Below, piece after piece: positions 1-64,000 of a DNA stretch of 64,000 nt (position 1 is its first letter; each line of letters opens with the position of its first letter). Under the pieces are notes generated by a model that searched no databases, had not been told where the DNA came from, and saw nothing but the letters and a program-made list of their open reading frames with translations. The stretch is from Nocardioides marmorisolisilvae (GTDB lineage Bacteria; Actinomycetota; Actinomycetes; Propionibacteriales; Nocardioidaceae). The translations under genes were made by a program, and so were the position numbers. The stretch covers positions 3,596,001 through 3,660,000 of the forward strand of contig NZ_CP134227.1 in the NCBI RefSeq assembly GCF_031656915.1. Reading direction: 5' to 3'.

Positions 1-1
1 G

Positions 2-400
2 AACCCCGAAGATCTCACCGAGAACCAGCAGACCAAGCTGGCTTGGATCGCGGCCACCGATCCGCGGTTGTATCGCGCCTATCTGCTCAAAGAAGGCCTG
101 CGGCTGGTCTTCCGACTACCCCACGCGGCAGCCGCCGAGGCCCTGGACCGGTGGATCAGCTGGGCGCGACGCTGCCGGATCCCGGCGTTCGTGAAACTGC
201 AGAAGAGCATCGTCAAGCACCGTTCCCGGATCCTCGCCGCGATCGAGCACAACCTGTCCAACGGGCTGATCGAGTCGACCAACACCAAGATCCGGCTGCT
301 GACCAGGATGGCGTTCGGGTTCCACTCCGCCGAGGCATTGATCGCGCTGGCGATGCTCACCCTCGGCGGGCACCGACCCGCCCTCCCGGGCCGCAACTAA
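2..400 (+). CDS. ISL3-family transposase, C-terminal part (cut by window edge)
   Basis: The reading frame is open from the window edge and ends in TAA at 398-400. It gives about 132 residues typical of the DDE transposase C-terminus of ISL3-like elements. After helical residues comes NGLIESTNTKIRLLTRMAFG, containing the E of the DDE triad (the IEStN motif), then FHSAEALIALAMLTLGG. The 5' portion lies outside the window, so whether the gene is intact is unknown. Only 28 nt separate its stop from the TTG start of the next gene, so the right end of the element must lie very close to, or overlap, the control region of the defence operon. The family call rests on recalled motif similarity. I could not identify the terminal inverted repeat. 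Confidence 0.8.
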   Translation, partial: NPEDLTENQQTKLAWIAATDPRLYRAYLLKEGLRLVFRLPHAAAAEALDRWISWARRCRIPAFVKLQKSIVKHRSRILAAIEHNLSNGLIESTNTKIRLLTRMAFGFHSAEALIALAMLTLGGHRPALPGRN

Positions 401-414
401 CCCACAGATCAGTC

Positions 415-420
415 AGGAGG
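415..420 (+). promoter_or_regulatory. Shine-Dalgarno that fixes a TTG start
   Basis: A perfect AGGAGG lies 8 nt before TTG at 429. No ATG or GTG is as well placed, so the site supports the TTG start. The downstream protein has a full nuclease-domain N-terminus when read from there. Confidence 0.75.
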
Positions 421-428
421 GCCATATT

Positions 429-1706
429 TTGAAGGTCACGCCTACGCCCGACGATGCGGGCGCGGAGGCAATGGACAGATTCGATTGGCAGTGCGCGATG
501 GCGACCGCTGATCTGCTCGCGGTCTACACCGAGCTGCTAAAGGCCGGGCGGACAATCGGCGAGGTTGCGGTCGAGCTGATCTGTGAACACCACGAAGACT
601 GGGCTCTGTTACTGGGTGACGATGCGGACATTGTTTCTGCGAAGCATCTTGAGCGTGAGTTCGGTACGTACAGCACGTTGAAGCAGGTGCTTGATGATGG
701 CGGTGTCCTGCATCTGTTCGACCGCTGGGTTGCTTTGAAGCAGTCACCGACGTGCCGGGTGATGACGACCCCGAGCTTGAGTGGCGACGCACGCCAGCTC
801 GAGAAGGCCTGTGAGCACTTCGCCGGCCAGCAGGGGAACCTTGAGTTTGGGGAGTTCGAGGGGATCCTGACCAAGTTGGCGGCTGAGATTGTCCGGCGGC
901 GGACGGTGAAGGCGAAGTCGGCGGACCCGAAGTCGGAGATTGTGTTCGTTCCGGAGAGTGCGGAAACCCTTGCTGCGTTTCTTCGCGTTCTTCGGTTCAC
1001 TCACAGTCGCCCGTTCCGGGATGACTTGGCGTACTCAGCGGGCGATAGGTACGCAATGCCGGTGGCTGTGGCGTTGGGTCATGCGGAAGCGGCTGACGCG
1101 ATCTGGGAGGCGTTGATGAACGTGGTCCGGGAGCGGATGCGGGCTGCGGGTCCAGAGCCTCGGGCGGCGTTGCCTTTGGTGTTGGGCGCCAGGGATGAGC
1201 CCGGATTCGAGAAGCGGATGCTGACGTTGGCGGATGTGGAGACGATTGTCGGTGTGGCGGTTGCGAACCCGTCTGGGTATCGGCGGTTGCCGAAAAAGGT
1301 CCTGACGTCGAAGGTTGCGGTAAAGATGAGCGCCGGCGGTTGTTCGGACACCGCGATTGCGCGTGCCGAGAGCTTGCGGCTTCAGTTCCGTTCGCACTGG
1401 CGCACGGTGAATTCGGGACCGAGCAAGGTCACGGCACGTCGAAACGTTGAGAACGCGTTGCATCGGATTGCGGACGAAGAAGCGGCCGCGGTGTCCGGGG
1501 GCCCTCAACCGTGGGGTCAGAGGTTGTGGTCTGCGGTTCAGGTGCGGATCGATGCTTTTGAGGGCAACGCGAAGGCGCACGGCCTGGACTCAAACCTGCT
1601 CCTTGGTGGTGTCGCGGAGCTGTCGAACAAGTGCCTGGTGTGGTTCTCGCCGAGCTTTGACGCTGACACTGTGATGCGCGAGACGGCAGAGAAGGCATCG
1701 TCATGA
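429..1706 (+). CDS. Putative effector nuclease (DUF4297/Cap4-like, PD-(D/E)xK) of an ABC three-component system
   Basis: This 425-residue protein starts at TTG behind a perfect SD. Its N-terminal part has the layout of DUF4297/Cap4-type dsDNA nucleases: FDWQ at 18-21, a helix, CEHHEDW at 52-58 (acidic E53, E56, D57), then the strand IVSAKH at 68-73 with K72 as the likely catalytic lysine. The remaining ~300 residues are not recognised and may be the C-terminal domain that contacts the partner proteins. It overlaps the next gene by 4 nt (ATGA), so the products are probably made together. In ABC-3C systems such a nuclease is the effector controlled by an ABC ATPase. The nuclease assignment is inference from motif spacing, and the C-terminal domain is unassigned. 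Confidence 0.62.
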   Translation: MKVTPTPDDAGAEAMDRFDWQCAMATADLLAVYTELLKAGRTIGEVAVELICEHHEDWALLLGDDADIVSAKHLEREFGTYSTLKQVLDDGGVLHLFDRWVALKQSPTCRVMTTPSLSGDARQLEKACEHFAGQQGNLEFGEFEGILTKLAAEIVRRRTVKAKSADPKSEIVFVPESAETLAAFLRVLRFTHSRPFRDDLAYSAGDRYAMPVAVALGHAEAADAIWEALMNVVRERMRAAGPEPRAALPLVLGARDEPGFEKRMLTLADVETIVGVAVANPSGYRRLPKKVLTSKVAVKMSAGGCSDTAIARAESLRLQFRSHWRTVNSGPSKVTARRNVENALHRIADEEAAAVSGGPQPWGQRLWSAVQVRIDAFEGNAKAHGLDSNLLLGGVAELSNKCLVWFSPSFDADTVMRETAEKASS

Positions 1707-2275
1707 CCCGGTCTTTCGAGGAACTCGATGAGCTCCAGTGGGAACTTGACGACCTTGCCTATCACCAGATTCGGGTGCTGTTGCTGGTCGCGGCGGTGGC
1801 TGCGGAACCGAAGCACAACCGGAAGCTGGATGGGCTGACCAAGCTCGCGAAGCTCGACTTCTTCGTCCGATACCCCGCACTCGCGACCGCGGTTCTTGAC
1901 GACCTTGAACCGGATGAGCGGATGCATTTGAGTGAAGAAGACCTGTCGAACCCGACGACGGTTCAGGACCCGATGACGAGGTACAAGTACGGGCCCTGGG
2001 ATGACCGGTACTACCCGGTCATCGGTGCGCTGGTCGCCCGCGGCTTGTTGAAGTACGGCACCGGTGCGCGTGGAAGCGTCTCGCTTCTCCCGACCCCTCT
2101 TGGGAAGCAGTTAGCGACCGAGCTCGCCGGAGACGGCGTGTGGCATGAGGTCGCTGACCGGTGCGCTGCGATCGCGGAAGCGTCACGCGGCATGACCGGA
2201 AACGCGCTAAAGGAACTCATCTACGAGAGGCTTGCAGAGCTAATGGATCGGCCGCACCGTCAGGTGATTTCGTGA
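1703..2275 (+). CDS. Small middle component (winged-helix-like) of the ABC three-component system
   Basis: This 190-residue protein overlaps both neighbours by 4 nt (ATGA upstream, GTGA downstream). It begins with an acidic helix (EELDELQWELDDL) and then has the segment LTKLAKLDFFVRYPALATAV at about 46-65. That KLDFFxRYP stretch is characteristic, as I recall, of the ABC-3C middle components that link effector and ATPase. A later YYPVIGALVARGLLKY...VSLLPTPLGKQLA segment looks like the recognition helix and wing of a winged helix (about 107-138). No catalytic motif is visible. Its place between nuclease and ATPase supports an adaptor role. It could otherwise be a DNA-binding regulator of the operon. 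Confidence 0.6.
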   Translation: MTRSFEELDELQWELDDLAYHQIRVLLLVAAVAAEPKHNRKLDGLTKLAKLDFFVRYPALATAVLDDLEPDERMHLSEEDLSNPTTVQDPMTRYKYGPWDDRYYPVIGALVARGLLKYGTGARGSVSLLPTPLGKQLATELAGDGVWHEVADRCAAIAEASRGMTGNALKELIYERLAELMDRPHRQVIS

Positions 2276-4200
2276 CCAGCCGATTTCGGATCGACCAGTT
2301 CAGGCTGGAGACCGTCGAAGGGCCGGTCACCTACAACTTCACTGACGATCTGACTGTCCTTGCCGGTGACACCGGTGTCGGCAAGACGACGCTGTTCGAG
2401 CTCATCAAGTTCGCGCTCGGTGGCGACGGCCTCATCGCGCCGGTGGCAGCGAAGAACGTTTCCGAGGTCCATCTGAGCATTCAGGTCGGAACCGAGCGGC
2501 TCCAGTTGAGCCGTGAGCTCGATGGCGACCGGCGCAAGAACATGCGGGTCACCGACCTGATTACTGGTGACGTTCGCCCGAAGGTCGCCGTGAGCAGCGA
2601 CAAGGAAACAACGGTCAGCGGCATCCTGTTGAGTGCGCTCGGGTTGTCGACGACGATGCGGGCCGCCGCGCGTTCACCTGGCAGCAGCCGCAAGGGTGCG
2701 CTCATCACGTTCTACGACCTGTTCAAGTACATGTACGTGCCGCAGGCGGCCATCAACCAGGACATCGCTGGCAGCAGAGACACCTACTACGAGCCGAAAC
2801 GAAAGTCAGTGTTCGAGCTTCTCTTCGGCCTCACCGACGCCGAGGTCCTCGACATGCAGTCGGAGCTGAACGACCTGAACGGCAAGGTCGCCGAGGCGAA
2901 TCGTGAAGCCGAGACCATCAACCAGTTCCTCACCCACAGCGGCATGAAATTGCGGATCGACGCAGAACTGGCACTCGCTCAAGCAATCAAGGAGGAGAAG
3001 GAGGGGCAAGACGCCCTCATCCACCTCGCGAGCGAGGTCGAAGAGGTCGTCGACCGCGAGACCCAGGTCCTTCGCGAACTGCTGACCGACAGCGAGCGAG
3101 CCCTGAACGACGCGCAAGAGCTCGTGTCGTCACTGGACCGCGAAGAAGCGCAGTACCGCGCTGAGCGTCACCAAGTCGAACAAGACATCACGCGCCTCCA
3201 TCAGATGGCAAGTGCCGGGCAGCGGCTCGCGAACATCGAGTTCGTCGTATGCCCCCGCTGCACTCAGTCACTGAACCAACGCCAGGTACCGGACGACGTG
3301 TGCCGCGTCTGCATGCAGCACGACAGCGTCAAGAACCTCACACGCGGCCAGTACGAGACGGCCCAACTAGTCGACCAGGTCGAAGAGGTCGATCTGCAGC
3401 TGACGGTCATCGCGAAGCAAGCTAGCGATGCCGCCGAAGCTGTTCAGAACCGCAGGAACCTGGTCAGCTCCCTGACTGCCCAGATCGAGAGGCGCACCGC
3501 GAACCGGGTCACACCGCGCCTCCAGGCGTACACCGACGCGGCAGCCAAGGCCGCACGCGCCAAGGCACAACAAGAGCATCTCGAAGAGGTCCTGCAGCGT
3601 TGGGACAGGGCCAGCGACCTCCAAACCGTGGCCGAGACACTCGAGAGCCAGCGCAGCGCACTCAAGACCGCGATCGGCGCTGCGAAGTCCGCGTTGGACG
3701 AGCGACGACGCAGCGTGCTCAGCCAGCTCACCGACGAATTCGCCACGACGGTCGCAGCGTTCCGCATCCCTGCCAGCCAAGGCGCCACCATCGACCCCAA
3801 GACCTACCTCCCGCTGCTCGACGGACAGCCCTTCAACCAAGTCAGCTCCGCCGGCGGCATCGCGACAGCAACACAGGTCGCGTACTGGATGTCGCTCGTG
3901 GCGGTCGCCATACGTCTCAACGACACCGCGTACCCGGCGTTCTTGATGATCGACAGCCCGCGGTTGGCGGTCAGCAGCACCGAGGACATCTCTGGCCAGA
4001 TGTACTCGCGATTCGTAACACAGGTAGGCGTCGTCCCGAACCGACTTCAGTTCATCGTCGCCGACAATGAGATGCCGAAGGACTACGTCCGTCGGTTCAC
4101 GGAGTTCAAGTTCTCGTACGAAGACCCGACCATCAGTACGGTCGAACATCCCGGCCCGGCAGACGTCGTGCCACTTACTGCCGAGTCCGACCCGGCCTAA
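2272..4200 (+). CDS. Rad50/RecN-like ABC ATPase (DUF3732-like) of the ABC three-component system
   Basis: I take GTG 2272 as the start (642 aa), overlapping the previous stop. The earlier in-frame GTG at 2161 would run deep into the middle-component gene. Walker A is GDTGVGKTT at 32-40. Long charged helices (about 200-310 and 360-500) surround two CxxC pairs, C327-C330 and C344-C347, resembling a zinc hook or zinc ribbon. The C-terminal half has a signature-like VSSAGG at 524-529, Walker B FLMIDSPR with D561, and a switch-like FIVADNEMP. This is the split-head, coiled-coil layout of SMC/Rad50 ATPases. In ABC-3C systems the ATPase is the proposed sensor or gate for the effector. The missing classical LSGGE motif is common in this branch. 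Confidence 0.72.
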   Translation: MTSRFRIDQFRLETVEGPVTYNFTDDLTVLAGDTGVGKTTLFELIKFALGGDGLIAPVAAKNVSEVHLSIQVGTERLQLSRELDGDRRKNMRVTDLITGDVRPKVAVSSDKETTVSGILLSALGLSTTMRAAARSPGSSRKGALITFYDLFKYMYVPQAAINQDIAGSRDTYYEPKRKSVFELLFGLTDAEVLDMQSELNDLNGKVAEANREAETINQFLTHSGMKLRIDAELALAQAIKEEKEGQDALIHLASEVEEVVDRETQVLRELLTDSERALNDAQELVSSLDREEAQYRAERHQVEQDITRLHQMASAGQRLANIEFVVCPRCTQSLNQRQVPDDVCRVCMQHDSVKNLTRGQYETAQLVDQVEEVDLQLTVIAKQASDAAEAVQNRRNLVSSLTAQIERRTANRVTPRLQAYTDAAAKAARAKAQQEHLEEVLQRWDRASDLQTVAETLESQRSALKTAIGAAKSALDERRRSVLSQLTDEFATTVAAFRIPASQGATIDPKTYLPLLDGQPFNQVSSAGGIATATQVAYWMSLVAVAIRLNDTAYPAFLMIDSPRLAVSSTEDISGQMYSRFVTQVGVVPNRLQFIVADNEMPKDYVRRFTEFKFSYEDPTISTVEHPGPADVVPLTAESDPA

Positions 4201-4248
4201 TGAGCCTGTCTGCAAGTCGCGTCATTTCGCCATGGCAGCCTAAGCGCC

Positions 4249-4749
4249 ATGGACGTTGACGTACTGGATCGACTTCTGCCGATCGTCACATTGGTGATCG
4301 GCGCTTTGCTGACGTTCTTCCTACAGCGCTCGGAAGGTGGGTACACCCGTCGTCTTGCGGCAGGTGACCTGCTAGCCGACCTGAGTCGCCAAGTCTGGTC
4401 GAGGAGCGAACCCGACGGCTGGATGAGCTTTCAGGTGTATCTGGGCCGGCTGCGCGTCTACCTGCGTGAGGCGGGCGTGCCGGAACGGGTGACCAGATCG
4501 TTGTCAGAGGCCGCTGAGGCCTACTGGTCGGCTGTCGAGGAGATTCGAGGATCCGATGGCCAGGAGTCCTGGGCGATGCCGGACAGCCACGTGGCGCAGA
4601 CCCTGAACATCGCTGAGAACCGAGTTCACATGTTCCTGCGCACGGGCTTGCGTTGGCGGCTCGGTGAATGGCGGCAGAGGCGTCAGGTTGTCAGATGGGT
4701 GACCGACGCACAAGAAGCTGAACGGAAGGCAAAGCAGGGGAGCGGATGA
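4249..4749 (+). CDS. Small membrane-anchored protein of unknown function
   Basis: This 166-residue protein has one N-terminal membrane segment (LLPIVTLVIGALLTFFLQR, about 9-27). A mostly helical, charged cytosolic domain follows, with many W and R residues (RWRLGEWRQRRQVVRW near 135-150). I recognise no family. It follows the ABC operon by 48 nt on the same strand and could be an accessory gene of the defence locus, but no overlap links it. The copies of CGCCATGG at 4228-4235 and 4245-4252, the second covering the start codon, are probably chance. Confidence 0.55.
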   Translation: MDVDVLDRLLPIVTLVIGALLTFFLQRSEGGYTRRLAAGDLLADLSRQVWSRSEPDGWMSFQVYLGRLRVYLREAGVPERVTRSLSEAAEAYWSAVEEIRGSDGQESWAMPDSHVAQTLNIAENRVHMFLRTGLRWRLGEWRQRRQVVRWVTDAQEAERKAKQGSG

Positions 4750-4995
4750 TCTCCTGAATCGGAACAGTTCGGGCCAGTGTCGTCGGCGAGGGCCGTCACA
4801 TCGGTCTGAGGCTCGAACGCCGCACGCTCCGCTGGTTCGACACGACCAGGTCCGTGCGATATCTGCAACCCAGACGGACCCGCGTCACACCGCCGCGGAT
4901 GCCGCGACCTCGTGTCGTATCCGAGCGCCTCGTTCGTGGTTAGCGTGAGAGGTCGCCTTGGAAGGCGCCGCCACGACAACGGAGGATGCAGACCG

Positions 4996-5805
4996 ATGCC
5001 GCACCCACAGTCGAAGATCCACCGCGTGTTCGAACTCATCGAGCCGATCGCCACGACCACGTTCTCCCAGGGTCCGACCGAGGAGTTCCTCGCCCTCGGT
5101 ATGCGGAACTACTGGGACGGATATTTCGCAGGCCGGGCCGCGCCGTTGGGGTTGGCGCCTGCCGAGGTGGTGGACGCGGTCTTCTACAACTTCGCCGACG
5201 GCGAGGTGGCGCGCCACATTCCCTGGGTCTGGGGCATCACCACGCCGCAGGAGGCGATCGCGGTGCGCGAGCGGGGTAGCGCCGCGGCGCTGCGGCAGCG
5301 GATCGGGAACCTCGCCAACTCTCCCCGGGTTGCGCACGTTGCCGACCTCGCCACCCGAGCGGCGGTCAGCGCGCCGATCGAGGGTCGGGCGTTGTATGCC
5401 GGACTTCGAGCACTGGCCGTGCCCAGGGACCCGGTGGCGAGGCTGTGGCACGCGGCGACACTCCTACGCGAGCACCGCGGAGATGGCCACAACATCATCC
5501 TTGCCGCCCACGGCATCGGCGGCGGCGAGTCCCACGTCTTGATGGCGCTCACCATGGGGATGCGGGCCGAGGAGTTCGGTCGGATCAACCACCTGCCCCC
5601 GGCACGGGTGGTCGCAGTCGTCGACCGGTTGCGGGCACGCGGACTCGTGGACGCCGAAGGGTGGTTCACCGACGCTGGTCGCGACCTCCGGGAGAAGATC
5701 GAGAGCCAGACCGACGAACTGGCAAGACCGCCCTATGACGTACTCAGCGCGGGCGACCTCGACGAGCTGATCACCGGGCTCGAGTCGATTGCGGCTTCTT
5801 TGTAG
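4996..5805 (+). CDS. SCO6745-family protein (winged-helix, MarR-like)
   Basis: The ATG at 4996 has GGAGG ten nt upstream and gives 269 residues. The N-terminal part (FFSQGPTEEFLALGM-like and MRNYWDGYFAGRAAPLG) and the segment VVDAVFYNFADGEVARHIPW match what I recall of the actinobacterial SCO6745/HTH_67 family. The C-terminal half has a helix-turn-helix-like LPPARVVAVVDRLRARGLVD followed by a wing (AEGWFTDAGRDLREKIE). The role of the family is unknown; a transcription-factor function is often assumed from the fold. It is a single-gene unit. The 246 nt before it (4750-4995) hold no other gene that I can support. Confidence 0.7.
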   Translation: MPHPQSKIHRVFELIEPIATTTFSQGPTEEFLALGMRNYWDGYFAGRAAPLGLAPAEVVDAVFYNFADGEVARHIPWVWGITTPQEAIAVRERGSAAALRQRIGNLANSPRVAHVADLATRAAVSAPIEGRALYAGLRALAVPRDPVARLWHAATLLREHRGDGHNIILAAHGIGGGESHVLMALTMGMRAEEFGRINHLPPARVVAVVDRLRARGLVDAEGWFTDAGRDLREKIESQTDELARPPYDVLSAGDLDELITGLESIAASL

Positions 5806-5946
5806 GCCGCTTTTCGCCCATCGACGCGCGTCATACAGCGTTTGCGCACCCGCCGTCGAAGGCGTTTCGCGAGTGGGGTCTACCGTTGCAGACTGGCGGA
5901 TGGCCGGAGCCCACTGTCGGCGCGACAGGATGCGAGGTGTAAGCCC

Positions 5947-6165
5947 ATGTCAGAGATTCAGCTGCGGGTTCGCCTCGTGAGTGGTGATCAACTCGACGTC
6001 AGGTTTGAGGGTGATGGCGAGGAGGACGAGGTCATCGAGCGAGTCGTCGCAACCCTTGCGAATGATTCCGGCGCGCTTCGCTGCACCCATGGTGGCCGGC
6101 TGCTCGTGCTCTACGGGAGGGGCGTGGCCACCGTCGAGATAGCACCGCGCGGCGCAGTTCTTTGA
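5947..6165 (+). CDS. Small hypothetical protein
   Basis: Read from ATG 5947 this is a 72-residue, acidic, beta-rich protein (IQLRVRLVSGDQLDVRFEGDGEEDEVIERVVATLA...). A weak GAGG-like sequence precedes it. The alternating hydrophobic pattern and lack of rare codons suggest a real gene, and its first half resembles a ubiquitin-like or beta-grasp strand order. I recognise no family. An in-frame start at 5842 would add 35 arginine-rich residues that look non-coding. Confidence 0.45.
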   Translation: MSEIQLRVRLVSGDQLDVRFEGDGEEDEVIERVVATLANDSGALRCTHGGRLLVLYGRGVATVEIAPRGAVL

Positions 6166-6265
6166 CCGCATCGCCAGCTGGTCGGCTCGTAGTGCCGCAC
6201 GGAAATATCCGCGTCGCTCGCGGTGCCAGTCGCGCCCTTGTCGGATGTCGGGGGATCGGGCCGGC

Positions 6266-6901
6266 TCAGTCGAGTAGCGCGATCAACTGCCCGGCGAGCC
6301 AGGTCTCGTATTCGGTCGGCGACCAGCCGCGACGACGTACCAGCCGGTCGTAGCAGTCCGGGGAGTTCAGGGTCCACACCGCGTCGATCAACCAGGGCAA
6401 GCCGTTCTCGTCCGCGTGGTGCTCGGGGAGACCGATCCGGTCGCGCATTCCGGTGATCGCGCGGGCCGTGCCGACGTACCGTTCCTGCTCGATGGTCGCG
6501 GTGAACTCGAGGAGGGTGGCGTCGGTGCCGTGCGCTAGGAGCGCACCGAGCAGCGGCCCGGCCCGTTCGGCGAGAAGCCGTACCCAACCGGCGTATGCAT
6601 TCGCGAACGCAGGCCGGTCGCCGGCTTCAAATATGGCTTGGAACTCCGGTCGGTCGCTCATCGTCACGGCCGCGTCGTCACCGGCCATCATCTGGTCATA
6701 GACCACCTTGACCACAGCCGCCTTGTTTCCGACCGAGTTGTAGACCGTCTGCGGGCTGACCCCCGCCGCAGCTGCCAGCGTGGCGACGGTCATCGCGGAG
6801 TACCCGCCGTGGAGGAGCAGGTCACGCGCGGTCTCCACGATCGATGCCCGGGTCCGCCGCGCACGCTCGATCCGAATGGAGCTGTCGTAGGGCCTTGGCA
6901 T
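6266..6901 (-). CDS. TetR-family regulator
   Basis: This 211-residue protein has a typical TetR DNA-binding N-terminus: RARRTRASIVETARDLLLHG, then AMTVATLAAAAGVSPQTVYNSVGNKAAVVKVVYD (HTH about 33-65). The C-terminal ligand domain is helical and has no assignable ligand. It is divergent from a SnoaL-like gene across a 67-nt gap that contains a clear dyad (6921-6950), so it most likely represses itself and that gene. Confidence 0.9.
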   Translation of the reverse strand: MPRPYDSSIRIERARRTRASIVETARDLLLHGGYSAMTVATLAAAAGVSPQTVYNSVGNKAAVVKVVYDQMMAGDDAAVTMSDRPEFQAIFEAGDRPAFANAYAGWVRLLAERAGPLLGALLAHGTDATLLEFTATIEQERYVGTARAITGMRDRIGLPEHHADENGLPWLIDAVWTLNSPDCYDRLVRRRGWSPTEYETWLAGQLIALLD

Positions 6902-6920
6902 GCCGCCCCTAGTTCGTTAG

Positions 6921-6950
6921 ATTCCAATTCCATTGGAATAACATTCCAAT
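6921..6950. promoter_or_regulatory. Dyad operator between TetR and SnoaL-like genes
   Basis: ATTCCAAT (6921-6928) and ATTGGAAT (6932-6939) form a perfect 8-bp inverted repeat with a 3-bp spacer. A third copy of ATTCCAAT follows at 6943-6950. The site lies between divergent starts at 6901 and 6969, where a TetR autoregulatory operator is expected. Confidence 0.7.
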
Positions 6951-6968
6951 CCCTGTAGGAGTGTAGCC

Positions 6969-7403
6969 ATGAACCCGAATCAAGCGCAGGCGGCGGCCCT
7001 ACGCGTCTTCGACGCCATCAACTCCGGTGACCTGGACTGTCTCGAGGATCTGGTCACCGACGACTTCGTCGATCACGGCTCACCGTTTCCCCTTCCACCG
7101 GGCCCGGCCGGCTACCGGCAGATCCTCATCTTCGTCACCCAGGTGCTTCGGATCAGGTACGACATCGAGGACGTGTTCTCGACCGAGGACCGGGTTGTGC
7201 TGCGAGCGGTGGCACACGGCGTCGGGGTCGACGCTGTGCACGGACCGGGTGCGGAGGGCGGGAGCTACTCGATGGCCACCGCGCACATCTACCGCACTGA
7301 GGGCGGCCGGCTCGCCGAGCATTGGGGCGTCCGCGACGAGTACGGCGCACGCCTCCAGCTCGGCACCATCAAGGCCCCGGACCCGATGCCGCTCGGCCGC
7401 TGA
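6969..7403 (+). CDS. SnoaL-like (ester cyclase / NTF2-fold) protein
   Basis: This 144-residue protein starts 7 nt after TAGGAG. The pattern AALRVFDAINSGDLDCLEDLVTDDFVDHG...PGPAGYRQILIFVTQ, with the late GGRLAEHWGVRDEYG, is that of the SnoaL-like polyketide cyclase/NTF2 superfamily. Members are small alpha+beta barrels that bind a hydrophobic ligand, and many are enzymes of unknown reaction. Its divergent TetR neighbour and shared dyad suggest induction by a small molecule that this protein may bind or modify. Confidence 0.8.
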   Translation: MNPNQAQAAALRVFDAINSGDLDCLEDLVTDDFVDHGSPFPLPPGPAGYRQILIFVTQVLRIRYDIEDVFSTEDRVVLRAVAHGVGVDAVHGPGAEGGSYSMATAHIYRTEGGRLAEHWGVRDEYGARLQLGTIKAPDPMPLGR

Positions 7404-7751
7404 CTCAAGTCGGTGGCGGGGCACCACGCCGAGACGAGACCCCTGCGGGATCAGGCGACTCGACCGCAGCGCGGTCTCCGAGCAAAACGCGGGCCGCGAC
7501 GGCGAATGCTCAAGTTGTCGCGCGCACCTCGTTCCTGGACGGAGGCCCACTGCCCAGCTGTCGGCGCAGATGGTCCCGCATGCTCCACCGATCGATGGTT
7601 CAGATGGACTGGACGTGGAAGCGCCACCGATCCAGCACTAGCCAACCGGAGTTGGGACTCCGACTGGGCACGGAACCCGACCTGATCAGGATGGACGGAG
7701 GGTCTGTCACAGACCCGTGAATCACCTGTAGTTGCACAGGCGCGTCAGCGC
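7404..7751. other. Intergenic stretch, probably containing one end of the IS110 element
   Basis: No coding region with a plausible start, ribosome site and protein-like composition is visible on either strand. The right-hand part should include the transposase-3' end of the neighbouring IS110-family element. I could not place the junction because such elements lack clear inverted repeats. Confidence 0.4.
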
Positions 7752-7769
7752 GTCGGGCGGCAGCCCGAC
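7752..7769 (-). terminator. Hairpin downstream of the IS110 transposase
   Basis: GTCGGGC (7752-7758) and GCCCGAC (7763-7769) form a perfect 7-bp stem with a GGCA loop, 21 nt after the transposase stop (minus strand). There is no long U tract, so it may be a weak terminator or an RNA structure of the element end. Confidence 0.5.
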
Positions 7770-7789
7770 ACTTTGGTTCCTCGTGCGGC

Positions 7790-9022
7790 TCAGCTGACCT
7801 GGTCGAGTACGACGGTGTGGCCCAGCTTCTCGAGCTGGGTGACAAGTCGCCGGGTGTGGGCCTCCTCGTTGCGCTTCTCCAGCCATTGCGGGCCGAGGTC
7901 GCTGTAGGGCTGGTCTCGCTTGAGCATGTAGTAGGCGGTGGTCAGGATCGAGTGCGCGACCGCTACCTGGGCCCGACTCATCCCTCGGCGGCGCGTCAGC
8001 CGGGCGTGTTGGACCGCCAGGTAGTTCTTGCCCTTCATCCGGCCGACAGATCCGGCGGCCTCCACCAGGATCCCCGATAGCCACTTGTTTCCGCGGCGAC
8101 GACCCGCGGGGGTGCGCCTGCCAGCCGACTCATAGATCGCCGGGGACAAGCCTGCCCAGGATGCTAGGTGCGCCGCGCTGGGAAACTTCGACATGTCCCC
8201 GCCCGTCTCGGCCAAGATGACCTGTGCGACCTTCGGGCCAACGCCGGGAATGGTCTGCAGCAGTTCGATCTGGTGCGCCCACGGCTCACAGGCAGCTTCG
8301 ATTGCGAGGTCGAGCTCGCGCATGGCGCGTTCGACCCGATCGATGCGATCAAGCAGCGAGCGCGCCAGCTGGGCATGGTGTCGGTCGAAGTTACCCTCCA
8401 ATGCTTGGGCCAAGTCCGGGATCTTCGACCGCATCTTGCCCTTGGCCATATCGGCCAAGACCAGAGCATCGGTCTCTCCCGCGATCATCGCGGCCAAGAT
8501 CGCCCGTGCCGAGACCGTCTTCAGTGACGAGGCAACCACCGACAGCTTGATCGAAGCGTCCTCCAACATCAGCTCCAACCTGACGATCTCCCGGGTCCGG
8601 TCACCTTGCAGTTGAACTCGGTATCGAGTCAGCAGCCGGAGCCGGCGGATCTCGGGGGGCGGGACGAACGAGGGTGTCAACAAGCCGTGTTCGAGCAGTT
8701 GCGCGATCCACTCCGCGTCGCGCACATCGGTCTTCCGGCCAGGCACGGCCTTCATGTGCGCTGCGTTCAACAGCCAGACATCCATGACCTCCTCCAGGCA
8801 GTAGAACGGCGGCTTCCAGTACGTCGAGGTCGACTCCATCGCCGCGATGGTCACGCCCTCGCGCTCGAGCCAGTCCCGCATCACCAGTAGCGATCCCGTG
8901 GTCGTCTTGAAGGTCCGAGTCTCTTGATGTCGCCCACGGCGTGCGCCCGGCGTGCGGACGCACACCGTCACCGACGCCTTGCCGACATCCAAACCCGCGA
9001 CCCGGTCGTAAAGCACTTCCAT
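7790..9022 (-). CDS. IS110-family transposase (DEDD recombinase)
   Basis: From ATG 9022, preceded by GGAAGGAG, the protein has 410 residues. A longer in-frame start at 9154 adds 44 cysteine- and arginine-rich residues without family features. The RuvC-like N-terminal domain has VAGLDVGKASVTVCV (D12), AAMESTSTYWKP (E) and GRKTDVRDAEWIAQLL (D, D), making up the DEDD set. The C-terminal Tnp_20 domain has LLQTIPGVGPKVAQVI and GLSPAIYESAGRRTPAGRRR, which includes the serine region needed for recombination. Such enzymes act with a bridge RNA made from a non-coding end of the element. The gene appears intact. Confidence 0.92.
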   Translation of the reverse strand: MEVLYDRVAGLDVGKASVTVCVRTPGARRGRHQETRTFKTTTGSLLVMRDWLEREGVTIAAMESTSTYWKPPFYCLEEVMDVWLLNAAHMKAVPGRKTDVRDAEWIAQLLEHGLLTPSFVPPPEIRRLRLLTRYRVQLQGDRTREIVRLELMLEDASIKLSVVASSLKTVSARAILAAMIAGETDALVLADMAKGKMRSKIPDLAQALEGNFDRHHAQLARSLLDRIDRVERAMRELDLAIEAACEPWAHQIELLQTIPGVGPKVAQVILAETGGDMSKFPSAAHLASWAGLSPAIYESAGRRTPAGRRRGNKWLSGILVEAAGSVGRMKGKNYLAVQHARLTRRRGMSRAQVAVAHSILTTAYYMLKRDQPYSDLGPQWLEKRNEEAHTRRLVTQLEKLGHTVVLDQVS

Positions 9023-9319
9023 CTCGATCAGCTCCTTCCGGTCAAACCGGCCCGCCGGAAGGCTGGCCGGGTGTCGCTCGGAAGGTCTTCTGCCGGGATA
9101 CAGACCCACGTGCTCGCAGCAACAATCCAAAGGCACCCGAAGACCCCACGCCATACACCTCTACGGGCTCAACCCGCACCAGTGTGTCCCGACGTCGCCG
9201 AGCGACACCACGATTCTCATCCCCCACCGCAGCGACGAAGTCGCAAGCCTTCACACCTCTTGCACCACGGATGACAACCGGGGGTTGACGCGATAGCTGC
9301 AGGCTGTCAGCATCGGCCC
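9023..9319 (-). ncRNA. Candidate bridge-RNA region upstream of the IS110 transposase (tentative)
   Basis: About 300 nt between the transposase start and the next gene hold no supported CDS. They contain several short GC-rich inverted repeats, for example CCGGCCCGCCGG near 9048. In IS110-type (not IS1111-type) elements the bridge RNA is encoded in the non-coding end upstream of the recombinase, so this is the expected place. I cannot fold the RNA or define its ends, and the outer part may be host sequence. Confidence 0.3.
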
Positions 9320-9541
9320 ATGACACCGAAGCCCGTCGCCGAGGAAGACCGCCAGAAGTTCGAGAGACTTCGAGACCTTCGAAGCTCTGCGCTGGCGCAC
9401 GCCCGTCTGGCGCGTCAGTTGGCTGAGCAGCGGCGCGACTTGATCAGCGAGCTGGTCGAGGCCGGGTACTCCCAGGCCGACGTTGCGCGTGAGTTGGGCG
9501 TGACCCGCCAGGCGATCCAGAAGATGCTTGCTGCTGTTTGA
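9320..9541 (+). CDS. Small helix-turn-helix protein
   Basis: This 73-residue protein has a helical N-terminus rich in R, A and L and a clear C-terminal HTH: LVEAGYSQADVARELGVTRQAIQKML (about 45-70). The HTH matches the form seen in sigma-70 region 4-like and Cro-like small regulators. It lies directly before hsdM on the same strand (81 nt to the start), so it may regulate the restriction-modification locus much as a C protein does, though sequence family membership was not tested. It could instead be cargo from a neighbouring mobile element. Confidence 0.6.
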   Translation: MTPKPVAEEDRQKFERLRDLRSSALAHARLARQLAEQRRDLISELVEAGYSQADVARELGVTRQAIQKMLAAV

Positions 9542-9621
9542 CGTCGACGCTGGGCGGGTGGCGCAGGATGGGTCGGACCTATCCGGCAGGATCGGGTCAG
9601 TCAATCGGAAGAGGGGTCGAG

Positions 9622-11325
9622 TTGAGCAGTCTGGGGAACTTCGTGTGGTCCATCGCGGATCAGCTACGGGGGGTCTACAAGCCGCACCAGTACGGCGGGG
9701 TGATCCTGCCGTTCACGATCCTGCGGCGGCTCGACTGCATCCTCGAGCCGAGCCGCGTCACTGTCCGCGAACTCGCCAAGAAGCACAGTGGCGGTGCGCT
9801 CGACGTACAGGTCCGCCAGAAGACCGGCTTCCGGTTCTACAACACCAGCGCCTACAACTTTGCCGCGCTGCTCAATGAGCCCGATCAGCTGCGGTCGAAC
9901 CTGATCGACTACATCTCGCGCTTCTCCGCCAACATCGACGTCTTCGAACGGTTCAAGTTCGAGAACGAGATCGCCACCCTCGACGAGAAGGGCCGTCTCT
10001 ACCTGGTCGTCTCGAAGTTCGCCGAGGTAGACCTGCACCCCGACATGGTGCCGAACTCTGCAATGGGCGATCTCTTCGAGGAGCTGATCCGCAAGTTCGC
10101 CGAGGCCTCCAACGAGGAGGCCGGCGAGCACTACACCCCACGAGATGCGATCCGGCTGATGGTGGACCTCCTGTTCGCCGAGGACAACACCGCGCTGCTG
10201 GAGCCGGGCGTGGTCCGGTCGATCTATGACCCCACCGCCGGCACCGGTGGCATGCTCTCGGTCGCCGAGGAACGACTGGTAGAGCGCAACCCGAAAGCGC
10301 GCCTGGCGCTGTACGGCCAGGAGATCAACGACCAGTCGTACGCCATCTGCAAGTCCGACATGCTCGCCAAGGGCCAGGATGCCTCCAACATCCAGCTCGG
10401 CGACACGCTTTCCGACGATCGGTTCGCTGGTCGCACCTTCGACTTCTGCATGTCCAACCCGCCGTACGGCGTGGACTGGAAGGCCGCCCAAGAATCCGTG
10501 AAGGCCGAGGCCGCGCAGTTCCCGCAGGGCCGCTTCGGCCACGGACTACCGCAGGTCTCCGACGGCCAGATGCTGTTCCTGACCCACCTCGCCCACAAGA
10601 TGCACTCCGCGAAGGACGGCGGCGGCCGGGCCGGCATCGTGTTGAACGGCTCGCCGCTGTTCAACGGCGCGGCCGGGTCGGGGCCGAGCGAGATCCGCCG
10701 CTGGCTGCTGGAGTCCGATCTGGTCGACGCGATCGTCGCGCTACCGACCAACATGTTCTTCAATACCGGCATCGCCACCTACATCTGGATCCTTGACAAC
10801 ACCAAGGCGCCCGAGCGCAAGGGCAAGGTCCAGCTGATCGACGCCACCGGATACTGGTCCAAGCTACGCAAGAACCTCGGCGCCAAGGGCCGCGAGGTCG
10901 GTGCGGCCGACCGCGACACGATCGTCAAGCTGTACGACGCCTTCACCGGGTCCGAACATTCCAAGATCTTCGACATAGGCGACTTCGGCTACTGGACCAT
11001 CACCGTCGAACGCCCGCTCCTCGATGAGGACGGCAAGCCGGTGCTCGACGCCAAGGGCAAGCCCAAGCCGGACAGCAAGCTCCGCGACACCGAGAACATC
11101 CCCTTCACCTACGCCGGCGGCATCGACGCCTACTTCGACGCCGAGGTGCTCCCGCACGTCCCCGACGCCTGGGTCGACGCTAAGAAGACCAAGGTCGGCT
11201 ACGAGATCCCTTTCACCCGGCACTTCTACACGTACGCCCCACCGCGCTCGCTTGCCGACATCGATCGGGATCTGGAAGCCCAGGTCGCCAAGATCCTGGA
11301 TCTTCTACGCGAGGTTGAGGGGTGA
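9622..11325 (+). CDS. hsdM: Type I restriction-modification DNA methyltransferase subunit M
   Basis: I place the start at TTG 9622, six nt after GAGGGG, giving 567 residues. The frame extends back to 9538 but adds low-complexity residues unlike the family. The N-terminal HsdM helical domain (NFVWSIADQLRGVYKPHQYGGVILPFTILRRLDC) is followed by the N6-adenine methylase core: SAM motif I DPTAGTGG at 203-210 and catalytic NPPYG at 279-283. It forms M2S with HsdS and methylates adenines at the recognition sequence. The length is normal for the family. It overlaps hsdS by 4 nt. Confidence 0.95.
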   Translation: MSSLGNFVWSIADQLRGVYKPHQYGGVILPFTILRRLDCILEPSRVTVRELAKKHSGGALDVQVRQKTGFRFYNTSAYNFAALLNEPDQLRSNLIDYISRFSANIDVFERFKFENEIATLDEKGRLYLVVSKFAEVDLHPDMVPNSAMGDLFEELIRKFAEASNEEAGEHYTPRDAIRLMVDLLFAEDNTALLEPGVVRSIYDPTAGTGGMLSVAEERLVERNPKARLALYGQEINDQSYAICKSDMLAKGQDASNIQLGDTLSDDRFAGRTFDFCMSNPPYGVDWKAAQESVKAEAAQFPQGRFGHGLPQVSDGQMLFLTHLAHKMHSAKDGGGRAGIVLNGSPLFNGAAGSGPSEIRRWLLESDLVDAIVALPTNMFFNTGIATYIWILDNTKAPERKGKVQLIDATGYWSKLRKNLGAKGREVGAADRDTIVKLYDAFTGSEHSKIFDIGDFGYWTITVERPLLDEDGKPVLDAKGKPKPDSKLRDTENIPFTYAGGIDAYFDAEVLPHVPDAWVDAKKTKVGYEIPFTRHFYTYAPPRSLADIDRDLEAQVAKILDLLREVEG

Positions 11326-12551
11326 CTTCGTTGACCCGGCTCAAACGGGTGCTGAGCGAGGTCGACATTCGCGCTGGAATGGCGGACTCCACCTTGCCGC
11401 GCATGTCGGTTTCGATCTACTCCGGTGTGCAGCGTCGCGTTGAGCCGGCAGGTGAAGCATCTACCGCGGCCGACTTGTCCAGCTACAAGGTTTGTCGAGA
11501 CGGCGACCTCGTCATCAACAGGATGCGAGCGTTCCAAGGGGCTCTTGGGATTGCGCCCGAGGACGGGCTCGTTAGTCCGGACTATGCAGTACTTGAGGTC
11601 GCGAGCGGAGTCGATCGCGCTTGGCTGTCCTACCTAATGACAAGTCAGCCGTTTGTGAGCGCGATGGCGAGTCTGGTCAAGGGCATCGGTGGGATCGACG
11701 CTGGGAATGTGAGGACGCCCCGCCTCAACATTCGCGATCTGGGTGACCTGGACGTTGCTGTGCCGAGTGCGTCCGATCAGCAAGCCGTCGTCGCATACCT
11801 TGACCTCGAGACCTCCCGGATTGACACGCTCGTCGAGGAGCAGCAGCGCCTTGTTGACCTCCTTCATGAGCGACGCGACGTGGCCTGGGCAAACGTGTAT
11901 CGGTCGTTGGCTGGCTCTGCCCCGATCGTCTCCATCAGGCGCGTGATCTCGTCGATAGTCGACGGCCCATTCGGATCGTCGCTGACATCTGCGCACTACG
12001 TTGACGAAGGCGCACGCGTAGTCCGTCTCGGCAACATCGGCATCAACGAGTTCAAGAGCAGTGATGCCGTTTACATCTCTTTGGAGTACGCGCAGGAGCT
12101 GGAGGCGCATGCCGTCAGGGTGGGGGATGTCGTCGTAGCCGGACTTGGGGACGAGCGGATGCCGCTCGGTCGGGCTGCTGTTGTTCCCGATATTGGACCC
12201 GCCATCGTTAAGGCGGATTGTTACCGCGTGCGCCCCAGGCAGTCCGTGAGTTCAGAGTATTTGGCATGGGCGCTGTCGGCGCCCCAGAGCCGCAATCAGA
12301 TCGCGCTCCTAGCTCGTGGCGCTACGCGTGCACGCCTAAACACGAGCATCATGCGCGAAGTCGCGATCCCGGTCCCTGACCACAGCGTTCAGCGTCGAGC
12401 GGTGGAGCAGACCGCGCTGATGACCGGGAAGATCGACACCCTCATCGCCGAGTCCGAGCGGTTCATCGAGCTGTCCCGGGAGCGCCGCTCCGCTCTCATC
12501 ACTGCGGCCGTGACTGGCCAGATTGACCTACAAGACGAGGTTTCGGCGTGA
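11322..12551 (+). CDS. hsdS: Type I restriction-modification specificity subunit S
   Basis: The GTG at 11322 overlaps the hsdM stop, giving 409 residues with the usual two-domain layout. The first target-recognition domain occupies about 1-145. A conserved helical spacer follows (SDQQAVVAYLDLETSRIDTL at 147-166, then LVDLLHERR). A second recognition domain starting RRVISSIVDGPFGSSL ends in a repeat of the spacer (SVQRRAVEQTALMTGKIDTL...AAVTGQIDL). The two spacer helices pack together and set the gap between the two half-sites. Both halves seem complete, so the locus should recognise a bipartite sequence that cannot be read from the protein. Confidence 0.93.
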   Translation: MTSLTRLKRVLSEVDIRAGMADSTLPRMSVSIYSGVQRRVEPAGEASTAADLSSYKVCRDGDLVINRMRAFQGALGIAPEDGLVSPDYAVLEVASGVDRAWLSYLMTSQPFVSAMASLVKGIGGIDAGNVRTPRLNIRDLGDLDVAVPSASDQQAVVAYLDLETSRIDTLVEEQQRLVDLLHERRDVAWANVYRSLAGSAPIVSIRRVISSIVDGPFGSSLTSAHYVDEGARVVRLGNIGINEFKSSDAVYISLEYAQELEAHAVRVGDVVVAGLGDERMPLGRAAVVPDIGPAIVKADCYRVRPRQSVSSEYLAWALSAPQSRNQIALLARGATRARLNTSIMREVAIPVPDHSVQRRAVEQTALMTGKIDTLIAESERFIELSRERRSALITAAVTGQIDLQDEVSA

Positions 12552-13522
12552 TGGACGCCCCGGCTTCGCTCGGTCGGTTGACGACGGTCCCGGCCCGTGA
12601 AGTCTGGCCATACGAGGCGCTCAACTTCACGCCGTGGCTGCTGGCCAACGTCGACGTACTCAGCGATCTGCTCGGCATGGATCTCGTCCTCGAGGTCGCC
12701 GAGCACCCCGTGGGCGACTTCAGCCTGGACCTGATGGGGCATGACGAAGCGACCGGTCAAACCGTGATTGTCGAGAATCAGCTCGAGATCTCCGACCACA
12801 CCCATCTCGGTCAGATCCTGACTTATGCCGCTGGCACCGACCCGACCACGATCGTCTGGGTGACCACTGGCTTCCGGCCCGAGCATCGAGCCGCGCTGGA
12901 CTGGCTCAACGACCGCACCGACGAGAACACCCGGTTCTTCGGCGTCGAGATCCACGTCGTAAAGATCGGCGATTCGGAGCCCGCGCCGGCGTTTCGACTG
13001 ATCGTGCAGCCCAATGACTGGGGCAAGCAGGTGCGAGCGGCGACTGCGGTGTCCGGCGAGACCAGCGAACGCGTGCGGGCCTACTGGGCCTTCTGGGAGC
13101 GGTTCCGGGACCGACTCAAGGCCGCCCACCCCAACTGGACCTCATCGACCCAGTCCACGAAGAACTCGTGGTTCGCCAAGTCGGCTCGAGTGAGAGGGGC
13201 GACCTACTGCTCCGCGTTCACCGAGCGTGGTCTGGCAGTACAACTGGTGTTCGATAGCCCCGACGCCGGGCTGAACGTGGCCCGGTTTCAGGCCTTGCAT
13301 GCACGACGAGCGGAGCTCGAGGCGGCGTTCGGCGCACCACTGCGTTGGGACCTAGTCGATGGTAGGAAGTCGACCCGGGTCGAGGTGGTGCGCGACGGGT
13401 ACTGCGACGTCAGGGACGAATCGCAATGGGATGCCTGGCTTGACTGGCTCATCGAGACCGAGGGGCGACTGCGGGCCGCGTTGAGCGCTGTCGGTGGTGT
13501 CCCGTCGGTGCAGGTCGACTGA
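12551..13522 (+). CDS. DUF4268-domain protein, nuclease-like
   Basis: The ATG at 12551 (GTG 12548 is an alternative) gives 323 residues, with one base shared with the hsdS stop. The N-terminal half contains VGDFSLDLMGHDEATGQTVI followed by VENQLEISDHTHLGQILTYA. This has the D-(E)xQ-helix layout of PD-(D/E)xK-type folds with ENQ in place of ExK, as in NucS/RecB-like domains. The C-terminal half, with AYWAFWERFRDRLKAAHPNW, fits DUF4268. Such proteins often accompany restriction-modification loci and other defence genes. Its tight coupling to hsdS suggests an accessory nuclease or DNA-binding role; the exact function is unknown. Confidence 0.75.
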   Translation: MDAPASLGRLTTVPAREVWPYEALNFTPWLLANVDVLSDLLGMDLVLEVAEHPVGDFSLDLMGHDEATGQTVIVENQLEISDHTHLGQILTYAAGTDPTTIVWVTTGFRPEHRAALDWLNDRTDENTRFFGVEIHVVKIGDSEPAPAFRLIVQPNDWGKQVRAATAVSGETSERVRAYWAFWERFRDRLKAAHPNWTSSTQSTKNSWFAKSARVRGATYCSAFTERGLAVQLVFDSPDAGLNVARFQALHARRAELEAAFGAPLRWDLVDGRKSTRVEVVRDGYCDVRDESQWDAWLDWLIETEGRLRAALSAVGGVPSVQVD

Positions 13523-13547
13523 TGATCCGGACATATGCTGACTTCTT

Positions 13548-13571
13548 GTATCGCATATCGTTACGCGATAC
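13548..13571. promoter_or_regulatory. Dyad operator in front of higBA
   Basis: GTATCGC (13548-13554) and GCGATAC (13565-13571) form a perfect 7-bp inverted repeat separated by 10 bp. It lies 9 nt before the toxin GTG start. HigA-type antitoxins usually repress their own promoter through such a palindrome. Confidence 0.65.
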
Positions 13572-13580
13572 ATTGATCCA

Positions 13581-13859
13581 GTGATCGTCGGGTTCCGGCA
13601 CAAGGGCCTGGAGCGGCTGTATCGCGACGGGTCCAAGAAGGGGGTGCAGGCGGCGCATGTCGACAAGCTGTTGCGCATCCTCTCCGTCCTTGACGTGGCG
13701 CAGTCCGCTGAGGACCTTGCGATCCCGTCGTTCCGCACGCACCAGCTCAAGGGCAAGCTCGCCGGACACTGGTCGATCTGGGTGAACGGCAACTGGCGGG
13801 TGACGTTCCGCTTCGTCGACACCGACGTCGAGCTCGTCGATTATCAGGACTACCACTGA
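13581..13859 (+). CDS. higB: HigB-like toxin (RelE/ParE superfamily)
   Basis: This 92-residue protein from GTG 13581 has the plasmid-maintenance-killer pattern. It begins MIVGFRHKGLERLYRDG, continues through HVDKLLRILSVLDVAQSAEDL and PSFRTHQLKGKLAGHWSIWV, and ends NGNWRVTFRFVDTDVELVDYQDYH. Basic and aromatic residues of the C-terminal strands (R, H, Y) fit a ribosome-dependent mRNA endonuclease. Toxin-first order with the antitoxin 24 nt downstream is the usual higBA arrangement. No internal ribosome-site conflict is seen. Confidence 0.9.
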   Translation: MIVGFRHKGLERLYRDGSKKGVQAAHVDKLLRILSVLDVAQSAEDLAIPSFRTHQLKGKLAGHWSIWVNGNWRVTFRFVDTDVELVDYQDYH

Positions 13860-13883
13860 ACGCAGCGCCACCGCTGAAAGGAC

Positions 13884-14177
13884 ATGATCATGGTGATGAA
13901 GACCCCGGTCCATCCAGGCACCGTTCTGCGTGAGGACGTGCTCGCCGAGCTCGGTCTGAGCGTCGGGGAGACTGCGGAGCGACTCGGGGTGTCCCGGGTG
14001 ACGCTCAGCCGGGTCCTGCATGCCCATGCCCGGGTGAGTCCGAACCTGGCCGTGCGCCTGGAGGAGGCGGGGGTCGGTACGGCCCGCGCGTGGCTGGCCA
14101 TGCAGACGGCGTACGACCTCGCTCGTGAGCGCGCCGCGGGCGTGCCCAAGGTGACCAAACTCGAGCCGGTGGCCTGA
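13884..14177 (+). CDS. higA: HigA-like antitoxin (XRE-type HTH)
   Basis: This 97-residue protein opens with the family signature HPGTVLREDVLAELGLSVGE (about 9-28) and an HTH (ETAERLGVSRVTLSRVLHAHARVSPNLAVRLEEAG). It ends with the helix ARAWLAMQTAYDLARERA. It neutralises HigB and binds the operator upstream of the pair. Two further in-frame ATGs lie within 4 codons of the start, so the exact start is uncertain by a few residues. Its stop is only 9 nt before hsdR, which ties toxin-antitoxin and restriction expression together. Confidence 0.92.
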   Translation: MIMVMKTPVHPGTVLREDVLAELGLSVGETAERLGVSRVTLSRVLHAHARVSPNLAVRLEEAGVGTARAWLAMQTAYDLARERAAGVPKVTKLEPVA

Positions 14178-14186
14178 GCCGTCACC

Positions 14187-17100
14187 ATGGCCGACCACAA
14201 CGAGATCAAGTTCGAGCAGGAGATCTCCGAGCATCTGGCTGCGCACGGTTGGCTGTACTCACCCAGCGACGACGGGTACGACGCGGAGCGGGCGCTCTTC
14301 CCCGCTGACGTCTTCGGCTGGTTGGCCGACACGCAGCCCGACGAGCTGGCCAAGGTGGTCAAGAACGGGTCGGTCGCCGAAGAGGGGCAGGTGCTGGACC
14401 GGTTGGTGAAGGTGCTCGACACCCCGCTGGAGTCGGGTGGCGGCACGCTCAACGTGTTGCGCAAGGGCTTCCAGCACGTCTCGGCTCGGTTCGACATGGC
14501 TCAGTTCAAGCCGGAGTCGACGCTCAACCCGGCCACGTCGCAGCGGTACTCACAAGTTCGGCTGCGGGTGATGCGGCAGGTGCACTACTCGACCGCCACC
14601 CGGCACTCGCTCGACCTGGTGCTCTTCGTCAACGGCCTGCCGGTGGCAACGCTGGAGCTGAAGACGGACTTCACCCAGACCGTCACCGACGCCATCAACC
14701 AGTACAAGAAGGACCGTCCGGTCAAGGACCCGGCAACCGGCAAGCCGCAGGCGATGTTCGGGTTCGGCACCCGCGCACTGGTGCACTTCGCGGTGTCCAA
14801 CGACGAGGTCTGGATGACCACCCGGCTTGCGGGGGAGAAGACCCATTTCCTGCCGTTCAACCGGGGCACCCTCGACGGTGGTGCCGGCAACCCGCCGGCG
14901 TCGGGAGGCAAGTCCACGACGGCATACCTGTGGGAGGACGTCTTCGAGCGTGACGCCTGGCTGAACATCCTGGGCCGCTTCCTGCATCTGGAGACCCGAA
15001 CTTCCCGCGACCCGATCTCGGGAGCGGTGGAGAAGTCGACGACGCTGCTCTTCCCGCGCTACCACCAGTGGGACGCCGTCACCCGGCTCACCGGGGCCGT
15101 GACCGAGGAGGGTCCGGGACGCCGGTACCTGATCCAGCACTCGGCCGGGTCGGGCAAGACCAACTCGATCGCGTGGACCGCCCACCGGCTGGCCCGGTTG
15201 CAGGTGGACAACCAGAAGGTCTTCGACTCCGTCATCGTCATCACCGACCGCAATGTGCTCGACGCCCAGCTCCAGGAGGCGATCAAGCAGATCGACAACG
15301 ATGCGGGCATCGTCACCGCGATCGACATCGACGAGGCCCGCAAGCAGGGCGCGACCTCGAAGTCCGGGCTGCTGGCCAAGGCGCTGGTCAACGGCAAGCT
15401 GATCATCGTCGTGACGATGCAGACGTTCCCGTTCGCGATGCAGGAGATCCGGCAGAACTCCGGGCTGAAGGACAAGAGGTTCGCGGTGATCGCCGATGAG
15501 GCGCACTCCTCGCAGACCGGCCGCACCGCGACCGAGCTCAAGGCGGTGCTGACCTCCGAGGAGCTCGAGTCGTTGGAGGACGGCGGCGAGATCGATGTGG
15601 AGGCGCTGCTCGCTGCCGAGGCGACCGGGCGCGCGAACTCCTCGAACATCTCCTACTTCGCCTTCACCGCGACCCCGAAGGCCAAGACCCTGGAGCTGTT
15701 CGGCCGGGTTCCTGAGGGATCAGTGGACAGCCGCCCGGTGCCTTTTCATGTCTACTCGATGAAGCAGGCCATCGAGGAGCGGTTCATCCTCGACGTACTT
15801 CGCGGCTACCACTCCTTCCAGCTCGCCTTCAAGGTGGCCGGCGAGGCCGGCGCCGAGCGCGAGGTGGACCAGGCCGAGGCGACCAAGCGGGTCAAGCAGT
15901 GGGTCAAGCTCAACCCGCAGACGATCGCCCAGAAGTCGGCGCTGATCGTCGAGCACTTCCAGGAGAACGTCGCACCGCTGCTCGAAGGGCATGCCAAGGC
16001 GATGGTGGTGGCCGACTCCCGGGTGGCCGCGGGGCGCTACAAGCGCGAGATCGACAAGTATGTCGCGGCCAAGGGCTACGACATCGGCACCCTGGTCGCG
16101 ATCTCGGGCTCGATCAGCGATGCGGAGTACGGCATCGAGGACGCCACCGAGGCCTCGCTCAACCCGGGTGTGGGTGACTTGCGCAAGGCGTTCCAGGGTG
16201 ATGACCGCAAGGTGATGATTGTTGCGAACAAGTTCCAGACGGGGTTCGATCAGCCGCTGCTGAGCGCGATGTACGTCGATCGCAGGCTGTCCGGTGTCAC
16301 CGCCGTACAGACCCTGTCGCGGCTCAACCGCACTTACCGGACCCCGTCGGGTCAGGTGAAGGACACCACCAGCGTCGTCGACTTCGTGAATCAGCCCGAG
16401 GACATCCAGGCGGCGTTCGAGCCCTACTTCACCGACGCCTTTCTGGAGACCTCGACCGACCCGAATCTGGTCTGGGACATCGCCGGCAAGCTCGACCAGG
16501 CGCGCATCTATGAGGAAGCCGACCTCGATGCCGTCGTCGACGCGTGGGTGAAGGGCAAGGGCAACCAGGCCCTCGACGCCGCGTTCGCGCCCGCGCTGAC
16601 CCGCTTCACGACCCGCCGCAACACCGCCGAGGCCGCCGACGACAAGGGCGAGCTGGATGCGTTGGCCATCTTCCGCAAGGACCTCGGCACGTTCGCTCGG
16701 GTCTACGACTTCATGAGCCAGATCATCGACTACGGCAGCGCCGTACTGGAGAAGAGGTCGATCTTCTACCGGCTCTTCGACAAACGCCTCCACGAGAGGA
16801 CCGACGCCGACGACATCGACCTGTCCTCGCTCTCCCTGCTCGCCGTACGCCAGGTCGACAAGGGCAAGACCGACCTCGACCTCGGCGCCCGCATCGGCCT
16901 GCACGGCCTCACCGAGGCCGGCTCAGCGGAGAAGAAGGACCCCAAGCTGGTCGCTCTCCAGGAGGTCATCGAGCGGCTCAACGACCTGTTCGGCGCCGAG
17001 GAGTTCGCGCAGAGCCAGTCCGAGACATTCGTGCGCGGCCTGATCGACCGGATGCTGGAGAACGAGTCCCTGGTGCAGCAGGCGCGGGTGAACTCGATCA

Positions 17101-17279
17101 AACAGTTCAGCGAGAGTCCCGACTTCGACGAAGCAGTGGTCGACGCTGTCGCCGACAACCAAGGCGCCCACAACAAGATCGCCGACTACTTCTTCACCGA
17201 CGCGCCCGGCCGATCCAACCTGGTCCGTTCGCTGGCCAAGGCATTCCACGAACTGGCTGCCGATGGTGACGTCGCGTAG
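14187..17279 (+). CDS. hsdR: Type I restriction endonuclease subunit R
   Basis: This 1030-residue protein is of normal HsdR length. The N-terminal nuclease domain shows D143 and E157-L-K159 (LDLVLFVNGLPVATLELKTD), a PD-(D/E)xK site. The superfamily 2 motor follows, with SAGSGKT at 319-325 (motif I), IADEAHSSQTGR with DEAH at 437-440 (motif II), SYFAFTATPKAKTLELFG (motif III) and VQTLSRLNRTYR (motif VI). A long helical C-terminus binds the methylase. It completes the HsdRMS enzyme that translocates and cuts unmethylated DNA. All motifs are intact, so the locus looks functional. An IS21 remnant begins about 40 nt after the stop. Confidence 0.95.
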   Translation: MADHNEIKFEQEISEHLAAHGWLYSPSDDGYDAERALFPADVFGWLADTQPDELAKVVKNGSVAEEGQVLDRLVKVLDTPLESGGGTLNVLRKGFQHVSARFDMAQFKPESTLNPATSQRYSQVRLRVMRQVHYSTATRHSLDLVLFVNGLPVATLELKTDFTQTVTDAINQYKKDRPVKDPATGKPQAMFGFGTRALVHFAVSNDEVWMTTRLAGEKTHFLPFNRGTLDGGAGNPPASGGKSTTAYLWEDVFERDAWLNILGRFLHLETRTSRDPISGAVEKSTTLLFPRYHQWDAVTRLTGAVTEEGPGRRYLIQHSAGSGKTNSIAWTAHRLARLQVDNQKVFDSVIVITDRNVLDAQLQEAIKQIDNDAGIVTAIDIDEARKQGATSKSGLLAKALVNGKLIIVVTMQTFPFAMQEIRQNSGLKDKRFAVIADEAHSSQTGRTATELKAVLTSEELESLEDGGEIDVEALLAAEATGRANSSNISYFAFTATPKAKTLELFGRVPEGSVDSRPVPFHVYSMKQAIEERFILDVLRGYHSFQLAFKVAGEAGAEREVDQAEATKRVKQWVKLNPQTIAQKSALIVEHFQENVAPLLEGHAKAMVVADSRVAAGRYKREIDKYVAAKGYDIGTLVAISGSISDAEYGIEDATEASLNPGVGDLRKAFQGDDRKVMIVANKFQTGFDQPLLSAMYVDRRLSGVTAVQTLSRLNRTYRTPSGQVKDTTSVVDFVNQPEDIQAAFEPYFTDAFLETSTDPNLVWDIAGKLDQARIYEEADLDAVVDAWVKGKGNQALDAAFAPALTRFTTRRNTAEAADDKGELDALAIFRKDLGTFARVYDFMSQIIDYGSAVLEKRSIFYRLFDKRLHERTDADDIDLSSLSLLAVRQVDKGKTDLDLGARIGLHGLTEAGSAEKKDPKLVALQEVIERLNDLFGAEEFAQSQSETFVRGLIDRMLENESLVQQARVNSIKQFSESPDFDEAVVDAVADNQGAHNKIADYFFTDAPGRSNLVRSLAKAFHELAADGDVA

Positions 17280-17321
17280 GGGAGTCGATGTCCGGCTCAC
17301 AGACCGGCTGCACCGCCGACC

Positions 17322-17645
17322 ACGGTTCCTGACCGGGTCCGCCGCGGCCGGGGTCACCAAGCTCGGCACCGAGATCGCCGAGGTTCTCACCTTGGGTGAC
17401 GCGCACGGCACCGAGCCACTCATCTCGGCACTTGAGCGAGCGGTCGCGTTCGGCCGCTCGCGCGCTGATGACGTCCGTTCGATCCTGGCCACCAACGGAC
17501 ATGGCCGCAGGCCCATACCGGCGGGTCAGGCGTTGGCGATGACCCTGCCCACGGTGCCCGCCAGGTCGCTGGACGCCTACGCCATCCAGCCCGCGATCGA
17601 GGGGCTTGAGGGAGGTGACGGCTCACGACAGCGACGACTCCGACA
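17322..17645 (+). pseudogene. 3' remnant of an IS21 istA gene
   Basis: This stretch repeats, with scattered differences, the last ~100 codons of the intact istA further on (about 19283-19600), through the istA end into the first bases of istB. Shared residues include AAAGVTKLGTEIAEVLTLG and SLDAYAIQPxIEGLEGG. The 5' part of the gene is missing and the istB start is garbled, so it cannot make a transposase. It is a relic of an earlier, closely related insertion. Confidence 0.85.
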
Positions 17646-17888
17646 TTGCGGATCGCCACCCGAGCGAGGGGGTGTCGGCTGGTGTGCCAACCGGCTGCGT
17701 ATCCAGTCATGTCAACGGGTGTCCCCCCGCAGGGTTTCCAATCTCGGGGCGAACGGAACAGGCGGCCCTCGCACCTTGTGCCCCGCTCAAATCGGACCAA
17801 TGAAGCGTGCAAACTGCGTCAGGTCTCTACAGGTTGGACCCTGCATGCAAGTCTTCGGACGCGTCGGAGAAGTACATGTCCGTGGCCA
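17646..17888. other. Intergenic DNA between istA remnant and intact IS21 element
   Basis: No gene is supported here. It may contain decayed flanks of the earlier insertion. Confidence 0.4.
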
Positions 17889-17895
17889 TGAAAAA

Positions 17896-17959
17896 GTCCC
17901 CACTGGTGGCCAGGTTCGGGTCCCCGCTGGTGGCCGGATAGAAGTCCCCACCCTTCGCG
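17896..17959. repeat. Left-end repeats of the IS21 element
   Basis: GTCCCCACTGGTGGCC (17896-17911), GTCCCCGCTGGTGGCC (17920-17935) and AAGTCCCCACCCTTCGCG (17942-17959). The last two are exactly inverted at the right end with the same 6-nt gap. They are transposase-binding sites by analogy with IS21. Confidence 0.85.
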
Positions 17960-18042
17960 TCGTGTCGTAGCCGACGGTGAGGGCCCTGCGTGGTGACGGT
18001 GGCGGTGCCAACCAGTCACCGAGCACCACGCAGGGGTCTCCA

Positions 18043-19587
18043 TTGAAGAACGCGAAGGAACGAATGGACGTGATTGCCGCCTACCGAGACGTGGGCACTT
18101 ACCGGGGAGCGGCCGCGATCTGCGGCACGACCCACAAGACCGTGCGACGGATCATCGAGGCCCACGAGGCCAGCGGTGTGGGCTCGGCGCCGCCGGTGCG
18201 GGTCCAGCGGAGCAGGAACTACGAGAGCGTGGCCGAGCTGGTCGCGGAGAAGGTCGCCAAGACTGCTGGGAGGATCAGCGCGAAGCGGCTGCTGCCGACC
18301 GCCCGGGCGGCGGGCTATGAAGGGTCGGACCGCAACTTCCGGCGCCTGGTCGCCCAGGCGAAGCGGGAGTGGCGTCAGGGTCAGGTCCGTGCGGGTGGCC
18401 GCCGTCCGGCTGTCTGGTCGCCCGGCGAGGTCCTCGCGATCGACTGGGGTGAGAAGGTCCTCGCGGGCCGCAAGGTCCACGTCTTCTGCGCGGTGCTGGC
18501 GTGGTCGCGGTTCCGGTTCGTCCGGTTCGCCGCCGATGAGCAGCAGGCCACCACGCTGGCGATGCTGGCGGAGTGCTTCGAGGCCCTCGGCGGCGTCCCG
18601 AAGGTCGTGCTCGCCGACCGGATGGCCTGCTTGAAGGGTGGCGTGGTCGCGAACGTTGTCGTCCCGTCGCCGGACTACGTCCGGTTCGCGACCCACTACC
18701 GGTTCCGGCCCGACTTCTGTCATGCCGCTGACCCGGAGTCCAAGGGGATCGTGGAGAACCTGGTCGGCTACGCCAAGGACGACCTGCTGGTCCCGCTCGA
18801 GCTCGACGACGACCCGTGGGCCGGTGGCCTGGCAGGTCTGAACGAGCGGGCCGTCGCCTGGTGCGATGAGGTCAACGCGGCGGTGCACTCGGAGATCCAC
18901 GCGGTTCCGGTCCAGCGGCTGGCCACCGAGGCCGAGTTGCTGGGCGAGTTGCCGTCGTTGCGGCTGGAGGTCGGTCCGAAGCCGACCACCCGGAAGGTCG
19001 ACAAGCTGTCCTGCATCCGGTTCGGCTCGGCCCGCTACTCGGTGCCGAACCGGCTGATCGGCACCGTCGTCACGGTGCTGGTCGACGAACGCGACCGGAT
19101 CCTGCGGGTGGTCGAGCCGGTCACCGGCGAGGTCCACGCCGAACACGGGCTGGTGGCGCCGGGCGAGGTCAGCATCGAGGATGCTCACTACGACCGGCCA
19201 CGCCCCACCACGCCGGCCCGGGGAGCACGCGCCAGGACGCCTGCCGAGCGGGAGTTCCTCGCACTGGGAGGAGTCGCGGAGCAGTTCCTGACCGGGGCCG
19301 CAGCGGCCGGGGTCACCAAGCTGGGCACCGAGATCGCCGAGGTCCTCACCCTGGGTGCCGCGCACGGCACCGGCCCGCTCCTCGCGGCACTCGAGCGAGC
19401 GGTCGCGTTCGGCCGCTGGCGCGCCGACGACGTCCGCTCGATCCTGGCCACCAACGGACATGGCCCCAGGCCCACACCCGCGGGTCAGGCGCTGGTGATG
19501 ACCCTGCCCACGGTGCCCACCAGGTCGCTGGACGCCTACGCCATCCAGCCGCCGATCGAGGGGCTCGAGGGCGGTGAGGTGTCGTGA
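18043..19587 (+). CDS. istA: IS21-family transposase IstA
   Basis: I choose TTG 18043 (514 aa), as the family usually begins xKNxKERMxVIAAYRDVGTYRGAA. A GTG at 17977 and an ATG at 18064 are alternatives. An N-terminal HTH (AAICGTTHKTVRRIIEAHE) is followed by the DDE core: VLAIDWGEK (D), VVLADRMACLKG (D) and ADPESKGIVENLVGYAK (E), then the C-terminal region with SARYSVPNRLIG. It catalyses strand transfer with its helper IstB. No frameshift is seen, so the element should be able to move. Confidence 0.93.
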   Translation: MKNAKERMDVIAAYRDVGTYRGAAAICGTTHKTVRRIIEAHEASGVGSAPPVRVQRSRNYESVAELVAEKVAKTAGRISAKRLLPTARAAGYEGSDRNFRRLVAQAKREWRQGQVRAGGRRPAVWSPGEVLAIDWGEKVLAGRKVHVFCAVLAWSRFRFVRFAADEQQATTLAMLAECFEALGGVPKVVLADRMACLKGGVVANVVVPSPDYVRFATHYRFRPDFCHAADPESKGIVENLVGYAKDDLLVPLELDDDPWAGGLAGLNERAVAWCDEVNAAVHSEIHAVPVQRLATEAELLGELPSLRLEVGPKPTTRKVDKLSCIRFGSARYSVPNRLIGTVVTVLVDERDRILRVVEPVTGEVHAEHGLVAPGEVSIEDAHYDRPRPTTPARGARARTPAEREFLALGGVAEQFLTGAAAAGVTKLGTEIAEVLTLGAAHGTGPLLAALERAVAFGRWRADDVRSILATNGHGPRPTPAGQALVMTLPTVPTRSLDAYAIQPPIEGLEGGEVS

Positions 19588-20363
19588 CCGCGACGACTCC
19601 GCCGCCGCTGCCCGCGGACCTGAACGAGGGTCTGAAGCGGTTGAAGATGGCCGCGATGCGCCGACTGGCACCCGAGCTGCTGGTGACCGCGAAGACCCAA
19701 CGATGGAAGCCCGAGGAGTTCCTCCGCACCCTGGTCGAGGCCGAGATCGCCTCCCGCGACGAGTCCAACGTCCGCACCCGGATGCGACAAGCCGCCTTCC
19801 CGGTCGCCAAACGCCTGGAGGACTTCGACGTCGCCGCCTCCTCGATCCCGGCCGCGACGTTCGACTACCTCTCCTCCTTGGAGTGGATCCGCGCTGCGGA
19901 GAACGCCTGCCTGATCGGGCCCGCCGGCACCGGGAAGTCCCACACGCTCATCGCCTTGGGGATCGCCGCGGTCGAGGCCGGGCACCGGGTCCGGTACTTC
20001 ACCGCCGCAGAGCTCGTCGAGACCCTCTACCGAGGGTTGGCCGACAACTCGGTCGGGAAACTCATCGAGAACCTGCTGCGCCATGACCTCGTGCTCGTCG
20101 ACGAGCTCGGGTTCGCCCCGCTGGACGACACCGGGGCACAGCTGCTGTTCCGCTTCGTCGCGGCCGCCTACGAGCGCCGCTCGCTGGGGATCGCGTCGCA
20201 CTGGCCGTTTGAGTCCTGGGGACGGTTCCTGCCCGAGCACACCACCGCGGTCAGCATGCTCGACCGGCTCCTGCACCACTGCCACACCGTCGTCACCGAC
20301 GGCGACTCCTACCGGATGAAACAGGCCCGAGCGAACGGAGGAACACGACTCAAGACCAGCTGA
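19584..20363 (+). CDS. istB: IS21-family helper ATPase IstB
   Basis: This 259-residue protein from GTG 19584 overlaps istA by 4 nt, so it is translationally coupled. It is a DnaC-like AAA+ ATPase: Walker A LIGPAGTGKSHTLIALG (about 110-126), Walker B LVLVDELGFAPLDDTG, and arginine-finger region YERRSLGIASHWPFESWG. The N-terminal helical part (LNEGLKRLKMAAMRRLAPELL) recruits IstA. The protein selects target DNA and activates IstA. Confidence 0.93.
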   Translation: MTATTPPPLPADLNEGLKRLKMAAMRRLAPELLVTAKTQRWKPEEFLRTLVEAEIASRDESNVRTRMRQAAFPVAKRLEDFDVAASSIPAATFDYLSSLEWIRAAENACLIGPAGTGKSHTLIALGIAAVEAGHRVRYFTAAELVETLYRGLADNSVGKLIENLLRHDLVLVDELGFAPLDDTGAQLLFRFVAAAYERRSLGIASHWPFESWGRFLPEHTTAVSMLDRLLHHCHTVVTDGDSYRMKQARANGGTRLKTS

Positions 20364-20369
20364 ACTCAC

Positions 20370-20409
20370 CGCGAAGGGTGGGGACTTTCAGTTGGCCACC
20401 AGCGGGGAC
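20370..20409. repeat. Right-end repeats of the IS21 element
   Basis: CGCGAAGGGTGGGGACTT (20370-20387) and GGCCACCAGCGGGGAC (20394-20409) are perfect reverse complements of the two inner left-end repeats, with identical 6-nt spacing. Confidence 0.85.
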
Positions 20410-20556
20410 CGCAACTTGGCCGTTGACAAAGTACAAGACAGCATCGATGGATGTCCATACGACCGATGATGCGGCGTAAGCGGCCACGAGCGACCGGACG
20501 ATTTGCTCATGCCGACTGAGGCTTCTCTCGAACTGGAACCAGCGAGAGGCAGTGAT

Positions 20557-22065
20557 ATGCACGTAGCAGCAACACCCCTGGAGTTTCTCCGGCGATCAGA
20601 AGCCATGTTTGCTGGCCGCGTTGCCGTCATTGACGGCGACCGCAGCTTCACCTATGCGGAAATGGCCGAGCGATGTCGCCGCGCTGGCGGAGCCTTAGAA
20701 GCCCGTGGGATCCGCGCCGGGGATCGCGTTGCCACCCTGGCGCGTAACAGTCTCATGATGTTGGAGGCCCACTATGCGGTCCCGGCGGTGGGGGCCGTCC
20801 TGGTTCCGATTAACCACCGCCTCAAACCCATCGAGATTGCTCCGCTGCTGGCTCATGCCGGCGTGAGCTTAGTTCTCGTCGACGACGTCCTCGCAGATTT
20901 GGCAGCGCAATTCGATGTGCCGGCGATGAGCGCAACGGAGTATGAGCGGAGCATCGCGTCAGCGCAGCCTACGATGCGCGAGATTCCAGATGAACACGAT
21001 CTCTTGTCGATAAACTACACAAGTGGCACGACTGGTCGCCCAAAAGGGGTGATGTACGACCATCGGGGTGCGTACTTTCAGGCGCTCGCTATGGTCGCGC
21101 ACAATCATCTGAGTATGGGGACGCGATTCCCCTGGACGTTGCCCATGTTTCATTGCAACGGTTGGACGTACCCATGGGCCGTGTCCGCCGTTGGCGGAAC
21201 CCACGTTTGTCTCGATGCCGTCGATCCGGGGCGCATCTGGGAGCTCGTCCACGATCTCGGTATCACGCACCTCAATGCCGCACCCACGGTCCTCATCAGC
21301 CTGATTGGGCATGAGCTCGCTCGGCCCGTGATCTCCGAGCAGGCCCTGCGAGTTGCCACGGGAGGTGCGCCGCCTTCACCCACGCTTCTCTCGAAGCTTG
21401 CCGACCTCAACATCGACGTGACGCACTTGTACGGCCTGACCGAGACGTATGGGCCAGCAGCGGTCTGCGACTGGCAGCCCGAATGGTCTCGGCTACCCGC
21501 CGCGGAGCAGGCAAGGCTGAAGGCGCGTCAGGGCAATGCCAACGTCCTCGGCGGTCACGCTCGGGTGGTTGGACACGACGGTAACGATGTGCCCGCCGAC
21601 GGGGAGACGGTCGGCGAGGTGGCCCTGCGTGGCAACAATGTGATGCGCGGCTATTTCCGGGATCCCGAAGCGACGAACGAGGCCATTCGCAATGGCTGGT
21701 TCTACTCCGGGGATCTCGCCGTGATGCACCCTGATGGCTACATCGAGTTACGGGACCGGTCCAAGGACATCATCATCTCCGGCGGTGAAAATATCGCCAG
21801 CATTGAGGTCGAGCAGGCCCTGTCCACGCATGGCGACGTTATCGAGGTGGCGGTCGTTGCGATGCCGCATGAGCACTGGGGTGAGGTGCCTGCCGCGTTT
21901 GTCGTTGCGCGCAATAACGTTCGGATCGAGGAGACTGAACTCATCGACTTCGTCCGTACGAAACTCGCCGGATTCAAGGTGCCCAAACGGATCGTCCTCG
22001 TCGACGAGCTGCCCAAGACTGCGACCGGGAAGATCCAGAAGTACGTGCTACGGGCGCGCCTCTGA
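20557..22065 (+). CDS. AMP-forming acyl-CoA synthetase
   Basis: The ATG at 20557 lies 7 nt after GAGAGG and gives 502 residues. ANL-superfamily motifs run in order: YTSGTTGRPKGVMYDHRG (P-loop), MFHCNGWTYPW, VTHLYGLTETYGP, WFYSGDLAV and DRSKDIIISGGENIASIEVE, with the catalytic lysine in KTATGKIQKYVLR near the C-terminus. It activates a carboxylic acid as an acyl-AMP and then a CoA thioester. The sequence resembles the DmdB/fatty-acid ligase branch, but the substrate is not evident. It sits between an IS21 end and a convergent Lrp gene and carries no site of the TetR regulon described below. Confidence 0.9.
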   Translation: MHVAATPLEFLRRSEAMFAGRVAVIDGDRSFTYAEMAERCRRAGGALEARGIRAGDRVATLARNSLMMLEAHYAVPAVGAVLVPINHRLKPIEIAPLLAHAGVSLVLVDDVLADLAAQFDVPAMSATEYERSIASAQPTMREIPDEHDLLSINYTSGTTGRPKGVMYDHRGAYFQALAMVAHNHLSMGTRFPWTLPMFHCNGWTYPWAVSAVGGTHVCLDAVDPGRIWELVHDLGITHLNAAPTVLISLIGHELARPVISEQALRVATGGAPPSPTLLSKLADLNIDVTHLYGLTETYGPAAVCDWQPEWSRLPAAEQARLKARQGNANVLGGHARVVGHDGNDVPADGETVGEVALRGNNVMRGYFRDPEATNEAIRNGWFYSGDLAVMHPDGYIELRDRSKDIIISGGENIASIEVEQALSTHGDVIEVAVVAMPHEHWGEVPAAFVVARNNVRIEETELIDFVRTKLAGFKVPKRIVLVDELPKTATGKIQKYVLRARL

Positions 22066-22076
22066 AGGCTGCCGCG

Positions 22077-22508
22077 TCATCCGGCGCGATTCCATGAATA
22101 CATGACGATCAGAGTCTTGGTGGCTGTCAGTCGCCCCGTGCGTCGCATCTTGTTGACGACGCGCTGCAGGTGATCGACGTCCTCGACGCGTATCCGCACA
22201 AGGACGTCAGGATCGCCAGCGATCGTGTAGAAGGACTCGATCTCGGGCACGTCCTTGAGAATCTGCGCGATCTCACCCGTCTCCGCGCTGCCCTCGAGCC
22301 GGATCTCGGTGAATGCCTCGACGGCGCCTCCAAGGCGATCGTCGACGAGGGCTGTGTACCCCCGGATGACACCAGTGTGTTCGAGGCGCTCGATTCGGCG
22401 GGCGACCGGTGCCGGGGACAGGTTCACCGCCCGCGCGATCTGGGCAACCGGCGCACGGCCGTCCTTGCGGAGAAGTTCGACGATCCGCCGATCTGTCTCA
22501 TCGAGCAC
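22077..22508 (-). CDS. Lrp/AsnC-family regulator
   Basis: This 143-residue protein has an N-terminal HTH (LDETDRRIVELLRKDGRAPVAQIARAVNLSPAPVARRIERLE) and a C-terminal RAM/ligand domain (EAFTEIRL...FYTIAGDPDVLVRIRVEDVDHL). It converges on the acyl-CoA ligase with an 11-nt gap and is divergent from the AceE-like gene, whose promoter must lie in the shared 166 nt (22509-22674). Lrp-type proteins usually control the divergent gene in response to an amino or keto acid, which suits a 2-oxoacid-type enzyme. Confidence 0.92.
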   Translation of the reverse strand: MLDETDRRIVELLRKDGRAPVAQIARAVNLSPAPVARRIERLEHTGVIRGYTALVDDRLGGAVEAFTEIRLEGSAETGEIAQILKDVPEIESFYTIAGDPDVLVRIRVEDVDHLQRVVNKMRRTGRLTATKTLIVMYSWNRAG

Positions 22509-22674
22509 GGCACAATCCCCTCAGCATGATTCGATCTCTAGGAGCGTGATCAAGGGCGAACAATGCCAGACGAGCCGCCCACAATCAACCGAATCGAGCC
22601 TTCAAGGTGCTCAGGTACCCCATCGGCTGGGGTGCGGCTGTCATCCTTTCCCATCGCCGTTGAGAGGACGCGAC

Positions 22675-25014
22675 GTGACCCAACTGAGCTTCCCGGAGCA
22701 ATTCGCTTCGCCGCCGACCAGCAAGGCCACCGTGCTGCGGCGGGTCGCTGACCAGGTGTTGTGGCTGTCAACGGCCATTGTTGACGCGGCCAATCGCGGG
22801 CGACCGAACAACACCGGTGTCAAGGTCGGGGGTCATCAGGCCTCCTCCGCGTCGATGGTCGACATCATGGTTGCCCTTTGGTTCCACTGCTTGACGGCCG
22901 AGGACCGCGTCTCGGTGAAGCCGCATGCCGCGCCGGTGCTGCACGCGATCAACTACCTGCTGGGCGACCTGGACCCGAAGTACCTACCGACCCTCCGAGA
23001 GAAGGGCGGCCTGCAAAGCTATCCGAGTCGCTTGAAGGACCCTGACTCCGTCGACTTCTCAACCGGTTCGGTGGGGATCGGGGCCACAGCGGCGCTCTGG
23101 GCCGCTATGTCGCACCGCTACGTTGCTTCCCACTTCCCGCAGACACCAAGAGCAGGGAGGTTCATTAGCCTCCTCGGCGATGCCGAACTCGACGAGGGCG
23201 CGATCTGGGAGGCCGTGGCTGACCCCTCGGTGGCTTCGCTCGGCGAACTCATGTGGGTCGTTGACCTCAACCGTCAATCGTTAGATCGGGTGGTCCCCGA
23301 TATCCAAACCTACCGACTACAAGCCATGTTCGCTGCTGCCGGTTGGCAGGTCATCACCCTTCCTTGGGGTCGTCAACTGCAGGCGCTGTTCGCCCGCCCC
23401 GCGGGCGAAGAACTACGCGCCCGGCTGACGGAGATGCCCAACGAGGAGTACCAGCGCATCCTCCGCGCGCCCGAGACGGAACTGCACGATCGTGTCGTGA
23501 CCCCCGGGGGCAGCGATGCGCTGCGCGCACTTGTGGCGAGCCTTAGTGGAGCGGAGCTGGCCGCGGCGGTTCGAGACCTTGGAGGGCACGATCTCGAGCT
23601 CCTGGTCGACACGTTCGACAACGCAGATCCGGAACGACCCACCGTCGTGTTCGCGTACACGATCAAGGGGAACAGACTGCCCACGGAAGGTCATCCGAAC
23701 AACCACTCGGCTCTGCTCTCCGAGATGCAGATGCACGCGCTGGCGGACAGCCTTGGAATGTCAATGGACGATCCCTGGCGCCCGTTCGACCCCGGAACCC
23801 CTGAGCACGAGCTTTGTCGTGAGCGCAGTGCCGCATTGCAACGAACGCCGGCCGTGGACGAAGCAAGGCTGAATGTGCCGACCTCGCTCGGTCACCCGTA
23901 CCGCAAGCCGTTGTCAACGCAGGCCGCCCTGGGGCGCCTGCTGGCCGACACGGTGCGCGATGCGCCGGAGGTCGCGCAACGGTTGGTGACCTGCAGCCCC
24001 GACGTCGCGTCGTCGACCAACCTTGGCGGCTGGATCAACAAGACCGGTGTCTGGACGGCGCACAGCCGCCACGACTGGTTCGCCGACGACCCCGATCGCG
24101 TACTGCGCTGGTCGGAGCAGATGACTGGCCAGCACATCGAATTGGGAATCGCCGAGGTGAACCTCGTCGGGCTACTTGGCGAACTCGGGACGACCTGGAG
24201 CCGGTGGGGTCAACGACTGATCCCAGTCGCAACCCTGTATGACCCGTTTGTTGGACGGGCGCTCGAACCCTGGTCCTATGGGATCTATGCCGGTGGGCAG
24301 TCCATCCTGGTCGGCACGCCGTCCGGAGTGACCCTTGCGCCTGAGGGCGGTGCGCATCAGTCGATAACCACGCCCTCGATCGGGCTGGAGCAACCCGGCT
24401 GTGTGGCGTGGGAGCCGGCGTTCGCCCAGGATCTTGAGTGGACCTTCTTGCACGCAATCAAGAGCGTTGGAGTTCCGGGGGGTACCTCCCACTACTTCCG
24501 CCTCTCCACACGTCCGATCCCACCCGAGTTGTCCGAGCCCTCCGATGACCGCCATCTGATGGAACGTCGTCGCCGCCAGGCGATCTCCGGCGGATACAGG
24601 CTGCGGTCTTCCGCGACCGACGACGTCACCCTCGTTGGAGTCGGTGCCATCATGCCCGAGGTGATCGCAGCGGCGAACGCGCTAAGCGCCTACGACCTCA
24701 CTGCGGGGGTGGTCTGTCTGACAAGCCCGGACTTGGTGTTCCGGTCCCTCCAGCAGCGAGGACTCCGAGTGCCCGGTCACGGGGGGTCGATTGTCGGGGA
24801 GTTGTTCCCAGCAACGACGCCGACCCCGATCGTGGCGGTGCTAGACGGGCATCCGCACACACTGGCCTTCCTCGCCGGTGTCAGGGGCGATCCAATCCGC
24901 AGCTTGGGAGTCACCGATTTCGGCCAGTCCAGCGCCCTCGACGAGGCTTACCAGATCCACGGCATTGACGCTGCCGCCATCGTCGATGCGGCCCTCGGCC
25001 TGCTGAACCGCTGA
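22675..25014 (+). CDS. AceE/transketolase-like thiamine-diphosphate enzyme
   Basis: GTG 22675 follows GAGAGGA by 6 nt and gives 779 residues. The frame runs upstream through the Lrp region but is non-coding in character. The ThDP/Mg site is GDAELDE at 168-174 with N199 in DLNRQSLD. This matches homodimeric pyruvate dehydrogenase E1 (GDGEMDE...NLQRLD) apart from GDA for GDG. Later come an ELGIAEVNLVGLLGELG segment with the catalytic Glu and a C-terminal transketolase domain. It is about 100 residues shorter than AceE and no E2 or E3 gene is near. Its substrate may be a 2-oxoacid other than pyruvate, or it may act in a transketolase-like way. Confidence 0.85.
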   Translation: MTQLSFPEQFASPPTSKATVLRRVADQVLWLSTAIVDAANRGRPNNTGVKVGGHQASSASMVDIMVALWFHCLTAEDRVSVKPHAAPVLHAINYLLGDLDPKYLPTLREKGGLQSYPSRLKDPDSVDFSTGSVGIGATAALWAAMSHRYVASHFPQTPRAGRFISLLGDAELDEGAIWEAVADPSVASLGELMWVVDLNRQSLDRVVPDIQTYRLQAMFAAAGWQVITLPWGRQLQALFARPAGEELRARLTEMPNEEYQRILRAPETELHDRVVTPGGSDALRALVASLSGAELAAAVRDLGGHDLELLVDTFDNADPERPTVVFAYTIKGNRLPTEGHPNNHSALLSEMQMHALADSLGMSMDDPWRPFDPGTPEHELCRERSAALQRTPAVDEARLNVPTSLGHPYRKPLSTQAALGRLLADTVRDAPEVAQRLVTCSPDVASSTNLGGWINKTGVWTAHSRHDWFADDPDRVLRWSEQMTGQHIELGIAEVNLVGLLGELGTTWSRWGQRLIPVATLYDPFVGRALEPWSYGIYAGGQSILVGTPSGVTLAPEGGAHQSITTPSIGLEQPGCVAWEPAFAQDLEWTFLHAIKSVGVPGGTSHYFRLSTRPIPPELSEPSDDRHLMERRRRQAISGGYRLRSSATDDVTLVGVGAIMPEVIAAANALSAYDLTAGVVCLTSPDLVFRSLQQRGLRVPGHGGSIVGELFPATTPTPIVAVLDGHPHTLAFLAGVRGDPIRSLGVTDFGQSSALDEAYQIHGIDAAAIVDAALGLLNR

Positions 25015-25201
25015 GGTCCACCCGGGCACACCAGCACTCGGCGCAATTCCGCGCCGATCGACGTGAGGCCCCGTTGCCTCGTTCAACTATGTGAACCAAA
25101 CTTCACCTATGCCGCTCGGGACCTCCCCGTCAGCGAGGACAGTCTGTTTGCCCGTGATGCGCCGTCGATGTGGGACTTCCGGACATCGAACGGCTGGAGT
25201 G
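25015..25201. other. Intergenic, upstream of the BMP-transporter promoter
   Basis: No CDS with a credible start and ribosome site is seen. Together with the 258-nt leader after the promoter (25245-25502) this makes a 488-nt gap. Confidence 0.4.
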
Positions 25202-25244
25202 TTGACAAGATCACACTTCAACTCTAGGTTAATCCTAATTCACA
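25202..25244 (+). promoter_or_regulatory. Promoter with TetR-type operator for the BMP transporter operon
   Basis: TTGACA (25202-25207), a 17-bp spacer and TAGGTT (25225-25230) form a promoter. GGTTAATCCTAATTCACA (25227-25244) overlaps the -10 element. The same promoter layout and a near-identical 18-mer occur at 32027-32069, and a more symmetric version occurs at 31114-31131. Binding here by the TetR at 30308-30916 is inferred. Confidence 0.7.
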
Positions 25245-25502
25245 GCCGAGGAGCGACAAACTCCGTCTGTCCGTCATTTGAGCACCGCGACTGCGACAGG
25301 GCCGCTGCGAACGAGGACAGCTTCATCGATGACGGTCCCCTGGCACACAAGGCCGGGAGGGGGCTGGAGCACGGGAACAAACAGATCCCCAAGCTCTGAG
25401 AGAGGTCTGCGTTTGCTAGCCAAGCGCCGGAACGCAGGCAGTCGCATCACATCGAACGCACCGTTGCCCCTAACAAACGCGCACAAGAAATTGGAGACCG
25501 AA
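25245..25502 (+). other. Long leader of the BMP transporter mRNA
   Basis: If transcription starts just after the -10 element, the 5' untranslated region is about 255 nt. I see no riboswitch family that I recognise. An open frame here ends before the lipoprotein start, without a convincing ribosome site. Confidence 0.35.
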
Positions 25503-26516
25503 ATGCGACGCAAGACAAGCGCTGTGGTGGCGCTGAGCGTGGCGATCACCATGGGACTCTCTGGATGCGGGAGCACCAGCGGAACCAAAGGCACCAGCTC
25601 GGGCGCAAACTCTCACGACAGCACCAGTTCGGGCCAGCTGCGGATCGGCTTGGCGCTGAATGGGCCCATCAATGACAAGGGCTTCAACCAAGGGTATTAC
25701 GACGGACTGGAGGCAGCGGCGAAAAAGTACGACGGAAAGATCTCGGTCGTGCAGAACCTGAAGACGCCTGCTCAGCAACAGACCGGGTTCGCCAACCTGG
25801 CCAAGTCGAACGACCTCGTCCTGCTGTCTTCTGGCGAGTTCTCCGACGTCGGCGCCCAGATCGCAAAGCAGTATCCCAAGGTGGAGTTTGTTGGCTCGCA
25901 GCCACCAGCCTCCAAGGATGTGCCAGCCAACTTTCACTATTACGGCATCAATTTCGCCAGTTCAGCCTTCTTGATCGGCGCAATCTCGGCGAAGTTGAGT
26001 AAGACGGGGACGGTCGCATTCGTCGGCGGGCCCCAGGATCCGCCGTCAACCCAGGCGAAGGCGGGATTCACCGCCGGAGCGAAATACGCAGTCCCCGGTA
26101 TCAAGGTCCAGTCGAGCTTCGCTGGCTCATATGCCGATCCTGCAGCGGCGTCCTCGGCCGCGGCTGCGGAGTTCGCGAACGGCGCCGACGTGGTCGATGC
26201 ATTCCTCGACTCGGGCTGGACTGGCGTCCTCCAAGCGGCGAAGAGCTCTGGAAAGGACGTCAAGGTCTTTACCGGCTCCCTGCGCAGCTGCACCGGGGGC
26301 GGCGTGGGGTTCGCCGACGAGAACTACAGCGCACTAGTCGAATTCCAGGTCAAGAGCTTCGTGAACAAGTCACTCCCCGCCGGTGGCAAACAGATCGGCC
26401 TTGAAGACGGAATTCAGACTGTGGGGTTGTGCTCATCGATCGCGAACGAAGCCGCCTATGTGAAGGAACTGACCGCGAAGGTCAACTCCAGCGCGGTCAT
26501 CGTTCCGACGAGCTGA
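25503..26516 (+). CDS. BMP/PnrA-family lipoprotein, substrate-binding protein of an ABC importer
   Basis: ATG 25503 follows GGAG and gives 337 residues. The signal peptide ends in lipobox LSGC with C22, then a Ser/Thr/Gly-rich linker leads to the domain. The domain has LRIGLALNGPINDKGFNQGYYDGLEAAAKKY and a later TGTVAFVGGPQDPPSTQAKAGFTAGAKY, the typical Bmp (Med/PnrA) pattern. Known members bind nucleosides, and one branch binds riboflavin. The following ATPase and two permeases are of the matching class. Expression is expected to respond to the TetR operator upstream. Confidence 0.9.
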   Translation: MRRKTSAVVALSVAITMGLSGCGSTSGTKGTSSGANSHDSTSSGQLRIGLALNGPINDKGFNQGYYDGLEAAAKKYDGKISVVQNLKTPAQQQTGFANLAKSNDLVLLSSGEFSDVGAQIAKQYPKVEFVGSQPPASKDVPANFHYYGINFASSAFLIGAISAKLSKTGTVAFVGGPQDPPSTQAKAGFTAGAKYAVPGIKVQSSFAGSYADPAAASSAAAAEFANGADVVDAFLDSGWTGVLQAAKSSGKDVKVFTGSLRSCTGGGVGFADENYSALVEFQVKSFVNKSLPAGGKQIGLEDGIQTVGLCSSIANEAAYVKELTAKVNSSAVIVPTS

Positions 26517-26556
26517 CCAGCAGCGATCAGGCATCCGGAAGGGATGGCGAACTCAC

Positions 26557-28104
26557 GTGACGGTGGCTCATGGCGCAACAGGTACGACGCTCGCGCTGGA
26601 AGCTCACAAGATCTGCAAGACCTATGGAGAAGTTGTCGCCAACGATCACGTGAGTCTCGCCATCCCTGAAGCGCAAGTGCTCGCGATCTTGGGAGAGAAC
26701 GGCGCCGGAAAGTCGACCCTGATGAGCATATTGTGTGGTTTGACCCGGCCGGACTCAGGCGAGATCCGAGTCAAAGGCACGCCGCGGAGCTTCCGTCGGC
26801 CCGAGGACGCGCAGCGGGCTGGAATCGGCATGGTCCACCAGCACTTCATGCTCGTCAACGACATGACGGTCGCGGAAAACATCGCCCTCACCCGTTCGGG
26901 CCACTGGTCCTCAAACCGCCTTGCGTCCGAGGTCAAGAACGCCCTGCGATCCTTGTCGGAGGAATACGACCTTCACCTCGAGCCAGACGCTTTCATCAAG
27001 GATCTATCGGTCGGGCAGCGGCAACGAGTCGAGATCGCGAAGCTGCTGTGCGGCGACTTTCACACGTTGATCTTCGACGAGCCCAGCGCGGTCTTGACCG
27101 AACAGGAATGGCGGGACATGGGCGCGATCCTCAAGCGCCTTTCTGGCTCAGGGAAGAGCATCGTCATCGTCACCCACAAACTCGCCGAAGCCATCGAAGT
27201 CGCTTCGCAATGCGCCGTGTTGCGCAACGGACGGGTCGAGGGAGTAGTTCACACGGAGGACGTCACGACGGCGGAGCTTGCCAGAATGATGGTTGGCCGT
27301 GACGTGAGCCTGCCAACGGCCCTCATGGCACCGGCAGTTGGCGATGTCGTATTCCGGGCCGACCGGATCTGCCTTGATACCGCAGTTCGAAGCACGTCGC
27401 TCAAGGACGTGTCGTTCTCGATCCGGCGCGGCGAAATCTTCGGCGTCGCCGGTGTCGATGGCAATGGGCAGACGGGGCTCGTGCGGGTGATGTCGGGTAT
27501 GCAACTGCAGACGACCGGTTGCGTTGCATTGAACGGGCATACCCTCACGCCCGGCTCGGTCGCCGCATATATCGATGCCGGAGGGGCCGTGATCCCTGAG
27601 GACCGTCAGCAAACAGGTCTCAACCTGGCGATGTCGGTCGCCGACAATCTCATCAGCAAAGACGTCAAGCGGTTCACCCGTGCTGGAATCCTGCGGCGCC
27701 CGGAGATCCGGATGCATGCGGAAGCAGTGGCCGCCGAATACGGCATCGTCGCGGCGAACGTCAAACACCCGGCCAGCAGCCTGTCGGGCGGCAATCAGCA
27801 GAAGATTGTCATCGCACGCGAACTCGGCCGCCCCTCGTCGTTTCTGATCGCATCGCAACCAACGCGAGGACTAGATCTGGGCGCAGTCGAGTTCGTGTAC
27901 AAGGCCATCGAACGCTTCAGAACCGCTGGCGGAGCAGTCCTGCTCATTTCTTCAGACCTCGATGAGATCCTCACGCTGTCTGACCGGATCGCGGTGATGT
28001 CCGACGGGCACCTGTCACAACCCTGGGTCCGCGGGGCACTGTCCAAGGAGGAAATAGGTCTCCTCATGACTAGCTCAGTGTCCACGGGCGAGGATGTGCG
28101 ATGA
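26557..28104 (+). CDS. ABC importer ATPase with two nucleotide-binding domains (BMP/nucleoside type)
   Basis: GTG 26557 gives 515 residues. Domain 1 has Walker A GENGAGKST at 46-54, signature LSVGQRQRVEIAKLL and Walker B LIFDEPSAVLT. Domain 2 has the degenerate Walker A GVDGNGQTG and signature LSGGNQQKIVIAREL with LIASQPTRGLDLG, as is normal for RbsA/NupA-like proteins. It powers uptake of the ligand bound by the BMP lipoprotein. It overlaps the first permease gene by 4 nt. Confidence 0.93.
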   Translation: MTVAHGATGTTLALEAHKICKTYGEVVANDHVSLAIPEAQVLAILGENGAGKSTLMSILCGLTRPDSGEIRVKGTPRSFRRPEDAQRAGIGMVHQHFMLVNDMTVAENIALTRSGHWSSNRLASEVKNALRSLSEEYDLHLEPDAFIKDLSVGQRQRVEIAKLLCGDFHTLIFDEPSAVLTEQEWRDMGAILKRLSGSGKSIVIVTHKLAEAIEVASQCAVLRNGRVEGVVHTEDVTTAELARMMVGRDVSLPTALMAPAVGDVVFRADRICLDTAVRSTSLKDVSFSIRRGEIFGVAGVDGNGQTGLVRVMSGMQLQTTGCVALNGHTLTPGSVAAYIDAGGAVIPEDRQQTGLNLAMSVADNLISKDVKRFTRAGILRRPEIRMHAEAVAAEYGIVAANVKHPASSLSGGNQQKIVIARELGRPSSFLIASQPTRGLDLGAVEFVYKAIERFRTAGGAVLLISSDLDEILTLSDRIAVMSDGHLSQPWVRGALSKEEIGLLMTSSVSTGEDVR

Positions 28105-29204
28105 AGTCGGCATCTACGGCCCTGCGTCAACTTCTCAGCTCTGTCTTCGCGGCGGCGGCCGCCCTTGCTGTCGGCATCGTGTGCATCGGACTCAGCGGGT
28201 TTCCAGCGAAGGCGAGCCTGCGCACCATGCTTGTTGGCGCTGCCGGATCGAGTCAAGCATGGGCCGCGACGCTCAATGAAGTCGTGCCGCTGGTGCTGGT
28301 TGCACTCGCGTGGATCGTGGCCATTCGGGCCGGGCGTATCAATATCGGGTTTCAGGGTCAGATGCTCGGCGGCGCCATGTGTGCCACGGTCGTTGGCATC
28401 TACCTTCCCACCGGTGGAAGCCACGTCGGTCTGGTCGCCGCTGTCATCGCGTCCAGCTTAGGTGGTGCTGTGCTGTCCGGGCTCGCTGCTGCCCTTGCAC
28501 ATTGGCGCGGGGTACCCGAGATCATCTCGACCTTGTTGATGAGCTTCATGATGGTTCAAGTCGTAGCGTGGGCAATCCGCGGGCCGTTGAACGAGCCACA
28601 TCAATCATTACCGCAAACCTCGCCGGTACGTTCAGGCGCCCGGTGGCCGACGCTCATTTCTGAGACGCCCCTCCACTACGACATCCTCTTATCGATCGGG
28701 CTGGCGTGCGTGGTCGCATGGGCGTTGCGCTCGACCACCTTCGGATGGCGCGCTCGGATGTCCGGTGACAATCCAGAGGCCGCCCAGCACGTAGGCATCA
28801 ATACGTCCACGGTCGGCATCGTCGCGATGCTGTTGTCGGGTGGATTGGCCGGTATCGCCGGCGGCTCGCTCGTCTTGTCTTCCCTGCTCGGCAACTTGGT
28901 CGACGGCGTCGACGGCGGATTTGGGCTGGAGGGGATCGCGGTCGCGTTACTCGCGGGCAACTCGGCAATCGCATGCATTCCGGCCGCGATCCTCCTCGCC
29001 GGAGTCGACCAGGGAGGCGCGCTCACCGAGGCGAACCTGGCCGTGCCTTCCGCGCTTGTCGGAATAGTGCAGGGCTTGGTCATCGTCGCCGTTGCCGCCG
29101 CAGCCAACCTGCGGACCGGCGTCATCCGCAGGACATGGCTGACCATTCGAGACGCGCTTCCGAACCGCGCCACCGTTCGGTCAGCACGCGAGGTGACGCA
29201 ATGA
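28101..29204 (+). CDS. ABC importer permease 1 (BMP/nucleoside type)
   Basis: This 367-residue membrane protein has about 8-9 hydrophobic segments. It carries the family pattern LNEVVPLVLVALAWIVAIRAG, RINIGFQGQMLGGAM and ISTLLMSFMMVQVVAWAIRGPL, and a cytoplasmic FGWRARMSGDNPEAAQHVGI loop that contacts the ATPase. It belongs to the BPD_transp_2 (YufP-like) group. ATGA overlaps join it to the genes on both sides. Confidence 0.9.
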   Translation: MKSASTALRQLLSSVFAAAAALAVGIVCIGLSGFPAKASLRTMLVGAAGSSQAWAATLNEVVPLVLVALAWIVAIRAGRINIGFQGQMLGGAMCATVVGIYLPTGGSHVGLVAAVIASSLGGAVLSGLAAALAHWRGVPEIISTLLMSFMMVQVVAWAIRGPLNEPHQSLPQTSPVRSGARWPTLISETPLHYDILLSIGLACVVAWALRSTTFGWRARMSGDNPEAAQHVGINTSTVGIVAMLLSGGLAGIAGGSLVLSSLLGNLVDGVDGGFGLEGIAVALLAGNSAIACIPAAILLAGVDQGGALTEANLAVPSALVGIVQGLVIVAVAAAANLRTGVIRRTWLTIRDALPNRATVRSAREVTQ

Positions 29205-30274
29205 ACGTCCTTGATGCGACATGGCTCGCATCTTCTATCGTGGCCGCAGCTCCGCTGCTGTTGGCTGCATCAGGCGAATTGGTCTCACAGCGGGCAGGGG
29301 TGCTCAACATCGGGCTCGAGGCGTACATCCTCGCCGGTGCGTTCTTCGGATATTGGGCTGAAGTGGCGACCGGCTCCCTGTGGATCGGCGTCGCGTGCGG
29401 TGTCGGGGCGGGCCTCCTCCTGGCAGCCGGGATGGGTATCGCATCCATTCAGTGTGGCGCAGACCAGCTCGTCGTTGGCATCGGCATGGTTCTGCTAGCC
29501 ACGGGCGCAACGTCGTACATCTTTGATGTCCGGTTCGGTGGAACATCAACCGTTTCACTCAAGCCCATGGAAAGTGTGTCGGTACCGGTGGTCAGCGACA
29601 TCCCGTTCCTGGGGCGGCCATTGTTCGACCAAAGCGTTCTCGTCTATGTTTCCTACCTCGCCGTGCCGCTCGCTGCATTCGTCCTCTACCGGACCACGTG
29701 GGGTCTCGCGGTGCGCGCCAGCGGCGAGGCTCCGGTGGCGGCTGTCGCGAACGGACTTAAGGTGAGGGCACTGCGCTGGCAGGCACTCCTCCTGTCCGGA
29801 GCTATGGGCGGCCTTGCCGGCGCCTTCCTTTCGGTCGCACAACTGGGCTTCTTCGTACATGGCATGAGCTCGGGCCGCGGCTACCTCGCACTCGCCGCGA
29901 TCTTCTTCGGCCAGTGGAGAGCCAAGGGCGCGTTCCTGGCGTGCCTGATCTTCGGTGCCGCGCAGTCCCTTCAACTGCGACTGCAGGGTCTGCCCAGCGT
30001 GCCAAGATCGGTGTGGATTGTGTTCGCCATCGCCATCCTTGCCCACTTGATCTACTCGCATCGAGGCCGCGATGAGCTGTTCCGCATCGCGCACCTTCTC
30101 GAGGCCGTCGTCGCGATAGTTGTCGCAGCGTGTGGGATCTTGTCAGCTGACATCACGTTGCCCAGTGAGTTGTGGCTGGCGCTGCCATATGTGCTAAGCC
30201 TGATCGTGCTCGGACTGAGCGTCGGGACCTCCCGAATGCCGTCAGGTCTGACACTTTCGCCGCGACCGACCTAA
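29201..30274 (+). CDS. ABC importer permease 2 (BMP/nucleoside type)
   Basis: ATG 29201 overlaps the previous stop and gives 357 residues. It has the YufQ-like pattern: SGELVSQRAGVLNIGLEAYI near the N-terminus, the loop GLAVRASGEAPVAAVANGL, and YLALAAIFFGQWRAKGAFLA. It forms a heterodimer with permease 1. Two extra hydrophobic segments at the C-terminus (about 300-340) go beyond the usual ~310 residues of this family. It converges on the TetR gene 33 nt away. Confidence 0.9.
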   Translation: MNVLDATWLASSIVAAAPLLLAASGELVSQRAGVLNIGLEAYILAGAFFGYWAEVATGSLWIGVACGVGAGLLLAAGMGIASIQCGADQLVVGIGMVLLATGATSYIFDVRFGGTSTVSLKPMESVSVPVVSDIPFLGRPLFDQSVLVYVSYLAVPLAAFVLYRTTWGLAVRASGEAPVAAVANGLKVRALRWQALLLSGAMGGLAGAFLSVAQLGFFVHGMSSGRGYLALAAIFFGQWRAKGAFLACLIFGAAQSLQLRLQGLPSVPRSVWIVFAIAILAHLIYSHRGRDELFRIAHLLEAVVAIVVAACGILSADITLPSELWLALPYVLSLIVLGLSVGTSRMPSGLTLSPRPT

Positions 30275-30307
30275 GCGTCGCTCCTCAAGACGAGGGCGGT
30301 CTCCGGA

Positions 30308-30916
30308 TCAATCTGCTCGGGTCGAGGTCAACGCTTGGACTGCCGCTGTCGACATCGTCTTCAGGATCGAGTCCCGATCGACCCCCTTGTTCAGCGTCGC
30401 GACCGAGTTCAGCATCGAAAAGACCGCCTGCGTGAGCAGCCGCACCTCTGGGTCCGACAGATCTGGTCGCAGCGGGGCGACAACAGCGATCCACTCCTCG
30501 GCATAGAGATTCATCGCGCGCCGAATGCGGCGGCGGTCCGCCTCGGGGAACGCAAGCTCGTTCTTGAGAAAGATCAGCGTCGTCGGGGGCCCGGAGATGA
30601 TCGACCTGACATGGAAGTCGACCATCGCTGCCAACGCGGCACGAGAGTCGGGCTCGGACTCGGCAATGGCAAGCGCCGCATCGTGGAGAAAGTCCAACGG
30701 AGCCTCGACGACGGCGATGAGCAACGCCTGCTTGTTGTTGAAGTGCCGGTACAGCCCGGGCCCGGAGATGCCTGCCTTCGCGCAGATCATTCCCACGGTG
30801 ACTTGGTCGTACGGATAGTGGAGGAACAAGTCGGCGGCGACCTCCATCAGAAGTTCGCGGCGCGAACGCTTTCTGACTGCCCCAGGCCATGCGACAGGAA
30901 CTTGGTCAGCACTCAC
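30308..30916 (-). CDS. TetR-family regulator of the first catabolic block
   Basis: This 202-residue protein has the TetR HTH: RRELLMEVAADLFLHY then QVTVGMICAKAGISGPGLYRHFNNKQALLIAV (about 21-67). The C-terminal domain with FHVRSIISGPPTTLIFLKNE...RAMNLYAEEW resembles TetR_C branches linked to acyl-CoA or terpenoid degradation (KstR2/FadR-like). It is encoded between the BMP transporter and the flavin reductase gene. It is the best candidate to bind the three 18-bp sites at 25227, 31114 and 32052. The inducer is likely the transported compound or an acyl-CoA made from it. Confidence 0.9.
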   Translation of the reverse strand: MSADQVPVAWPGAVRKRSRRELLMEVAADLFLHYPYDQVTVGMICAKAGISGPGLYRHFNNKQALLIAVVEAPLDFLHDAALAIAESEPDSRAALAAMVDFHVRSIISGPPTTLIFLKNELAFPEADRRRIRRAMNLYAEEWIAVVAPLRPDLSDPEVRLLTQAVFSMLNSVATLNKGVDRDSILKTMSTAAVQALTSTRAD

Positions 30917-31113
30917 GGTCGATCCTCGCCACCTTGCGTCAAGACAGTGAACCGCGCGTTGCTCGCCTTGCCACCATCACGGCCAGAGGTTACCACGCAT
31001 TCACCTGCGGTGATCGACAGATCTTCGCCGACCCACGCGAGACTGCCGGCCTGCTGTCGCTGGACTGTTTGCGGAAGTGCCTGTGGTCGACCCTAGCGTT
31101 GACGCTTCACATG

Positions 31114-31131
31114 TGTTAATTTCGATTAACA
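31114..31131. promoter_or_regulatory. Symmetric TetR-type operator upstream of the flavin reductase gene
   Basis: TGTTAATTTCGATTAACA has perfect 7-bp arms and a 4-bp centre. It is the best symmetric copy of the 18-bp motif shared with 25227-25244 and 32052-32069. It lies about 200 nt from the TetR start (30916) and 163 nt from the reductase start (31294), so it could serve both directions. A TTGACG element starts at 31099. Confidence 0.7.
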
Positions 31132-31293
31132 GATTCGGTTCGCGGGACGGAGGGTTGCGATGAAGTGGACGGACTGCGGCTCCTCGCCATCGAGGCTAAC
31201 GAGAGGCAGCGTGGTCGTGCGTGCCGGGTGCTCACGACTCGGAGGTCCGGCGGACAGTTGCCGAAGAGTGATCCTCTCCCGAGGAGGCGCGGG

Positions 31294-31827
31294 ATGACGC
31301 AGGGGGTGCTGATGGCGAGTCTTGATCCGGTCGTTTCTGGGGATCACCTTCGGGATCAATCCAAGCTCCGCCAGCTCTACGGTCGCTATCCAACGGGCGT
31401 TGCCGCTGTATGCGCACTGCGCGATGGTGAGCCCGTGGGCATCGTGGCGACGTCGTTCACTTCGGTTTCCCTTGAACCGGCGATTGTGTCGATCTGCGTG
31501 CAGCACACGTCTCAGACCTGGCCGATGCTTTCCGCCGACGGCGGCCGCATTGGGGTATCGGTCCTGGCTTCGACCCATCAAGACGTGTGCTTGCAGATTG
31601 CTGGTAGGCGAGAGGAGAGGTTCACCGGCGTCCCGTGGTTTGCAGGCAACTCCACCTCGGTGTTTCTCTCGGATGCAGCTGCTTGGCTCGACTGCGCGAT
31701 CTCAAGATCAATCAAGGCGGGCGACCACGATGTGGTTCTCCTTGAGGTCCGCAGTGCAGCAGTGAACGAGGCGGTCGCTCCGCTCGTATTTCACGACAGC
31801 CATTTCCACACCCTCACCGCGCGTTAA
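31294..31827 (+). CDS. Flavin reductase-like protein (HpaC/RutF type)
   Basis: ATG 31294 lies 6 nt after GAGGAGG and gives 177 residues; the in-frame GTG at 31165 adds arginine-rich residues with no family support. The FMN-binding split barrel shows LYGRYPTGVAAVCALRDGEP, VGIVATSFTSVSLEPAIVSIC, DGGRIGVSVLA and LLEVRSAAVNEAVAPLVFHD. It supplies reduced flavin to a two-component monooxygenase, here most likely the LLM enzyme 280 nt downstream. Its gene has its own operator. Confidence 0.9.
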   Translation: MTQGVLMASLDPVVSGDHLRDQSKLRQLYGRYPTGVAAVCALRDGEPVGIVATSFTSVSLEPAIVSICVQHTSQTWPMLSADGGRIGVSVLASTHQDVCLQIAGRREERFTGVPWFAGNSTSVFLSDAAAWLDCAISRSIKAGDHDVVLLEVRSAAVNEAVAPLVFHDSHFHTLTAR

Positions 31828-32026
31828 GAGCGTTGCAGGCCCTGCCCCGCTCAGTCCCATGCGCACGCCTTGGCGCGCGATGCTACCCACAAGAACGTGA
31901 ATGCGGCATCACTTCTCGTGCACTACCGCGGAGGTCGAGCATGTCCGTTCAGGGCGTGGCGCTCCGCGCCCAGAGGTCGCGATACAAGGCACAAACTCGT
32001 GCGATTGCGTCACGCGGTTCGATCCG

Positions 32027-32069
32027 TTGACATCCAGCGACTCGCAGGCTAGGTTAATTCTGATTCACA
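32027..32069 (+). promoter_or_regulatory. Promoter with TetR-type operator for the LLM operon
   Basis: TTGACA (32027-32032), a 17-bp spacer and TAGGTT (32050-32055), with operator GGTTAATTCTGATTCACA (32052-32069) over the -10 element. The layout is the same as at 25202-25244. The remaining 199 nt between the reductase stop and this site hold no gene; a GC-rich inverted repeat near 31955 (GGGCG...CGCCC) may end the reductase transcript. Confidence 0.7.
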
Positions 32070-32105
32070 TTCATAGTGGTCTTAGTCGAAGGCGGTTGGG
32101 TAGAG

Positions 32106-33278
32106 ATGCGTTTCATCTTCATGAGCGAGGCAGAGACCGTCCCTGGGCACACCCATGAGCAGCGTTATCGCGAGCTGATCGATGAAGTGCTCTTGGCAGA
32201 GGAGGTTGGGTTCGACGCGTTTGGGACATCCGAACAGCATGTAGCGATCGGCACGGCGACTACATCTGCCCCAGAGGTCCTCTACCCCTACATGATGGCG
32301 CTGACGAAGCGGATCCAGTTCATCCATCTGGTGACGTTGTTGCCCACTCGGATCAATCACGCTTTGCGTGTCGCGGAGCGCCTCGCCACCGAAGACATCC
32401 TTTCGAACGGGCGGGTTGCGCTCGGCGTAGGTCGGGGCAATACGACCCTCGCCCTCCGCGCGTTCGAGGTGTCGCCAACTGAGAACAAGGCTCAACTTCT
32501 CGAAGGCATCGAGGTCATTCGCCGCGCGATGACCAACGACATCTTCTCCTTTGTTGGAGAGCACTACAAGATTCCACCGCGTAGCCTGGTTCCCAAGCAC
32601 ATCCAGCAGCCTCACCCCCCGATTCTGATGGCGACCGGCAGTCCCGAATCAGTGCGCGCTGCCGCGCAGATGGGCATCGGCGCGATGATGGGCGGGTTCT
32701 ACCTCGGCTTCGATTTCTTGCAAAGCATGATCGACATCTACGACGCCGAGCTCAATGCCACGGAGCACGATGTCCCCACCCAAGCCCAGAAGGTGGCCGT
32801 GATTTCAGGCGGCATGCACTGTGCGGAGACGAACGAGGACGCGCGGCACTGGGCGTCGACACTGTTCGAAACGGTCAAGCTGTCGACCGGGGGGTACGAC
32901 CGCCTGGCTCAGCTCTCCAGCGACTACGCGTACATGGGCGCGGTCAAGAATATTGACCTTGCTGACCAGCGCTACATGTTCGAGGATTCCGCCGGTTTTA
33001 TCGTCGGCGACCCGGAGGCATGCATCGCGCAAGTCAAGAGATTCGCCGACATGGGCATCGATGCGATCACGATGCGAATTGACGGCCTGCCTCACCGGGA
33101 ACTCATGAGGTCGATCGAGCTCTTCGGCAAGTACGTGATCCCAACGTTCAAGAACCCCCGCTCTGTAGTGCGCTCGTCCGACGAGATCCTCGTGGACATC
33201 CGAGCGGCCAGGCCCGCGCACCAAGCTGAGCTCGAGGCCTTTGAGAACGTGCACGCAGCGGTGGGAGACCCGCGATGA
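32106..33278 (+). CDS. LLM-class (luciferase-like) flavin-dependent monooxygenase
   Basis: ATG 32106 gives 390 residues, starting 36 nt after the operator with a weak ribosome site. The TIM-barrel pattern is clear: MRFIFMSEAETVPG, LLAEEVGFDAFGTSEQHVA, YMMALTKRIQFIHLVTLLP, ERLATEDILSNGRVALGVGRG and the C-terminal GDPEACIAQVKRFADMGIDA. It should use FMNH2 from the reductase and oxygen to hydroxylate, or insert oxygen into, a ring or C-N bond. Known relatives include luciferase alkanal monooxygenases, RutA and diketocamphane monooxygenases; which reaction applies here is not visible. It overlaps the crotonase gene by 4 nt. Confidence 0.92.
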   Translation: MRFIFMSEAETVPGHTHEQRYRELIDEVLLAEEVGFDAFGTSEQHVAIGTATTSAPEVLYPYMMALTKRIQFIHLVTLLPTRINHALRVAERLATEDILSNGRVALGVGRGNTTLALRAFEVSPTENKAQLLEGIEVIRRAMTNDIFSFVGEHYKIPPRSLVPKHIQQPHPPILMATGSPESVRAAAQMGIGAMMGGFYLGFDFLQSMIDIYDAELNATEHDVPTQAQKVAVISGGMHCAETNEDARHWASTLFETVKLSTGGYDRLAQLSSDYAYMGAVKNIDLADQRYMFEDSAGFIVGDPEACIAQVKRFADMGIDAITMRIDGLPHRELMRSIELFGKYVIPTFKNPRSVVRSSDEILVDIRAARPAHQAELEAFENVHAAVGDPR

Positions 33279-34129
33279 ACACACTTGACCCCGGAGACAT
33301 TTTCGCGAAGTACCCCGAAGAAGTCCTCGTTGAGCGTAAGGCCGACGGCGTCCTGCTGATCACGATGAACCGCCCAGAGCGTCTGAACGCGTTGACGATG
33401 CCGATGTTCCAGGTCATGTCGGATATCTGGGCAGACGTCGATCGCGACCCTGAGACGCGGGTGGCGGTCATAACGGGTGCCGGGCGGGGGTTCTGCACGG
33501 GGATGGACGTCCGCCAGCCCGATCCGTCGCTTGATGACGCAATCGCCCTCGCCGAGACCGAGAGGCGGCGCATCACAACTCTGCTCAACATGGACAAGCC
33601 CGTCATCTCGGCGATCAACGGCCCCGCCGTGGGTTGGGGCTTGTCGATGGCGCTGCTGGCGGACATCAGTGTCGCTGCGGAGGATGCGGTCCTCTCGGAC
33701 GGGCACACTCGCATCGGGGTTGTCGCCGGTGACCACTCCTCGCTCATCTGGCCATTGCTTGTCGGGATGGCAAAGTCCAAGTACTACCAACTCACCTCGG
33801 CGAAGTTGACAGGGATCGAGGCCGAGCGCATTGGTCTCGTCAGTCTCGTCGAGCCGAAGGAACGGGTACTGGAACGAGCGCTGGAGATCGCCTCGGATCT
33901 GGCCCGGGGCTCGCAGCAAGCGATTCGTTGGACCAAACGCTCCTTGAACACAGGGTGGCTGACGAATGCGCTGCCTCAGCAGGAGCTCTCCGCTGCGCTG
34001 GAAACGATCGGCTTCGCGAGTGCGGACTATGCAGAGGCAAGGCAGGCGTTCCGTGAGGGCCGAGCGCCGGCATACCCATCAGCTCGGGGCAAAGGCCACT
34101 CCTTCGAACAGTCACCCGCGCACCTGTAG
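33275..34129 (+). CDS. Crotonase-family protein lacking both usual catalytic glutamates
   Basis: This 284-residue protein has the crotonase fold: VLLITMNRPERLNALTMPMF, then TGAGRGFCTGMDVRQ, where the first oxyanion-hole loop lies. The usual GGGxE is replaced by GWGLSMALLAD (Ser at the Glu position) and the usual FGxPEI by SDGHTRIGV (Thr at the Glu position). Standard hydratase chemistry is therefore unlikely. Crotonase relatives with other acid residues act as ring-opening C-C hydrolases, isomerases or dehalogenases. A conserved VAGDHSSLIWPLLVG segment may hold the replacement catalytic Asp/His. It is co-transcribed with the LLM monooxygenase. Confidence 0.85.
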   Translation: MNTLDPGDIFAKYPEEVLVERKADGVLLITMNRPERLNALTMPMFQVMSDIWADVDRDPETRVAVITGAGRGFCTGMDVRQPDPSLDDAIALAETERRRITTLLNMDKPVISAINGPAVGWGLSMALLADISVAAEDAVLSDGHTRIGVVAGDHSSLIWPLLVGMAKSKYYQLTSAKLTGIEAERIGLVSLVEPKERVLERALEIASDLARGSQQAIRWTKRSLNTGWLTNALPQQELSAALETIGFASADYAEARQAFREGRAPAYPSARGKGHSFEQSPAHL

Positions 34130-34142
34130 GGGGCGAGCAAAC

Positions 34143-34922
34143 ATGCCGAGCTCCACCATCGAGGAGGTCGAAGGACTGTGCACCGACGAGCACGATGGCG
34201 TGGTCATTGTGACTCTCGACCGGCCGCCTGCAAATGCGATGAACCGCGACGTGATCCGCGGTATTGCTTGCCTGTTCAACACCTTCGCGGAAGTCAGAGA
34301 GCCGCCGCCCGTGGTGATCACGGGAGGTGGCGAGCGTTTCTTCTGTGCCGGAGGTGACATCAAGGAACTGGACGGAGCCGATGTCAGCCAGATCGAGGAC
34401 CGCATGCGCGAGTTCCACAGGATGCTCGTCGCGATGGACCGGTACCCGCGCCCGGTTGTTGCCGCCGTGAACGGATACTGCGTTGGCGGCGGCGTCGAAT
34501 ACGCGATGTTTGCCGATCTGGTGCTCGCGGCGCCCCATGCACGGTTCGGGTTCCCTGAGATCAACCACGGCCTGCTCCCAGCAGAAAAGGGAATCGAGCG
34601 AGTTGCTCGCCTGGTGGGCGTGAAGACTACGCGCGCCCTGCTCTTGACCGGCGATTTGATCGATGCCGATCGCGCTACCCAGGTCGGCCTGGTCGACGCG
34701 ATCGTCGAGCCGAATGCACTCCTGGAGACTGGCATTGCTCATGCGCGGTCTGCGGGTGACAAGGCGCCCGTGTTGTACGCAGCGCTGAAGCGCGCCGTGA
34801 ATGATCTCTCCGACTCCGGCGACGAGCGACGTTGTGAACTCGCGCTCGAGAATGCCCGCGCCTACTTCGACGATCCCGTCGCCAAGCGCCTCCGAGGGGG
34901 GTGGGAACAACGAAACAGATGA
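34143..34922 (+). CDS. Enoyl-CoA hydratase/isomerase family protein
   Basis: ATG 34143 gives 259 residues. The crotonase fold carries both canonical glutamates: GYCVGGGVEYAMFADLVLAA (GGGxE) and ARFGFPEINHGLLPAEKGIE (PEI). It should add water to an enoyl-CoA or isomerise it. It follows the unusual crotonase by 13 nt and fits a CoA-bound stage of the pathway after ligation by the downstream synthetase. Confidence 0.9.
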   Translation: MPSSTIEEVEGLCTDEHDGVVIVTLDRPPANAMNRDVIRGIACLFNTFAEVREPPPVVITGGGERFFCAGGDIKELDGADVSQIEDRMREFHRMLVAMDRYPRPVVAAVNGYCVGGGVEYAMFADLVLAAPHARFGFPEINHGLLPAEKGIERVARLVGVKTTRALLLTGDLIDADRATQVGLVDAIVEPNALLETGIAHARSAGDKAPVLYAALKRAVNDLSDSGDERRCELALENARAYFDDPVAKRLRGGWEQRNR

Positions 34923-35049
34923 GGGTGGTCGCTGGACCGCTGACGCCCTCGCAACCAGAAGCCCGAGGGAGTCGGATCTGGCAACGGACGCCGGCAAGGA
35001 CAGCCAGAATGCCGCTCGTTCATATCGAGAGGGTGGGAGCCTGATCACG

Positions 35050-36945
35050 ATGTCAAACACTTCTTTACCGATTGGCGGCGCGACGCCCTACGCGCCCGCG
35101 CTCTCCACCATCGCCGGCTTCACGGCTCTGGAACGCACATTCCCACAGCTGTTGAAGGACCGCGCCGCCGCGGAGCCGAACGAGATTGCCTTCTGCCATT
35201 GGAACGGCGACCGCGCGGTCCCGACGACATGGAGCGAGTATGCGACGGCGGCGCGTGAGGTCGCGCTCGGCTTGAACCTCCTCGGTGTCGAACCCGGCGA
35301 CCGCGTGGCGATCATGTCGCAAGCGTGTGCCGAGTGGGTTCAGGCGGCGCTGGGAATCTTGTCAGCAGGCGCGATCCCCGTCGGCGTATACCCCACGAGT
35401 TCTGTACTCGAAGTCAGGCAGGGCCTTGAGCACAGCGGCGCGACCGCCATCTTCTACGGCGGCTCCGAGCCTATGCCCAGGATCGTTGACATCGCTGCCG
35501 ACATCGAGACCCTTCGGGCCGTGGTGAGCTTCGGTGCCGAACCGGTCGGCCTCGCTCCCTCGACAGTAGGCAAGTCGTGGGACGGACTGCGCCGAGCCGG
35601 ACGTGACCACGGGCTCGTAAACCCGGCACTCTTCGATGACTTGGTCGAAGCAGGAAACATCGATCAGCCCGCCGCGCTGTTCTACACATCCGGGTCCACC
35701 GGAGCGCCCAAAGGAGTCACGCACACACACAGGAGCCTGCAGTACGCGGTGCTCACATTCGGGATGAACTATCCAGAGGTCGGCACGGTTCGTCACGATC
35801 TCGTGGGCTTCCTCGGCCTGTCACACGTTGCCCCAGCACTCCTATGCGTCTATGTGCCGATCATGACCCGCCTGGTGGTCACGTTCTGCAGGATGGACCA
35901 ACGAGCCGAGGCCCTCATCGGCGTACGACCCACCGCCGCGGTTTGGCCACCTCGCATACACGAAAAGCTGCTCAGTGAGGCGCTCGCCGAGCTCAATGCG
36001 TCGCCGGCACCGTTCAGGCTTGCCTACAACCTCGCGATGATTGTCGGCCGCAAAGTGTGTGCACGGCGCTGGAAGCAGGAGCGCGTGCTGTGGCATCTGC
36101 GCGCTCTCTATAGCGTCGCGCTCAAGCTAGTCTTCCTACCGCTACGGGCAAAGGTGGGCGTCGACCGAATCGAGGTCTCATGGACCGCATCCGGTGCCAT
36201 GACCCCTGAAGTCACCGCCCTGTGGCAGGTGTGGGGCCTTGATCTGCGCGAACTCTTCGGCACCACCGAGACCTGCGGTTCGGTCCTCGCCCAATGGGAC
36301 CGTGCGTTCCCTCGTCCAGGCACAGTCGGGAAAAGCATGCCGGACCACCGTTGGGCAATCAAGACGAACGACGAGGGAGAACTCATGGTGCGGGCGCCAC
36401 TGATGTTCGACGGATACTGGAACGACGTACAGGCAACCGCATCGGCGATGGACGGCTCCTGGTACCGGACCGGCGATCTTGTCGAGATCGACGCATCCGG
36501 CGAGGTTCGGCTCATCGGTCGCGTAAAAGACATCATCATCACCACCGGCGGCAAGACGATAAGCCCGCAACCGATCGAGGTACGGCTGAAGGCTGGCCCC
36601 CTCATCGAAGAGGCCGTCGTCATTGGTGATGGGCGAAAATACCTCACAGTGCTTATCTGGCCGAGTGAGGAAGGCAAGGCGCTAACTGAAGAGGCATTCT
36701 CGGAGGCCGCGCGCTCATGGATCGCGGAGGTCAATGCTGAACTCGCCCGGCCACTTCAACTTAAAGACTTTCGAACTCCTTCGCGACCGCTTTCGGCAGA
36801 TGAAGGTGAGCTGACGCTCAAGGGCACCATCCGGCGCACGCAAGTCCACAAGTCGTTCGAATCCTTGGTCGCGGAGATGTATGGCCGCGAAGATCACGAT
36901 GAGATTGCGCACCACGCGCAGTTCCTGGACGCGACTCAGGAGTGA
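35050..36945 (+). CDS. AMP-forming long-chain-type acyl-CoA synthetase
   Basis: ATG 35050 (after GGGAG at about 10 nt) gives 631 residues, the size of FadD15/FACL enzymes. Motifs: FYTSGSTGAPKGVTHTHRS, VSWTASGAMTPE, LRELFGTTETCGS, WYRTGDLVEIDASGE and GRVKDIIITTGGKTISPQPIE, with a FadD15-like C-terminus (KGTIRRTQVHKSFESLV). It loads a carboxylic acid onto CoA for the crotonases. The 127 nt before it hold no other gene. Confidence 0.9.
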   Translation: MSNTSLPIGGATPYAPALSTIAGFTALERTFPQLLKDRAAAEPNEIAFCHWNGDRAVPTTWSEYATAAREVALGLNLLGVEPGDRVAIMSQACAEWVQAALGILSAGAIPVGVYPTSSVLEVRQGLEHSGATAIFYGGSEPMPRIVDIAADIETLRAVVSFGAEPVGLAPSTVGKSWDGLRRAGRDHGLVNPALFDDLVEAGNIDQPAALFYTSGSTGAPKGVTHTHRSLQYAVLTFGMNYPEVGTVRHDLVGFLGLSHVAPALLCVYVPIMTRLVVTFCRMDQRAEALIGVRPTAAVWPPRIHEKLLSEALAELNASPAPFRLAYNLAMIVGRKVCARRWKQERVLWHLRALYSVALKLVFLPLRAKVGVDRIEVSWTASGAMTPEVTALWQVWGLDLRELFGTTETCGSVLAQWDRAFPRPGTVGKSMPDHRWAIKTNDEGELMVRAPLMFDGYWNDVQATASAMDGSWYRTGDLVEIDASGEVRLIGRVKDIIITTGGKTISPQPIEVRLKAGPLIEEAVVIGDGRKYLTVLIWPSEEGKALTEEAFSEAARSWIAEVNAELARPLQLKDFRTPSRPLSADEGELTLKGTIRRTQVHKSFESLVAEMYGREDHDEIAHHAQFLDATQE

Positions 36946-36961
36946 AGACGTCGGGGTCGAG

Positions 36962-37729
36962 ATGAGCGAGTTCCACGAGCGACGGATCGAGGAATTGACC
37001 AGTGCTGAGATCCACGGAGCAATCTCAGCCGGAGCGCGCACGGCGATTCTCCCGCTGGGTGCGACAGAACAGCATGGACCTCACCTGCCGCTGTGCGTGG
37101 ACAGTGCACATGCGGATGCGCTCGCGGTCCGCATCGCCGAGCGGCTTGGTGACGCCCTGATCCTGCCGACTATCAGGGTCGGCTACTCCCCCCATCATCT
37201 CGGCTTCCCGGGCACCATGACGGTCAGCGCATCCACGTTGGAAGCCCTCTGCCTGGACTATTGCAGCTCGCTCGAAACGCACGGGTTCGAACGTGTGGTC
37301 TTGTTCTCCGCTCACGTCGGCAACTACCCGGTCATGCGCGACTTCGCACCGCGCCTGGCCGCAACCCTCGGACCGCGCCTGCAGATAATCGTCTATACCG
37401 ACAGTGCAGCGATCCTCCGAGCATGGCGCGAGGCTGCCCAGGCAATCGCTGGGCTCGGAGAGCACGTGGGCGGCCATGCCGACATTGCGGAGACGTCGGT
37501 GATGCTCGAACTCCATCCCAGCGTCGTGCGCCGGGACCGTGCTGCCGCGGGGTACCGAGGTGAGGTGAACGACCAGTTCCTTCGCCGATGCTTCGAAGAG
37601 GGCATCCACACAGTGGCGCCCAACGGGGTCTTGGGCGATCCGGAGGGCATGTCCAAGGAGATCGGCCGTGCGGCTCTGGATGCCGTGACGGATCTCATCG
37701 TTGCCTACGCCCGCTCACGTGAGGCGTGA
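36962..37729 (+). CDS. Creatininase-family metal-dependent amidohydrolase
   Basis: ATG 36962 gives 255 residues. Metal-binding motifs are visible: LPLGATEQHGPHLPLCVDSAHADAL (E, H, D), SAHVGNYP (H, where many relatives have HGGN) and GGHADIAETSVMLEL (the GxHAxxxETS motif). The family includes creatinine amidohydrolase, FAPy deformylase and MftE, so it likely opens a cyclic amide or removes an amide group. As last gene of the LLM operon it suggests that the substrate contains nitrogen. No other mycofactocin gene is present. Confidence 0.88.
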   Translation: MSEFHERRIEELTSAEIHGAISAGARTAILPLGATEQHGPHLPLCVDSAHADALAVRIAERLGDALILPTIRVGYSPHHLGFPGTMTVSASTLEALCLDYCSSLETHGFERVVLFSAHVGNYPVMRDFAPRLAATLGPRLQIIVYTDSAAILRAWREAAQAIAGLGEHVGGHADIAETSVMLELHPSVVRRDRAAAGYRGEVNDQFLRRCFEEGIHTVAPNGVLGDPEGMSKEIGRAALDAVTDLIVAYARSREA

Positions 37730-38061
37730 TCGGCGCGAGTCTCAGTGGAGCGCGCGCTGATCGTGGGCCTTCGTCGACTTGTAGTCGGTGAGCGACGATG
37801 CGGGTCACGACTAGCGCCTGTTCATTGCAGAGCGCCGGGACGCGGAGCTGAACTCGGGAAGCTCATCGAGTTCTTCGAGCGCTACCTCGTGCTCGCGTGA
37901 CTTCGAGCTGGAGGACTGGTCATCCCCGGAGCGCCGCCGCACAGGCATTGGACGCGATGTGTGGGTCAACCGACGCCCACCTACGGCGGGGAAAGCGATT
38001 ACACCCGCGGTTAGATGGCAAACGGAACCCATGGCCCCTGTCGAGGTCTGATCGGGCAGGC
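37730..38061. other. Intergenic region between the two catabolic blocks
   Basis: No supported gene. An 86-codon minus-strand frame (37811-38071) has no ribosome site and low-complexity Ser/Arg content. This is probably the end of one regulon and the upstream flank of the next. Confidence 0.4.
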
Positions 38062-38108
38062 TTGACAGCATTGGCGTCGGGACGTGTACGGTACAGAAAG
38101 CGTTTTCT
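38062..38108 (+). promoter_or_regulatory. Promoter with LacI-type operator for the GMC operon
   Basis: A TTGACA (38062-38067) is followed by a TACGGT-like -10 (38087-38092, 19-bp spacer). AGAAAGCGTTTTCT (38095-38108) comes next, one of three AGAAARCGYTTWCT sites in this window. It lies 14 nt before the GMC start codon, where a bound repressor would block transcription. Confidence 0.65.
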
Positions 38109-38122
38109 ACGGGAGGTTCCTG

Positions 38123-39730
38123 ATGCCTGATTCGACTGCCTTCGATTACATCATTGCTGGCGGCGGCACGGCTGGGTGTGTCCTTGCCAATCGCCTGACC
38201 TCGAATCCCGAGATCTCAGTCCTGCTGATCGAGGCCGGTCGAAGTGATCGCAATCCGCTGATCCAGATACCCGCCGGGTTCGCGAAGCTCACCGCTGGAC
38301 CATACGAATGGGGGTTTCGCAGCGTCCCCCAGAAGAACTGTGATGACCGCGTGATCCCGCTAGCGCAAGGCAAGGTGATTGGTGGGGGCGGCTCGATCAA
38401 TGCTCAGGTCTTCACTCGTGGCGTCCGGCAGGACTACGACGATTGGGCGCATGAGTACGGCTGCGACGGGTGGTCAGCCAAGGAAGTCGACAAGTACTTT
38501 CTGCGGTCAGAGGGAAATGAGCGCCTCGCCGCGCCCCTCCACGGCACCGAGGGACCTCTCGGTGTCTCAGACCTCGCCAACCCGCACCCGCTCACGAGGG
38601 CCTTCGTCCGAGCCGGGCAAGAATATGGCCTGCCCTACAACGCAGACTTCAACGGCACGAGCCAGCATGGCGTGGGCTACTACCAGACGACCACAAAGGA
38701 CGGCAGGCGGTGCAGCGCCGCGGTTGGCTACCTCCGACCCGCGCGTCATCGGCGGAACCTGACCGTGTTCACGCAGACCCATGTCGCCCGAGTCGTCTTG
38801 GCTGGCAAGAGGGCTGTTGGGGTCGAAGTGATCCGTGGCGGGAGGCCGGAGCGCTTCCACGCCTCTCGGGAGGTGATTGTCTCGGGTGGTGCGTACAACT
38901 CACCGAAAATCCTTCAACTTTCGGGCATCGGCGACCCGGCAGCGCTCCGGTCCGCCGGTGTCGACATATTGCATTCACTTCCTGGTGTCGGAGCCAACCT
39001 CCACGATCACTGCGACCTGGACATCATCTATGAGCTGAAGCAGTACCAGAGCATGGATCGTCTGAGCCGAGTGCGGCCGGCGACGGCTGCTGCGGGTCTG
39101 CAGTACTTGGCGTACCGGCGCGGTCCGCTGGCCTCCACGGTGGTTGAAGGCGGAGCTTTCAGCTACGGCGAGCCAGGGCACACCATCCCGGACATTCAGT
39201 TCCACTTCCTTCCCGCTGCGGGGGTGGAAGCAGGCATCGCCGCAACACGATATGGCTACGGGGTCACGCTGAACTCCTACTTCACCCGTCCGCGAAGTCG
39301 CGGCAGCGTGCGGCTCAGTTCGCGGAACCCCTTGGATCCCCCGTTGATCGACCCCAATTACCTTGACGATCCTTACGACGTCGAGATGAGTGTCGAGGGT
39401 GTGCGGCAGAGCCGAGAGATCATGACCCAGCCCTCGATGGCGCGGCACATCAAGGCGGAGCATCTCGCAGGTGGCGCGACGCTGCGATCCACGGACGATT
39501 ACGTGCGCTTCGTTCGGGCACACGGCCGCACTTCATACCACCCCGTCGGCTCGTGCGCGATGGGCGTCACGGATGCCGCGGTCGTCTCCCCACAGCTGAA
39601 GGTTTACGGGATCGACTGCTTACGCGTAGTAGACGCATCAGTCATGCCACGCATCGTGAGCTCGAACACCCAGGCACCCACGGTCATGATCGCTGAGAAG
39701 GCTGCGGACCTGATCCTCGAGCGCGCCTAG
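38123..39730 (+). CDS. GMC-family FAD oxidoreductase (choline-dehydrogenase-like)
   Basis: ATG 38123 follows GGGAGG by 6 nt and gives 535 residues. The FAD fold has DYIIAGGGTAGCVLANRL at the N-terminus with LLIEAG at the end of the second strand. GMC signature 1 is GKVIGGGGSINAQVFTRG, signature 2 is GAYNSPKILQLSGIGDP, and the active-site His lies in TSYHPVGSCAMG, with a partner region NTQAPTVMIAEK. It should oxidise a primary alcohol to the aldehyde, passing on to the aldehyde dehydrogenase encoded 31 nt downstream. Confidence 0.93.
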   Translation: MPDSTAFDYIIAGGGTAGCVLANRLTSNPEISVLLIEAGRSDRNPLIQIPAGFAKLTAGPYEWGFRSVPQKNCDDRVIPLAQGKVIGGGGSINAQVFTRGVRQDYDDWAHEYGCDGWSAKEVDKYFLRSEGNERLAAPLHGTEGPLGVSDLANPHPLTRAFVRAGQEYGLPYNADFNGTSQHGVGYYQTTTKDGRRCSAAVGYLRPARHRRNLTVFTQTHVARVVLAGKRAVGVEVIRGGRPERFHASREVIVSGGAYNSPKILQLSGIGDPAALRSAGVDILHSLPGVGANLHDHCDLDIIYELKQYQSMDRLSRVRPATAAAGLQYLAYRRGPLASTVVEGGAFSYGEPGHTIPDIQFHFLPAAGVEAGIAATRYGYGVTLNSYFTRPRSRGSVRLSSRNPLDPPLIDPNYLDDPYDVEMSVEGVRQSREIMTQPSMARHIKAEHLAGGATLRSTDDYVRFVRAHGRTSYHPVGSCAMGVTDAAVVSPQLKVYGIDCLRVVDASVMPRIVSSNTQAPTVMIAEKAADLILERA

Positions 39731-39761
39731 CCAGCACCCAAGACGACCGGAGAGTCAGGAC

Positions 39762-41312
39762 ATGAACGTGACAATGGCTTCTGCGCCTGCAGTCCGCACA
39801 TACGGGCACTTCATCGACGGCGAGACTACGTCTTCCTCGGAGCAGATTGTCCGCAGGAGCCCGGCAACCGGCCAGCCACTTGCGACATTCGCACGAGGCA
39901 CGGCTGACGATGTCGACCGTGCCGTGAAGGCTGCTCGTCGCGCCTTCGACGAAGGCCCTTGGCCTCGCCTCAGCGGTCTGGAGCGTGGGCGCGTCCTGTT
40001 ACGCCTTGCGGACCTGATGGGTCGCGACCTCGACAAACTCGCCATGATCGAGGCTGCCGAGGTGGGAAAGCCAATTCGGCAGGCACGCGCCGACGTCGAG
40101 AACTCGATCGCACTGACACAGTACGCAGCCTCACTGTCCATGAGCGCGCACGGCGAGATCTATTCCAACCTCGGAGAGCATCTCACGGGGATGGTCATCA
40201 GAGAGCCCTGTGGTGTGGTCGGCATGGTCACTCCTTGGAACTTTCCGCTCCTGCAACTGGTACAGAAGTTGCCTTTTGCCCTGGGTGCTGGTTGCACCGC
40301 GGTTTGCAAGCCCGCTGAAGTCGCGTCGGGGACGACGGTCGAGCTCGCTGCGCTCTGCGCCGAAGCTGGCGTACCCGCTGGTGCGTTCAATGTCGTCACC
40401 GGAGCGGGCAGCACCGCTGGTCAAGCGCTGACGGAATCGAGCCTTATCGACATGGTGTCCTTTACCGGGAGCACCGGCATCGGTCGCTCAGTGATCGCTG
40501 CAGCGCAGACGAACATCAAGCGGGTGTCCCTCGAGCTTGGGGGCAAGGGAGCCACGATCGTCTTCGCGGACGCCGACCTCGAGGACGCTGTGGAGGCTGC
40601 CATCTATGCCAACGTCTTCAACTCCGGCGAATGCTGCGTCTCGGGCACACGTCTCCTGATCGATCGACGTGTGGCTGATGACTTCACCGCGGCGCTCGGT
40701 GAGCGGCTCGGCGACTTGCGCGTCGGGGACCCTATGGATCCGGAGACGGACATCGGTCCAATGATCCATGATGCTCACCTCGCAAAGGTGATCTCGATGA
40801 TTGACCACGCGCTCAGCGAGGGCGGTTCAATTGTCGCAGGTGGAAGCCGGCTCAGCGGCGCGCCTTACGATGCCGGCTCGTTCGTGGCACCGACGGTGAT
40901 CGACGAGGTTCGGGTCGAATCTCAGCTCTTTCGCGAGGAGGTCTTCGGTCCGGTTCTCGCTGTCACCCGATTCGACAGCCAGGATGAGGCGATCCGGCTC
41001 GCAAACGCCGTCGACTACGGCCTCGCCAACTCGGTCTGGACGAAGAACCTCGACCTCGCGTGGACCACGGCGCGGCGGCTTCGGTCTGGCACTGTGTGGA
41101 TCAACACGACCATCGATGGGGCCCCCCAGCTCCCTGGCGGTGGTGTGAAGCTCAGCGGTGTCGGTAGAGAGATGGGACAGGCTGGCTTTGACGAGTTCAC
41201 CGAGCACAAGACGATCCAGCTCCGGACCGGTGGGTGGGAACGCTCCATTGCTGGACGAGCAGAACAGGACCCCGCGGGCGCCCCCGGTCCAGAGGCAAGG
41301 CCTGCTTCATGA
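39762..41312 (+). CDS. NAD(P)-dependent aldehyde dehydrogenase
   Basis: This 516-residue protein carries the ALDH motifs: MVTPWNFPLLQLVQKLPFAL, GSTAGQALTESSLIDMVSFTGST, catalytic Glu in SLELGGKGATIVFADADLEDA, catalytic Cys in NSGECCVSGTRLL (family usually GQxC), and EVFGPVLAVTRFD. It converts the aldehyde made by the GMC enzyme to the acid. It overlaps the DUF993 gene by 4 nt (ATGA). Confidence 0.93.
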   Translation: MNVTMASAPAVRTYGHFIDGETTSSSEQIVRRSPATGQPLATFARGTADDVDRAVKAARRAFDEGPWPRLSGLERGRVLLRLADLMGRDLDKLAMIEAAEVGKPIRQARADVENSIALTQYAASLSMSAHGEIYSNLGEHLTGMVIREPCGVVGMVTPWNFPLLQLVQKLPFALGAGCTAVCKPAEVASGTTVELAALCAEAGVPAGAFNVVTGAGSTAGQALTESSLIDMVSFTGSTGIGRSVIAAAQTNIKRVSLELGGKGATIVFADADLEDAVEAAIYANVFNSGECCVSGTRLLIDRRVADDFTAALGERLGDLRVGDPMDPETDIGPMIHDAHLAKVISMIDHALSEGGSIVAGGSRLSGAPYDAGSFVAPTVIDEVRVESQLFREEVFGPVLAVTRFDSQDEAIRLANAVDYGLANSVWTKNLDLAWTTARRLRSGTVWINTTIDGAPQLPGGGVKLSGVGREMGQAGFDEFTEHKTIQLRTGGWERSIAGRAEQDPAGAPGPEARPAS

Positions 41313-42466
41313 TTCGAATCGACCTACCGACTGCTGATGGTGACGCGAAACCGTACCGGCTCAGCGGCCTATCGACGGATCTGACCCAGGCGCCACCGCC
41401 ACAAAGCAGGGTGGCTTACGCCGCTGTGCACGTGATTGCCGATGCTCGTCGAGCCTCGATCCCGGAGCACACGCGCTGCATAGATTGGGAGGGGACCCTG
41501 CGGCAGCGGAGCAGGATCTGGGATCTAGGTCTGGGCGTGGCCGAGGCTATGGATACTGCACAGCGGGGGATGGGTCTCCCGTGGTCAGATGTGCACCGCC
41601 TGGTGCGCATGACTCTCGAGGCCGCTAAACCGCGTGGCGCAAGCACCGTCGTCGGCATCGGTACCGACGCGCTGCCACCCGGACCGACCGGGATCGAACG
41701 GATCGTCGACGCCTACCTCGAAGAGCTCGACTTCGTCGAAGGTCTAGGTGGGACCGCCGTTATGATGCCAAGCCGCCAGTTGGCGGCGACGGCGACTACG
41801 CCCGAGCATTACGTGAAGGTGTACGACGCCGTTCTCGCTGATGCCCGCCGACCGGTCATCCTCCACTGGCTCGGTGAGCAATTCGACCCATGTCTTAAGG
41901 GCTATTGGGGGATCAACGATCCCGCCGAGGCTGTTGACACCGTCGCTGAGATCGTCCGCAGTCGGCCAGACGTGGTCGACGGCATCAAGATGTCGGTGCT
42001 TGACCCGGCTCTGGAGGAGGAGATTCGGGGCAGATTGCATGGGGAGCAGCGGGTGTACACCGGCGACGACTTCCACTATGTCGATCTGATCGGCGGTACC
42101 GCACGAGGACATAGCCACGCGCTCCTGGGCGCATTCGCCGCGATCGCGCCCATTGCGCGGCTCGCACTTGGCCACCTCGACGATGGGGACCTTCTCGGTT
42201 ATCGGCGGACACTTGGACCTACCGAGCAACTATCCCGGCTCCTGTTCGAGGCTCCCACGCAGTACTACAAGACCGGCATCGCCTGGATCGCCTACCTCCA
42301 GGGTTATCAGGACCACTTCCGCATGCTGGCGGGCCTCGAGGCCGGTAGAAGCGTCGTACATCTGGCCGAGCTCTTCAAGGAGGCCGACACCATCGGACTC
42401 TTCACCGACCCCAGTGAGGCTGCACGGAGAATGCAGCGCTATCTGACGTTGCACGGAATGGCGTGA
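41309..42466 (+). CDS. DUF993-family protein (dihydrodipicolinate-synthase-like TIM barrel)
   Basis: ATG 41309 gives 385 residues. RVAYAAVHVIADARRA, IDWEGTLRQRSRIWDLGLGVAEAMDTAQRGMGL and the lysine-containing DVVDGIKMSVLDPALEEEIR, followed by YTGDDFHYVDLIGG, match what I recall of DUF993 proteins, which resemble class I aldolases of the DapA type. The conserved K in GIKMS is a candidate Schiff-base lysine. An aldol cleavage or a decarboxylation/dehydration of an acid made by the ALDH would suit the operon. No reaction has been shown, as far as I know. Confidence 0.75.
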   Translation: MIRIDLPTADGDAKPYRLSGLSTDLTQAPPPQSRVAYAAVHVIADARRASIPEHTRCIDWEGTLRQRSRIWDLGLGVAEAMDTAQRGMGLPWSDVHRLVRMTLEAAKPRGASTVVGIGTDALPPGPTGIERIVDAYLEELDFVEGLGGTAVMMPSRQLAATATTPEHYVKVYDAVLADARRPVILHWLGEQFDPCLKGYWGINDPAEAVDTVAEIVRSRPDVVDGIKMSVLDPALEEEIRGRLHGEQRVYTGDDFHYVDLIGGTARGHSHALLGAFAAIAPIARLALGHLDDGDLLGYRRTLGPTEQLSRLLFEAPTQYYKTGIAWIAYLQGYQDHFRMLAGLEAGRSVVHLAELFKEADTIGLFTDPSEAARRMQRYLTLHGMA

Positions 42467-42467
42467 G

Positions 42468-43277
42468 ATGGATATTGGGCGCTTGAGCCTTAACTCGATG
42501 ACAGTCCCCTCGCTCAGTCTCGAGGAGCTGGTTGATAAGGCAGTCGGTCGCGGTATACCCGCGGTCGCGCCGTGGCGAAATCTGTTGCGCGAGGACCTGC
42601 CCGCCTCAGCGGCTCGACGCTGCTTGGTGGACGCTGGCTTGCACGTCAGCTCACTGTGCCGTGGCGGACTGTTCACGTCGTCGAGTCGCGCCGGACGTGC
42701 CGCTGCCATCGAGGAGACTATGCGGGCGATCGACGAGGCCGCCGAACTAGCCGCGGAGTGCTTGGTTATGGTCTGCGGCCCCGTTGTGGAGAAGGACGTG
42801 GCCGGTTCCTTCTCCATGGTGCGCGACGGCCTCGGGGCGGTGATCGACCACGCCGAGCGCGCCGGCGTCAACCTGGGGCTGGAGCCACTGCATCCGATGA
42901 TGTCCGCGGACCGTTCCGTCGTCGCGTCGCTGAGGGACGCCCACGACCTGATCGTGGAGTTGGGATGGCCGCATCGTCTGGGCGTAGTGATCGACCTGTA
43001 CCACGTTTGGTGGGATCGTGAGTTGCCTCGGTACGTCGAGCTGCTATCGGATCGGATCCTGGGTCTCCATGTCTCTGATTGGGTCACACCCCTCACGGGT
43101 GGGATTGCTTCGGGCCGGGGGATGATGGGTGACGGGTCCATTGACATCCCGGGTTTGGTGCGAGCCATTCCCTGGCCTGGCTTCATCGAGGTCGAAGTTC
43201 TCAGCGATGAGCTGTGGCAAAGGCCCGTCGAAGACACGCTGGACCTGGTCGTTGAGCGGTTCGGCAGCCATGTCTGA
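42468..43277 (+). CDS. Sugar phosphate isomerase/epimerase-like TIM-barrel protein
   Basis: This 269-residue protein of the AP-endonuclease-2 (Xylose isomerase-like) superfamily has VDKAVGRGIPAVAPWRNLL, LGLEPLHPMMSADRSVVASL (metal-binding E), LGVVIDLYHVWWD (D, H) and GFIEVEVLSDELW (E). It should isomerise or epimerise a keto-sugar-type compound. The start lies 1 nt after the DUF993 stop codon, so the two are probably made in equal amounts. Confidence 0.88.
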   Translation: MDIGRLSLNSMTVPSLSLEELVDKAVGRGIPAVAPWRNLLREDLPASAARRCLVDAGLHVSSLCRGGLFTSSSRAGRAAAIEETMRAIDEAAELAAECLVMVCGPVVEKDVAGSFSMVRDGLGAVIDHAERAGVNLGLEPLHPMMSADRSVVASLRDAHDLIVELGWPHRLGVVIDLYHVWWDRELPRYVELLSDRILGLHVSDWVTPLTGGIASGRGMMGDGSIDIPGLVRAIPWPGFIEVEVLSDELWQRPVEDTLDLVVERFGSHV

Positions 43278-43368
43278 CTACAGTCTGCAGCGCGGGCGGT
43301 CGGCGGAATCAGACGGGCCGCCCCAACAGGCCGTTTCACGTCGCTCGCGTAACAACAGGAGGGCCGCG

Positions 43369-44373
43369 ATGCCTCGGCAGGTGGGGATCCAGGCTGTAGC
43401 CGATCGTGCAGGGGTCTCGACGGCGACCGTGTCGCGGGTGATGAGTGGGTCCACGTCGGTGAACGCCGAGATGACCGAACGTGTACGCGAGGCGGCAGCT
43501 CAGCTCGGGTATCGTCCCAACAGCGCGGCACGGGGGCTCGCATCGGGCGTGCTTCGAAACGTCGGCGTGCTTATGCCAGACATGACCAACCCCTATTTCT
43601 CGAACGTCCTGCAAACGGTCAGCCAGCAGGCAGAGAAGCAGGACTACCGTCTGGTCGTCGCAGACTCACGGCAACGACTTGATCAGGAGCTCAGCATCTG
43701 TTTGGGGCTGGCGGCGCAGACTGATGCGCTGTTGTTGCTGGCGCCGAGGATGCCGGCCGCGGACTTGAAGACCCTGGCACGACGCGAGATGCCCGTCGTG
43801 ATCGTGAACCGGGTGGAGCTCGGCGTCGACCTACCCATGATCGCCGTCGACAACTTCTCTGCGATGCTGGAGATCTGCACTAATCTGGCGCAGCTCGGCC
43901 ATCGTCGGGCGGTATATCTCGCCGGTCCTCGGGAGTCGTGGCAGAACCAGGAACGGTGGCGGGCGGTCCAACAAGCCAGGATCTTCGGCTTGGAAGCTAC
44001 GCTCGTTCAGACCGACGGGACCCTCGAGTCGGGATTCCATAGCATCGAAGAAGCACTCAAGACCGATCCGACGGCGCTCATCGGCTTCAACGATCTGGTC
44101 GCGGTGGGGGCGATCTCCGCACTGCGACGCAAGGCGCTCGCGGTCCCCAGAGATCTCTCGGTGACAGGGTTCGACGACAGCGCCTTGGGTCGCTACACGG
44201 AGCCGCGGCTGACGACCGCGAAGAGTCCAATGCTTCAGCTGGGCGACGAGGCCTGGCGACTTGTCTGGACGGCCCTCGAGGGAGAGCGCCCCGAGAACCC
44301 GCCTCTGCTGCCAGCAGAGGTCGTACTTGGCCAGTCCACCGGCCCTCGGCCGAACGGTAAGCGCTCTCTATAG
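43369..44373 (+). CDS. LacI-family regulator of the second catabolic block
   Basis: ATG 43369 lies 5 nt after AGGAGGG and gives 334 residues. An ATG at 43270, overlapping the previous gene, lacks a ribosome site and would add 33 residues without family features. The N-terminal HTH and hinge are VGIQAVADRAGVSTATVSRVMSG...LGYRPNSAARGLASG. The ligand domain follows (NVGVLMPDMTNPYFSNVLQ to DLSVTGFDDSALGRYTEPRLTT). It is the clear candidate to bind the three AGAAARCGYTTWCT sites. It has no such site of its own and seems to be read from the GMC operon. Confidence 0.93.
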   Translation: MPRQVGIQAVADRAGVSTATVSRVMSGSTSVNAEMTERVREAAAQLGYRPNSAARGLASGVLRNVGVLMPDMTNPYFSNVLQTVSQQAEKQDYRLVVADSRQRLDQELSICLGLAAQTDALLLLAPRMPAADLKTLARREMPVVIVNRVELGVDLPMIAVDNFSAMLEICTNLAQLGHRRAVYLAGPRESWQNQERWRAVQQARIFGLEATLVQTDGTLESGFHSIEEALKTDPTALIGFNDLVAVGAISALRRKALAVPRDLSVTGFDDSALGRYTEPRLTTAKSPMLQLGDEAWRLVWTALEGERPENPPLLPAEVVLGQSTGPRPNGKRSL

Positions 44374-44453
44374 AGCGGGATGTCGCCGCGCTGGCTGGCA
44401 GAGCCCCAGGGCTGAGCCGGCAGCGTCCCCGTGTCACGCCATGCCCTCGTCGG

Positions 44454-44492
44454 TTGACACCAGTTTCCGTCGGATGATAGAAAGCGCTTACT
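44454..44492 (+). promoter_or_regulatory. Promoter with LacI-type operator for the SDR operon
   Basis: TTGACA (44454-44459) is followed 19 nt later by AGAAAGCGCTTACT (44479-44492), which overlaps a TAGAAA -10 element. The core AAGCGCTT is a perfect palindrome. The ribosome site AGGAGG (44497-44502) and ATG 44507 follow directly. The geometry equals that at 51378-51416. Confidence 0.75.
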
Positions 44493-44506
44493 GAACAGGA
44501 GGCGCC

Positions 44507-45265
44507 ATGAAACTGCTAGACAAGGTCTGCGTCGTCACCGGCGGCACGTCCGGAATCGGGTTGGCGGTCGTTCGTCTGTTCGCGCAGCACGGCGCAACGC
44601 AGGTGGTGATGTCCTTGGACGTCGATGGCTGCGACGACCTTCGCAAGGAGGCCGCAGAGGCTGGATGGCCGGTGCGTGTTCTCGTAGGCGATGTTGGCGA
44701 CCCGGCGGTCTGGGAAGACGCGATGGCGGTCGCCGGGGAAGTCGGGCCAGTCGACGTGCTGGTCAACAACGCCGGCTACGGCATCCAGGGCACGGTCCTC
44801 GAGACGTCGATCGCCGACTGGGAGGCGCTGTTCAAGACCAATACGGCCGGTGTCTTCTTGGGCTGTCGCGCGGTGCTGCCCCAGATGGTGACGCGAGGCT
44901 CCGGGTCGATCGTGAACGTCAGCTCGGTCGCCGGGCAGATCGGGATGTCGCGGCGCGCTGCATACTGCGCTTCGAAGGCGGCAGTAGTCGGGCTCACCAG
45001 GGCGATGGCTGTCGACCACGCCAAGGACGGCATTCGCGTGAATGCGGTTGCTCCTGGGACAACGGATTCGCCGTACTTCGACAAGATCGCAGCCGATGTC
45101 GCCGACCCGACGGTCTACCGGCGGTACCTCGCCGGACGGCAGTTGATGGATCGGCTCGCAGATCCTCAGGAGATCGCACAAGCTGTCCTGTTTCTGGCGA
45201 GCGATGCGGCGTCTTTTGCGACCGGTTCAGTGGTGACTGTCGACGGTGGAATGAGCGTCGTCTGA
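44507..45265 (+). CDS. Short-chain dehydrogenase/reductase
   Basis: This 252-residue classical SDR has the cofactor loop TGGTSGIGLAVVRLF at the N-terminus, NNAGYG, catalytic Ser in IVNVSSVAGQIG, YCASKAAVVG with Tyr and Lys, and the C-terminal ATGSVVTVDGGMSVV. It oxidises a hydroxyl group of a pathway intermediate with NAD(P). The stop codon overlaps the next start by one base. Confidence 0.93.
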   Translation: MKLLDKVCVVTGGTSGIGLAVVRLFAQHGATQVVMSLDVDGCDDLRKEAAEAGWPVRVLVGDVGDPAVWEDAMAVAGEVGPVDVLVNNAGYGIQGTVLETSIADWEALFKTNTAGVFLGCRAVLPQMVTRGSGSIVNVSSVAGQIGMSRRAAYCASKAAVVGLTRAMAVDHAKDGIRVNAVAPGTTDSPYFDKIAADVADPTVYRRYLAGRQLMDRLADPQEIAQAVLFLASDAASFATGSVVTVDGGMSVV

Positions 45266-46836
45266 TGGCATCGAGCGGAGCATTGACGGGCGGCGCCGGT
45301 CGCTTCGCGACCCCGGACGAGGCCGCAGCGGTGTTCGAGGACGGCATGGTTGTCGCGGTCACTGGATCAGGCGGAGGAATCCTCGAGGCGGACGCCGTGT
45401 TTGCGGCAATAGAGCGACGCTTTCTCACCACCGGACATCCGCGCGACCTGACGGTCGTGCACGGACTGGGTATCGGCGACGGCCAAGCTACGGGTCTGAA
45501 CCGCTTCGCTCATGTGGGCCTAGTGAAGTGCGTGATTGGCGGTCACTGGTCCTGGTCTCCGGCCATGCAGGACCTCGCGATGCGCGGATGCATCGAGGCT
45601 TACTCACTGCCCGCTGGCGTGATCGCGGCGCTGTTGCGTGAGAGCGGCGCCCGACGCCCGGGACTGTTCACCAAGGTCGGACTTGGAACGTTCGTGGATC
45701 CGCGACGCGAGGGCGGCCGGCTTAATGCCGAAAGTCGACAGGATCTGGTCACGCTGGTTCAGGTCGACGGGGAGGAGTACCTCCACTACAAGCCGTTACA
45801 TGTGGACATCGGCATCGTGAGGGGCAGCTCCGCCGATGCGTTTGGAAACGTCAGCGCTGCTGAGGAAGCCAGCATTCTGGATAGCCGGGCGGTTGCGCTC
45901 GCGGCCCGCGGAGCGGGCGGCTTGGTCATCGCACAGGTGAAGCATCGTGCCGAGTTGGGCGAGCAGGATCCCCGGTTGGTGAGTATCCCGGCGCCGATGG
46001 TCGACGTGGTGGTTGTCAGCCCCACGCAGTGGCAGACCTATGCCGCCGAGCACGATCCCGCCTTCAACACGCCTGCACCTCCCGGGTGGCCAGCCTCAAC
46101 GATCGCGCCCCCGACCGACGGCGCACGCGCGATCGTGGCGCTCCGTGCGGCTATGGAGGTCGTTGATGGCGACGTCGTCAATGTCGGCTTTGGAATGAGC
46201 GCCGGTGTGGTCGACGTGCTGAGCCGACAGGGCCGGCTACACGACATCCAGCTCGTAATAGAGCAAGGAGCTGTGGGTGGATCGCCGGAGAGTGGGGATC
46301 TGTTCGGGCTCAGCCGGCATCCGTCCGCGCTGATGGACTCCCTGACCCAGTTCGACTTCTTTGCTACCGGGATGATCGACGTCGCGATCTTGGGAATGGG
46401 CGAGACAGATCGGGCGGGCAACGTCAACGTGAGCAAACTTGGACCCGCGACGGTCGGACCCGGCGGTTTCATCGACATCGTTCACAGCGCAAGTCGACTC
46501 GTGTTCTGCGGCACGTTCACGGCTCGCGGCCTTTCAGTGGCGACAGAGGGCGGCACCCTGCGCATCCTTCGGGAGGGCTCGGTCCACAAGTTCGTGGACC
46601 ACGTCAGCCAGGTGACATTCGATGCCGCTGGTTCGCCGGCCAGAAATCAGACAGCCCTATACATCACTGAGCGGGCCGTATTCGAACTAGGTCCCGACGG
46701 GCTGACCTTGCGAGAGGTCGCTCCGGGCATCGACATCGAGCGAGACATCTTGCGCCACATGGACTTCGTTCCACGCATGGATGGCGTACGCACGATGCCC
46801 GCCGCCATCTTCGAAGGCGACCACCAACCGGTCTGA
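45265..46836 (+). CDS. Acetate/propionate-type CoA-transferase (family I)
   Basis: ATG 45265 gives 523 residues, the size of fused alpha-beta family I CoA-transferases (YdiF/Pct). The first half has EDGMVVAVTGSGGGILEADAVF and GLFTKVGLGTFVDPRREGG. The second half has DVVNVGFGMSAGVVDVL and IQLVIEQGAVGGSP, whose Glu is the expected catalytic residue (family ExG), then ATGMIDVAILGMGETDRAGNVNVSKLG. It would activate a short acid from the pathway with CoA from a donor thioester, feeding the acyl-CoA dehydrogenase downstream. Confidence 0.9.
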   Translation: MASSGALTGGAGRFATPDEAAAVFEDGMVVAVTGSGGGILEADAVFAAIERRFLTTGHPRDLTVVHGLGIGDGQATGLNRFAHVGLVKCVIGGHWSWSPAMQDLAMRGCIEAYSLPAGVIAALLRESGARRPGLFTKVGLGTFVDPRREGGRLNAESRQDLVTLVQVDGEEYLHYKPLHVDIGIVRGSSADAFGNVSAAEEASILDSRAVALAARGAGGLVIAQVKHRAELGEQDPRLVSIPAPMVDVVVVSPTQWQTYAAEHDPAFNTPAPPGWPASTIAPPTDGARAIVALRAAMEVVDGDVVNVGFGMSAGVVDVLSRQGRLHDIQLVIEQGAVGGSPESGDLFGLSRHPSALMDSLTQFDFFATGMIDVAILGMGETDRAGNVNVSKLGPATVGPGGFIDIVHSASRLVFCGTFTARGLSVATEGGTLRILREGSVHKFVDHVSQVTFDAAGSPARNQTALYITERAVFELGPDGLTLREVAPGIDIERDILRHMDFVPRMDGVRTMPAAIFEGDHQPV

Positions 46837-46861
46837 TCACTCAGGAAGAAGAAGAGGTCCT

Positions 46862-48028
46862 ATGTCCATCGCCACCGCCACGCCCCAGGAAGCCGAGGAA
46901 CGCGCCGCCCTGATCTCGATGGTGCGGGACTTTGCCGCCCGACACATCGCGCCAGTGGTCGAAGAGCTCGATGCTACCGAGCGCTTTCCCGAGGAGATCT
47001 ACAAGATGATGGGCTCCTTGGGCCTCTTCGGGGTCAGTGTCCCGGAGGTGGATGGGGGAGCGGGAGGCACGGTATCGGACTACGTGGCCGTCATGGAAGA
47101 ACTGTCCTACGGCTATGCAAGTGTGGCGGATCAGTGCGGCCTAGTCGAACTGGTGACATCTCTTTTGGCTCGCTATGGCACAGATGACCAGAAGAGCCGC
47201 TACATACCGGGCCTCGTGTCAGGGGAGCTTCGAGCTAGCTACGCACTCACCGAGCCCCAGGCAGGCTCAGATCTAGGTGGCGTCAAGACACGTGCCCGGC
47301 GTGACGGCAAGGACTGGGTGCTCAACGGCGAGAAGATCTACATCCACAATGCGCCGGTCGCCGATGTCGCCATGGTTCTTGCAGTGACGGACCCGACCAA
47401 GGGCAAGCGGGGAGGGATGTCGATGTTCCTTGTGGACACAGACGTGCCGGGAGTCGAAAGGGCCTATCGCGAGAAGAAGATGGGGCAGAAGGCCTCGCCC
47501 GTGGGAGGATTCGTCTTCACTGATGTTCGCCTTCCCGATGCCGCGCTCCTGGGGGAAGCGGGCGCTGGCTTCTCCGCGGTGTTGCACGTCCTTGAGAAGG
47601 GCCGCCTTGGCATCGGCGCGCTTGCTAACGGCATATCTCGCGCTGCCCTGGACACGGCACTGGAACACGCGACCTCTCGTCACCAGTTCGGTCGCCCGAT
47701 TGCGGACAACCAGGCAGTCGCGTTCGAACTGGCGAATATGGCATTGGATCACCGAGCTTCGACGCTGCTACTTCAGCGAGGTGCTGATCTGATCGATCGT
47801 GGCGAGCCGGCCAATGCTGCGTCGTCAATGGCGAAACTCTTCGCCTCGGAGGCGGCGATTCGTAACGCGGGGCGGGCAGTTCAGATACTCGGCGGCGCCG
47901 GGTACATCCGGGGCGTCACCGCTGAGCGGCTGTACCGAGATGCCCGGATCACTACGATCTACGAGGGCACTAGCGAAGTACAGCGGCTCATCATCAGCCG
48001 AGACCTCATCGCCAGCCGTCGGTCGTGA
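46862..48028 (+). CDS. Acyl-CoA dehydrogenase
   Basis: ATG 46862 gives 388 residues, a normal length. N-terminal helices, then YALTEPQAGSDLGGVKTRA (FAD-binding strand), GQKASPVGGFVFTDVRLP, SRHQFGRPIADNQAVAFELANM and the catalytic Glu in YRDARITTIYEGTSEVQRLI. It oxidises an acyl-CoA to an enoyl-CoA with an electron-transfer flavoprotein as partner. No ETF genes are near. Overlap of 4 nt with the glycerate kinase gene. Confidence 0.93.
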   Translation: MSIATATPQEAEERAALISMVRDFAARHIAPVVEELDATERFPEEIYKMMGSLGLFGVSVPEVDGGAGGTVSDYVAVMEELSYGYASVADQCGLVELVTSLLARYGTDDQKSRYIPGLVSGELRASYALTEPQAGSDLGGVKTRARRDGKDWVLNGEKIYIHNAPVADVAMVLAVTDPTKGKRGGMSMFLVDTDVPGVERAYREKKMGQKASPVGGFVFTDVRLPDAALLGEAGAGFSAVLHVLEKGRLGIGALANGISRAALDTALEHATSRHQFGRPIADNQAVAFELANMALDHRASTLLLQRGADLIDRGEPANAASSMAKLFASEAAIRNAGRAVQILGGAGYIRGVTAERLYRDARITTIYEGTSEVQRLIISRDLIASRRS

Positions 48029-49260
48029 ACCGGGCCATGGTTATGGGCCATGCCGTTGAACGAGATTTGCGATCAGGCGCACCGGCGCAGCGGGTCCTCG
48101 TGGCGATGGACAAGTTCAAAGGCTCGGTCACCGCACGCCAGGCGTGTGCCGCGGTCGCGACTGGAGTCCGTGATGTGCATCCTCGGGCAGACGTGGTGCA
48201 GCGACCCATCGCCGACGGCGGCGACGGAACCCTTGAAATGTTGTTGGCGACCGGCTATCAACCTCGCACCGTTGCTTGCCATGGGGTTATTGGGGAACCG
48301 CGCAGCGCGCAGGTCGCATTGTCGGGGGGCCAGGTATTCATTGAATTGGCTGCGGTCTGTGGCCTGCAGCTCCTGGGCCCAGTCCGGCGAGAGCCTTGGT
48401 GTGCCTCCAGCTTCGGGCTGGGGTCGGCGATCAGATCAGCGCTTGACCTAGGTGCACAAGAGGTCATCCTGGGGCTCGGTGGTAGCGCCTCGAGCGATGG
48501 TGGGCTTGGGATGCTGGTCGCGCTTGGTGCTGGCGTCAAGGACGGCTCCTCGCAACTCGTCAGCCCCGACACGCGGGGGGTCCTGACGGCCGAGGACCTT
48601 GATCTTTCGACCATTGATCGGCGCCTGCGTAACGTGGGTTTTATCGCTCTCGCCGACGTCCGGAGCCCGTTGAGCGGACCCGAGGGCGCCGCTTCGGTCT
48701 ACGGTCCGCAGAAGGGCGTTCCATCAACGGAAGTCACCAGGTTGGATCACGCCCTGCGCCGCTGGGGCGCTCTGCTATCCGTCCGGTCTGGTCGGTCCGT
48801 AGACATGCCGGGCGCAGGAGCGGCAGGCGGGATCGGGGCGGCAGTTCTCGCCCTAGGTGGCTCTGTCATCCCAGGTGCCGGCTACCTATTGGACCGGATA
48901 GCCATCGATCAGATCCTTGAACGCGCCGATCTTGCTGTTACAGGCGAAGGGTCGTGGGATGCGCAGAGCTGGCAAGGGAAGGCGCCTGCAGAGTTGCTCA
49001 AGCGTGCTTCGCGCCTTAACGTTCCGGCTGCTCTGGTCGCTGGCCGTATTGAGGGGACATCGCGACCGACGCAGGTGCTGGGCTCCTACTCCTTGACCGA
49101 TCTGGCCCGCGACGAGCAGACCTCCATGATGCAGGCAGCGCGGCTGCTGCGCCGTATCGGGAGCGAGATCGGGCGCAAGCACCTTGGACCAAAAGCGCGA
49201 CCGAATACACCGAATGGCCGCGCCGTTATGGATTGCGAGCCGGAGGCATCCGCAGGATGA
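48025..49260 (+). CDS. Glycerate kinase (GarK/GlxK type)
   Basis: This 411-residue protein from GTG 48025 has RVLVAMDKFKGSVTARQACAAV, RPIADGGDGTLEMLLATGYQ, SSFGLGSAIRSALDLGAQEVILGLGGSASSDGGLGML, and GAGAAGGIGAAVLALGG followed by LAVTGEGSWDAQSWQGKAP, all typical of glycerate 2-kinases. It makes phosphoglycerate, linking the pathway to glycolysis. Its place in the operon implies that one fragment of the substrate is glycerate. The C-terminus has a tail of about 25 residues beyond the usual end. Confidence 0.92.
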   Translation: MNRAMVMGHAVERDLRSGAPAQRVLVAMDKFKGSVTARQACAAVATGVRDVHPRADVVQRPIADGGDGTLEMLLATGYQPRTVACHGVIGEPRSAQVALSGGQVFIELAAVCGLQLLGPVRREPWCASSFGLGSAIRSALDLGAQEVILGLGGSASSDGGLGMLVALGAGVKDGSSQLVSPDTRGVLTAEDLDLSTIDRRLRNVGFIALADVRSPLSGPEGAASVYGPQKGVPSTEVTRLDHALRRWGALLSVRSGRSVDMPGAGAAGGIGAAVLALGGSVIPGAGYLLDRIAIDQILERADLAVTGEGSWDAQSWQGKAPAELLKRASRLNVPAALVAGRIEGTSRPTQVLGSYSLTDLARDEQTSMMQAARLLRRIGSEIGRKHLGPKARPNTPNGRAVMDCEPEASAG

Positions 49261-50099
49261 ACCCATCACAGGACCTAGCGTTGAGGCCCGTCCGACTGGC
49301 GAATGGCCGTCGCCTCGACCGGATTGGCCTTGGTGTGTACCAGATGTCGGAGGATCACGCGGATCACACCATCCACGATGCCTTGGACCTGGGCTACCGC
49401 CGCTTCGACACCGCAGCTATGTATGGCAACGAAGCTCTGTTGGGGCAGGCGCTTGCATGCTATGGGGCCGCCACTGCCCCGGAGGTTTGCGTGACCACCA
49501 AGATCTGGAACGCCGACCACGGTCATCGCTCGGCACTAGAGGCATGCGAAAGAAGTCGCCGACGGCTCGGTGTACCTCGCGTCGGTATCCTTCTCATCCA
49601 CTGGCCATGTCCAGCGCGTGACCAGTACGTCGAGACTTGGCGGGCAATGATTGAGTTGCAGAAGCAGGGACTTGTCGAGACCATCGGCGTGTCGAATTTC
49701 CAGATCGAGCACATTGAAAGGCTCATCGGCGAGACCGGCGTGGTACCGGTGATGAACCAGGTCGAGCTCCACCCACATTTCCAACAGCGACGCCTCCGAA
49801 CCTGGCACGCCGAACGCGGCATTGCAACAGAAGCGTGGAGCCCGCTCGGCCGCGGAAGTGTCTTCGAAGACACGACGCTTCAGCGCATCGCTCGACGGCA
49901 CAATCGCAGTGTCGCTCAGGTCGTGCTCCGTTGGCATCTCCAAGTAGGCAATCTAGCGATTCCCAAGGCCTCCAGCAGAGAGAGACTGCGTCAGAACATC
50001 GAATTGGGCGACTTCTACCTCGATGACCGTGACTTGGATGAGATCGACTCGTGCGATCGAAACGAACGAGGTGGCCCGGACCCATGTCTCGTGAACTGA
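49257..50099 (+). CDS. Aldo/keto reductase (AKR, 2,5-diketogluconate-reductase-like)
   Basis: ATG 49257 overlaps the previous stop and gives 280 residues. The catalytic tetrad is visible: D and Y in RRFDTAAMYGNEALLGQAL, K in VCVTTKIWN, H in GILLIHWPCP. NADPH-binding residues appear in AIPKASSRERLRQN. It reduces or oxidises an aldehyde/ketone of a sugar-like intermediate. Confidence 0.92.
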   Translation: MNPSQDLALRPVRLANGRRLDRIGLGVYQMSEDHADHTIHDALDLGYRRFDTAAMYGNEALLGQALACYGAATAPEVCVTTKIWNADHGHRSALEACERSRRRLGVPRVGILLIHWPCPARDQYVETWRAMIELQKQGLVETIGVSNFQIEHIERLIGETGVVPVMNQVELHPHFQQRRLRTWHAERGIATEAWSPLGRGSVFEDTTLQRIARRHNRSVAQVVLRWHLQVGNLAIPKASSRERLRQNIELGDFYLDDRDLDEIDSCDRNERGGPDPCLVN

Positions 50100-50181
50100 G
50101 AGACCACGATCTGGGATCCCCGGCGACCAAGCCACCGGCGTACGCGAGTGGTCCCAACACACTGAAACATGGAGGCTCCCA

Positions 50182-51201
50182 GTGACACCGATTCAGACGA
50201 GGGCTCTCGGCAGGACCAGCGTTGAGGTAAGCGCCCTCTCCTTCGGGGCAGCCCCAATTGGCAACTTCCGGACGAGCTTCACCCAGTCCGGCGCGGAGGA
50301 CATGATCCGCGACGCCTGGGAGAGCGGAATCCGATACTTCGACACCGCGCCTTCTTATGGAAATGGCCTGAGCGAACACCGAGTCGGGCATGCGCTCTAT
50401 GGCCACGATCGTGCTGACTTCACACTTTCCACAAAGGCCGGATACGTCCTCAGGCGCCGATCGCATGCGTCTGTGGACGCTGGGCTGTGGGTCGAACCGG
50501 CGCCATTCGAGGCGGCCTTCGACTACTCCTATGAGGGCGTGATGCGGAGCGTAGAGTCGAGCCTTGACCGTCTGCTCACCGATCACCTTGACATCGTCTT
50601 CATGCATGATGTGGATCGGTACACCCACGGCGCGCACCAACCGGAGGCCTTCGAAGAGGCGGTTCGGAAGGGCTTCCCGGCACTCGAGAAACTTCGAGAT
50701 GAGGGCGTGGTGCGCGCGATCGGGTTCGGCGTCAATGAGGCGGACGTATGTGCCGAAGCCATGCGGCGCGTCGACGTGGACTGCTTCTTGCTTGCAGGCC
50801 GCTACACCCTCCTGGAACAAGACCCGCTGGACGCCCTGCTGTTCAACTGCGCAGAGCAGGGAATCGGCATCGTGCTCGGCGGCGTCTATAACAGTGGGAT
50901 CTTGGCGACTGGCGCCATACCGAACGCCCACTTCAACTACGGCCCCGCACCTGCGCTGATTCTCGAGAAGACAAGCCGCATTGAGGCGGTGTGCACGAAG
51001 TACGGCGTCCCGTTGGCCGCGGCCGCCTTGCAATTCGCAAGCGCCGGACCAGCGGTCGCCAGTATTTGCATCGGGTCTCGAACGCCCGCTCAGCAGCAGC
51101 AGACGGTGGATCTACTCAACACGCGTATCCCCCCACAGCTCTGGGCGGAACTTCGAGACCTGGGGCTTGTGCGGAGCGACGCACCCGTTCCGATGGCGTG
51201 A
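50182..51201 (+). CDS. Aldo/keto reductase (sugar/pyridoxal dehydrogenase-like)
   Basis: GTG 50182 gives 339 residues. It belongs to the AKR branch of D-threo-aldose (L-fucose) dehydrogenases and pyridoxal 4-dehydrogenase: YFDTAPSYGNGLSEHRVGHAL (D, Y), LSTKAGYVLRRRS (K), LDIVFMHDVDRYTHG (H), and a C-terminal SICIGSRTPAQQQQTVDLLN. It is distinct from the first AKR, so the operon has two NAD(P)-dependent carbonyl or sugar steps. It is the last gene before a new LacI-controlled promoter. Confidence 0.9.
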   Translation: MTPIQTRALGRTSVEVSALSFGAAPIGNFRTSFTQSGAEDMIRDAWESGIRYFDTAPSYGNGLSEHRVGHALYGHDRADFTLSTKAGYVLRRRSHASVDAGLWVEPAPFEAAFDYSYEGVMRSVESSLDRLLTDHLDIVFMHDVDRYTHGAHQPEAFEEAVRKGFPALEKLRDEGVVRAIGFGVNEADVCAEAMRRVDVDCFLLAGRYTLLEQDPLDALLFNCAEQGIGIVLGGVYNSGILATGAIPNAHFNYGPAPALILEKTSRIEAVCTKYGVPLAAAALQFASAGPAVASICIGSRTPAQQQQTVDLLNTRIPPQLWAELRDLGLVRSDAPVPMA

Positions 51202-51377
51202 GCTCGACGCCACCTCGACGAGCCTTGCGCTGCGCGCCGCCGAGCAATCGATTTCTCGGCGATCCTTCGCGAGCTCGTGGCTTCAGATTCCAGGCCCCCT
51301 AGAGGTTGCGCATCGCGCCTATGCAGCGTGGATCCGGCTCACAAACCGCAAAATGTGAGATGCGGAACTCTGCCCTC
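51202..51377. other. Intergenic DNA before the ribose-type importer promoter
   Basis: No supported gene and no clear terminator in the 176 nt after the second AKR. Counting the promoter region, 348 nt separate the AKR from the binding-protein gene. Confidence 0.4.
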
Positions 51378-51416
51378 TTGACCGGCCTGCGGGAGCCGTG
51401 CTAGAAAACGTTTACT
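51378..51416 (+). promoter_or_regulatory. Promoter with LacI-type operator for the ribose-type importer
   Basis: TTGACC (51378-51383) is followed 19 nt later by AGAAAACGTTTACT (51403-51416), overlapping a TAGAAA -10 element. The core AAACGTTT is a perfect palindrome. The geometry is identical to that at 44454-44492. The leader to the ATG at 51550 is about 135 nt. Confidence 0.75.
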
Positions 51417-51549
51417 AACAACAGAGGGACCAGTCGATAGTTGGCGCAGGTACCGACTTGGAACGAGCGGCTCGGGCGCTCCACCTACAAGCCTGCTGGA
51501 CTTCTCGATTCCCGCCACCCCACAAAGACCTCCACATAGGGAGATGGGC

Positions 51550-52659
51550 ATGAAGACATTTGGCCTCAATGCAACCCGTCGTGCGTCCTCACGTCGCTTG
51601 TTCGCGCTTGGTGCGGCCGGGGTGCTGTGCAGTGCGCTCGCTGCCTGTTCGGCTGCGGGGAGTAGTGCCGGCTCAGACGGTGGCGGGAGCGGCAGCGACT
51701 TTCAGATGGTCACTGCGGTCCGCAGTTTGAGCAACCCCTACGAAGCGCAGTGGGTCCAGGGAGCGAAGTGGTACGCAGAGTCGCTTCATCTTCCGCTGAA
51801 GACGATCGTCTACAACGGGGATTCGCAGAAGGAACTGTCGGATATCAATGCGGTGCTCGCCACTGGCAAGAAGGTGATCATGGACATCAACGTGAACGCC
51901 TCGGCCGACACCCAAGCGATCGCGCGCGCCGTCACCAATGCTGGTGGTTATGTTGTCACCGAATGGAACAGCCCCTCCAGCCTGCATCCGTGGGATGTAA
52001 GCGACCATTGGGTGGCACACGTCAGCTACAACGGTGTTCCTGGTGGCGAATCGGCTGCCAAGATCCTGTTCAAGGCCTTGGGTGGTAACGGCGGGATCAT
52101 CGCTCTGCAGGGTATTGCCGACAACACGCCCGCAATCCAACGAAAGGCCGGGCTCGAGAAGGCACTTGCTCAGGCACCCGGCATCAAGCTTCTGAGCAGC
52201 CAGATCGCCAACTGGGACCAGACCACGGCGTACAACGACACCAAGACGCTGCTGACCAAGTACGGCTCACAGGTCAAGGGCATCTGGGCGGCGAACGACG
52301 ACATGGCGGTGGGCGCGGAGCGTGCTGCCGATCAGGCGAACCGCAAGGACATCGAGATCGTAAGCGCGTCTGATGCCACTCCTCAGGTCCTCAAGGACAT
52401 CGCGAGCGGTGGTCAGATCCTTGCGACCTATTCGACGGACGCACGTTATGACGGAGCGATTGGTCTCGCCATTGCCTACCAAGCGGCGACCGGCAAGATC
52501 GACGTGTCCAAACTTTCTCACTCGAAGCGGGAGTTCTACATCAAGGAGTTCCCGGTCACCGCAGCAAACGTGAAGAAGTTCCTGGCCACGCCAAGCAAAT
52601 CGGTCTTCCTGCAGGGTCTACAGGATCCGTTCGCCCGTAACGTCGGACCCATCAGCTGA
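51550..52659 (+). CDS. Sugar ABC importer binding lipoprotein (RbsB-like)
   Basis: ATG 51550 is preferred over 51544 because AGGGAG (51538-51543) is 6 nt away. The protein has 369 residues, with an arginine-rich signal peptide (RRASSRRLFALG, Tat-like) and lipobox LAAC. The Peripla_BP_4 domain follows: VTAVRSLSNPYEAQWVQGAK, a central ALQGIADNTPAIQRKAGLEK and GIWAANDDMAVGAERAADQ. It captures the carbohydrate-like substrate of the LacI regulon. Confidence 0.92.
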   Translation: MKTFGLNATRRASSRRLFALGAAGVLCSALAACSAAGSSAGSDGGGSGSDFQMVTAVRSLSNPYEAQWVQGAKWYAESLHLPLKTIVYNGDSQKELSDINAVLATGKKVIMDINVNASADTQAIARAVTNAGGYVVTEWNSPSSLHPWDVSDHWVAHVSYNGVPGGESAAKILFKALGGNGGIIALQGIADNTPAIQRKAGLEKALAQAPGIKLLSSQIANWDQTTAYNDTKTLLTKYGSQVKGIWAANDDMAVGAERAADQANRKDIEIVSASDATPQVLKDIASGGQILATYSTDARYDGAIGLAIAYQAATGKIDVSKLSHSKREFYIKEFPVTAANVKKFLATPSKSVFLQGLQDPFARNVGPIS

Positions 52660-52670
52660 GGATCGCAAAC

Positions 52671-53822
52671 ATGGCCGAGCAGGCTCCGGTCCCAGAGCGG
52701 CCCGATTCCCAGAGCGACCGCACTCGCGGAGGAACAGTGGTTCTACACAGCGAACCTTCCGTCCGGGGAGGACGCCAGGGAGATCCGGCTGGCTCCCTTC
52801 CGCCTGAGGAATCCAGTGGTCGGGCGGCTGGAGCCGGCTCGGGCGCCACCGGTGCCTGGACCCGCCGGGTTTGGAGATTTGGTGCCGGAGCGGGCCCAGG
52901 CGTCGTGCTGGTCGCGATCTGCATCTATTTCGCGCTCACTACTAGCCACTTCGCCTCGCTGGACAACGTGCAAGCGATCATCGTCCAGGCTTCGATCATC
53001 CTGATCCTGGCGGTTGGTGCCACGTACGTGATCGTGATGGGCAGCATCGACCTTTCCGTGGAGGGCGTCATGGCGGCAGCAGCGCTGACGTTCGCTCTGT
53101 TGGTGCGCAACAGCGTTAACCACCACAGCTTCGGGCTCCTGGCGGTGGTTGCCGCAGTGGCGGTCGGTCTGCTCATGGGTGCGTTCAGTGGCGCAGTTCA
53201 CGTCCTTCTGCGGGTCCCGTCCTTCATGGTGACCCTCGGTACCTGGTTCATCGGCCTGGGCATCGCAACCGTGCTCTTTGGCAGCCAGCAACCGCAGATC
53301 ATGGATAGCTCGATCCTCGGCTGGAGCCAGCCGGGGCTTCTCGGCCTGCCACTCCTGACCTACATCGCAATCGCGGTAACCCTGCTCGCCGTACTGCTCG
53401 GCAAGTACACCAAGTTCGGTAGATACAACTACGGCATCGGTGGCGACGAGTCGATCGTCAAGCTGTCCGGCGTGAACATCAGCCGACACAAGATCCTTGT
53501 GTTTGTCCTTGCGGGCGGCTGCAGCGCGCTTGCGGGCGTACTGACGACAGTCCAGCTGGGCAACGCAAGTGTCGACATGAGCTCGGGCCACCTGTTCATC
53601 ACCCTCTCGGGAGTAGTCGTGGGAGGAACACTGCTCAGCGGTGGCCGAGGCGGGGTATTCCACAGTGTGATCGGAGTCTTCATCCTCACTACTTTGGGCG
53701 ACGGACTGATCCTTGCCGGGGTCAGTCCCTACTGGCAGGGCGCGATCCAGGGCCTGATCATCGTCGGGGCGGTACTGGCCGCAAGCTGGCCTGCCAGAGC
53801 ACCGTTGAGGGTGGTGAAGTGA
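52671..53822 (+). CDS. Sugar ABC importer permease 1 (RbsC-like)
   Basis: This 383-residue membrane protein has a long hydrophilic N-terminus (about 75 residues, rich in E, R, G and S), then about 8-9 membrane segments of the BPD_transp_2 type. YVIVMGSIDLSVEGVMAAAA, a VPSFMVTLGTWFIGLGIATV segment and the late ITLSGVVVGGTLLSGGRGGVF identify the RbsC-like family. The extended N-terminus is unusual and of unknown role. Confidence 0.9.
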   Translation: MAEQAPVPERPDSQSDRTRGGTVVLHSEPSVRGGRQGDPAGSLPPEESSGRAAGAGSGATGAWTRRVWRFGAGAGPGVVLVAICIYFALTTSHFASLDNVQAIIVQASIILILAVGATYVIVMGSIDLSVEGVMAAAALTFALLVRNSVNHHSFGLLAVVAAVAVGLLMGAFSGAVHVLLRVPSFMVTLGTWFIGLGIATVLFGSQQPQIMDSSILGWSQPGLLGLPLLTYIAIAVTLLAVLLGKYTKFGRYNYGIGGDESIVKLSGVNISRHKILVFVLAGGCSALAGVLTTVQLGNASVDMSSGHLFITLSGVVVGGTLLSGGRGGVFHSVIGVFILTTLGDGLILAGVSPYWQGAIQGLIIVGAVLAASWPARAPLRVVK

Positions 53823-55357
53823 TGAGTGCACCATCAGCGGCCAGCCTCTTGGAGATTCACGGCGCCACCAAACAATTCGCAGCCGTACGAGCACTCGACA
53901 ATGCCAGCCTGCACGTCAGGCATGGCGAGGTCGTCGGGCTCGTCGGAGAGAACGGTGCCGGCAAGTCGACGATCCTCAAGGTGCTCTCCGGCAACTACCA
54001 GCTAGATTCGGGCACGTTGCTCGTTGGCGGGGTGGAGCGACGTCTCGGAGGTCCCCGAGATGCCGCTAGGGCCGGTGTTGGTGTCGTACATCAGGAGCAG
54101 TCGCTCCTACCCAATCTGACCGTGGCCGAAAATATCCTCCTTGGATGCGAACGAAGCGCAGCTTCCTTCGGGATTTATAGGAAGCGCGCGATGAACGAGC
54201 GCGCTGCCGCGTTGCTCGCACGGGTCGGTACGCGCGTCGACCCCCGGGCGCTTACGGAGACGCTGTCATTCGCCCAGCGTCAGATGGTCGAGATTGCGAA
54301 GGCGCTTGCGGTGCAGGACCAGTCATCATCGCGCGAAACCGTTGTGTGCCTGGACGAAGCTACCTCCGTGCTCGACAGCGATGACATCGACGCCCTTTAC
54401 CGCGAGGTGCAGAGGCTGCGTGGGCTCGGAGGCGTCATATTCGTCTCGCATCGGCTGGACGAGGTACTGCGATTCTCCGATCGCATCTACGTGATGCGCG
54501 ACGGCCGCGTGGTCGCCGAGCGTCGAGTCGCAGAGGCGAGCGAACAAGAGTTGCATCAGTTGATGGTGGGTCGGGACTCGCGTGCAGAGTTCTACCTACA
54601 GTCGCGCCAGAACGATGCTCCCGACGCCGAGACAGTCCTGAAGATTAAGAACCTGGGCTCTGCAAGAAGCTTCCACGATGTCTCCTTCGATGTGGCCAGA
54701 GGCGAGATCCTCGGCATCGCCGGAGTGGTCGGCTCCGGCCGTGAGGAACTCTGCCGAGCGCTGTACGGCGCCCAGCAGGTCACCGAAGGGACCATGGTTC
54801 TTGACGGCCGGTCATACGCCCCACGCTCACCGGGTGCGGCTACCCGTCGAGGCGTCGCGTACATCCCAGCTGAACGAAAGACCGAGGGTGTCGTCATTGG
54901 CTTGAGTGCTGGCGAGAACCTGTTCGTAACGTCCCCGAAAGTCGGTAGCCGAGGGCCTTTCGTGTCCCACCGGGCTCGCCGGAAGATCGCTGCCGACAAC
55001 CTTGCCAAGATGCACGTCCGACCCAACGACCCATCACTCGATGTAGGAAGCCTTAGTGGTGGAAACCAACAGAAGGTGGCACTCGCACGATGCCTGCTTG
55101 TGCCGGACTTGAAGGTTCTGATCCTGGACCATCCCACCCGTGGTCTCGACGTTGGAGCCAAGGAGGACCTGTACCAACTGTTCAGAGAGCTGAGTGAGCG
55201 AGGCATCGCGATGGTGCTTATCGCTGAGTCCCTCGATGAGTTGATCGGCTTGAGCAACAGGATCATCGTCATGCGCGACGGTCGGACCTCAAAGACCTTG
55301 CAAACTCCTGCAGCCGCCAAGCCGAAAAAGGTCGATATCGTCGGAGAGATGGTCTAA
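53822..55357 (+). CDS. Sugar ABC importer ATPase with two nucleotide-binding domains (RbsA-like)
   Basis: ATG 53822 (or GTG 53819, in the same frame) gives about 511 residues. Domain 1 has Walker A GENGAGKSTILK, signature-like LSFAQRQMVEIAKAL and Walker B VVCLDEATSVLDSDD. Domain 2 has degenerate GVVGSGREEL, signature LSGGNQQKVALARCL and LILDHPTRGLDVGA, as is normal in RbsA/MglA. The gene overlaps the permease stop and is followed 5 nt later by the second permease gene. Confidence 0.93.
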   Translation: MSAPSAASLLEIHGATKQFAAVRALDNASLHVRHGEVVGLVGENGAGKSTILKVLSGNYQLDSGTLLVGGVERRLGGPRDAARAGVGVVHQEQSLLPNLTVAENILLGCERSAASFGIYRKRAMNERAAALLARVGTRVDPRALTETLSFAQRQMVEIAKALAVQDQSSSRETVVCLDEATSVLDSDDIDALYREVQRLRGLGGVIFVSHRLDEVLRFSDRIYVMRDGRVVAERRVAEASEQELHQLMVGRDSRAEFYLQSRQNDAPDAETVLKIKNLGSARSFHDVSFDVARGEILGIAGVVGSGREELCRALYGAQQVTEGTMVLDGRSYAPRSPGAATRRGVAYIPAERKTEGVVIGLSAGENLFVTSPKVGSRGPFVSHRARRKIAADNLAKMHVRPNDPSLDVGSLSGGNQQKVALARCLLVPDLKVLILDHPTRGLDVGAKEDLYQLFRELSERGIAMVLIAESLDELIGLSNRIIVMRDGRTSKTLQTPAAAKPKKVDIVGEMV

Positions 55358-55362
55358 TCACT

Positions 55363-56358
55363 ATGGCTACAGAACTCACAGATCGCCAGAGAAGAGCTTC
55401 GCTGCTCGCTGGGCACGGTCTCGCCGGGCGGCACGTCAGGAGCATCGCCCCGCTATTGGTGCTCGTCGTTCTCGTCGTAGTCATTGGATTGCGGCAACCA
55501 CTGTTCTTCTCCGAACGCAGCCAGACAACGGTCGTCAACCAGGCAATTCCAATTCTGCTCCTTGCGCTTGGCCAGATGTTCGTTGTCCTGATCGGGGGCA
55601 TCGACCTTTCCAACGCCGCGGCCACCTCCCTGCTAGGGGTGCTGCTGGCCGAATGGCTGCCGCACATGGGGGTGCTCGCGATCGTTCTCGTGATCCTGTG
55701 CGGCGTCGGAATCGGACTCGTGAACGGAGTCGTCTGCGCTTACGGCCAGGTTCCGTCCTTCGTTGCGACACTGGGAACGCTGGCGCTCTTTCAAGCACTC
55801 GCGCTGGTGATCTCACATGGTTCGGCCATCACAGTGAGCAACAACTACGGCGCCATCGGCTGGCTGGCAACGGGCAGCATCGGCGGCATCGCCCCAGGGT
55901 TTCTGATCGGCGTGGTCGCGGTCGTGGTCGTGGGTGTCGCTTTCCGCGCTCTGCGTCGTGGCGGCGTCTTCCACACCGTTGGCCTTGCTGAACAGGCCGC
56001 CATCATGTGTGGCATCTCCGCGAAGGCGGTGAGAGTGTCTGCGTTCGCCCTCTCGGGGCTCTTTGCCAGTCTCGCCTCGTTGTACCTGACCGCGAGCCAG
56101 TTCAGTGCGGCACCCGGACTCGCCGACTCACTCCTGTTGCCCGCTATCGCTGCGACGGTAGTCGGCGGTGTTGCCATCACAGGCGGCGTTGGCGGCCCGG
56201 TGGGTGTGCTGTTCGGGGCGCTCATCATGAGCGTGCTGCGGATCGGGTCGACCATCGCAGGCATCGATCCGACCTACCAAGACATCATTTATGGCGCGGC
56301 GGTGATCATCGCGGTCGGAGCGACAATCGATCGTCGAAAGCTCTCGATGATCAAGTAG
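55363..56358 (+). CDS. Sugar ABC importer permease 2 (RbsC-like)
   Basis: This 331-residue BPD_transp_2 permease has about 9 membrane segments. LALGQMFVVLIGGIDLSNAA, GQVPSFVATLGTLALFQALALV, GLAEQAAIMCGISAKAVR and VVGGVAITGGVGGPVGVLFGA are typical. With permease 1 it forms a two-permease importer, as in autoinducer-2 or rhamnose transporters. It ends the LacI-controlled operon. The next 172 nt (56359-56530) contain no gene and no strong terminator that I can defend. Confidence 0.92.
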   Translation: MATELTDRQRRASLLAGHGLAGRHVRSIAPLLVLVVLVVVIGLRQPLFFSERSQTTVVNQAIPILLLALGQMFVVLIGGIDLSNAAATSLLGVLLAEWLPHMGVLAIVLVILCGVGIGLVNGVVCAYGQVPSFVATLGTLALFQALALVISHGSAITVSNNYGAIGWLATGSIGGIAPGFLIGVVAVVVVGVAFRALRRGGVFHTVGLAEQAAIMCGISAKAVRVSAFALSGLFASLASLYLTASQFSAAPGLADSLLLPAIAATVVGGVAITGGVGGPVGVLFGALIMSVLRIGSTIAGIDPTYQDIIYGAAVIIAVGATIDRRKLSMIK

Positions 56359-56530
56359 CGGTCAGCAGAAGCGTCGTACCGCAAGCCATGCGGTGCTTTG
56401 GGCCTGCCGATCCTGAGCTTGACCCGGACCCGGGTGTCCCCAAGCACCCGGCCGAACCGAGATGGCCGGTCCGCGGAGGTCGCTTCATCGGCTAGGTCAT
56501 CTACCTCGTACGGGAGGGTGGCCGAACGCG

Positions 56531-58453
56531 TCAGGGCGCTGGCGGCGGGTCGTGGATCAAGGTGAGGGTCGTGGTGCCGCTGTAGCCCCCTCCGTCGCTC
56601 GCATCCAGCGTCTTCTGTGCGAACACGTCACCACTGGCGCGGTCGAGGTCGATGCCCATCGATCCATCCGGGTTCGGGGTCGTTCCGTCGCGGATCACGC
56701 CGGTGACCAGCACGTCGGTCCACCACCGCGCACTGTCGTAGTTTGTCGGACCGGACTGGCAGTCGCCCTTCTCCTGGACCTGGTACTGCTCCGTCGCGCT
56801 GGAGTTGAGGTCGAGCTTGACGTCGCCGACCGTCTGTCCAGAGATGGTGAAGGTCAGCCCCGGCACCTGCACAGAGTTGGCGACACCGCTGAGCAGCGAC
56901 TCGGTCGTGGTCGAGTGTTCGTCGTTCACCCCGCAGTCCCCGGTCGTGGTCACCGTTCCACTCGCGTCGGCGTATGTCCCGTCGCCAGTGCCGTCCAGCG
57001 GCACTGACCCGGAGACGACAGGGGCGCTGAGGTCCGGCTTGATCTCGACGGAGGCCTGGTAGTGCCACTGCCAACTCCCGGTCTCCGAGGAGTCGACCTT
57101 GCCAGCGTCGTAGCGCACCTGGGAGTCGAGCTCGAGTTTGAACCGGAGGCACTGGTAGAGCTCGGAGGTCGGAACCGGGGCGCCGAGCAGGGCGAGGTCG
57201 CGTGCCTGGGGGACGATGTTGCGCCCGATCTCGGTGATGTCGTGGTTGGTCACACAGCGTTGCTGGGCCCGATGGTAGATCCCATGAGCGAGCTTGGCCA
57301 CGGTCGGCATCACCCGGTCCCTGATCGCAGCGCTGTCCGAGCCAGCACCGGTGATGAGGGCGTTGTCTCGCGCCCAGGTGAGCAGGTCGCGGATGGCCAC
57401 CCGCGCTGGATCGTCCGCCGTGAGGCCGGGTGGTACCTCGTCGGCCATGATGGCCTTGAGCCAGTCGTCGAACACCGACGCCACGGCCTTGTCCGCGTCG
57501 TCTGAGGACATATCCCCATCGCGGAGGTCGCCGAGGATTTGGGCGAGCATCGAGTCGTAGAAGCCGGTGTCGTCCGAGGCTGCTGGAGCGCCCGCCGGGC
57601 CGGTTGGTGAGTTGTCGAGCCCGTAGCCACTGAAGTGCGCAACAGGTACCTGGATCTTGCTGCGCGAGGGTCCCAGTGGGACCGCCTGCAGGCCCGCGCC
57701 ACCGCCGCTGTAACCGAGGCCGACCTGGCGCCGCAACGGCACCGCGTGCTTGGGAGTGATCGTCAAGGTGGCGCCGCGGACCAGTGCAAGACCCTCGGGG
57801 GCAAGCTGCACACCGCCGACCACCACCCCCCGAAGCCCGCCTGCGACCAGTGACGTCCACGGCGTCATGGTGATCTTGGTGCCGTCAGGCACGGAGCCCT
57901 TGGGCACAGAGAGCGTGAACCGGGTGCCATTCGCCGCCTTCGCCGCCAACATGCCGCCCGCTGAGCCGATCGTCGCGGTGTGGACAGCGGCAGAGTCGAG
58001 CTTCGTGGTCGCGTGTACCGGCTGCGCGAAGCGATGCGGCACCGGCACCATCCCGACCCGCTGGGATGTTGCACATCCGTGCGAGCTCGAACCCGGGCAC
58101 GCCACCAGGAACCAGGTACCTGTGGCGAGGTGCGCCGGGACCCTCAGCTTCGCGGTGCCCCTCCGGTGGGCGATGCGCACCTTCGCCTTGACCTGGACGT
58201 CCGCGGCGCCATGCCTGGCATCACGGGAGAGCCAGAATCTCGGCGGCACCGGCGAGCGGAACTTCACCGCGAATCGCGCCCCGTGACGGAGCACCGCGGG
58301 TGGGTTCCCCAGATGTGACACCTTGGCGCCCTTCGCGCTCGCGCTGACCGCCCCGGTCGTGCCTGCGAGTGCGAGCATCACCGCACAAAGTCCGACCAAG
58401 CAGTTGATCCGGAGCCGGCCGGGCCGGCCCACGGGAGACACCAAGGCACCCAT
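56531..58453 (-). CDS. Large secreted protein with ZU5-like segment
   Basis: This 640-residue protein has a signal peptide (CLVGLCAVMLALAGTTGAVSASA near 18-40). An Ig-like basic region follows to about 145, then ATIGSAGGMLAAKAANGTRF followed by LSVPKGSVPDGTKITMTPW (about 160-200), the pattern of a ZU5 domain (x-I-x-x-x-GG...vPxGxvxxxtxI). Residues 290-430 are helical, with two cysteines that could pair. The last 200 residues are beta-rich and include GDCGVNDEHSTTTE and GDCQSGPTNYDSARWW. No enzyme motif is seen. It is likely cell-surface or secreted, and lies 151 nt downstream of the conjugation genes on the same strand. Confidence 0.7.
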   Translation of the reverse strand: MGALVSPVGRPGRLRINCLVGLCAVMLALAGTTGAVSASAKGAKVSHLGNPPAVLRHGARFAVKFRSPVPPRFWLSRDARHGAADVQVKAKVRIAHRRGTAKLRVPAHLATGTWFLVACPGSSSHGCATSQRVGMVPVPHRFAQPVHATTKLDSAAVHTATIGSAGGMLAAKAANGTRFTLSVPKGSVPDGTKITMTPWTSLVAGGLRGVVVGGVQLAPEGLALVRGATLTITPKHAVPLRRQVGLGYSGGGAGLQAVPLGPSRSKIQVPVAHFSGYGLDNSPTGPAGAPAASDDTGFYDSMLAQILGDLRDGDMSSDDADKAVASVFDDWLKAIMADEVPPGLTADDPARVAIRDLLTWARDNALITGAGSDSAAIRDRVMPTVAKLAHGIYHRAQQRCVTNHDITEIGRNIVPQARDLALLGAPVPTSELYQCLRFKLELDSQVRYDAGKVDSSETGSWQWHYQASVEIKPDLSAPVVSGSVPLDGTGDGTYADASGTVTTTGDCGVNDEHSTTTESLLSGVANSVQVPGLTFTISGQTVGDVKLDLNSSATEQYQVQEKGDCQSGPTNYDSARWWTDVLVTGVIRDGTTPNPDGSMGIDLDRASGDVFAQKTLDASDGGGYSGTTTLTLIHDPPPAP

Positions 58454-58604
58454 GCTTGTCAGCGTGGCACCGCGCCGCGAGATATGGGTCGAATCCCTGG
58501 AATCCAGGACCGGCGGACTACTCCACGGCTTCGACCGGGTGTCGCGACCACAGACCGGGCGGGAGGCGGTGCGTCGCCCTTGACCTGCCGAACAAGCGGT
58601 GGAG

Positions 58605-60476
58605 TCACTGCATTCGGATCTCGTGGGCGAGCCAGGCGGACGGATCGGTCGGGTCCTGGTAGATCGTCCCGCCGTGGGGGTGGACCTCGAAGTGCAGGTG
58701 GCAGCCGGTGGCGTTGCCTTCGGCGCCGGCGCGGCCGATCTGTTGGCCGACGGTGACGGCTTGGCCGTTGATGACGGATTCGGATTCCATGTGGGCGTAC
58801 CAGGTGGTCAGCGTGCCCGGGCCGGCGCTCTGGATCTTCACCAGGTTTGGTCCGGCCCAGGCCTGGGTGTGGTCGAGGATGACGGTTCCAGATGTGGCGG
58901 CGTAGACGGGGGTGCCGCAGGGGACGGCGAAGTCGGTGCCGGTGTGGAAGCTCGACCACAGGGATCCGCGGTGGCCGAAGTTGTGCTCGTCGGTGCCAGC
59001 GAGATTGGCAGGGACTGGCCAGGTCACGGAGCCGAGCCCGTGCGCGGCGGCGAGGACGGTGTCGCAGCTGGCGGTAGCGCCGTCGGCGAGGAGGGCCTGG
59101 ACGGTGCTGGAGCCGGTCAGCGCGGACAGCAGCCGCAGGGCGTGGGACCAGTACGGGGTGTAGTAGCTCGGGTCGGCGTTGTGTTGGGTGCGGTGGGCGG
59201 CGATGGTCGGGGGCAGGCTGGTCCAGCCGGGGACTTGGAGCAGCGCCTTGTAGAAGTTCAGCGATGAGGTGCGTGGGTCCATCCGGTCGGCGAGTGATCC
59301 CCAGGCGCCGCCGGCGCGTTGCTGGAACAGGCCTCGGGAGTCGGGGCCGGCGGTGTCGCCGTGGTCGAGGACGCGCAGACCGGATTCGCCGATTGCGGTC
59401 ATCAGCGCGATGGCCTTGGCCTTGAGGGGTACGCCGAGCTGCTGGCCGGCGGCGATGATCGCGGCAGCGTTGTGGAGCTGCTCGGCGTCGAAGCCGGCCA
59501 CTGAAGGATGTGACAGGGCCGGGGCCGCGGCCCGGTTGGCGTGCGCGGAAGGTTCTGCGTCGGCGGTGCGTGCGGCGGAGAAGTCGGCTTGCACACCACG
59601 GTGGTCGGAGTAGAGCCCGAAGGTGTTCTGCCGCAGGGGCACCAGTGCGCCAGTCTGGTAGAAGATCCAGTCGAAGGTGCCGCCGCGGTCGTAGGTGGCC
59701 CATCCGGCGGCGGGCTTGCCGAGCGCCCGATACGTGGGGATCATGCCGACCGGTGTCATCGCGGGGAGCGGTCCCCACCATTCGTCGCCCGGGCCGCCGT
59801 TGTGGGGGTAGTAGGTGTTCAGATCGCCTGCGACCAGGACGGGTCCGCTCTTCTGCAGCTGTTGTGCCAGCCAGGCGAGGTTCTTGAACCCGGCGGCGTC
59901 CTCGTGCTTGCGCAGTGTGTCGTGGTCGCGCCGTGGGTTGACCATGGTGTGGGCCGAGACGACCGATACTTGCGTCCCGGATGCGGAGCGCAGGGTCACC
60001 CAGGTGGCGTAGCGCGAGTCGAGCCGCTCGTAGTGACCGCGCACCGGGCGGGTCAGCCGGATGAAGCCCCTCGCGGCTGGGGTCCAGCGATCAGCACGCC
60101 AGAGCACCGCGGTCTCCCGGGCGGGGCTGCGCCGGCCGTCGAAGGACACCGGTGCCCGCCACATGCCGTAGCCGGGCCGGGTGAGCTGGCCGTCGCTGCG
60201 GCTGTTGACTTCGTTGAGGGTGACGAAGTCCGGGTCGCGGCCGACGATGTTGGCCAGATCGGATGCGAAATGGTGGGTGGGTTCGCTGATCTTGAGGTTG
60301 GCCTGGATCAGCCTGAGCCTCGCGCCTGGGCCAGCCTGGCCGCTGTGGGCTGCGGCCAGCTGCGGGGTGGGCAGGCAGCCGGCATCGTCGCGGGCCCCGA
60401 ACATAGTCTCGAAGACGATCAGGCTGCTCATCACCAGCCCGACGGCCGCGATGATGGCGATCGCTGCCCGGTTCAT
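58605..60476 (-). CDS. Membrane-anchored EEP nuclease-like / lysozyme-like / M23 peptidase fusion
   Basis: ATG 60476 overlaps the previous stop and gives 623 residues; the frame continues upstream to 60989 but is non-coding there. One membrane segment (about 4-23) is followed by an exonuclease-endonuclease-phosphatase domain (50-300) with N60, E89 (TLNEV), H176 (VSAH), D218/N220 (AGDLN), D269 (FDW) and D291/H292 (SDHRG). A helical segment follows (330-455) with IGESGLRVLDHG and DSRGLFQQR, a goose-lysozyme-like pattern. The M23 peptidase (490-610) has HTGTDF (H511, D515) and CHLHFEVH (H593, H595). The M23 part should cut cell-wall peptide bridges for DNA transfer. The role of the nuclease-like part is unknown. 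Confidence 0.85.
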   Translation of the reverse strand: MNRAAIAIIAAVGLVMSSLIVFETMFGARDDAGCLPTPQLAAAHSGQAGPGARLRLIQANLKISEPTHHFASDLANIVGRDPDFVTLNEVNSRSDGQLTRPGYGMWRAPVSFDGRRSPARETAVLWRADRWTPAARGFIRLTRPVRGHYERLDSRYATWVTLRSASGTQVSVVSAHTMVNPRRDHDTLRKHEDAAGFKNLAWLAQQLQKSGPVLVAGDLNTYYPHNGGPGDEWWGPLPAMTPVGMIPTYRALGKPAAGWATYDRGGTFDWIFYQTGALVPLRQNTFGLYSDHRGVQADFSAARTADAEPSAHANRAAAPALSHPSVAGFDAEQLHNAAAIIAAGQQLGVPLKAKAIALMTAIGESGLRVLDHGDTAGPDSRGLFQQRAGGAWGSLADRMDPRTSSLNFYKALLQVPGWTSLPPTIAAHRTQHNADPSYYTPYWSHALRLLSALTGSSTVQALLADGATASCDTVLAAAHGLGSVTWPVPANLAGTDEHNFGHRGSLWSSFHTGTDFAVPCGTPVYAATSGTVILDHTQAWAGPNLVKIQSAGPGTLTTWYAHMESESVINGQAVTVGQQIGRAGAEGNATGCHLHFEVHPHGGTIYQDPTDPSAWLAHEIRMQ

Positions 60477-61012
60477 CACAGGCTCGCGTGGTCGAAGCCG
60501 GTGGTCGGGTGGGACGGGGGCTTGGATTGGGGCTTGGGCTGGGGATGGCGGGGGAAGATGATCTCGGCGGCCAGCCACGGCGCGGTGGGGGAGCGCCGCG
60601 AGAGGCGTACGCCGAAGAGGCCGTGGTCGGTGTCGAACCAGACGGTCGCTGCGGTTGCCACCGGGGAGCGTCGTACGACGGCCAGGCCGGTGAGCGTGAG
60701 TCGTGGGATCTGGCTGGGGTCGGTGTAGGCGTAGTCCTGGCGGCCCTCGGCATTGAGCAGCGGACGCAGGCCGGCCCACCAGTGGTGGTAGTCCAGCCGT
60801 GGTCGTGACCAGGTCGCCAGCACCCTCCGTGCGGCGCTGCCCGGCCCCGGCACGGTCGTTGGCTGGCCGCTTGGTGCGGGCGCGGGTGCGATTGAGGGCA
60901 GGGGCGCTGTGCTGTGGATGGGGGTCGTTGGTGCGGCGTGCTCCGGGGTGCTGCCGCAACCGCTCAGGGCGAGCACACCCACGGAACACAGCGCCACCAG
61001 CTGCCGCCTCAT
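60476..61012 (-). CDS. Conjugation-operon lipoprotein
   Basis: ATG 61012 gives 178 residues; a longer frame to 61423 is antisense-like and arginine-rich. It has a signal peptide with lipobox LSGC (MRRQLVALCSVGVLALSGCG). A Pro/Ala/Thr-rich linker (about 25-60) and a globular part (about 60-150) follow, containing WWAGLRPLLNAEGRQDYAYTDP and PRLTLTGLAVV, similar to small Mce- or VirB8-like exposed domains. The C-terminus is rich in Pro and Lys. It overlaps its neighbours on both sides. A role in the outer part of the transfer channel is inferred from context. Confidence 0.75.
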   Translation of the reverse strand: MRRQLVALCSVGVLALSGCGSTPEHAAPTTPIHSTAPLPSIAPAPAPSGQPTTVPGPGSAARRVLATWSRPRLDYHHWWAGLRPLLNAEGRQDYAYTDPSQIPRLTLTGLAVVRRSPVATAATVWFDTDHGLFGVRLSRRSPTAPWLAAEIIFPRHPQPKPQSKPPSHPTTGFDHASL

Positions 61013-61635
61013 GCGCCCGCCCGGGGTGCGGACGGACCGGCGCCGGCGGAGGCCAGCTCGGGGTCGAGGTCGGCGTCGGGGCCGAGGTCGGGTGTCGGGG
61101 GTCCGTAGGACGCGGCCGGACGGGGGCGGTGTTGGGTGCTGCATTCGATGGCGAACGCTCCGTGTTGGAGCCGATGCAGGACGCCGGGTAGCCACCGGTC
61201 GTGCCAGTCCGCGGCCGCGGTCAAGGGTGGGTCGTTGTCCTCGTAGGCCTGTTGCCAGGCCAGCCAGAGCGCGGTGAGCTCCTCGACGACCTCGGGGTGT
61301 TCGGCCCAGCAGGTCGGGATGGTGCGGGCGAGCGGGTAGCGGGCACGCAACCAGCCGACCCAATCGGTCAGCTGTCGCCACAGCTCGTCGCGACCCTTGG
61401 GTCCGAGGTTGCGCCAGCACCATGCCGTCGAAGAGGCAGCGATGCTGCTCGTGTTGCCGGTGGTTTCGAGGTCGTCGATCCGGGCGGCCAGTCCGGCGGC
61501 GGTGTCGACTGCCTCGTGGGCCAGTTCGTCGAGGTCGCGGCGCAGCCTGCTGATCATCTGTGCGTGGCTGAGCAGCTGCCGGGCGAGCGGGTCGCCTTCG
61601 GGCGACGGTGGAGGTGGTGTCGTGTCGGTGCTCAT
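61009..61635 (-). CDS. DUF4913-domain conjugation protein
   Basis: This 208-residue protein has a coiled-coil-like N-terminus (LLSHAQMISRLRRDLDELAHEAVDTAAGLAARIDDLE). The DUF4913 core follows, with CWRNLGPKGRDELWRQLTDWVGWLRARYPLARTIPTCWAEHPEVVEELTAL (about 73-123) and a C-terminal WHDRWLPGVLHRLQ. This family is found, as I recall, in actinobacterial mobile elements next to TraD-like genes. Function unknown. It overlaps both neighbours by 4 nt. Confidence 0.8.
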   Translation of the reverse strand: MSTDTTPPPPSPEGDPLARQLLSHAQMISRLRRDLDELAHEAVDTAAGLAARIDDLETTGNTSSIAASSTAWCWRNLGPKGRDELWRQLTDWVGWLRARYPLARTIPTCWAEHPEVVEELTALWLAWQQAYEDNDPPLTAAADWHDRWLPGVLHRLQHGAFAIECSTQHRPRPAASYGPPTPDLGPDADLDPELASAGAGPSAPRAGA

Positions 61636-63323
61636 GGGGCGTCCCGGAGGTGACGGAACCGGCGTTCGGCGTACCAGGGCAGCAGCCGGACCCGTGCGGG
61701 TGGGAGGTTCTGGTAGAGCAGCACGGCTTGGCCGTCGGGCAGCTGCTGGAGCAGGTGCAGTGGTGCCAGGTGGTCGGTGTGCTCGTTGCGGGAGCGGCTG
61801 CGTCGGCCGTCGCCGCCGGTGGTGGTGCCGTGGGAGTGGGTGCGGGTCTGGCCCATCAGGTCTGACCAGTAGCGCAGGGTGTCGAGGTCGGCGACGCCGG
61901 GCAGCAGCATCCGCATCTTCGCGTTGGACACCACGGTGCGGGCGACGCTGCGTCCGCCGTACAGGTGCTCGAGCTGGGCCAGGTCGTGGTAGATCAGCAG
62001 CAGCTGGATGCCGTTGCCACGCGAGGTGGTCAGCAGGTGGGGCAGCCGGGGGTAGCGGAAGACGTTGCCGGCCTCATCGAGCGCCAGCAGCAGCCGAGGC
62101 TCGATCGGGCCGCCCTGCCGTGCGGCGCGCTGCTCGGCGGTGTGGATGATCGCCGACAGCAGGGTGGTGAAGTACGGCGCGAACCGGTCACCGTCGGCGT
62201 TGGGCACCACCACGCACAGGGTGCCTGCGCGGTCGAACAGGTCTGCTGGGGTGAAGCCGCCGGCGCGTGCTGCGGTGAGGATGCCGGGCCGGGAGTAGGT
62301 GTCGGCAATGCCCAGCGCGGTGAAGAGCACCGATCCCTTGCCTTCCTCGTGGATCTGCCAGGTCGAGGCGTAGTCCTGCGCGGCGCCGTCCTCACCTGCG
62401 GTGCGCAGCAGGTCCTCGACGTGGTCGCGGGCGCGTTCACCGGCGTGGATCCACTCCACCCATCCGGCGATGCCGTCACCGGAGAGGTGGGCGGCGAGCA
62501 GCAGCCCCTTGAGGTACTTGCGTGCTTGGGCGTTCCAGGGCCGCGCCTTCGGGTCGTCGGCCATCCCGGAGGAGTCGACCATCCACTCGGCGAGCCGGTC
62601 GGCGGCCTCGGCGTCGACCGCGGCATCGATGGGTGACCAGCCCGCGAGCTGGTGGCCCGGCGCGCCGCCGGGCGCGATCACCCACACCGGCCCGTGGACG
62701 GCGCGGGCCGCGCACAGCGGCTGCAGGTCCTGGGGCTTGGCGGTGGTGATCACCACGGGGCCGTCCCAGTCGAGCACGTTGGGCACGATCAGCCCGGTGG
62801 TCTTGCCGGACCCGTTCGGCCCGAACACGACCGCGGAGACGCAGTCATGGCCGGCCAGCAGCATCCGCCGACCCAGCGCCCGCCCGGCGACCAGTCGCCA
62901 CCGCCGCTTGGCGGGATCAGCGGGTACGGCGAGCCGCCGCTGCGTACGACGGGTCGCCCATCGTGCGGGATCGACCTGCGAGGGTTGGGTGCGGCGTTGC
63001 CAGCCGAGGATCCCGAGCGCTGCGCCGACCGCGATCAGGAGGATCAGGACCGCGAGCACACTCCAGAACGCGGCCGGCACCAGCGATGCAGCGTCGGGGT
63101 ACGCCGTATCCCAGGCGGCCGTGACCTGCCTGTCGCGGATCAGCTGGACCACGAACGACGGCGAACCACTGAACGGCGCCGAGGCACCGGAGCGTCCGAC
63201 GAGCAGCAGGCTGGCCTGCGCGGCCAGCCAGCACCCACCGGCGACGACCCCGACGACGCCTCCGATGATGAGGATGCCGATCGCCAGAGCGTCGCTGGAG
63301 ACCGTCTCCTCGCGGCCGCTCAT
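61632..63323 (-). CDS. Type IV coupling protein (VirD4/TraD-like, TraM recognition domain)
   Basis: This 563-residue protein has membrane segments near 14-42 and 85-107, then an ATPase domain with Walker A GPNGSGKTT at 168-176. After it come VVITTAKPQDLQPLCAARAV, Walker B LLLALDEAGNVFRYPRLPHL (about 400-425) and TTSRGNGIQLLLIYHDLAQLEHLYG, typical of the TraG/TraD TraM-recognition domain. It links the relaxosome to the transfer channel. It overlaps the VirB4-like gene by 4 nt. Confidence 0.92.
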   Translation of the reverse strand: MSGREETVSSDALAIGILIIGGVVGVVAGGCWLAAQASLLLVGRSGASAPFSGSPSFVVQLIRDRQVTAAWDTAYPDAASLVPAAFWSVLAVLILLIAVGAALGILGWQRRTQPSQVDPARWATRRTQRRLAVPADPAKRRWRLVAGRALGRRMLLAGHDCVSAVVFGPNGSGKTTGLIVPNVLDWDGPVVITTAKPQDLQPLCAARAVHGPVWVIAPGGAPGHQLAGWSPIDAAVDAEAADRLAEWMVDSSGMADDPKARPWNAQARKYLKGLLLAAHLSGDGIAGWVEWIHAGERARDHVEDLLRTAGEDGAAQDYASTWQIHEEGKGSVLFTALGIADTYSRPGILTAARAGGFTPADLFDRAGTLCVVVPNADGDRFAPYFTTLLSAIIHTAEQRAARQGGPIEPRLLLALDEAGNVFRYPRLPHLLTTSRGNGIQLLLIYHDLAQLEHLYGGRSVARTVVSNAKMRMLLPGVADLDTLRYWSDLMGQTRTHSHGTTTGGDGRRSRSRNEHTDHLAPLHLLQQLPDGQAVLLYQNLPPARVRLLPWYAERRFRHLRDAP

Positions 63324-64000
63324 GAGGCGATGCCTCGCATCCTGCCGTCAGTGTCGACGAGGGTGACCTCCTCCTCGCCGAGCAGGTGGTCGACGATCGC
63401 CGAGTGCCGTCCGATCTTCCACAACGCCCTTCCGCGAGGCAGGTGGACCAGCTGGTCGGCCTCGACATCGGTCAGGCCGAGCGTGGTCGCGGTCGCCTCG
63501 ACCTGGTCGGACTCCTGGGCGTAGACGATCCGGGTCGAGCAGTCGGCCAGCAGGCCCTGGGCCAGGGCGACGGCCTCGCTGCCGGATGCACCGACCGCGC
63601 CGAGGTCGGAGATGCGGTGCACCACCGCGAGATTGGCGACCCCGAGCGCTCGGGAGAGCTTCCACTGGGCCTGCATCCGGCGGACCAGGGCGAGGTGACG
63701 CAGCATCCGCCAGGCCTCGTCGTAGACCACCAGCCGTCGACCACCCGGTGCCGAGGCCAAGGTGGCCTCCATCCAGGCCGACGCGCAGGTCATCAACAGT
63801 GCGACCGCGGTGTCGTCACCGGCCAGCCGCGAGGTGTCGAGCACCTGGATCGGTGCATCGAAGTCCAGCGGGTGGGTGGTCGGCCCGTCGAAGAGCCCGG
63901 CCAGGTCGCCCACGACCAGGCGACGCAGCTCCAAGGCGAGGTCGCGTGAGTCCACGACCAGCTCGCGAACGCTCATCTGCAGGGTGGCCGCAGCCTCCCG
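63320..64000 (-). CDS. VirB4-like ATPase, C-terminal part (cut by window edge)
   Basis: The frame is open to the window edge, giving about 226 residues. DAPIQVLDTSRLAGDDTAVALLMTCASAWME, then RRLVVYDEAWRMLRHLALVRRMQAQWKLSRALGVANLAVVHRISDL, and an S/T-rich segment (LLADCSTRIVYAQESDQVE) form the Walker B and following motifs of VirB4/TraE-type ATPases, with DEAW as the Walker B acidic pair. The Walker A part lies outside the window. It powers pilus or channel assembly in conjugation. Confidence 0.85.
   Translation of the reverse strand, partial: REAAATLQMSVRELVVDSRDLALELRRLVVGDLAGLFDGPTTHPLDFDAPIQVLDTSRLAGDDTAVALLMTCASAWMEATLASAPGGRRLVVYDEAWRMLRHLALVRRMQAQWKLSRALGVANLAVVHRISDLGAVGASGSEAVALAQGLLADCSTRIVYAQESDQVEATATTLGLTDVEADQLVHLPRGRALWKIGRHSAIVDHLLGEEEVTLVDTDGRMRGIAS

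Follow-up and report, generated by a model that had tools for sequence, protein, structure and literature searches.

A DUF993 protein as a candidate Schiff-base lyase of the DapA superfamily, with an altered active site and a conserved gene cassette

What reaction does a protein of the DUF993 family catalyze when its gene sits between those for an aldehyde dehydrogenase (ALDH) and a sugar isomerase-like protein? The question is raised by a locus in the 64,000-nucleotide stretch of DNA analyzed here (the window), for which an earlier note had suggested a DapA-type class I aldolase whose reaction would be the key step of a pathway. We propose, with a probability of about 0.5, that DUF993 is a remodeled class I (Schiff-base) lyase of the DapA/N-acetylneuraminate-lyase (NAL) superfamily, probably a retro-aldolase acting on a ketone made by a dehydrogenase.

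The gene, its predicted fold, and a candidate Schiff-base lysine

The DUF993 open reading frame (ORF) runs from an ATG at 41309 to a TGA at 42464-42466. Its start codon overlaps the stop codon of the ALDH gene as ATGA, and a single base separates its end from the next gene, the isomerase-like one, whose ATG is at 42468. ORF positions and Pfam agree with the flanking genes given in the earlier note. The locus comprises the following:

38084..39730, + strand: GMC oxidoreductase, choline-dehydrogenase-like (domain scan)
39762..41312, + strand: ALDH (domain scan)
41309..42466, + strand: candidate Schiff-base lyase DUF993 (PF06187), 385 aa (Pfam, structure model, 4dnh homologue)
42468..43277, + strand: xylose-isomerase-like TIM barrel (AP_endonuc_2), cassette partner (domain scan, tblastn)
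43369..44373, + strand: LacI-family regulator (Pfam)
44507..45265, + strand: SDR dehydrogenase (Pfam)
45265..46836, + strand: family I CoA-transferase, YdiF-like
46862..48028, + strand: acyl-CoA dehydrogenase
48025..49260, + strand: glycerate kinase
49257..50099, + strand: aldo/keto reductase (Pfam)
50182..51201, + strand: second aldo/keto reductase (Pfam)
51544..56358, + strand: ribose-type sugar ABC transporter (binding protein, permease, ATPase, permease)

Family membership is clear: the protein matches the Pfam DUF993 profile with 496.8 bits (cut-off 24) over positions 1-382 of 382. DUF993 was its sole Pfam match at E values up to 0.001, a scan in which PF00701, the family of dihydrodipicolinate synthase (DHDPS) and NAL, was not matched; an NCBIfam scan at 0.001 returned no match. 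PF00701 occurs at three other places in the host genome, none of which is the DUF993 ORF. A link to DapA is not new, as it is already stated in the NCBI product name carried by DUF993 relatives on annotated plasmids, "dihydrodipicolinate synthase family protein."

An AlphaFold2 model built on a 21-sequence alignment (pLDDT, 90.8; pTM, 0.90) bears out the TIM-barrel pattern that had been noticed in the sequence, with eight barrel strands in order at residues 36-39, 76-79, 113-117, 149-152, 183-188, 223-229, 248-251, and 270-273 (strand list read by eye). Foldseek placed 4dnh first, followed by DHDPS, NAL, and YagE structures. VIA-align gave Z 55.7 and 48% identity for 4dnh and Z 31.1 over 291 residues for the best DHDPS; among the 50 matches listed, DHDPS-type chains had Z 30-31 over ~290 residues at 2.3-2.6 Å and 12-18% identity. 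The predicted eight-stranded barrel with its C-terminal helical bundle, together with these fold matches, places DUF993 within the DapA/NAL superfamily, from whose DHDPS/NAL proteins it differs by ~33 extra N-terminal residues. By sequence, phmmer found one PDB entry, again 4dnh (E = 9e-107), whose title names SMc04132 of Sinorhizobium meliloti 1021; this DUF993 protein has the HWLG, DGIK, and TGDDF motifs in common with the window protein.

Profile comparison provides evidence for DapA homology that is independent of the structure model. Against a set of 20 PF00701 proteins, hhalign gave a probability of 95.4% (E = 1.9e-8) for the 21-sequence DUF993 alignment and 92.4% for one of 81 sequences. 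In control comparisons with the 81 sequences, the reversed PF00701 profile reached 0.4, the dehydrogenase family 0.2, and the isomerase family 1.5; the last value leaves homology to the neighboring xylose-isomerase-like barrel, instead of DapA, unsupported. A profile search of the PDB retrieved three DHDPS entries at E values of 0.06-0.19 and is weak on its own, because an unrelated flagellar protein scored alongside them at 0.1.

The residue of most interest is K227, the lysine of the motif DVVDGIKMSVLD. It lies within the sixth barrel strand of the model (E223-229). In three of three alignments it coincides with K160 of A2, the DapA-type reference protein, the counterpart of Escherichia coli K161. 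A lysine at the DapA Schiff-base position, as claimed earlier, is therefore upheld by both kinds of evidence: the model puts K227 on strand 6 and the alignments put it on the DapA lysine, which, as far as strand and alignment can show, speaks against a position away from the barrel center. No other residue replaces K227 in 81 sequences or in a redundancy-reduced set of 91; the only other all-lysine column is K321. Its conservation is beyond chance. From its position, K227 is predicted to form the imine that is typical of the superfamily. DUF993 also resembles DHDPS/NAL proteins in its GxGT motif and in G252-D253-D254, which is retained from the DapA GDD motif.

An altered active site

Conservation was examined in 91 non-redundant DUF993 sequences, reduced from 117 with an 88% identity filter. 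Besides K227 and K321, the residues D82, T83, Q85, R86, T119, D120, S155, R156, H186, W187, D193, S229, D253, and D254 are identical in all 91; H41 is histidine in 90 and proline in one. The codons discussed below lie as follows:

41552..41566, + strand: D82-T83-A84-Q85-R86, at the place of DapA GTTGE (forced full-length alignment only)
41864..41866, + strand: H186, no more than one residue from where DapA has its catalytic tyrosine (alignments, conservation)
41987..41989, + strand: K227, candidate Schiff-base lysine, barrel strand 6 (model, alignments, conservation)
42062..42070, + strand: G252-D253-D254, DapA GDD motif (alignments, conservation)
42260..42262, + strand: Q318, best separator of two gene contexts, a lead only (residue comparison)

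Two hallmarks of PF00701 are absent. Where the GTTGE-type carboxylate loop follows strand 2, DUF993 has D82-T83-A84-Q85-R86, a placement that depends on a forced global alignment since the local alignments begin at residue 90 or 92. Nor is the catalytic tyrosine of strand 5 kept: histidine (H186) is present at or next to its place in all 91 sequences. In the 21-sequence alignment H186 falls on the tyrosine and W187 on the next residue; the 81-sequence alignment leaves the tyrosine opposite a gap, with H186 one position further. Overall, H186 coincides with the tyrosine in one of three alignments and follows it by one residue in two. Pairing H186 with T83 is a guess, because the placement of H186 varies and the loop replacement is seen in the forced alignment alone. 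D120 aligns with the Asn of the DapA-type G-V-G-T-N. The third member of the DapA triad, Tyr107, has no clear counterpart in DUF993: R156 falls on a proline and Q157 and L158 on the two tyrosines, with a gap nearby. A weak relative from another genome of the phylum (E = 3.1e-5; 3.6e-8 in a single-sequence search) reads GAKHSS and TGND where DUF993 has GIKMSV and TGDD, by eye only and in a column that automatic alignment does not fix.

These changes bear directly on the suggestion that DUF993 is an ordinary pyruvate-dependent DapA/NAL aldolase or synthase. The fold, the lysine, and the GDD motif are retained, and the NCBI product name agrees; nevertheless, the GTTGE loop and the strand-5 tyrosine are lost, and PF00701 fails to match while being found at three separate places elsewhere in the genome. 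Pyruvate chemistry is disfavored because the carboxylate loop is absent, and we regard this reading as very unlikely. The earlier proposal of a DapA-type class I aldolase thus stands as to fold and lysine, and the evidence speaks against a pyruvate type; with no PF00701 match and two motifs lost, we rejected standard DapA/pyruvate aldolase as the family assignment.

The same residues invite a second reading, in which metal binding or the activation of water falls to H41, D82, D120, H186, D253, and D254, and the role of K227 is only electrostatic or structural. The conserved set is unusually charged for this superfamily, and a histidine stands at or beside the place of the catalytic tyrosine. 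On the other hand, K227 sits exactly at the Schiff-base position and is unreplaced in 91 sequences, H41 gives way to proline in one of them, and the control alignment to the isomerase-like family fails, although that control addresses homology and not metal use. Such a non-imine enzyme seems unlikely to us, though less so than the pyruvate aldolase.

A constant cassette in two gene contexts

In the window's phylum, 29 of 396 sampled genomes carry DUF993, a count that includes the genome of the window and that of the weak relative; 14 control genomes have none. A scan of a genome collection yielded at least 595 stretches with DUF993, the best 80 of which were retained as named loci, and 147 of 72,556 plasmid records had a match. 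Record titles point to, among others, actinobacteria, alpha-, beta-, and gammaproteobacteria, Bacillota, Thermosporothrix, Gemmatimonadetes, and a Rokubacteria MAG, where the class or phylum of the named genera is our own assignment.

To define the gene neighborhood, we compared 20 kb around DUF993 in 20 of the 29 positive genomes with a 20-kb segment from each of these genomes, taken at arbitrary round coordinates, using tblastn at 1e-15. The counts come from tblastn and not from ORF clusters, which include some shadow ORFs in high-GC loci (e.g., L087). The isomerase and a Gfo/Idh/MocA dehydrogenase were each present in 20/20 loci versus 0/20 controls, LacI in 20/20 versus 1/20, and glycerate kinase in 5/20 versus 0/20. 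Genes of the window version were infrequent in this sample (n = 20 each): ALDH, 2 versus 1; GMC, 1 versus 0; SDR, 2 versus 1; CoA-transferase and acyl-CoA dehydrogenase, 0 versus 0; and enoyl-CoA hydratase, 0 versus 1. Within 350 bp and on the same strand, the dehydrogenase lies upstream of DUF993 in 20/20 and the isomerase downstream in 19/20.

Among the 80 named loci, 63 have the isomerase (57 of them directly downstream of DUF993) and 60 have the dehydrogenase (53 of them directly upstream); LacI was found in 30, the enolase-like gene in 23, CoA-transferase in 19, enoyl-CoA hydratase in 16, ALDH in 12, acyl-CoA dehydrogenase and TctA in 6 each, GMC and glycerate kinase in 5 each, and the two window aldo/keto reductases in none. 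These are lower bounds, because contig ends clip several loci; the control regions apply to the 20-genome phylum sample. DUF993, the dehydrogenase, and the isomerase-like partner therefore form a constant cassette, and it is plausible on this basis that, as had been suggested, the DUF993 reaction is the key step of a pathway. Since the cassette is present in bacteria of several phyla, the substrate may be a common one.

We compared 16 annotated plasmid regions, picked for annotation and variety from 60 listed of the 147 records. The first version of the locus contains a regulator, Gfo/Idh/MocA, DUF993, and the isomerase, in some cases with an enolase-like gene and TctABC or other ABC transporters. 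The second contains varying subsets of a sugar ABC transporter, GMC, ALDH, aldo/keto reductases, CoA-transferase, enoyl-CoA hydratase, acyl-CoA dehydrogenase, SDR, DUF993, the isomerase, LacI, Dabb, and glycerate kinase. The window represents this second, rarer version, with its GMC, ALDH, CoA-transferase, acyl-CoA dehydrogenase, and glycerate kinase genes; the homologue on pSymB of S. meliloti Ak57 lies in the Gfo/Idh/MocA context. A Rhodococcus plasmid locus (L142) has nearly the same gene set as the window, and the available part of its GMC is 69% identical to that of the window.

At 1e-3, the cassette dehydrogenase, the enolase-like protein, and Dabb all lack a match in the window, and none of the 15 window genes scanned (38084-56358) belongs to the Gfo/Idh/MocA family. 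A hydratase of another locus matches the window at 33320-33730 and 34125-34790 with 28-33% identity. The upstream genes at 32076-37729 (luciferase-like monooxygenase, two hydratase-like genes, an AMP-ligase-like ORF, and a creatininase-like gene) were considered as pathway members, and a comparison of four of them (all but the AMP-ligase-like ORF) gave little support: within the available flanks of 30 loci of the window type, the creatininase-like gene had no match and the monooxygenase had two (25-26% identity), and the two hydratase-like genes matched in such loci at 26-36%, the level of paralogues. Because the hydratase of the other locus matches these two genes in the window, they could still take the hydratase role.

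Annotation of the 16 plasmid regions shows a CoA-transferase in 10, one of them of CaiB type, and a glycerate kinase in 7, with 9 lacking the kinase. tblastn with the window glycerate kinase matched 5/80 named loci, 5/20 phylum loci, and 2/16 plasmid regions; the last count, against 7 annotated, indicates that tblastn undercounts this gene. Routes through three-carbon and CoA intermediates are not general, because kinase matches are few and CoA-transferase and acyl-CoA dehydrogenase have no match in the 20 phylum loci.

The 91 sequences were labeled on a tree, built by a quick method and with the window protein on a long branch, as A (dehydrogenase adjacent; n = 57), B (CoA-transferase or hydratase in the locus; n = 24), both (n = 1), or other (n = 9). 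One B group holds the window with named actinobacteria (7 rows: 6 B, 1 other; SH-aLRT 99), and another is proteobacterial (19 rows: 17 B, 2 other; SH-aLRT 86); a single B row (L147) falls outside both. Two separate B groups indicate that the second version was linked to DUF993 on more than one occasion, or else was transferred early with divergence afterwards.

Of the positions compared, 318 best separates the two contexts: 19 of the 25 rows labeled B or both have Q there, compared with 2 of the 57 A rows (the 9 unlabeled rows left out). Of the A rows, 38 have R318, as do 14 of the 16 rows with enolase-like or TctA genes; B rows with other residues have R in 3 and E in 3. Position 318 as a specificity switch is a lead only, since it was chosen after viewing all positions and there are only three independent pairs (median p, 0.5).

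Proposed reaction and published relatives

In the proposed reaction, the substrate is a sugar, polyol, or sugar acid, one of whose hydroxyl groups the Gfo/Idh/MocA or SDR enzyme would oxidize to give a ketone; with this ketone K227 would form an imine. H186 and T83 may then do the acid-base work that Tyr-Thr does in DapA, DUF993 would cleave a C-C bond (retro-aldol), and the isomerase-like partner would rearrange the substrate or product. In the window version, GMC and ALDH would take an alcohol end to the acid. Glycerate kinase suggests that one fragment is a three-carbon unit, which might exit through this enzyme, and the CoA-transferase and acyl-CoA dehydrogenase suggest that the other, an acid handled by these two proteins, becomes an acyl-CoA. 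The inositol and deoxyribose oxidative pathways proceed through a dehydrogenase, an isomerase-like TIM barrel, and then cleavage, and the deoxyribonate route ends with glycerate kinase; none of these pathways is known to use a DUF993 protein. Four classes of substrate that we considered, 2-deoxy sugars, branched tetritols, quinate-like acids, and inositols, gained no support.

C-C cleavage is not implied by the fold, because the DapA superfamily also holds dehydratases, as well as a deaminase. A Schiff-base enzyme might instead act on the dehydrogenase-made ketone as a dehydratase or β-keto-acid decarboxylase, without retro-aldol chemistry; models within the superfamily are the 5-keto-4-deoxyglucarate and keto-deoxy-xylonate dehydratases. 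Acid-sugar dehydration is near at hand, as an enolase-superfamily gene (23/80 named loci) and acid transporters (TctA, 6/80) accompany part of the loci, and one plasmid locus has an annotated kdgD ~3.4 kb downstream of DUF993. Loci that already encode an enolase-type dehydratase have less need of another, however, and the scanned window genes include no other obvious C-C lyase. We consider this reading doubtful, though the most credible of the alternatives, and prefer the retro-aldolase.

A tentative and more far-reaching version of the lyase proposal is that DUF993 represents an unrecognized branch of class I lyases, with His-Thr in place of Tyr-Thr and no 2-oxo-acid loop, in which the lysine would attack the internal ketone of a dehydrogenase-oxidized sugar or polyol. 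It would then be the core of a multi-phylum pathway in two forms: one for acid sugars, marked by R318, an enolase-type dehydratase, and TctABC or NMT1 transporters, and one linked to CoA, marked by Q318, CoA-transferase, and enoyl-CoA hydratase, which would have arisen on two or more occasions.

All three cassette proteins have solved relatives. The window isomerase-like protein matches 7vpf (5e-70; xylose isomerase), 3qc0 (6e-55; sugar isomerase), and 3ju2 (1e-54; uncharacterized protein SMc04130), according to the PDB titles, and 3oqb (oxidoreductase) matches the cassette dehydrogenase of locus L104, the partner found in other loci, at 5e-175. The titles of these entries and of 4dnh, which is likewise uncharacterized, give no proven pathway role; the shared cassette, the DapA-site residues, and the two gene contexts turn such orphan structures into one testable pathway.

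In the literature on DUF993, PF06187, and 4DNH, covered outside most subscription journals, we found no activity, ligand, or substrate for the family, and to our knowledge none has been described. The sole published data that we found on SMc04132 and SMc04133 are from proteomics. Neither protein was detected at low phosphate, and in TY medium SMc04132 and SMc04133 showed log2 changes of −1.69 and −3.65, respectively, in a phbC phaR strain compared with phbC (PMC12542648).

Flanking genes and possible mobility of the operon

The window operon, which includes genes for a GMC oxidoreductase and a sugar ABC transporter, may be mobile, because a gene encoding a type IV secretion coupling protein lies ∼5 kb past its end and because the most similar gene set among those seen, Rhodococcus locus L142, is plasmid-borne.

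61632-63323, minus strand: coupling protein of type IV secretion, matching T4SS-DNA_transf at 5e-30

Immediately 5' of the operon, window positions 32076-37729 hold genes for a luciferase-like monooxygenase and a creatininase-like protein; an AMP-ligase-like ORF and a pair of genes resembling those of enoyl-CoA hydratases were also recognized there by eye. Among 30 loci of the window's (CoA-transferase) type, the creatininase-like gene had no matches and the monooxygenase had matches in two.

A weak DUF993 relative

L029 (3789 bases), ORF 1057-2424, plus strand: weak DUF993 relative

A Pfam scan of part of this ORF (1501-2289) yielded a weak match to DUF993 and to no other family at 0.001; its protein is perhaps a bridge from DUF993 to the wider DapA-like superfamily.

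Recurrent neighbors of DUF993

An enolase-like protein of ∼470 aa was found repeatedly in alphaproteobacterial DUF993 loci:

L058, 7386-8801, plus strand: no Pfam match
L144, 13175-14587, plus strand: MR_MLE_C, 4e-7

Pfam barely detects this protein, and the L144 copy had no PDB relatives at 0.01.

In the CoA-transferase version of the gene context, small Dabb-domain proteins are repeatedly encoded close to DUF993, in two cases immediately 5' of it:

L143, 11672-12001
L148, 8147-8458
L192, 2131-2445
L195, 15073-15381
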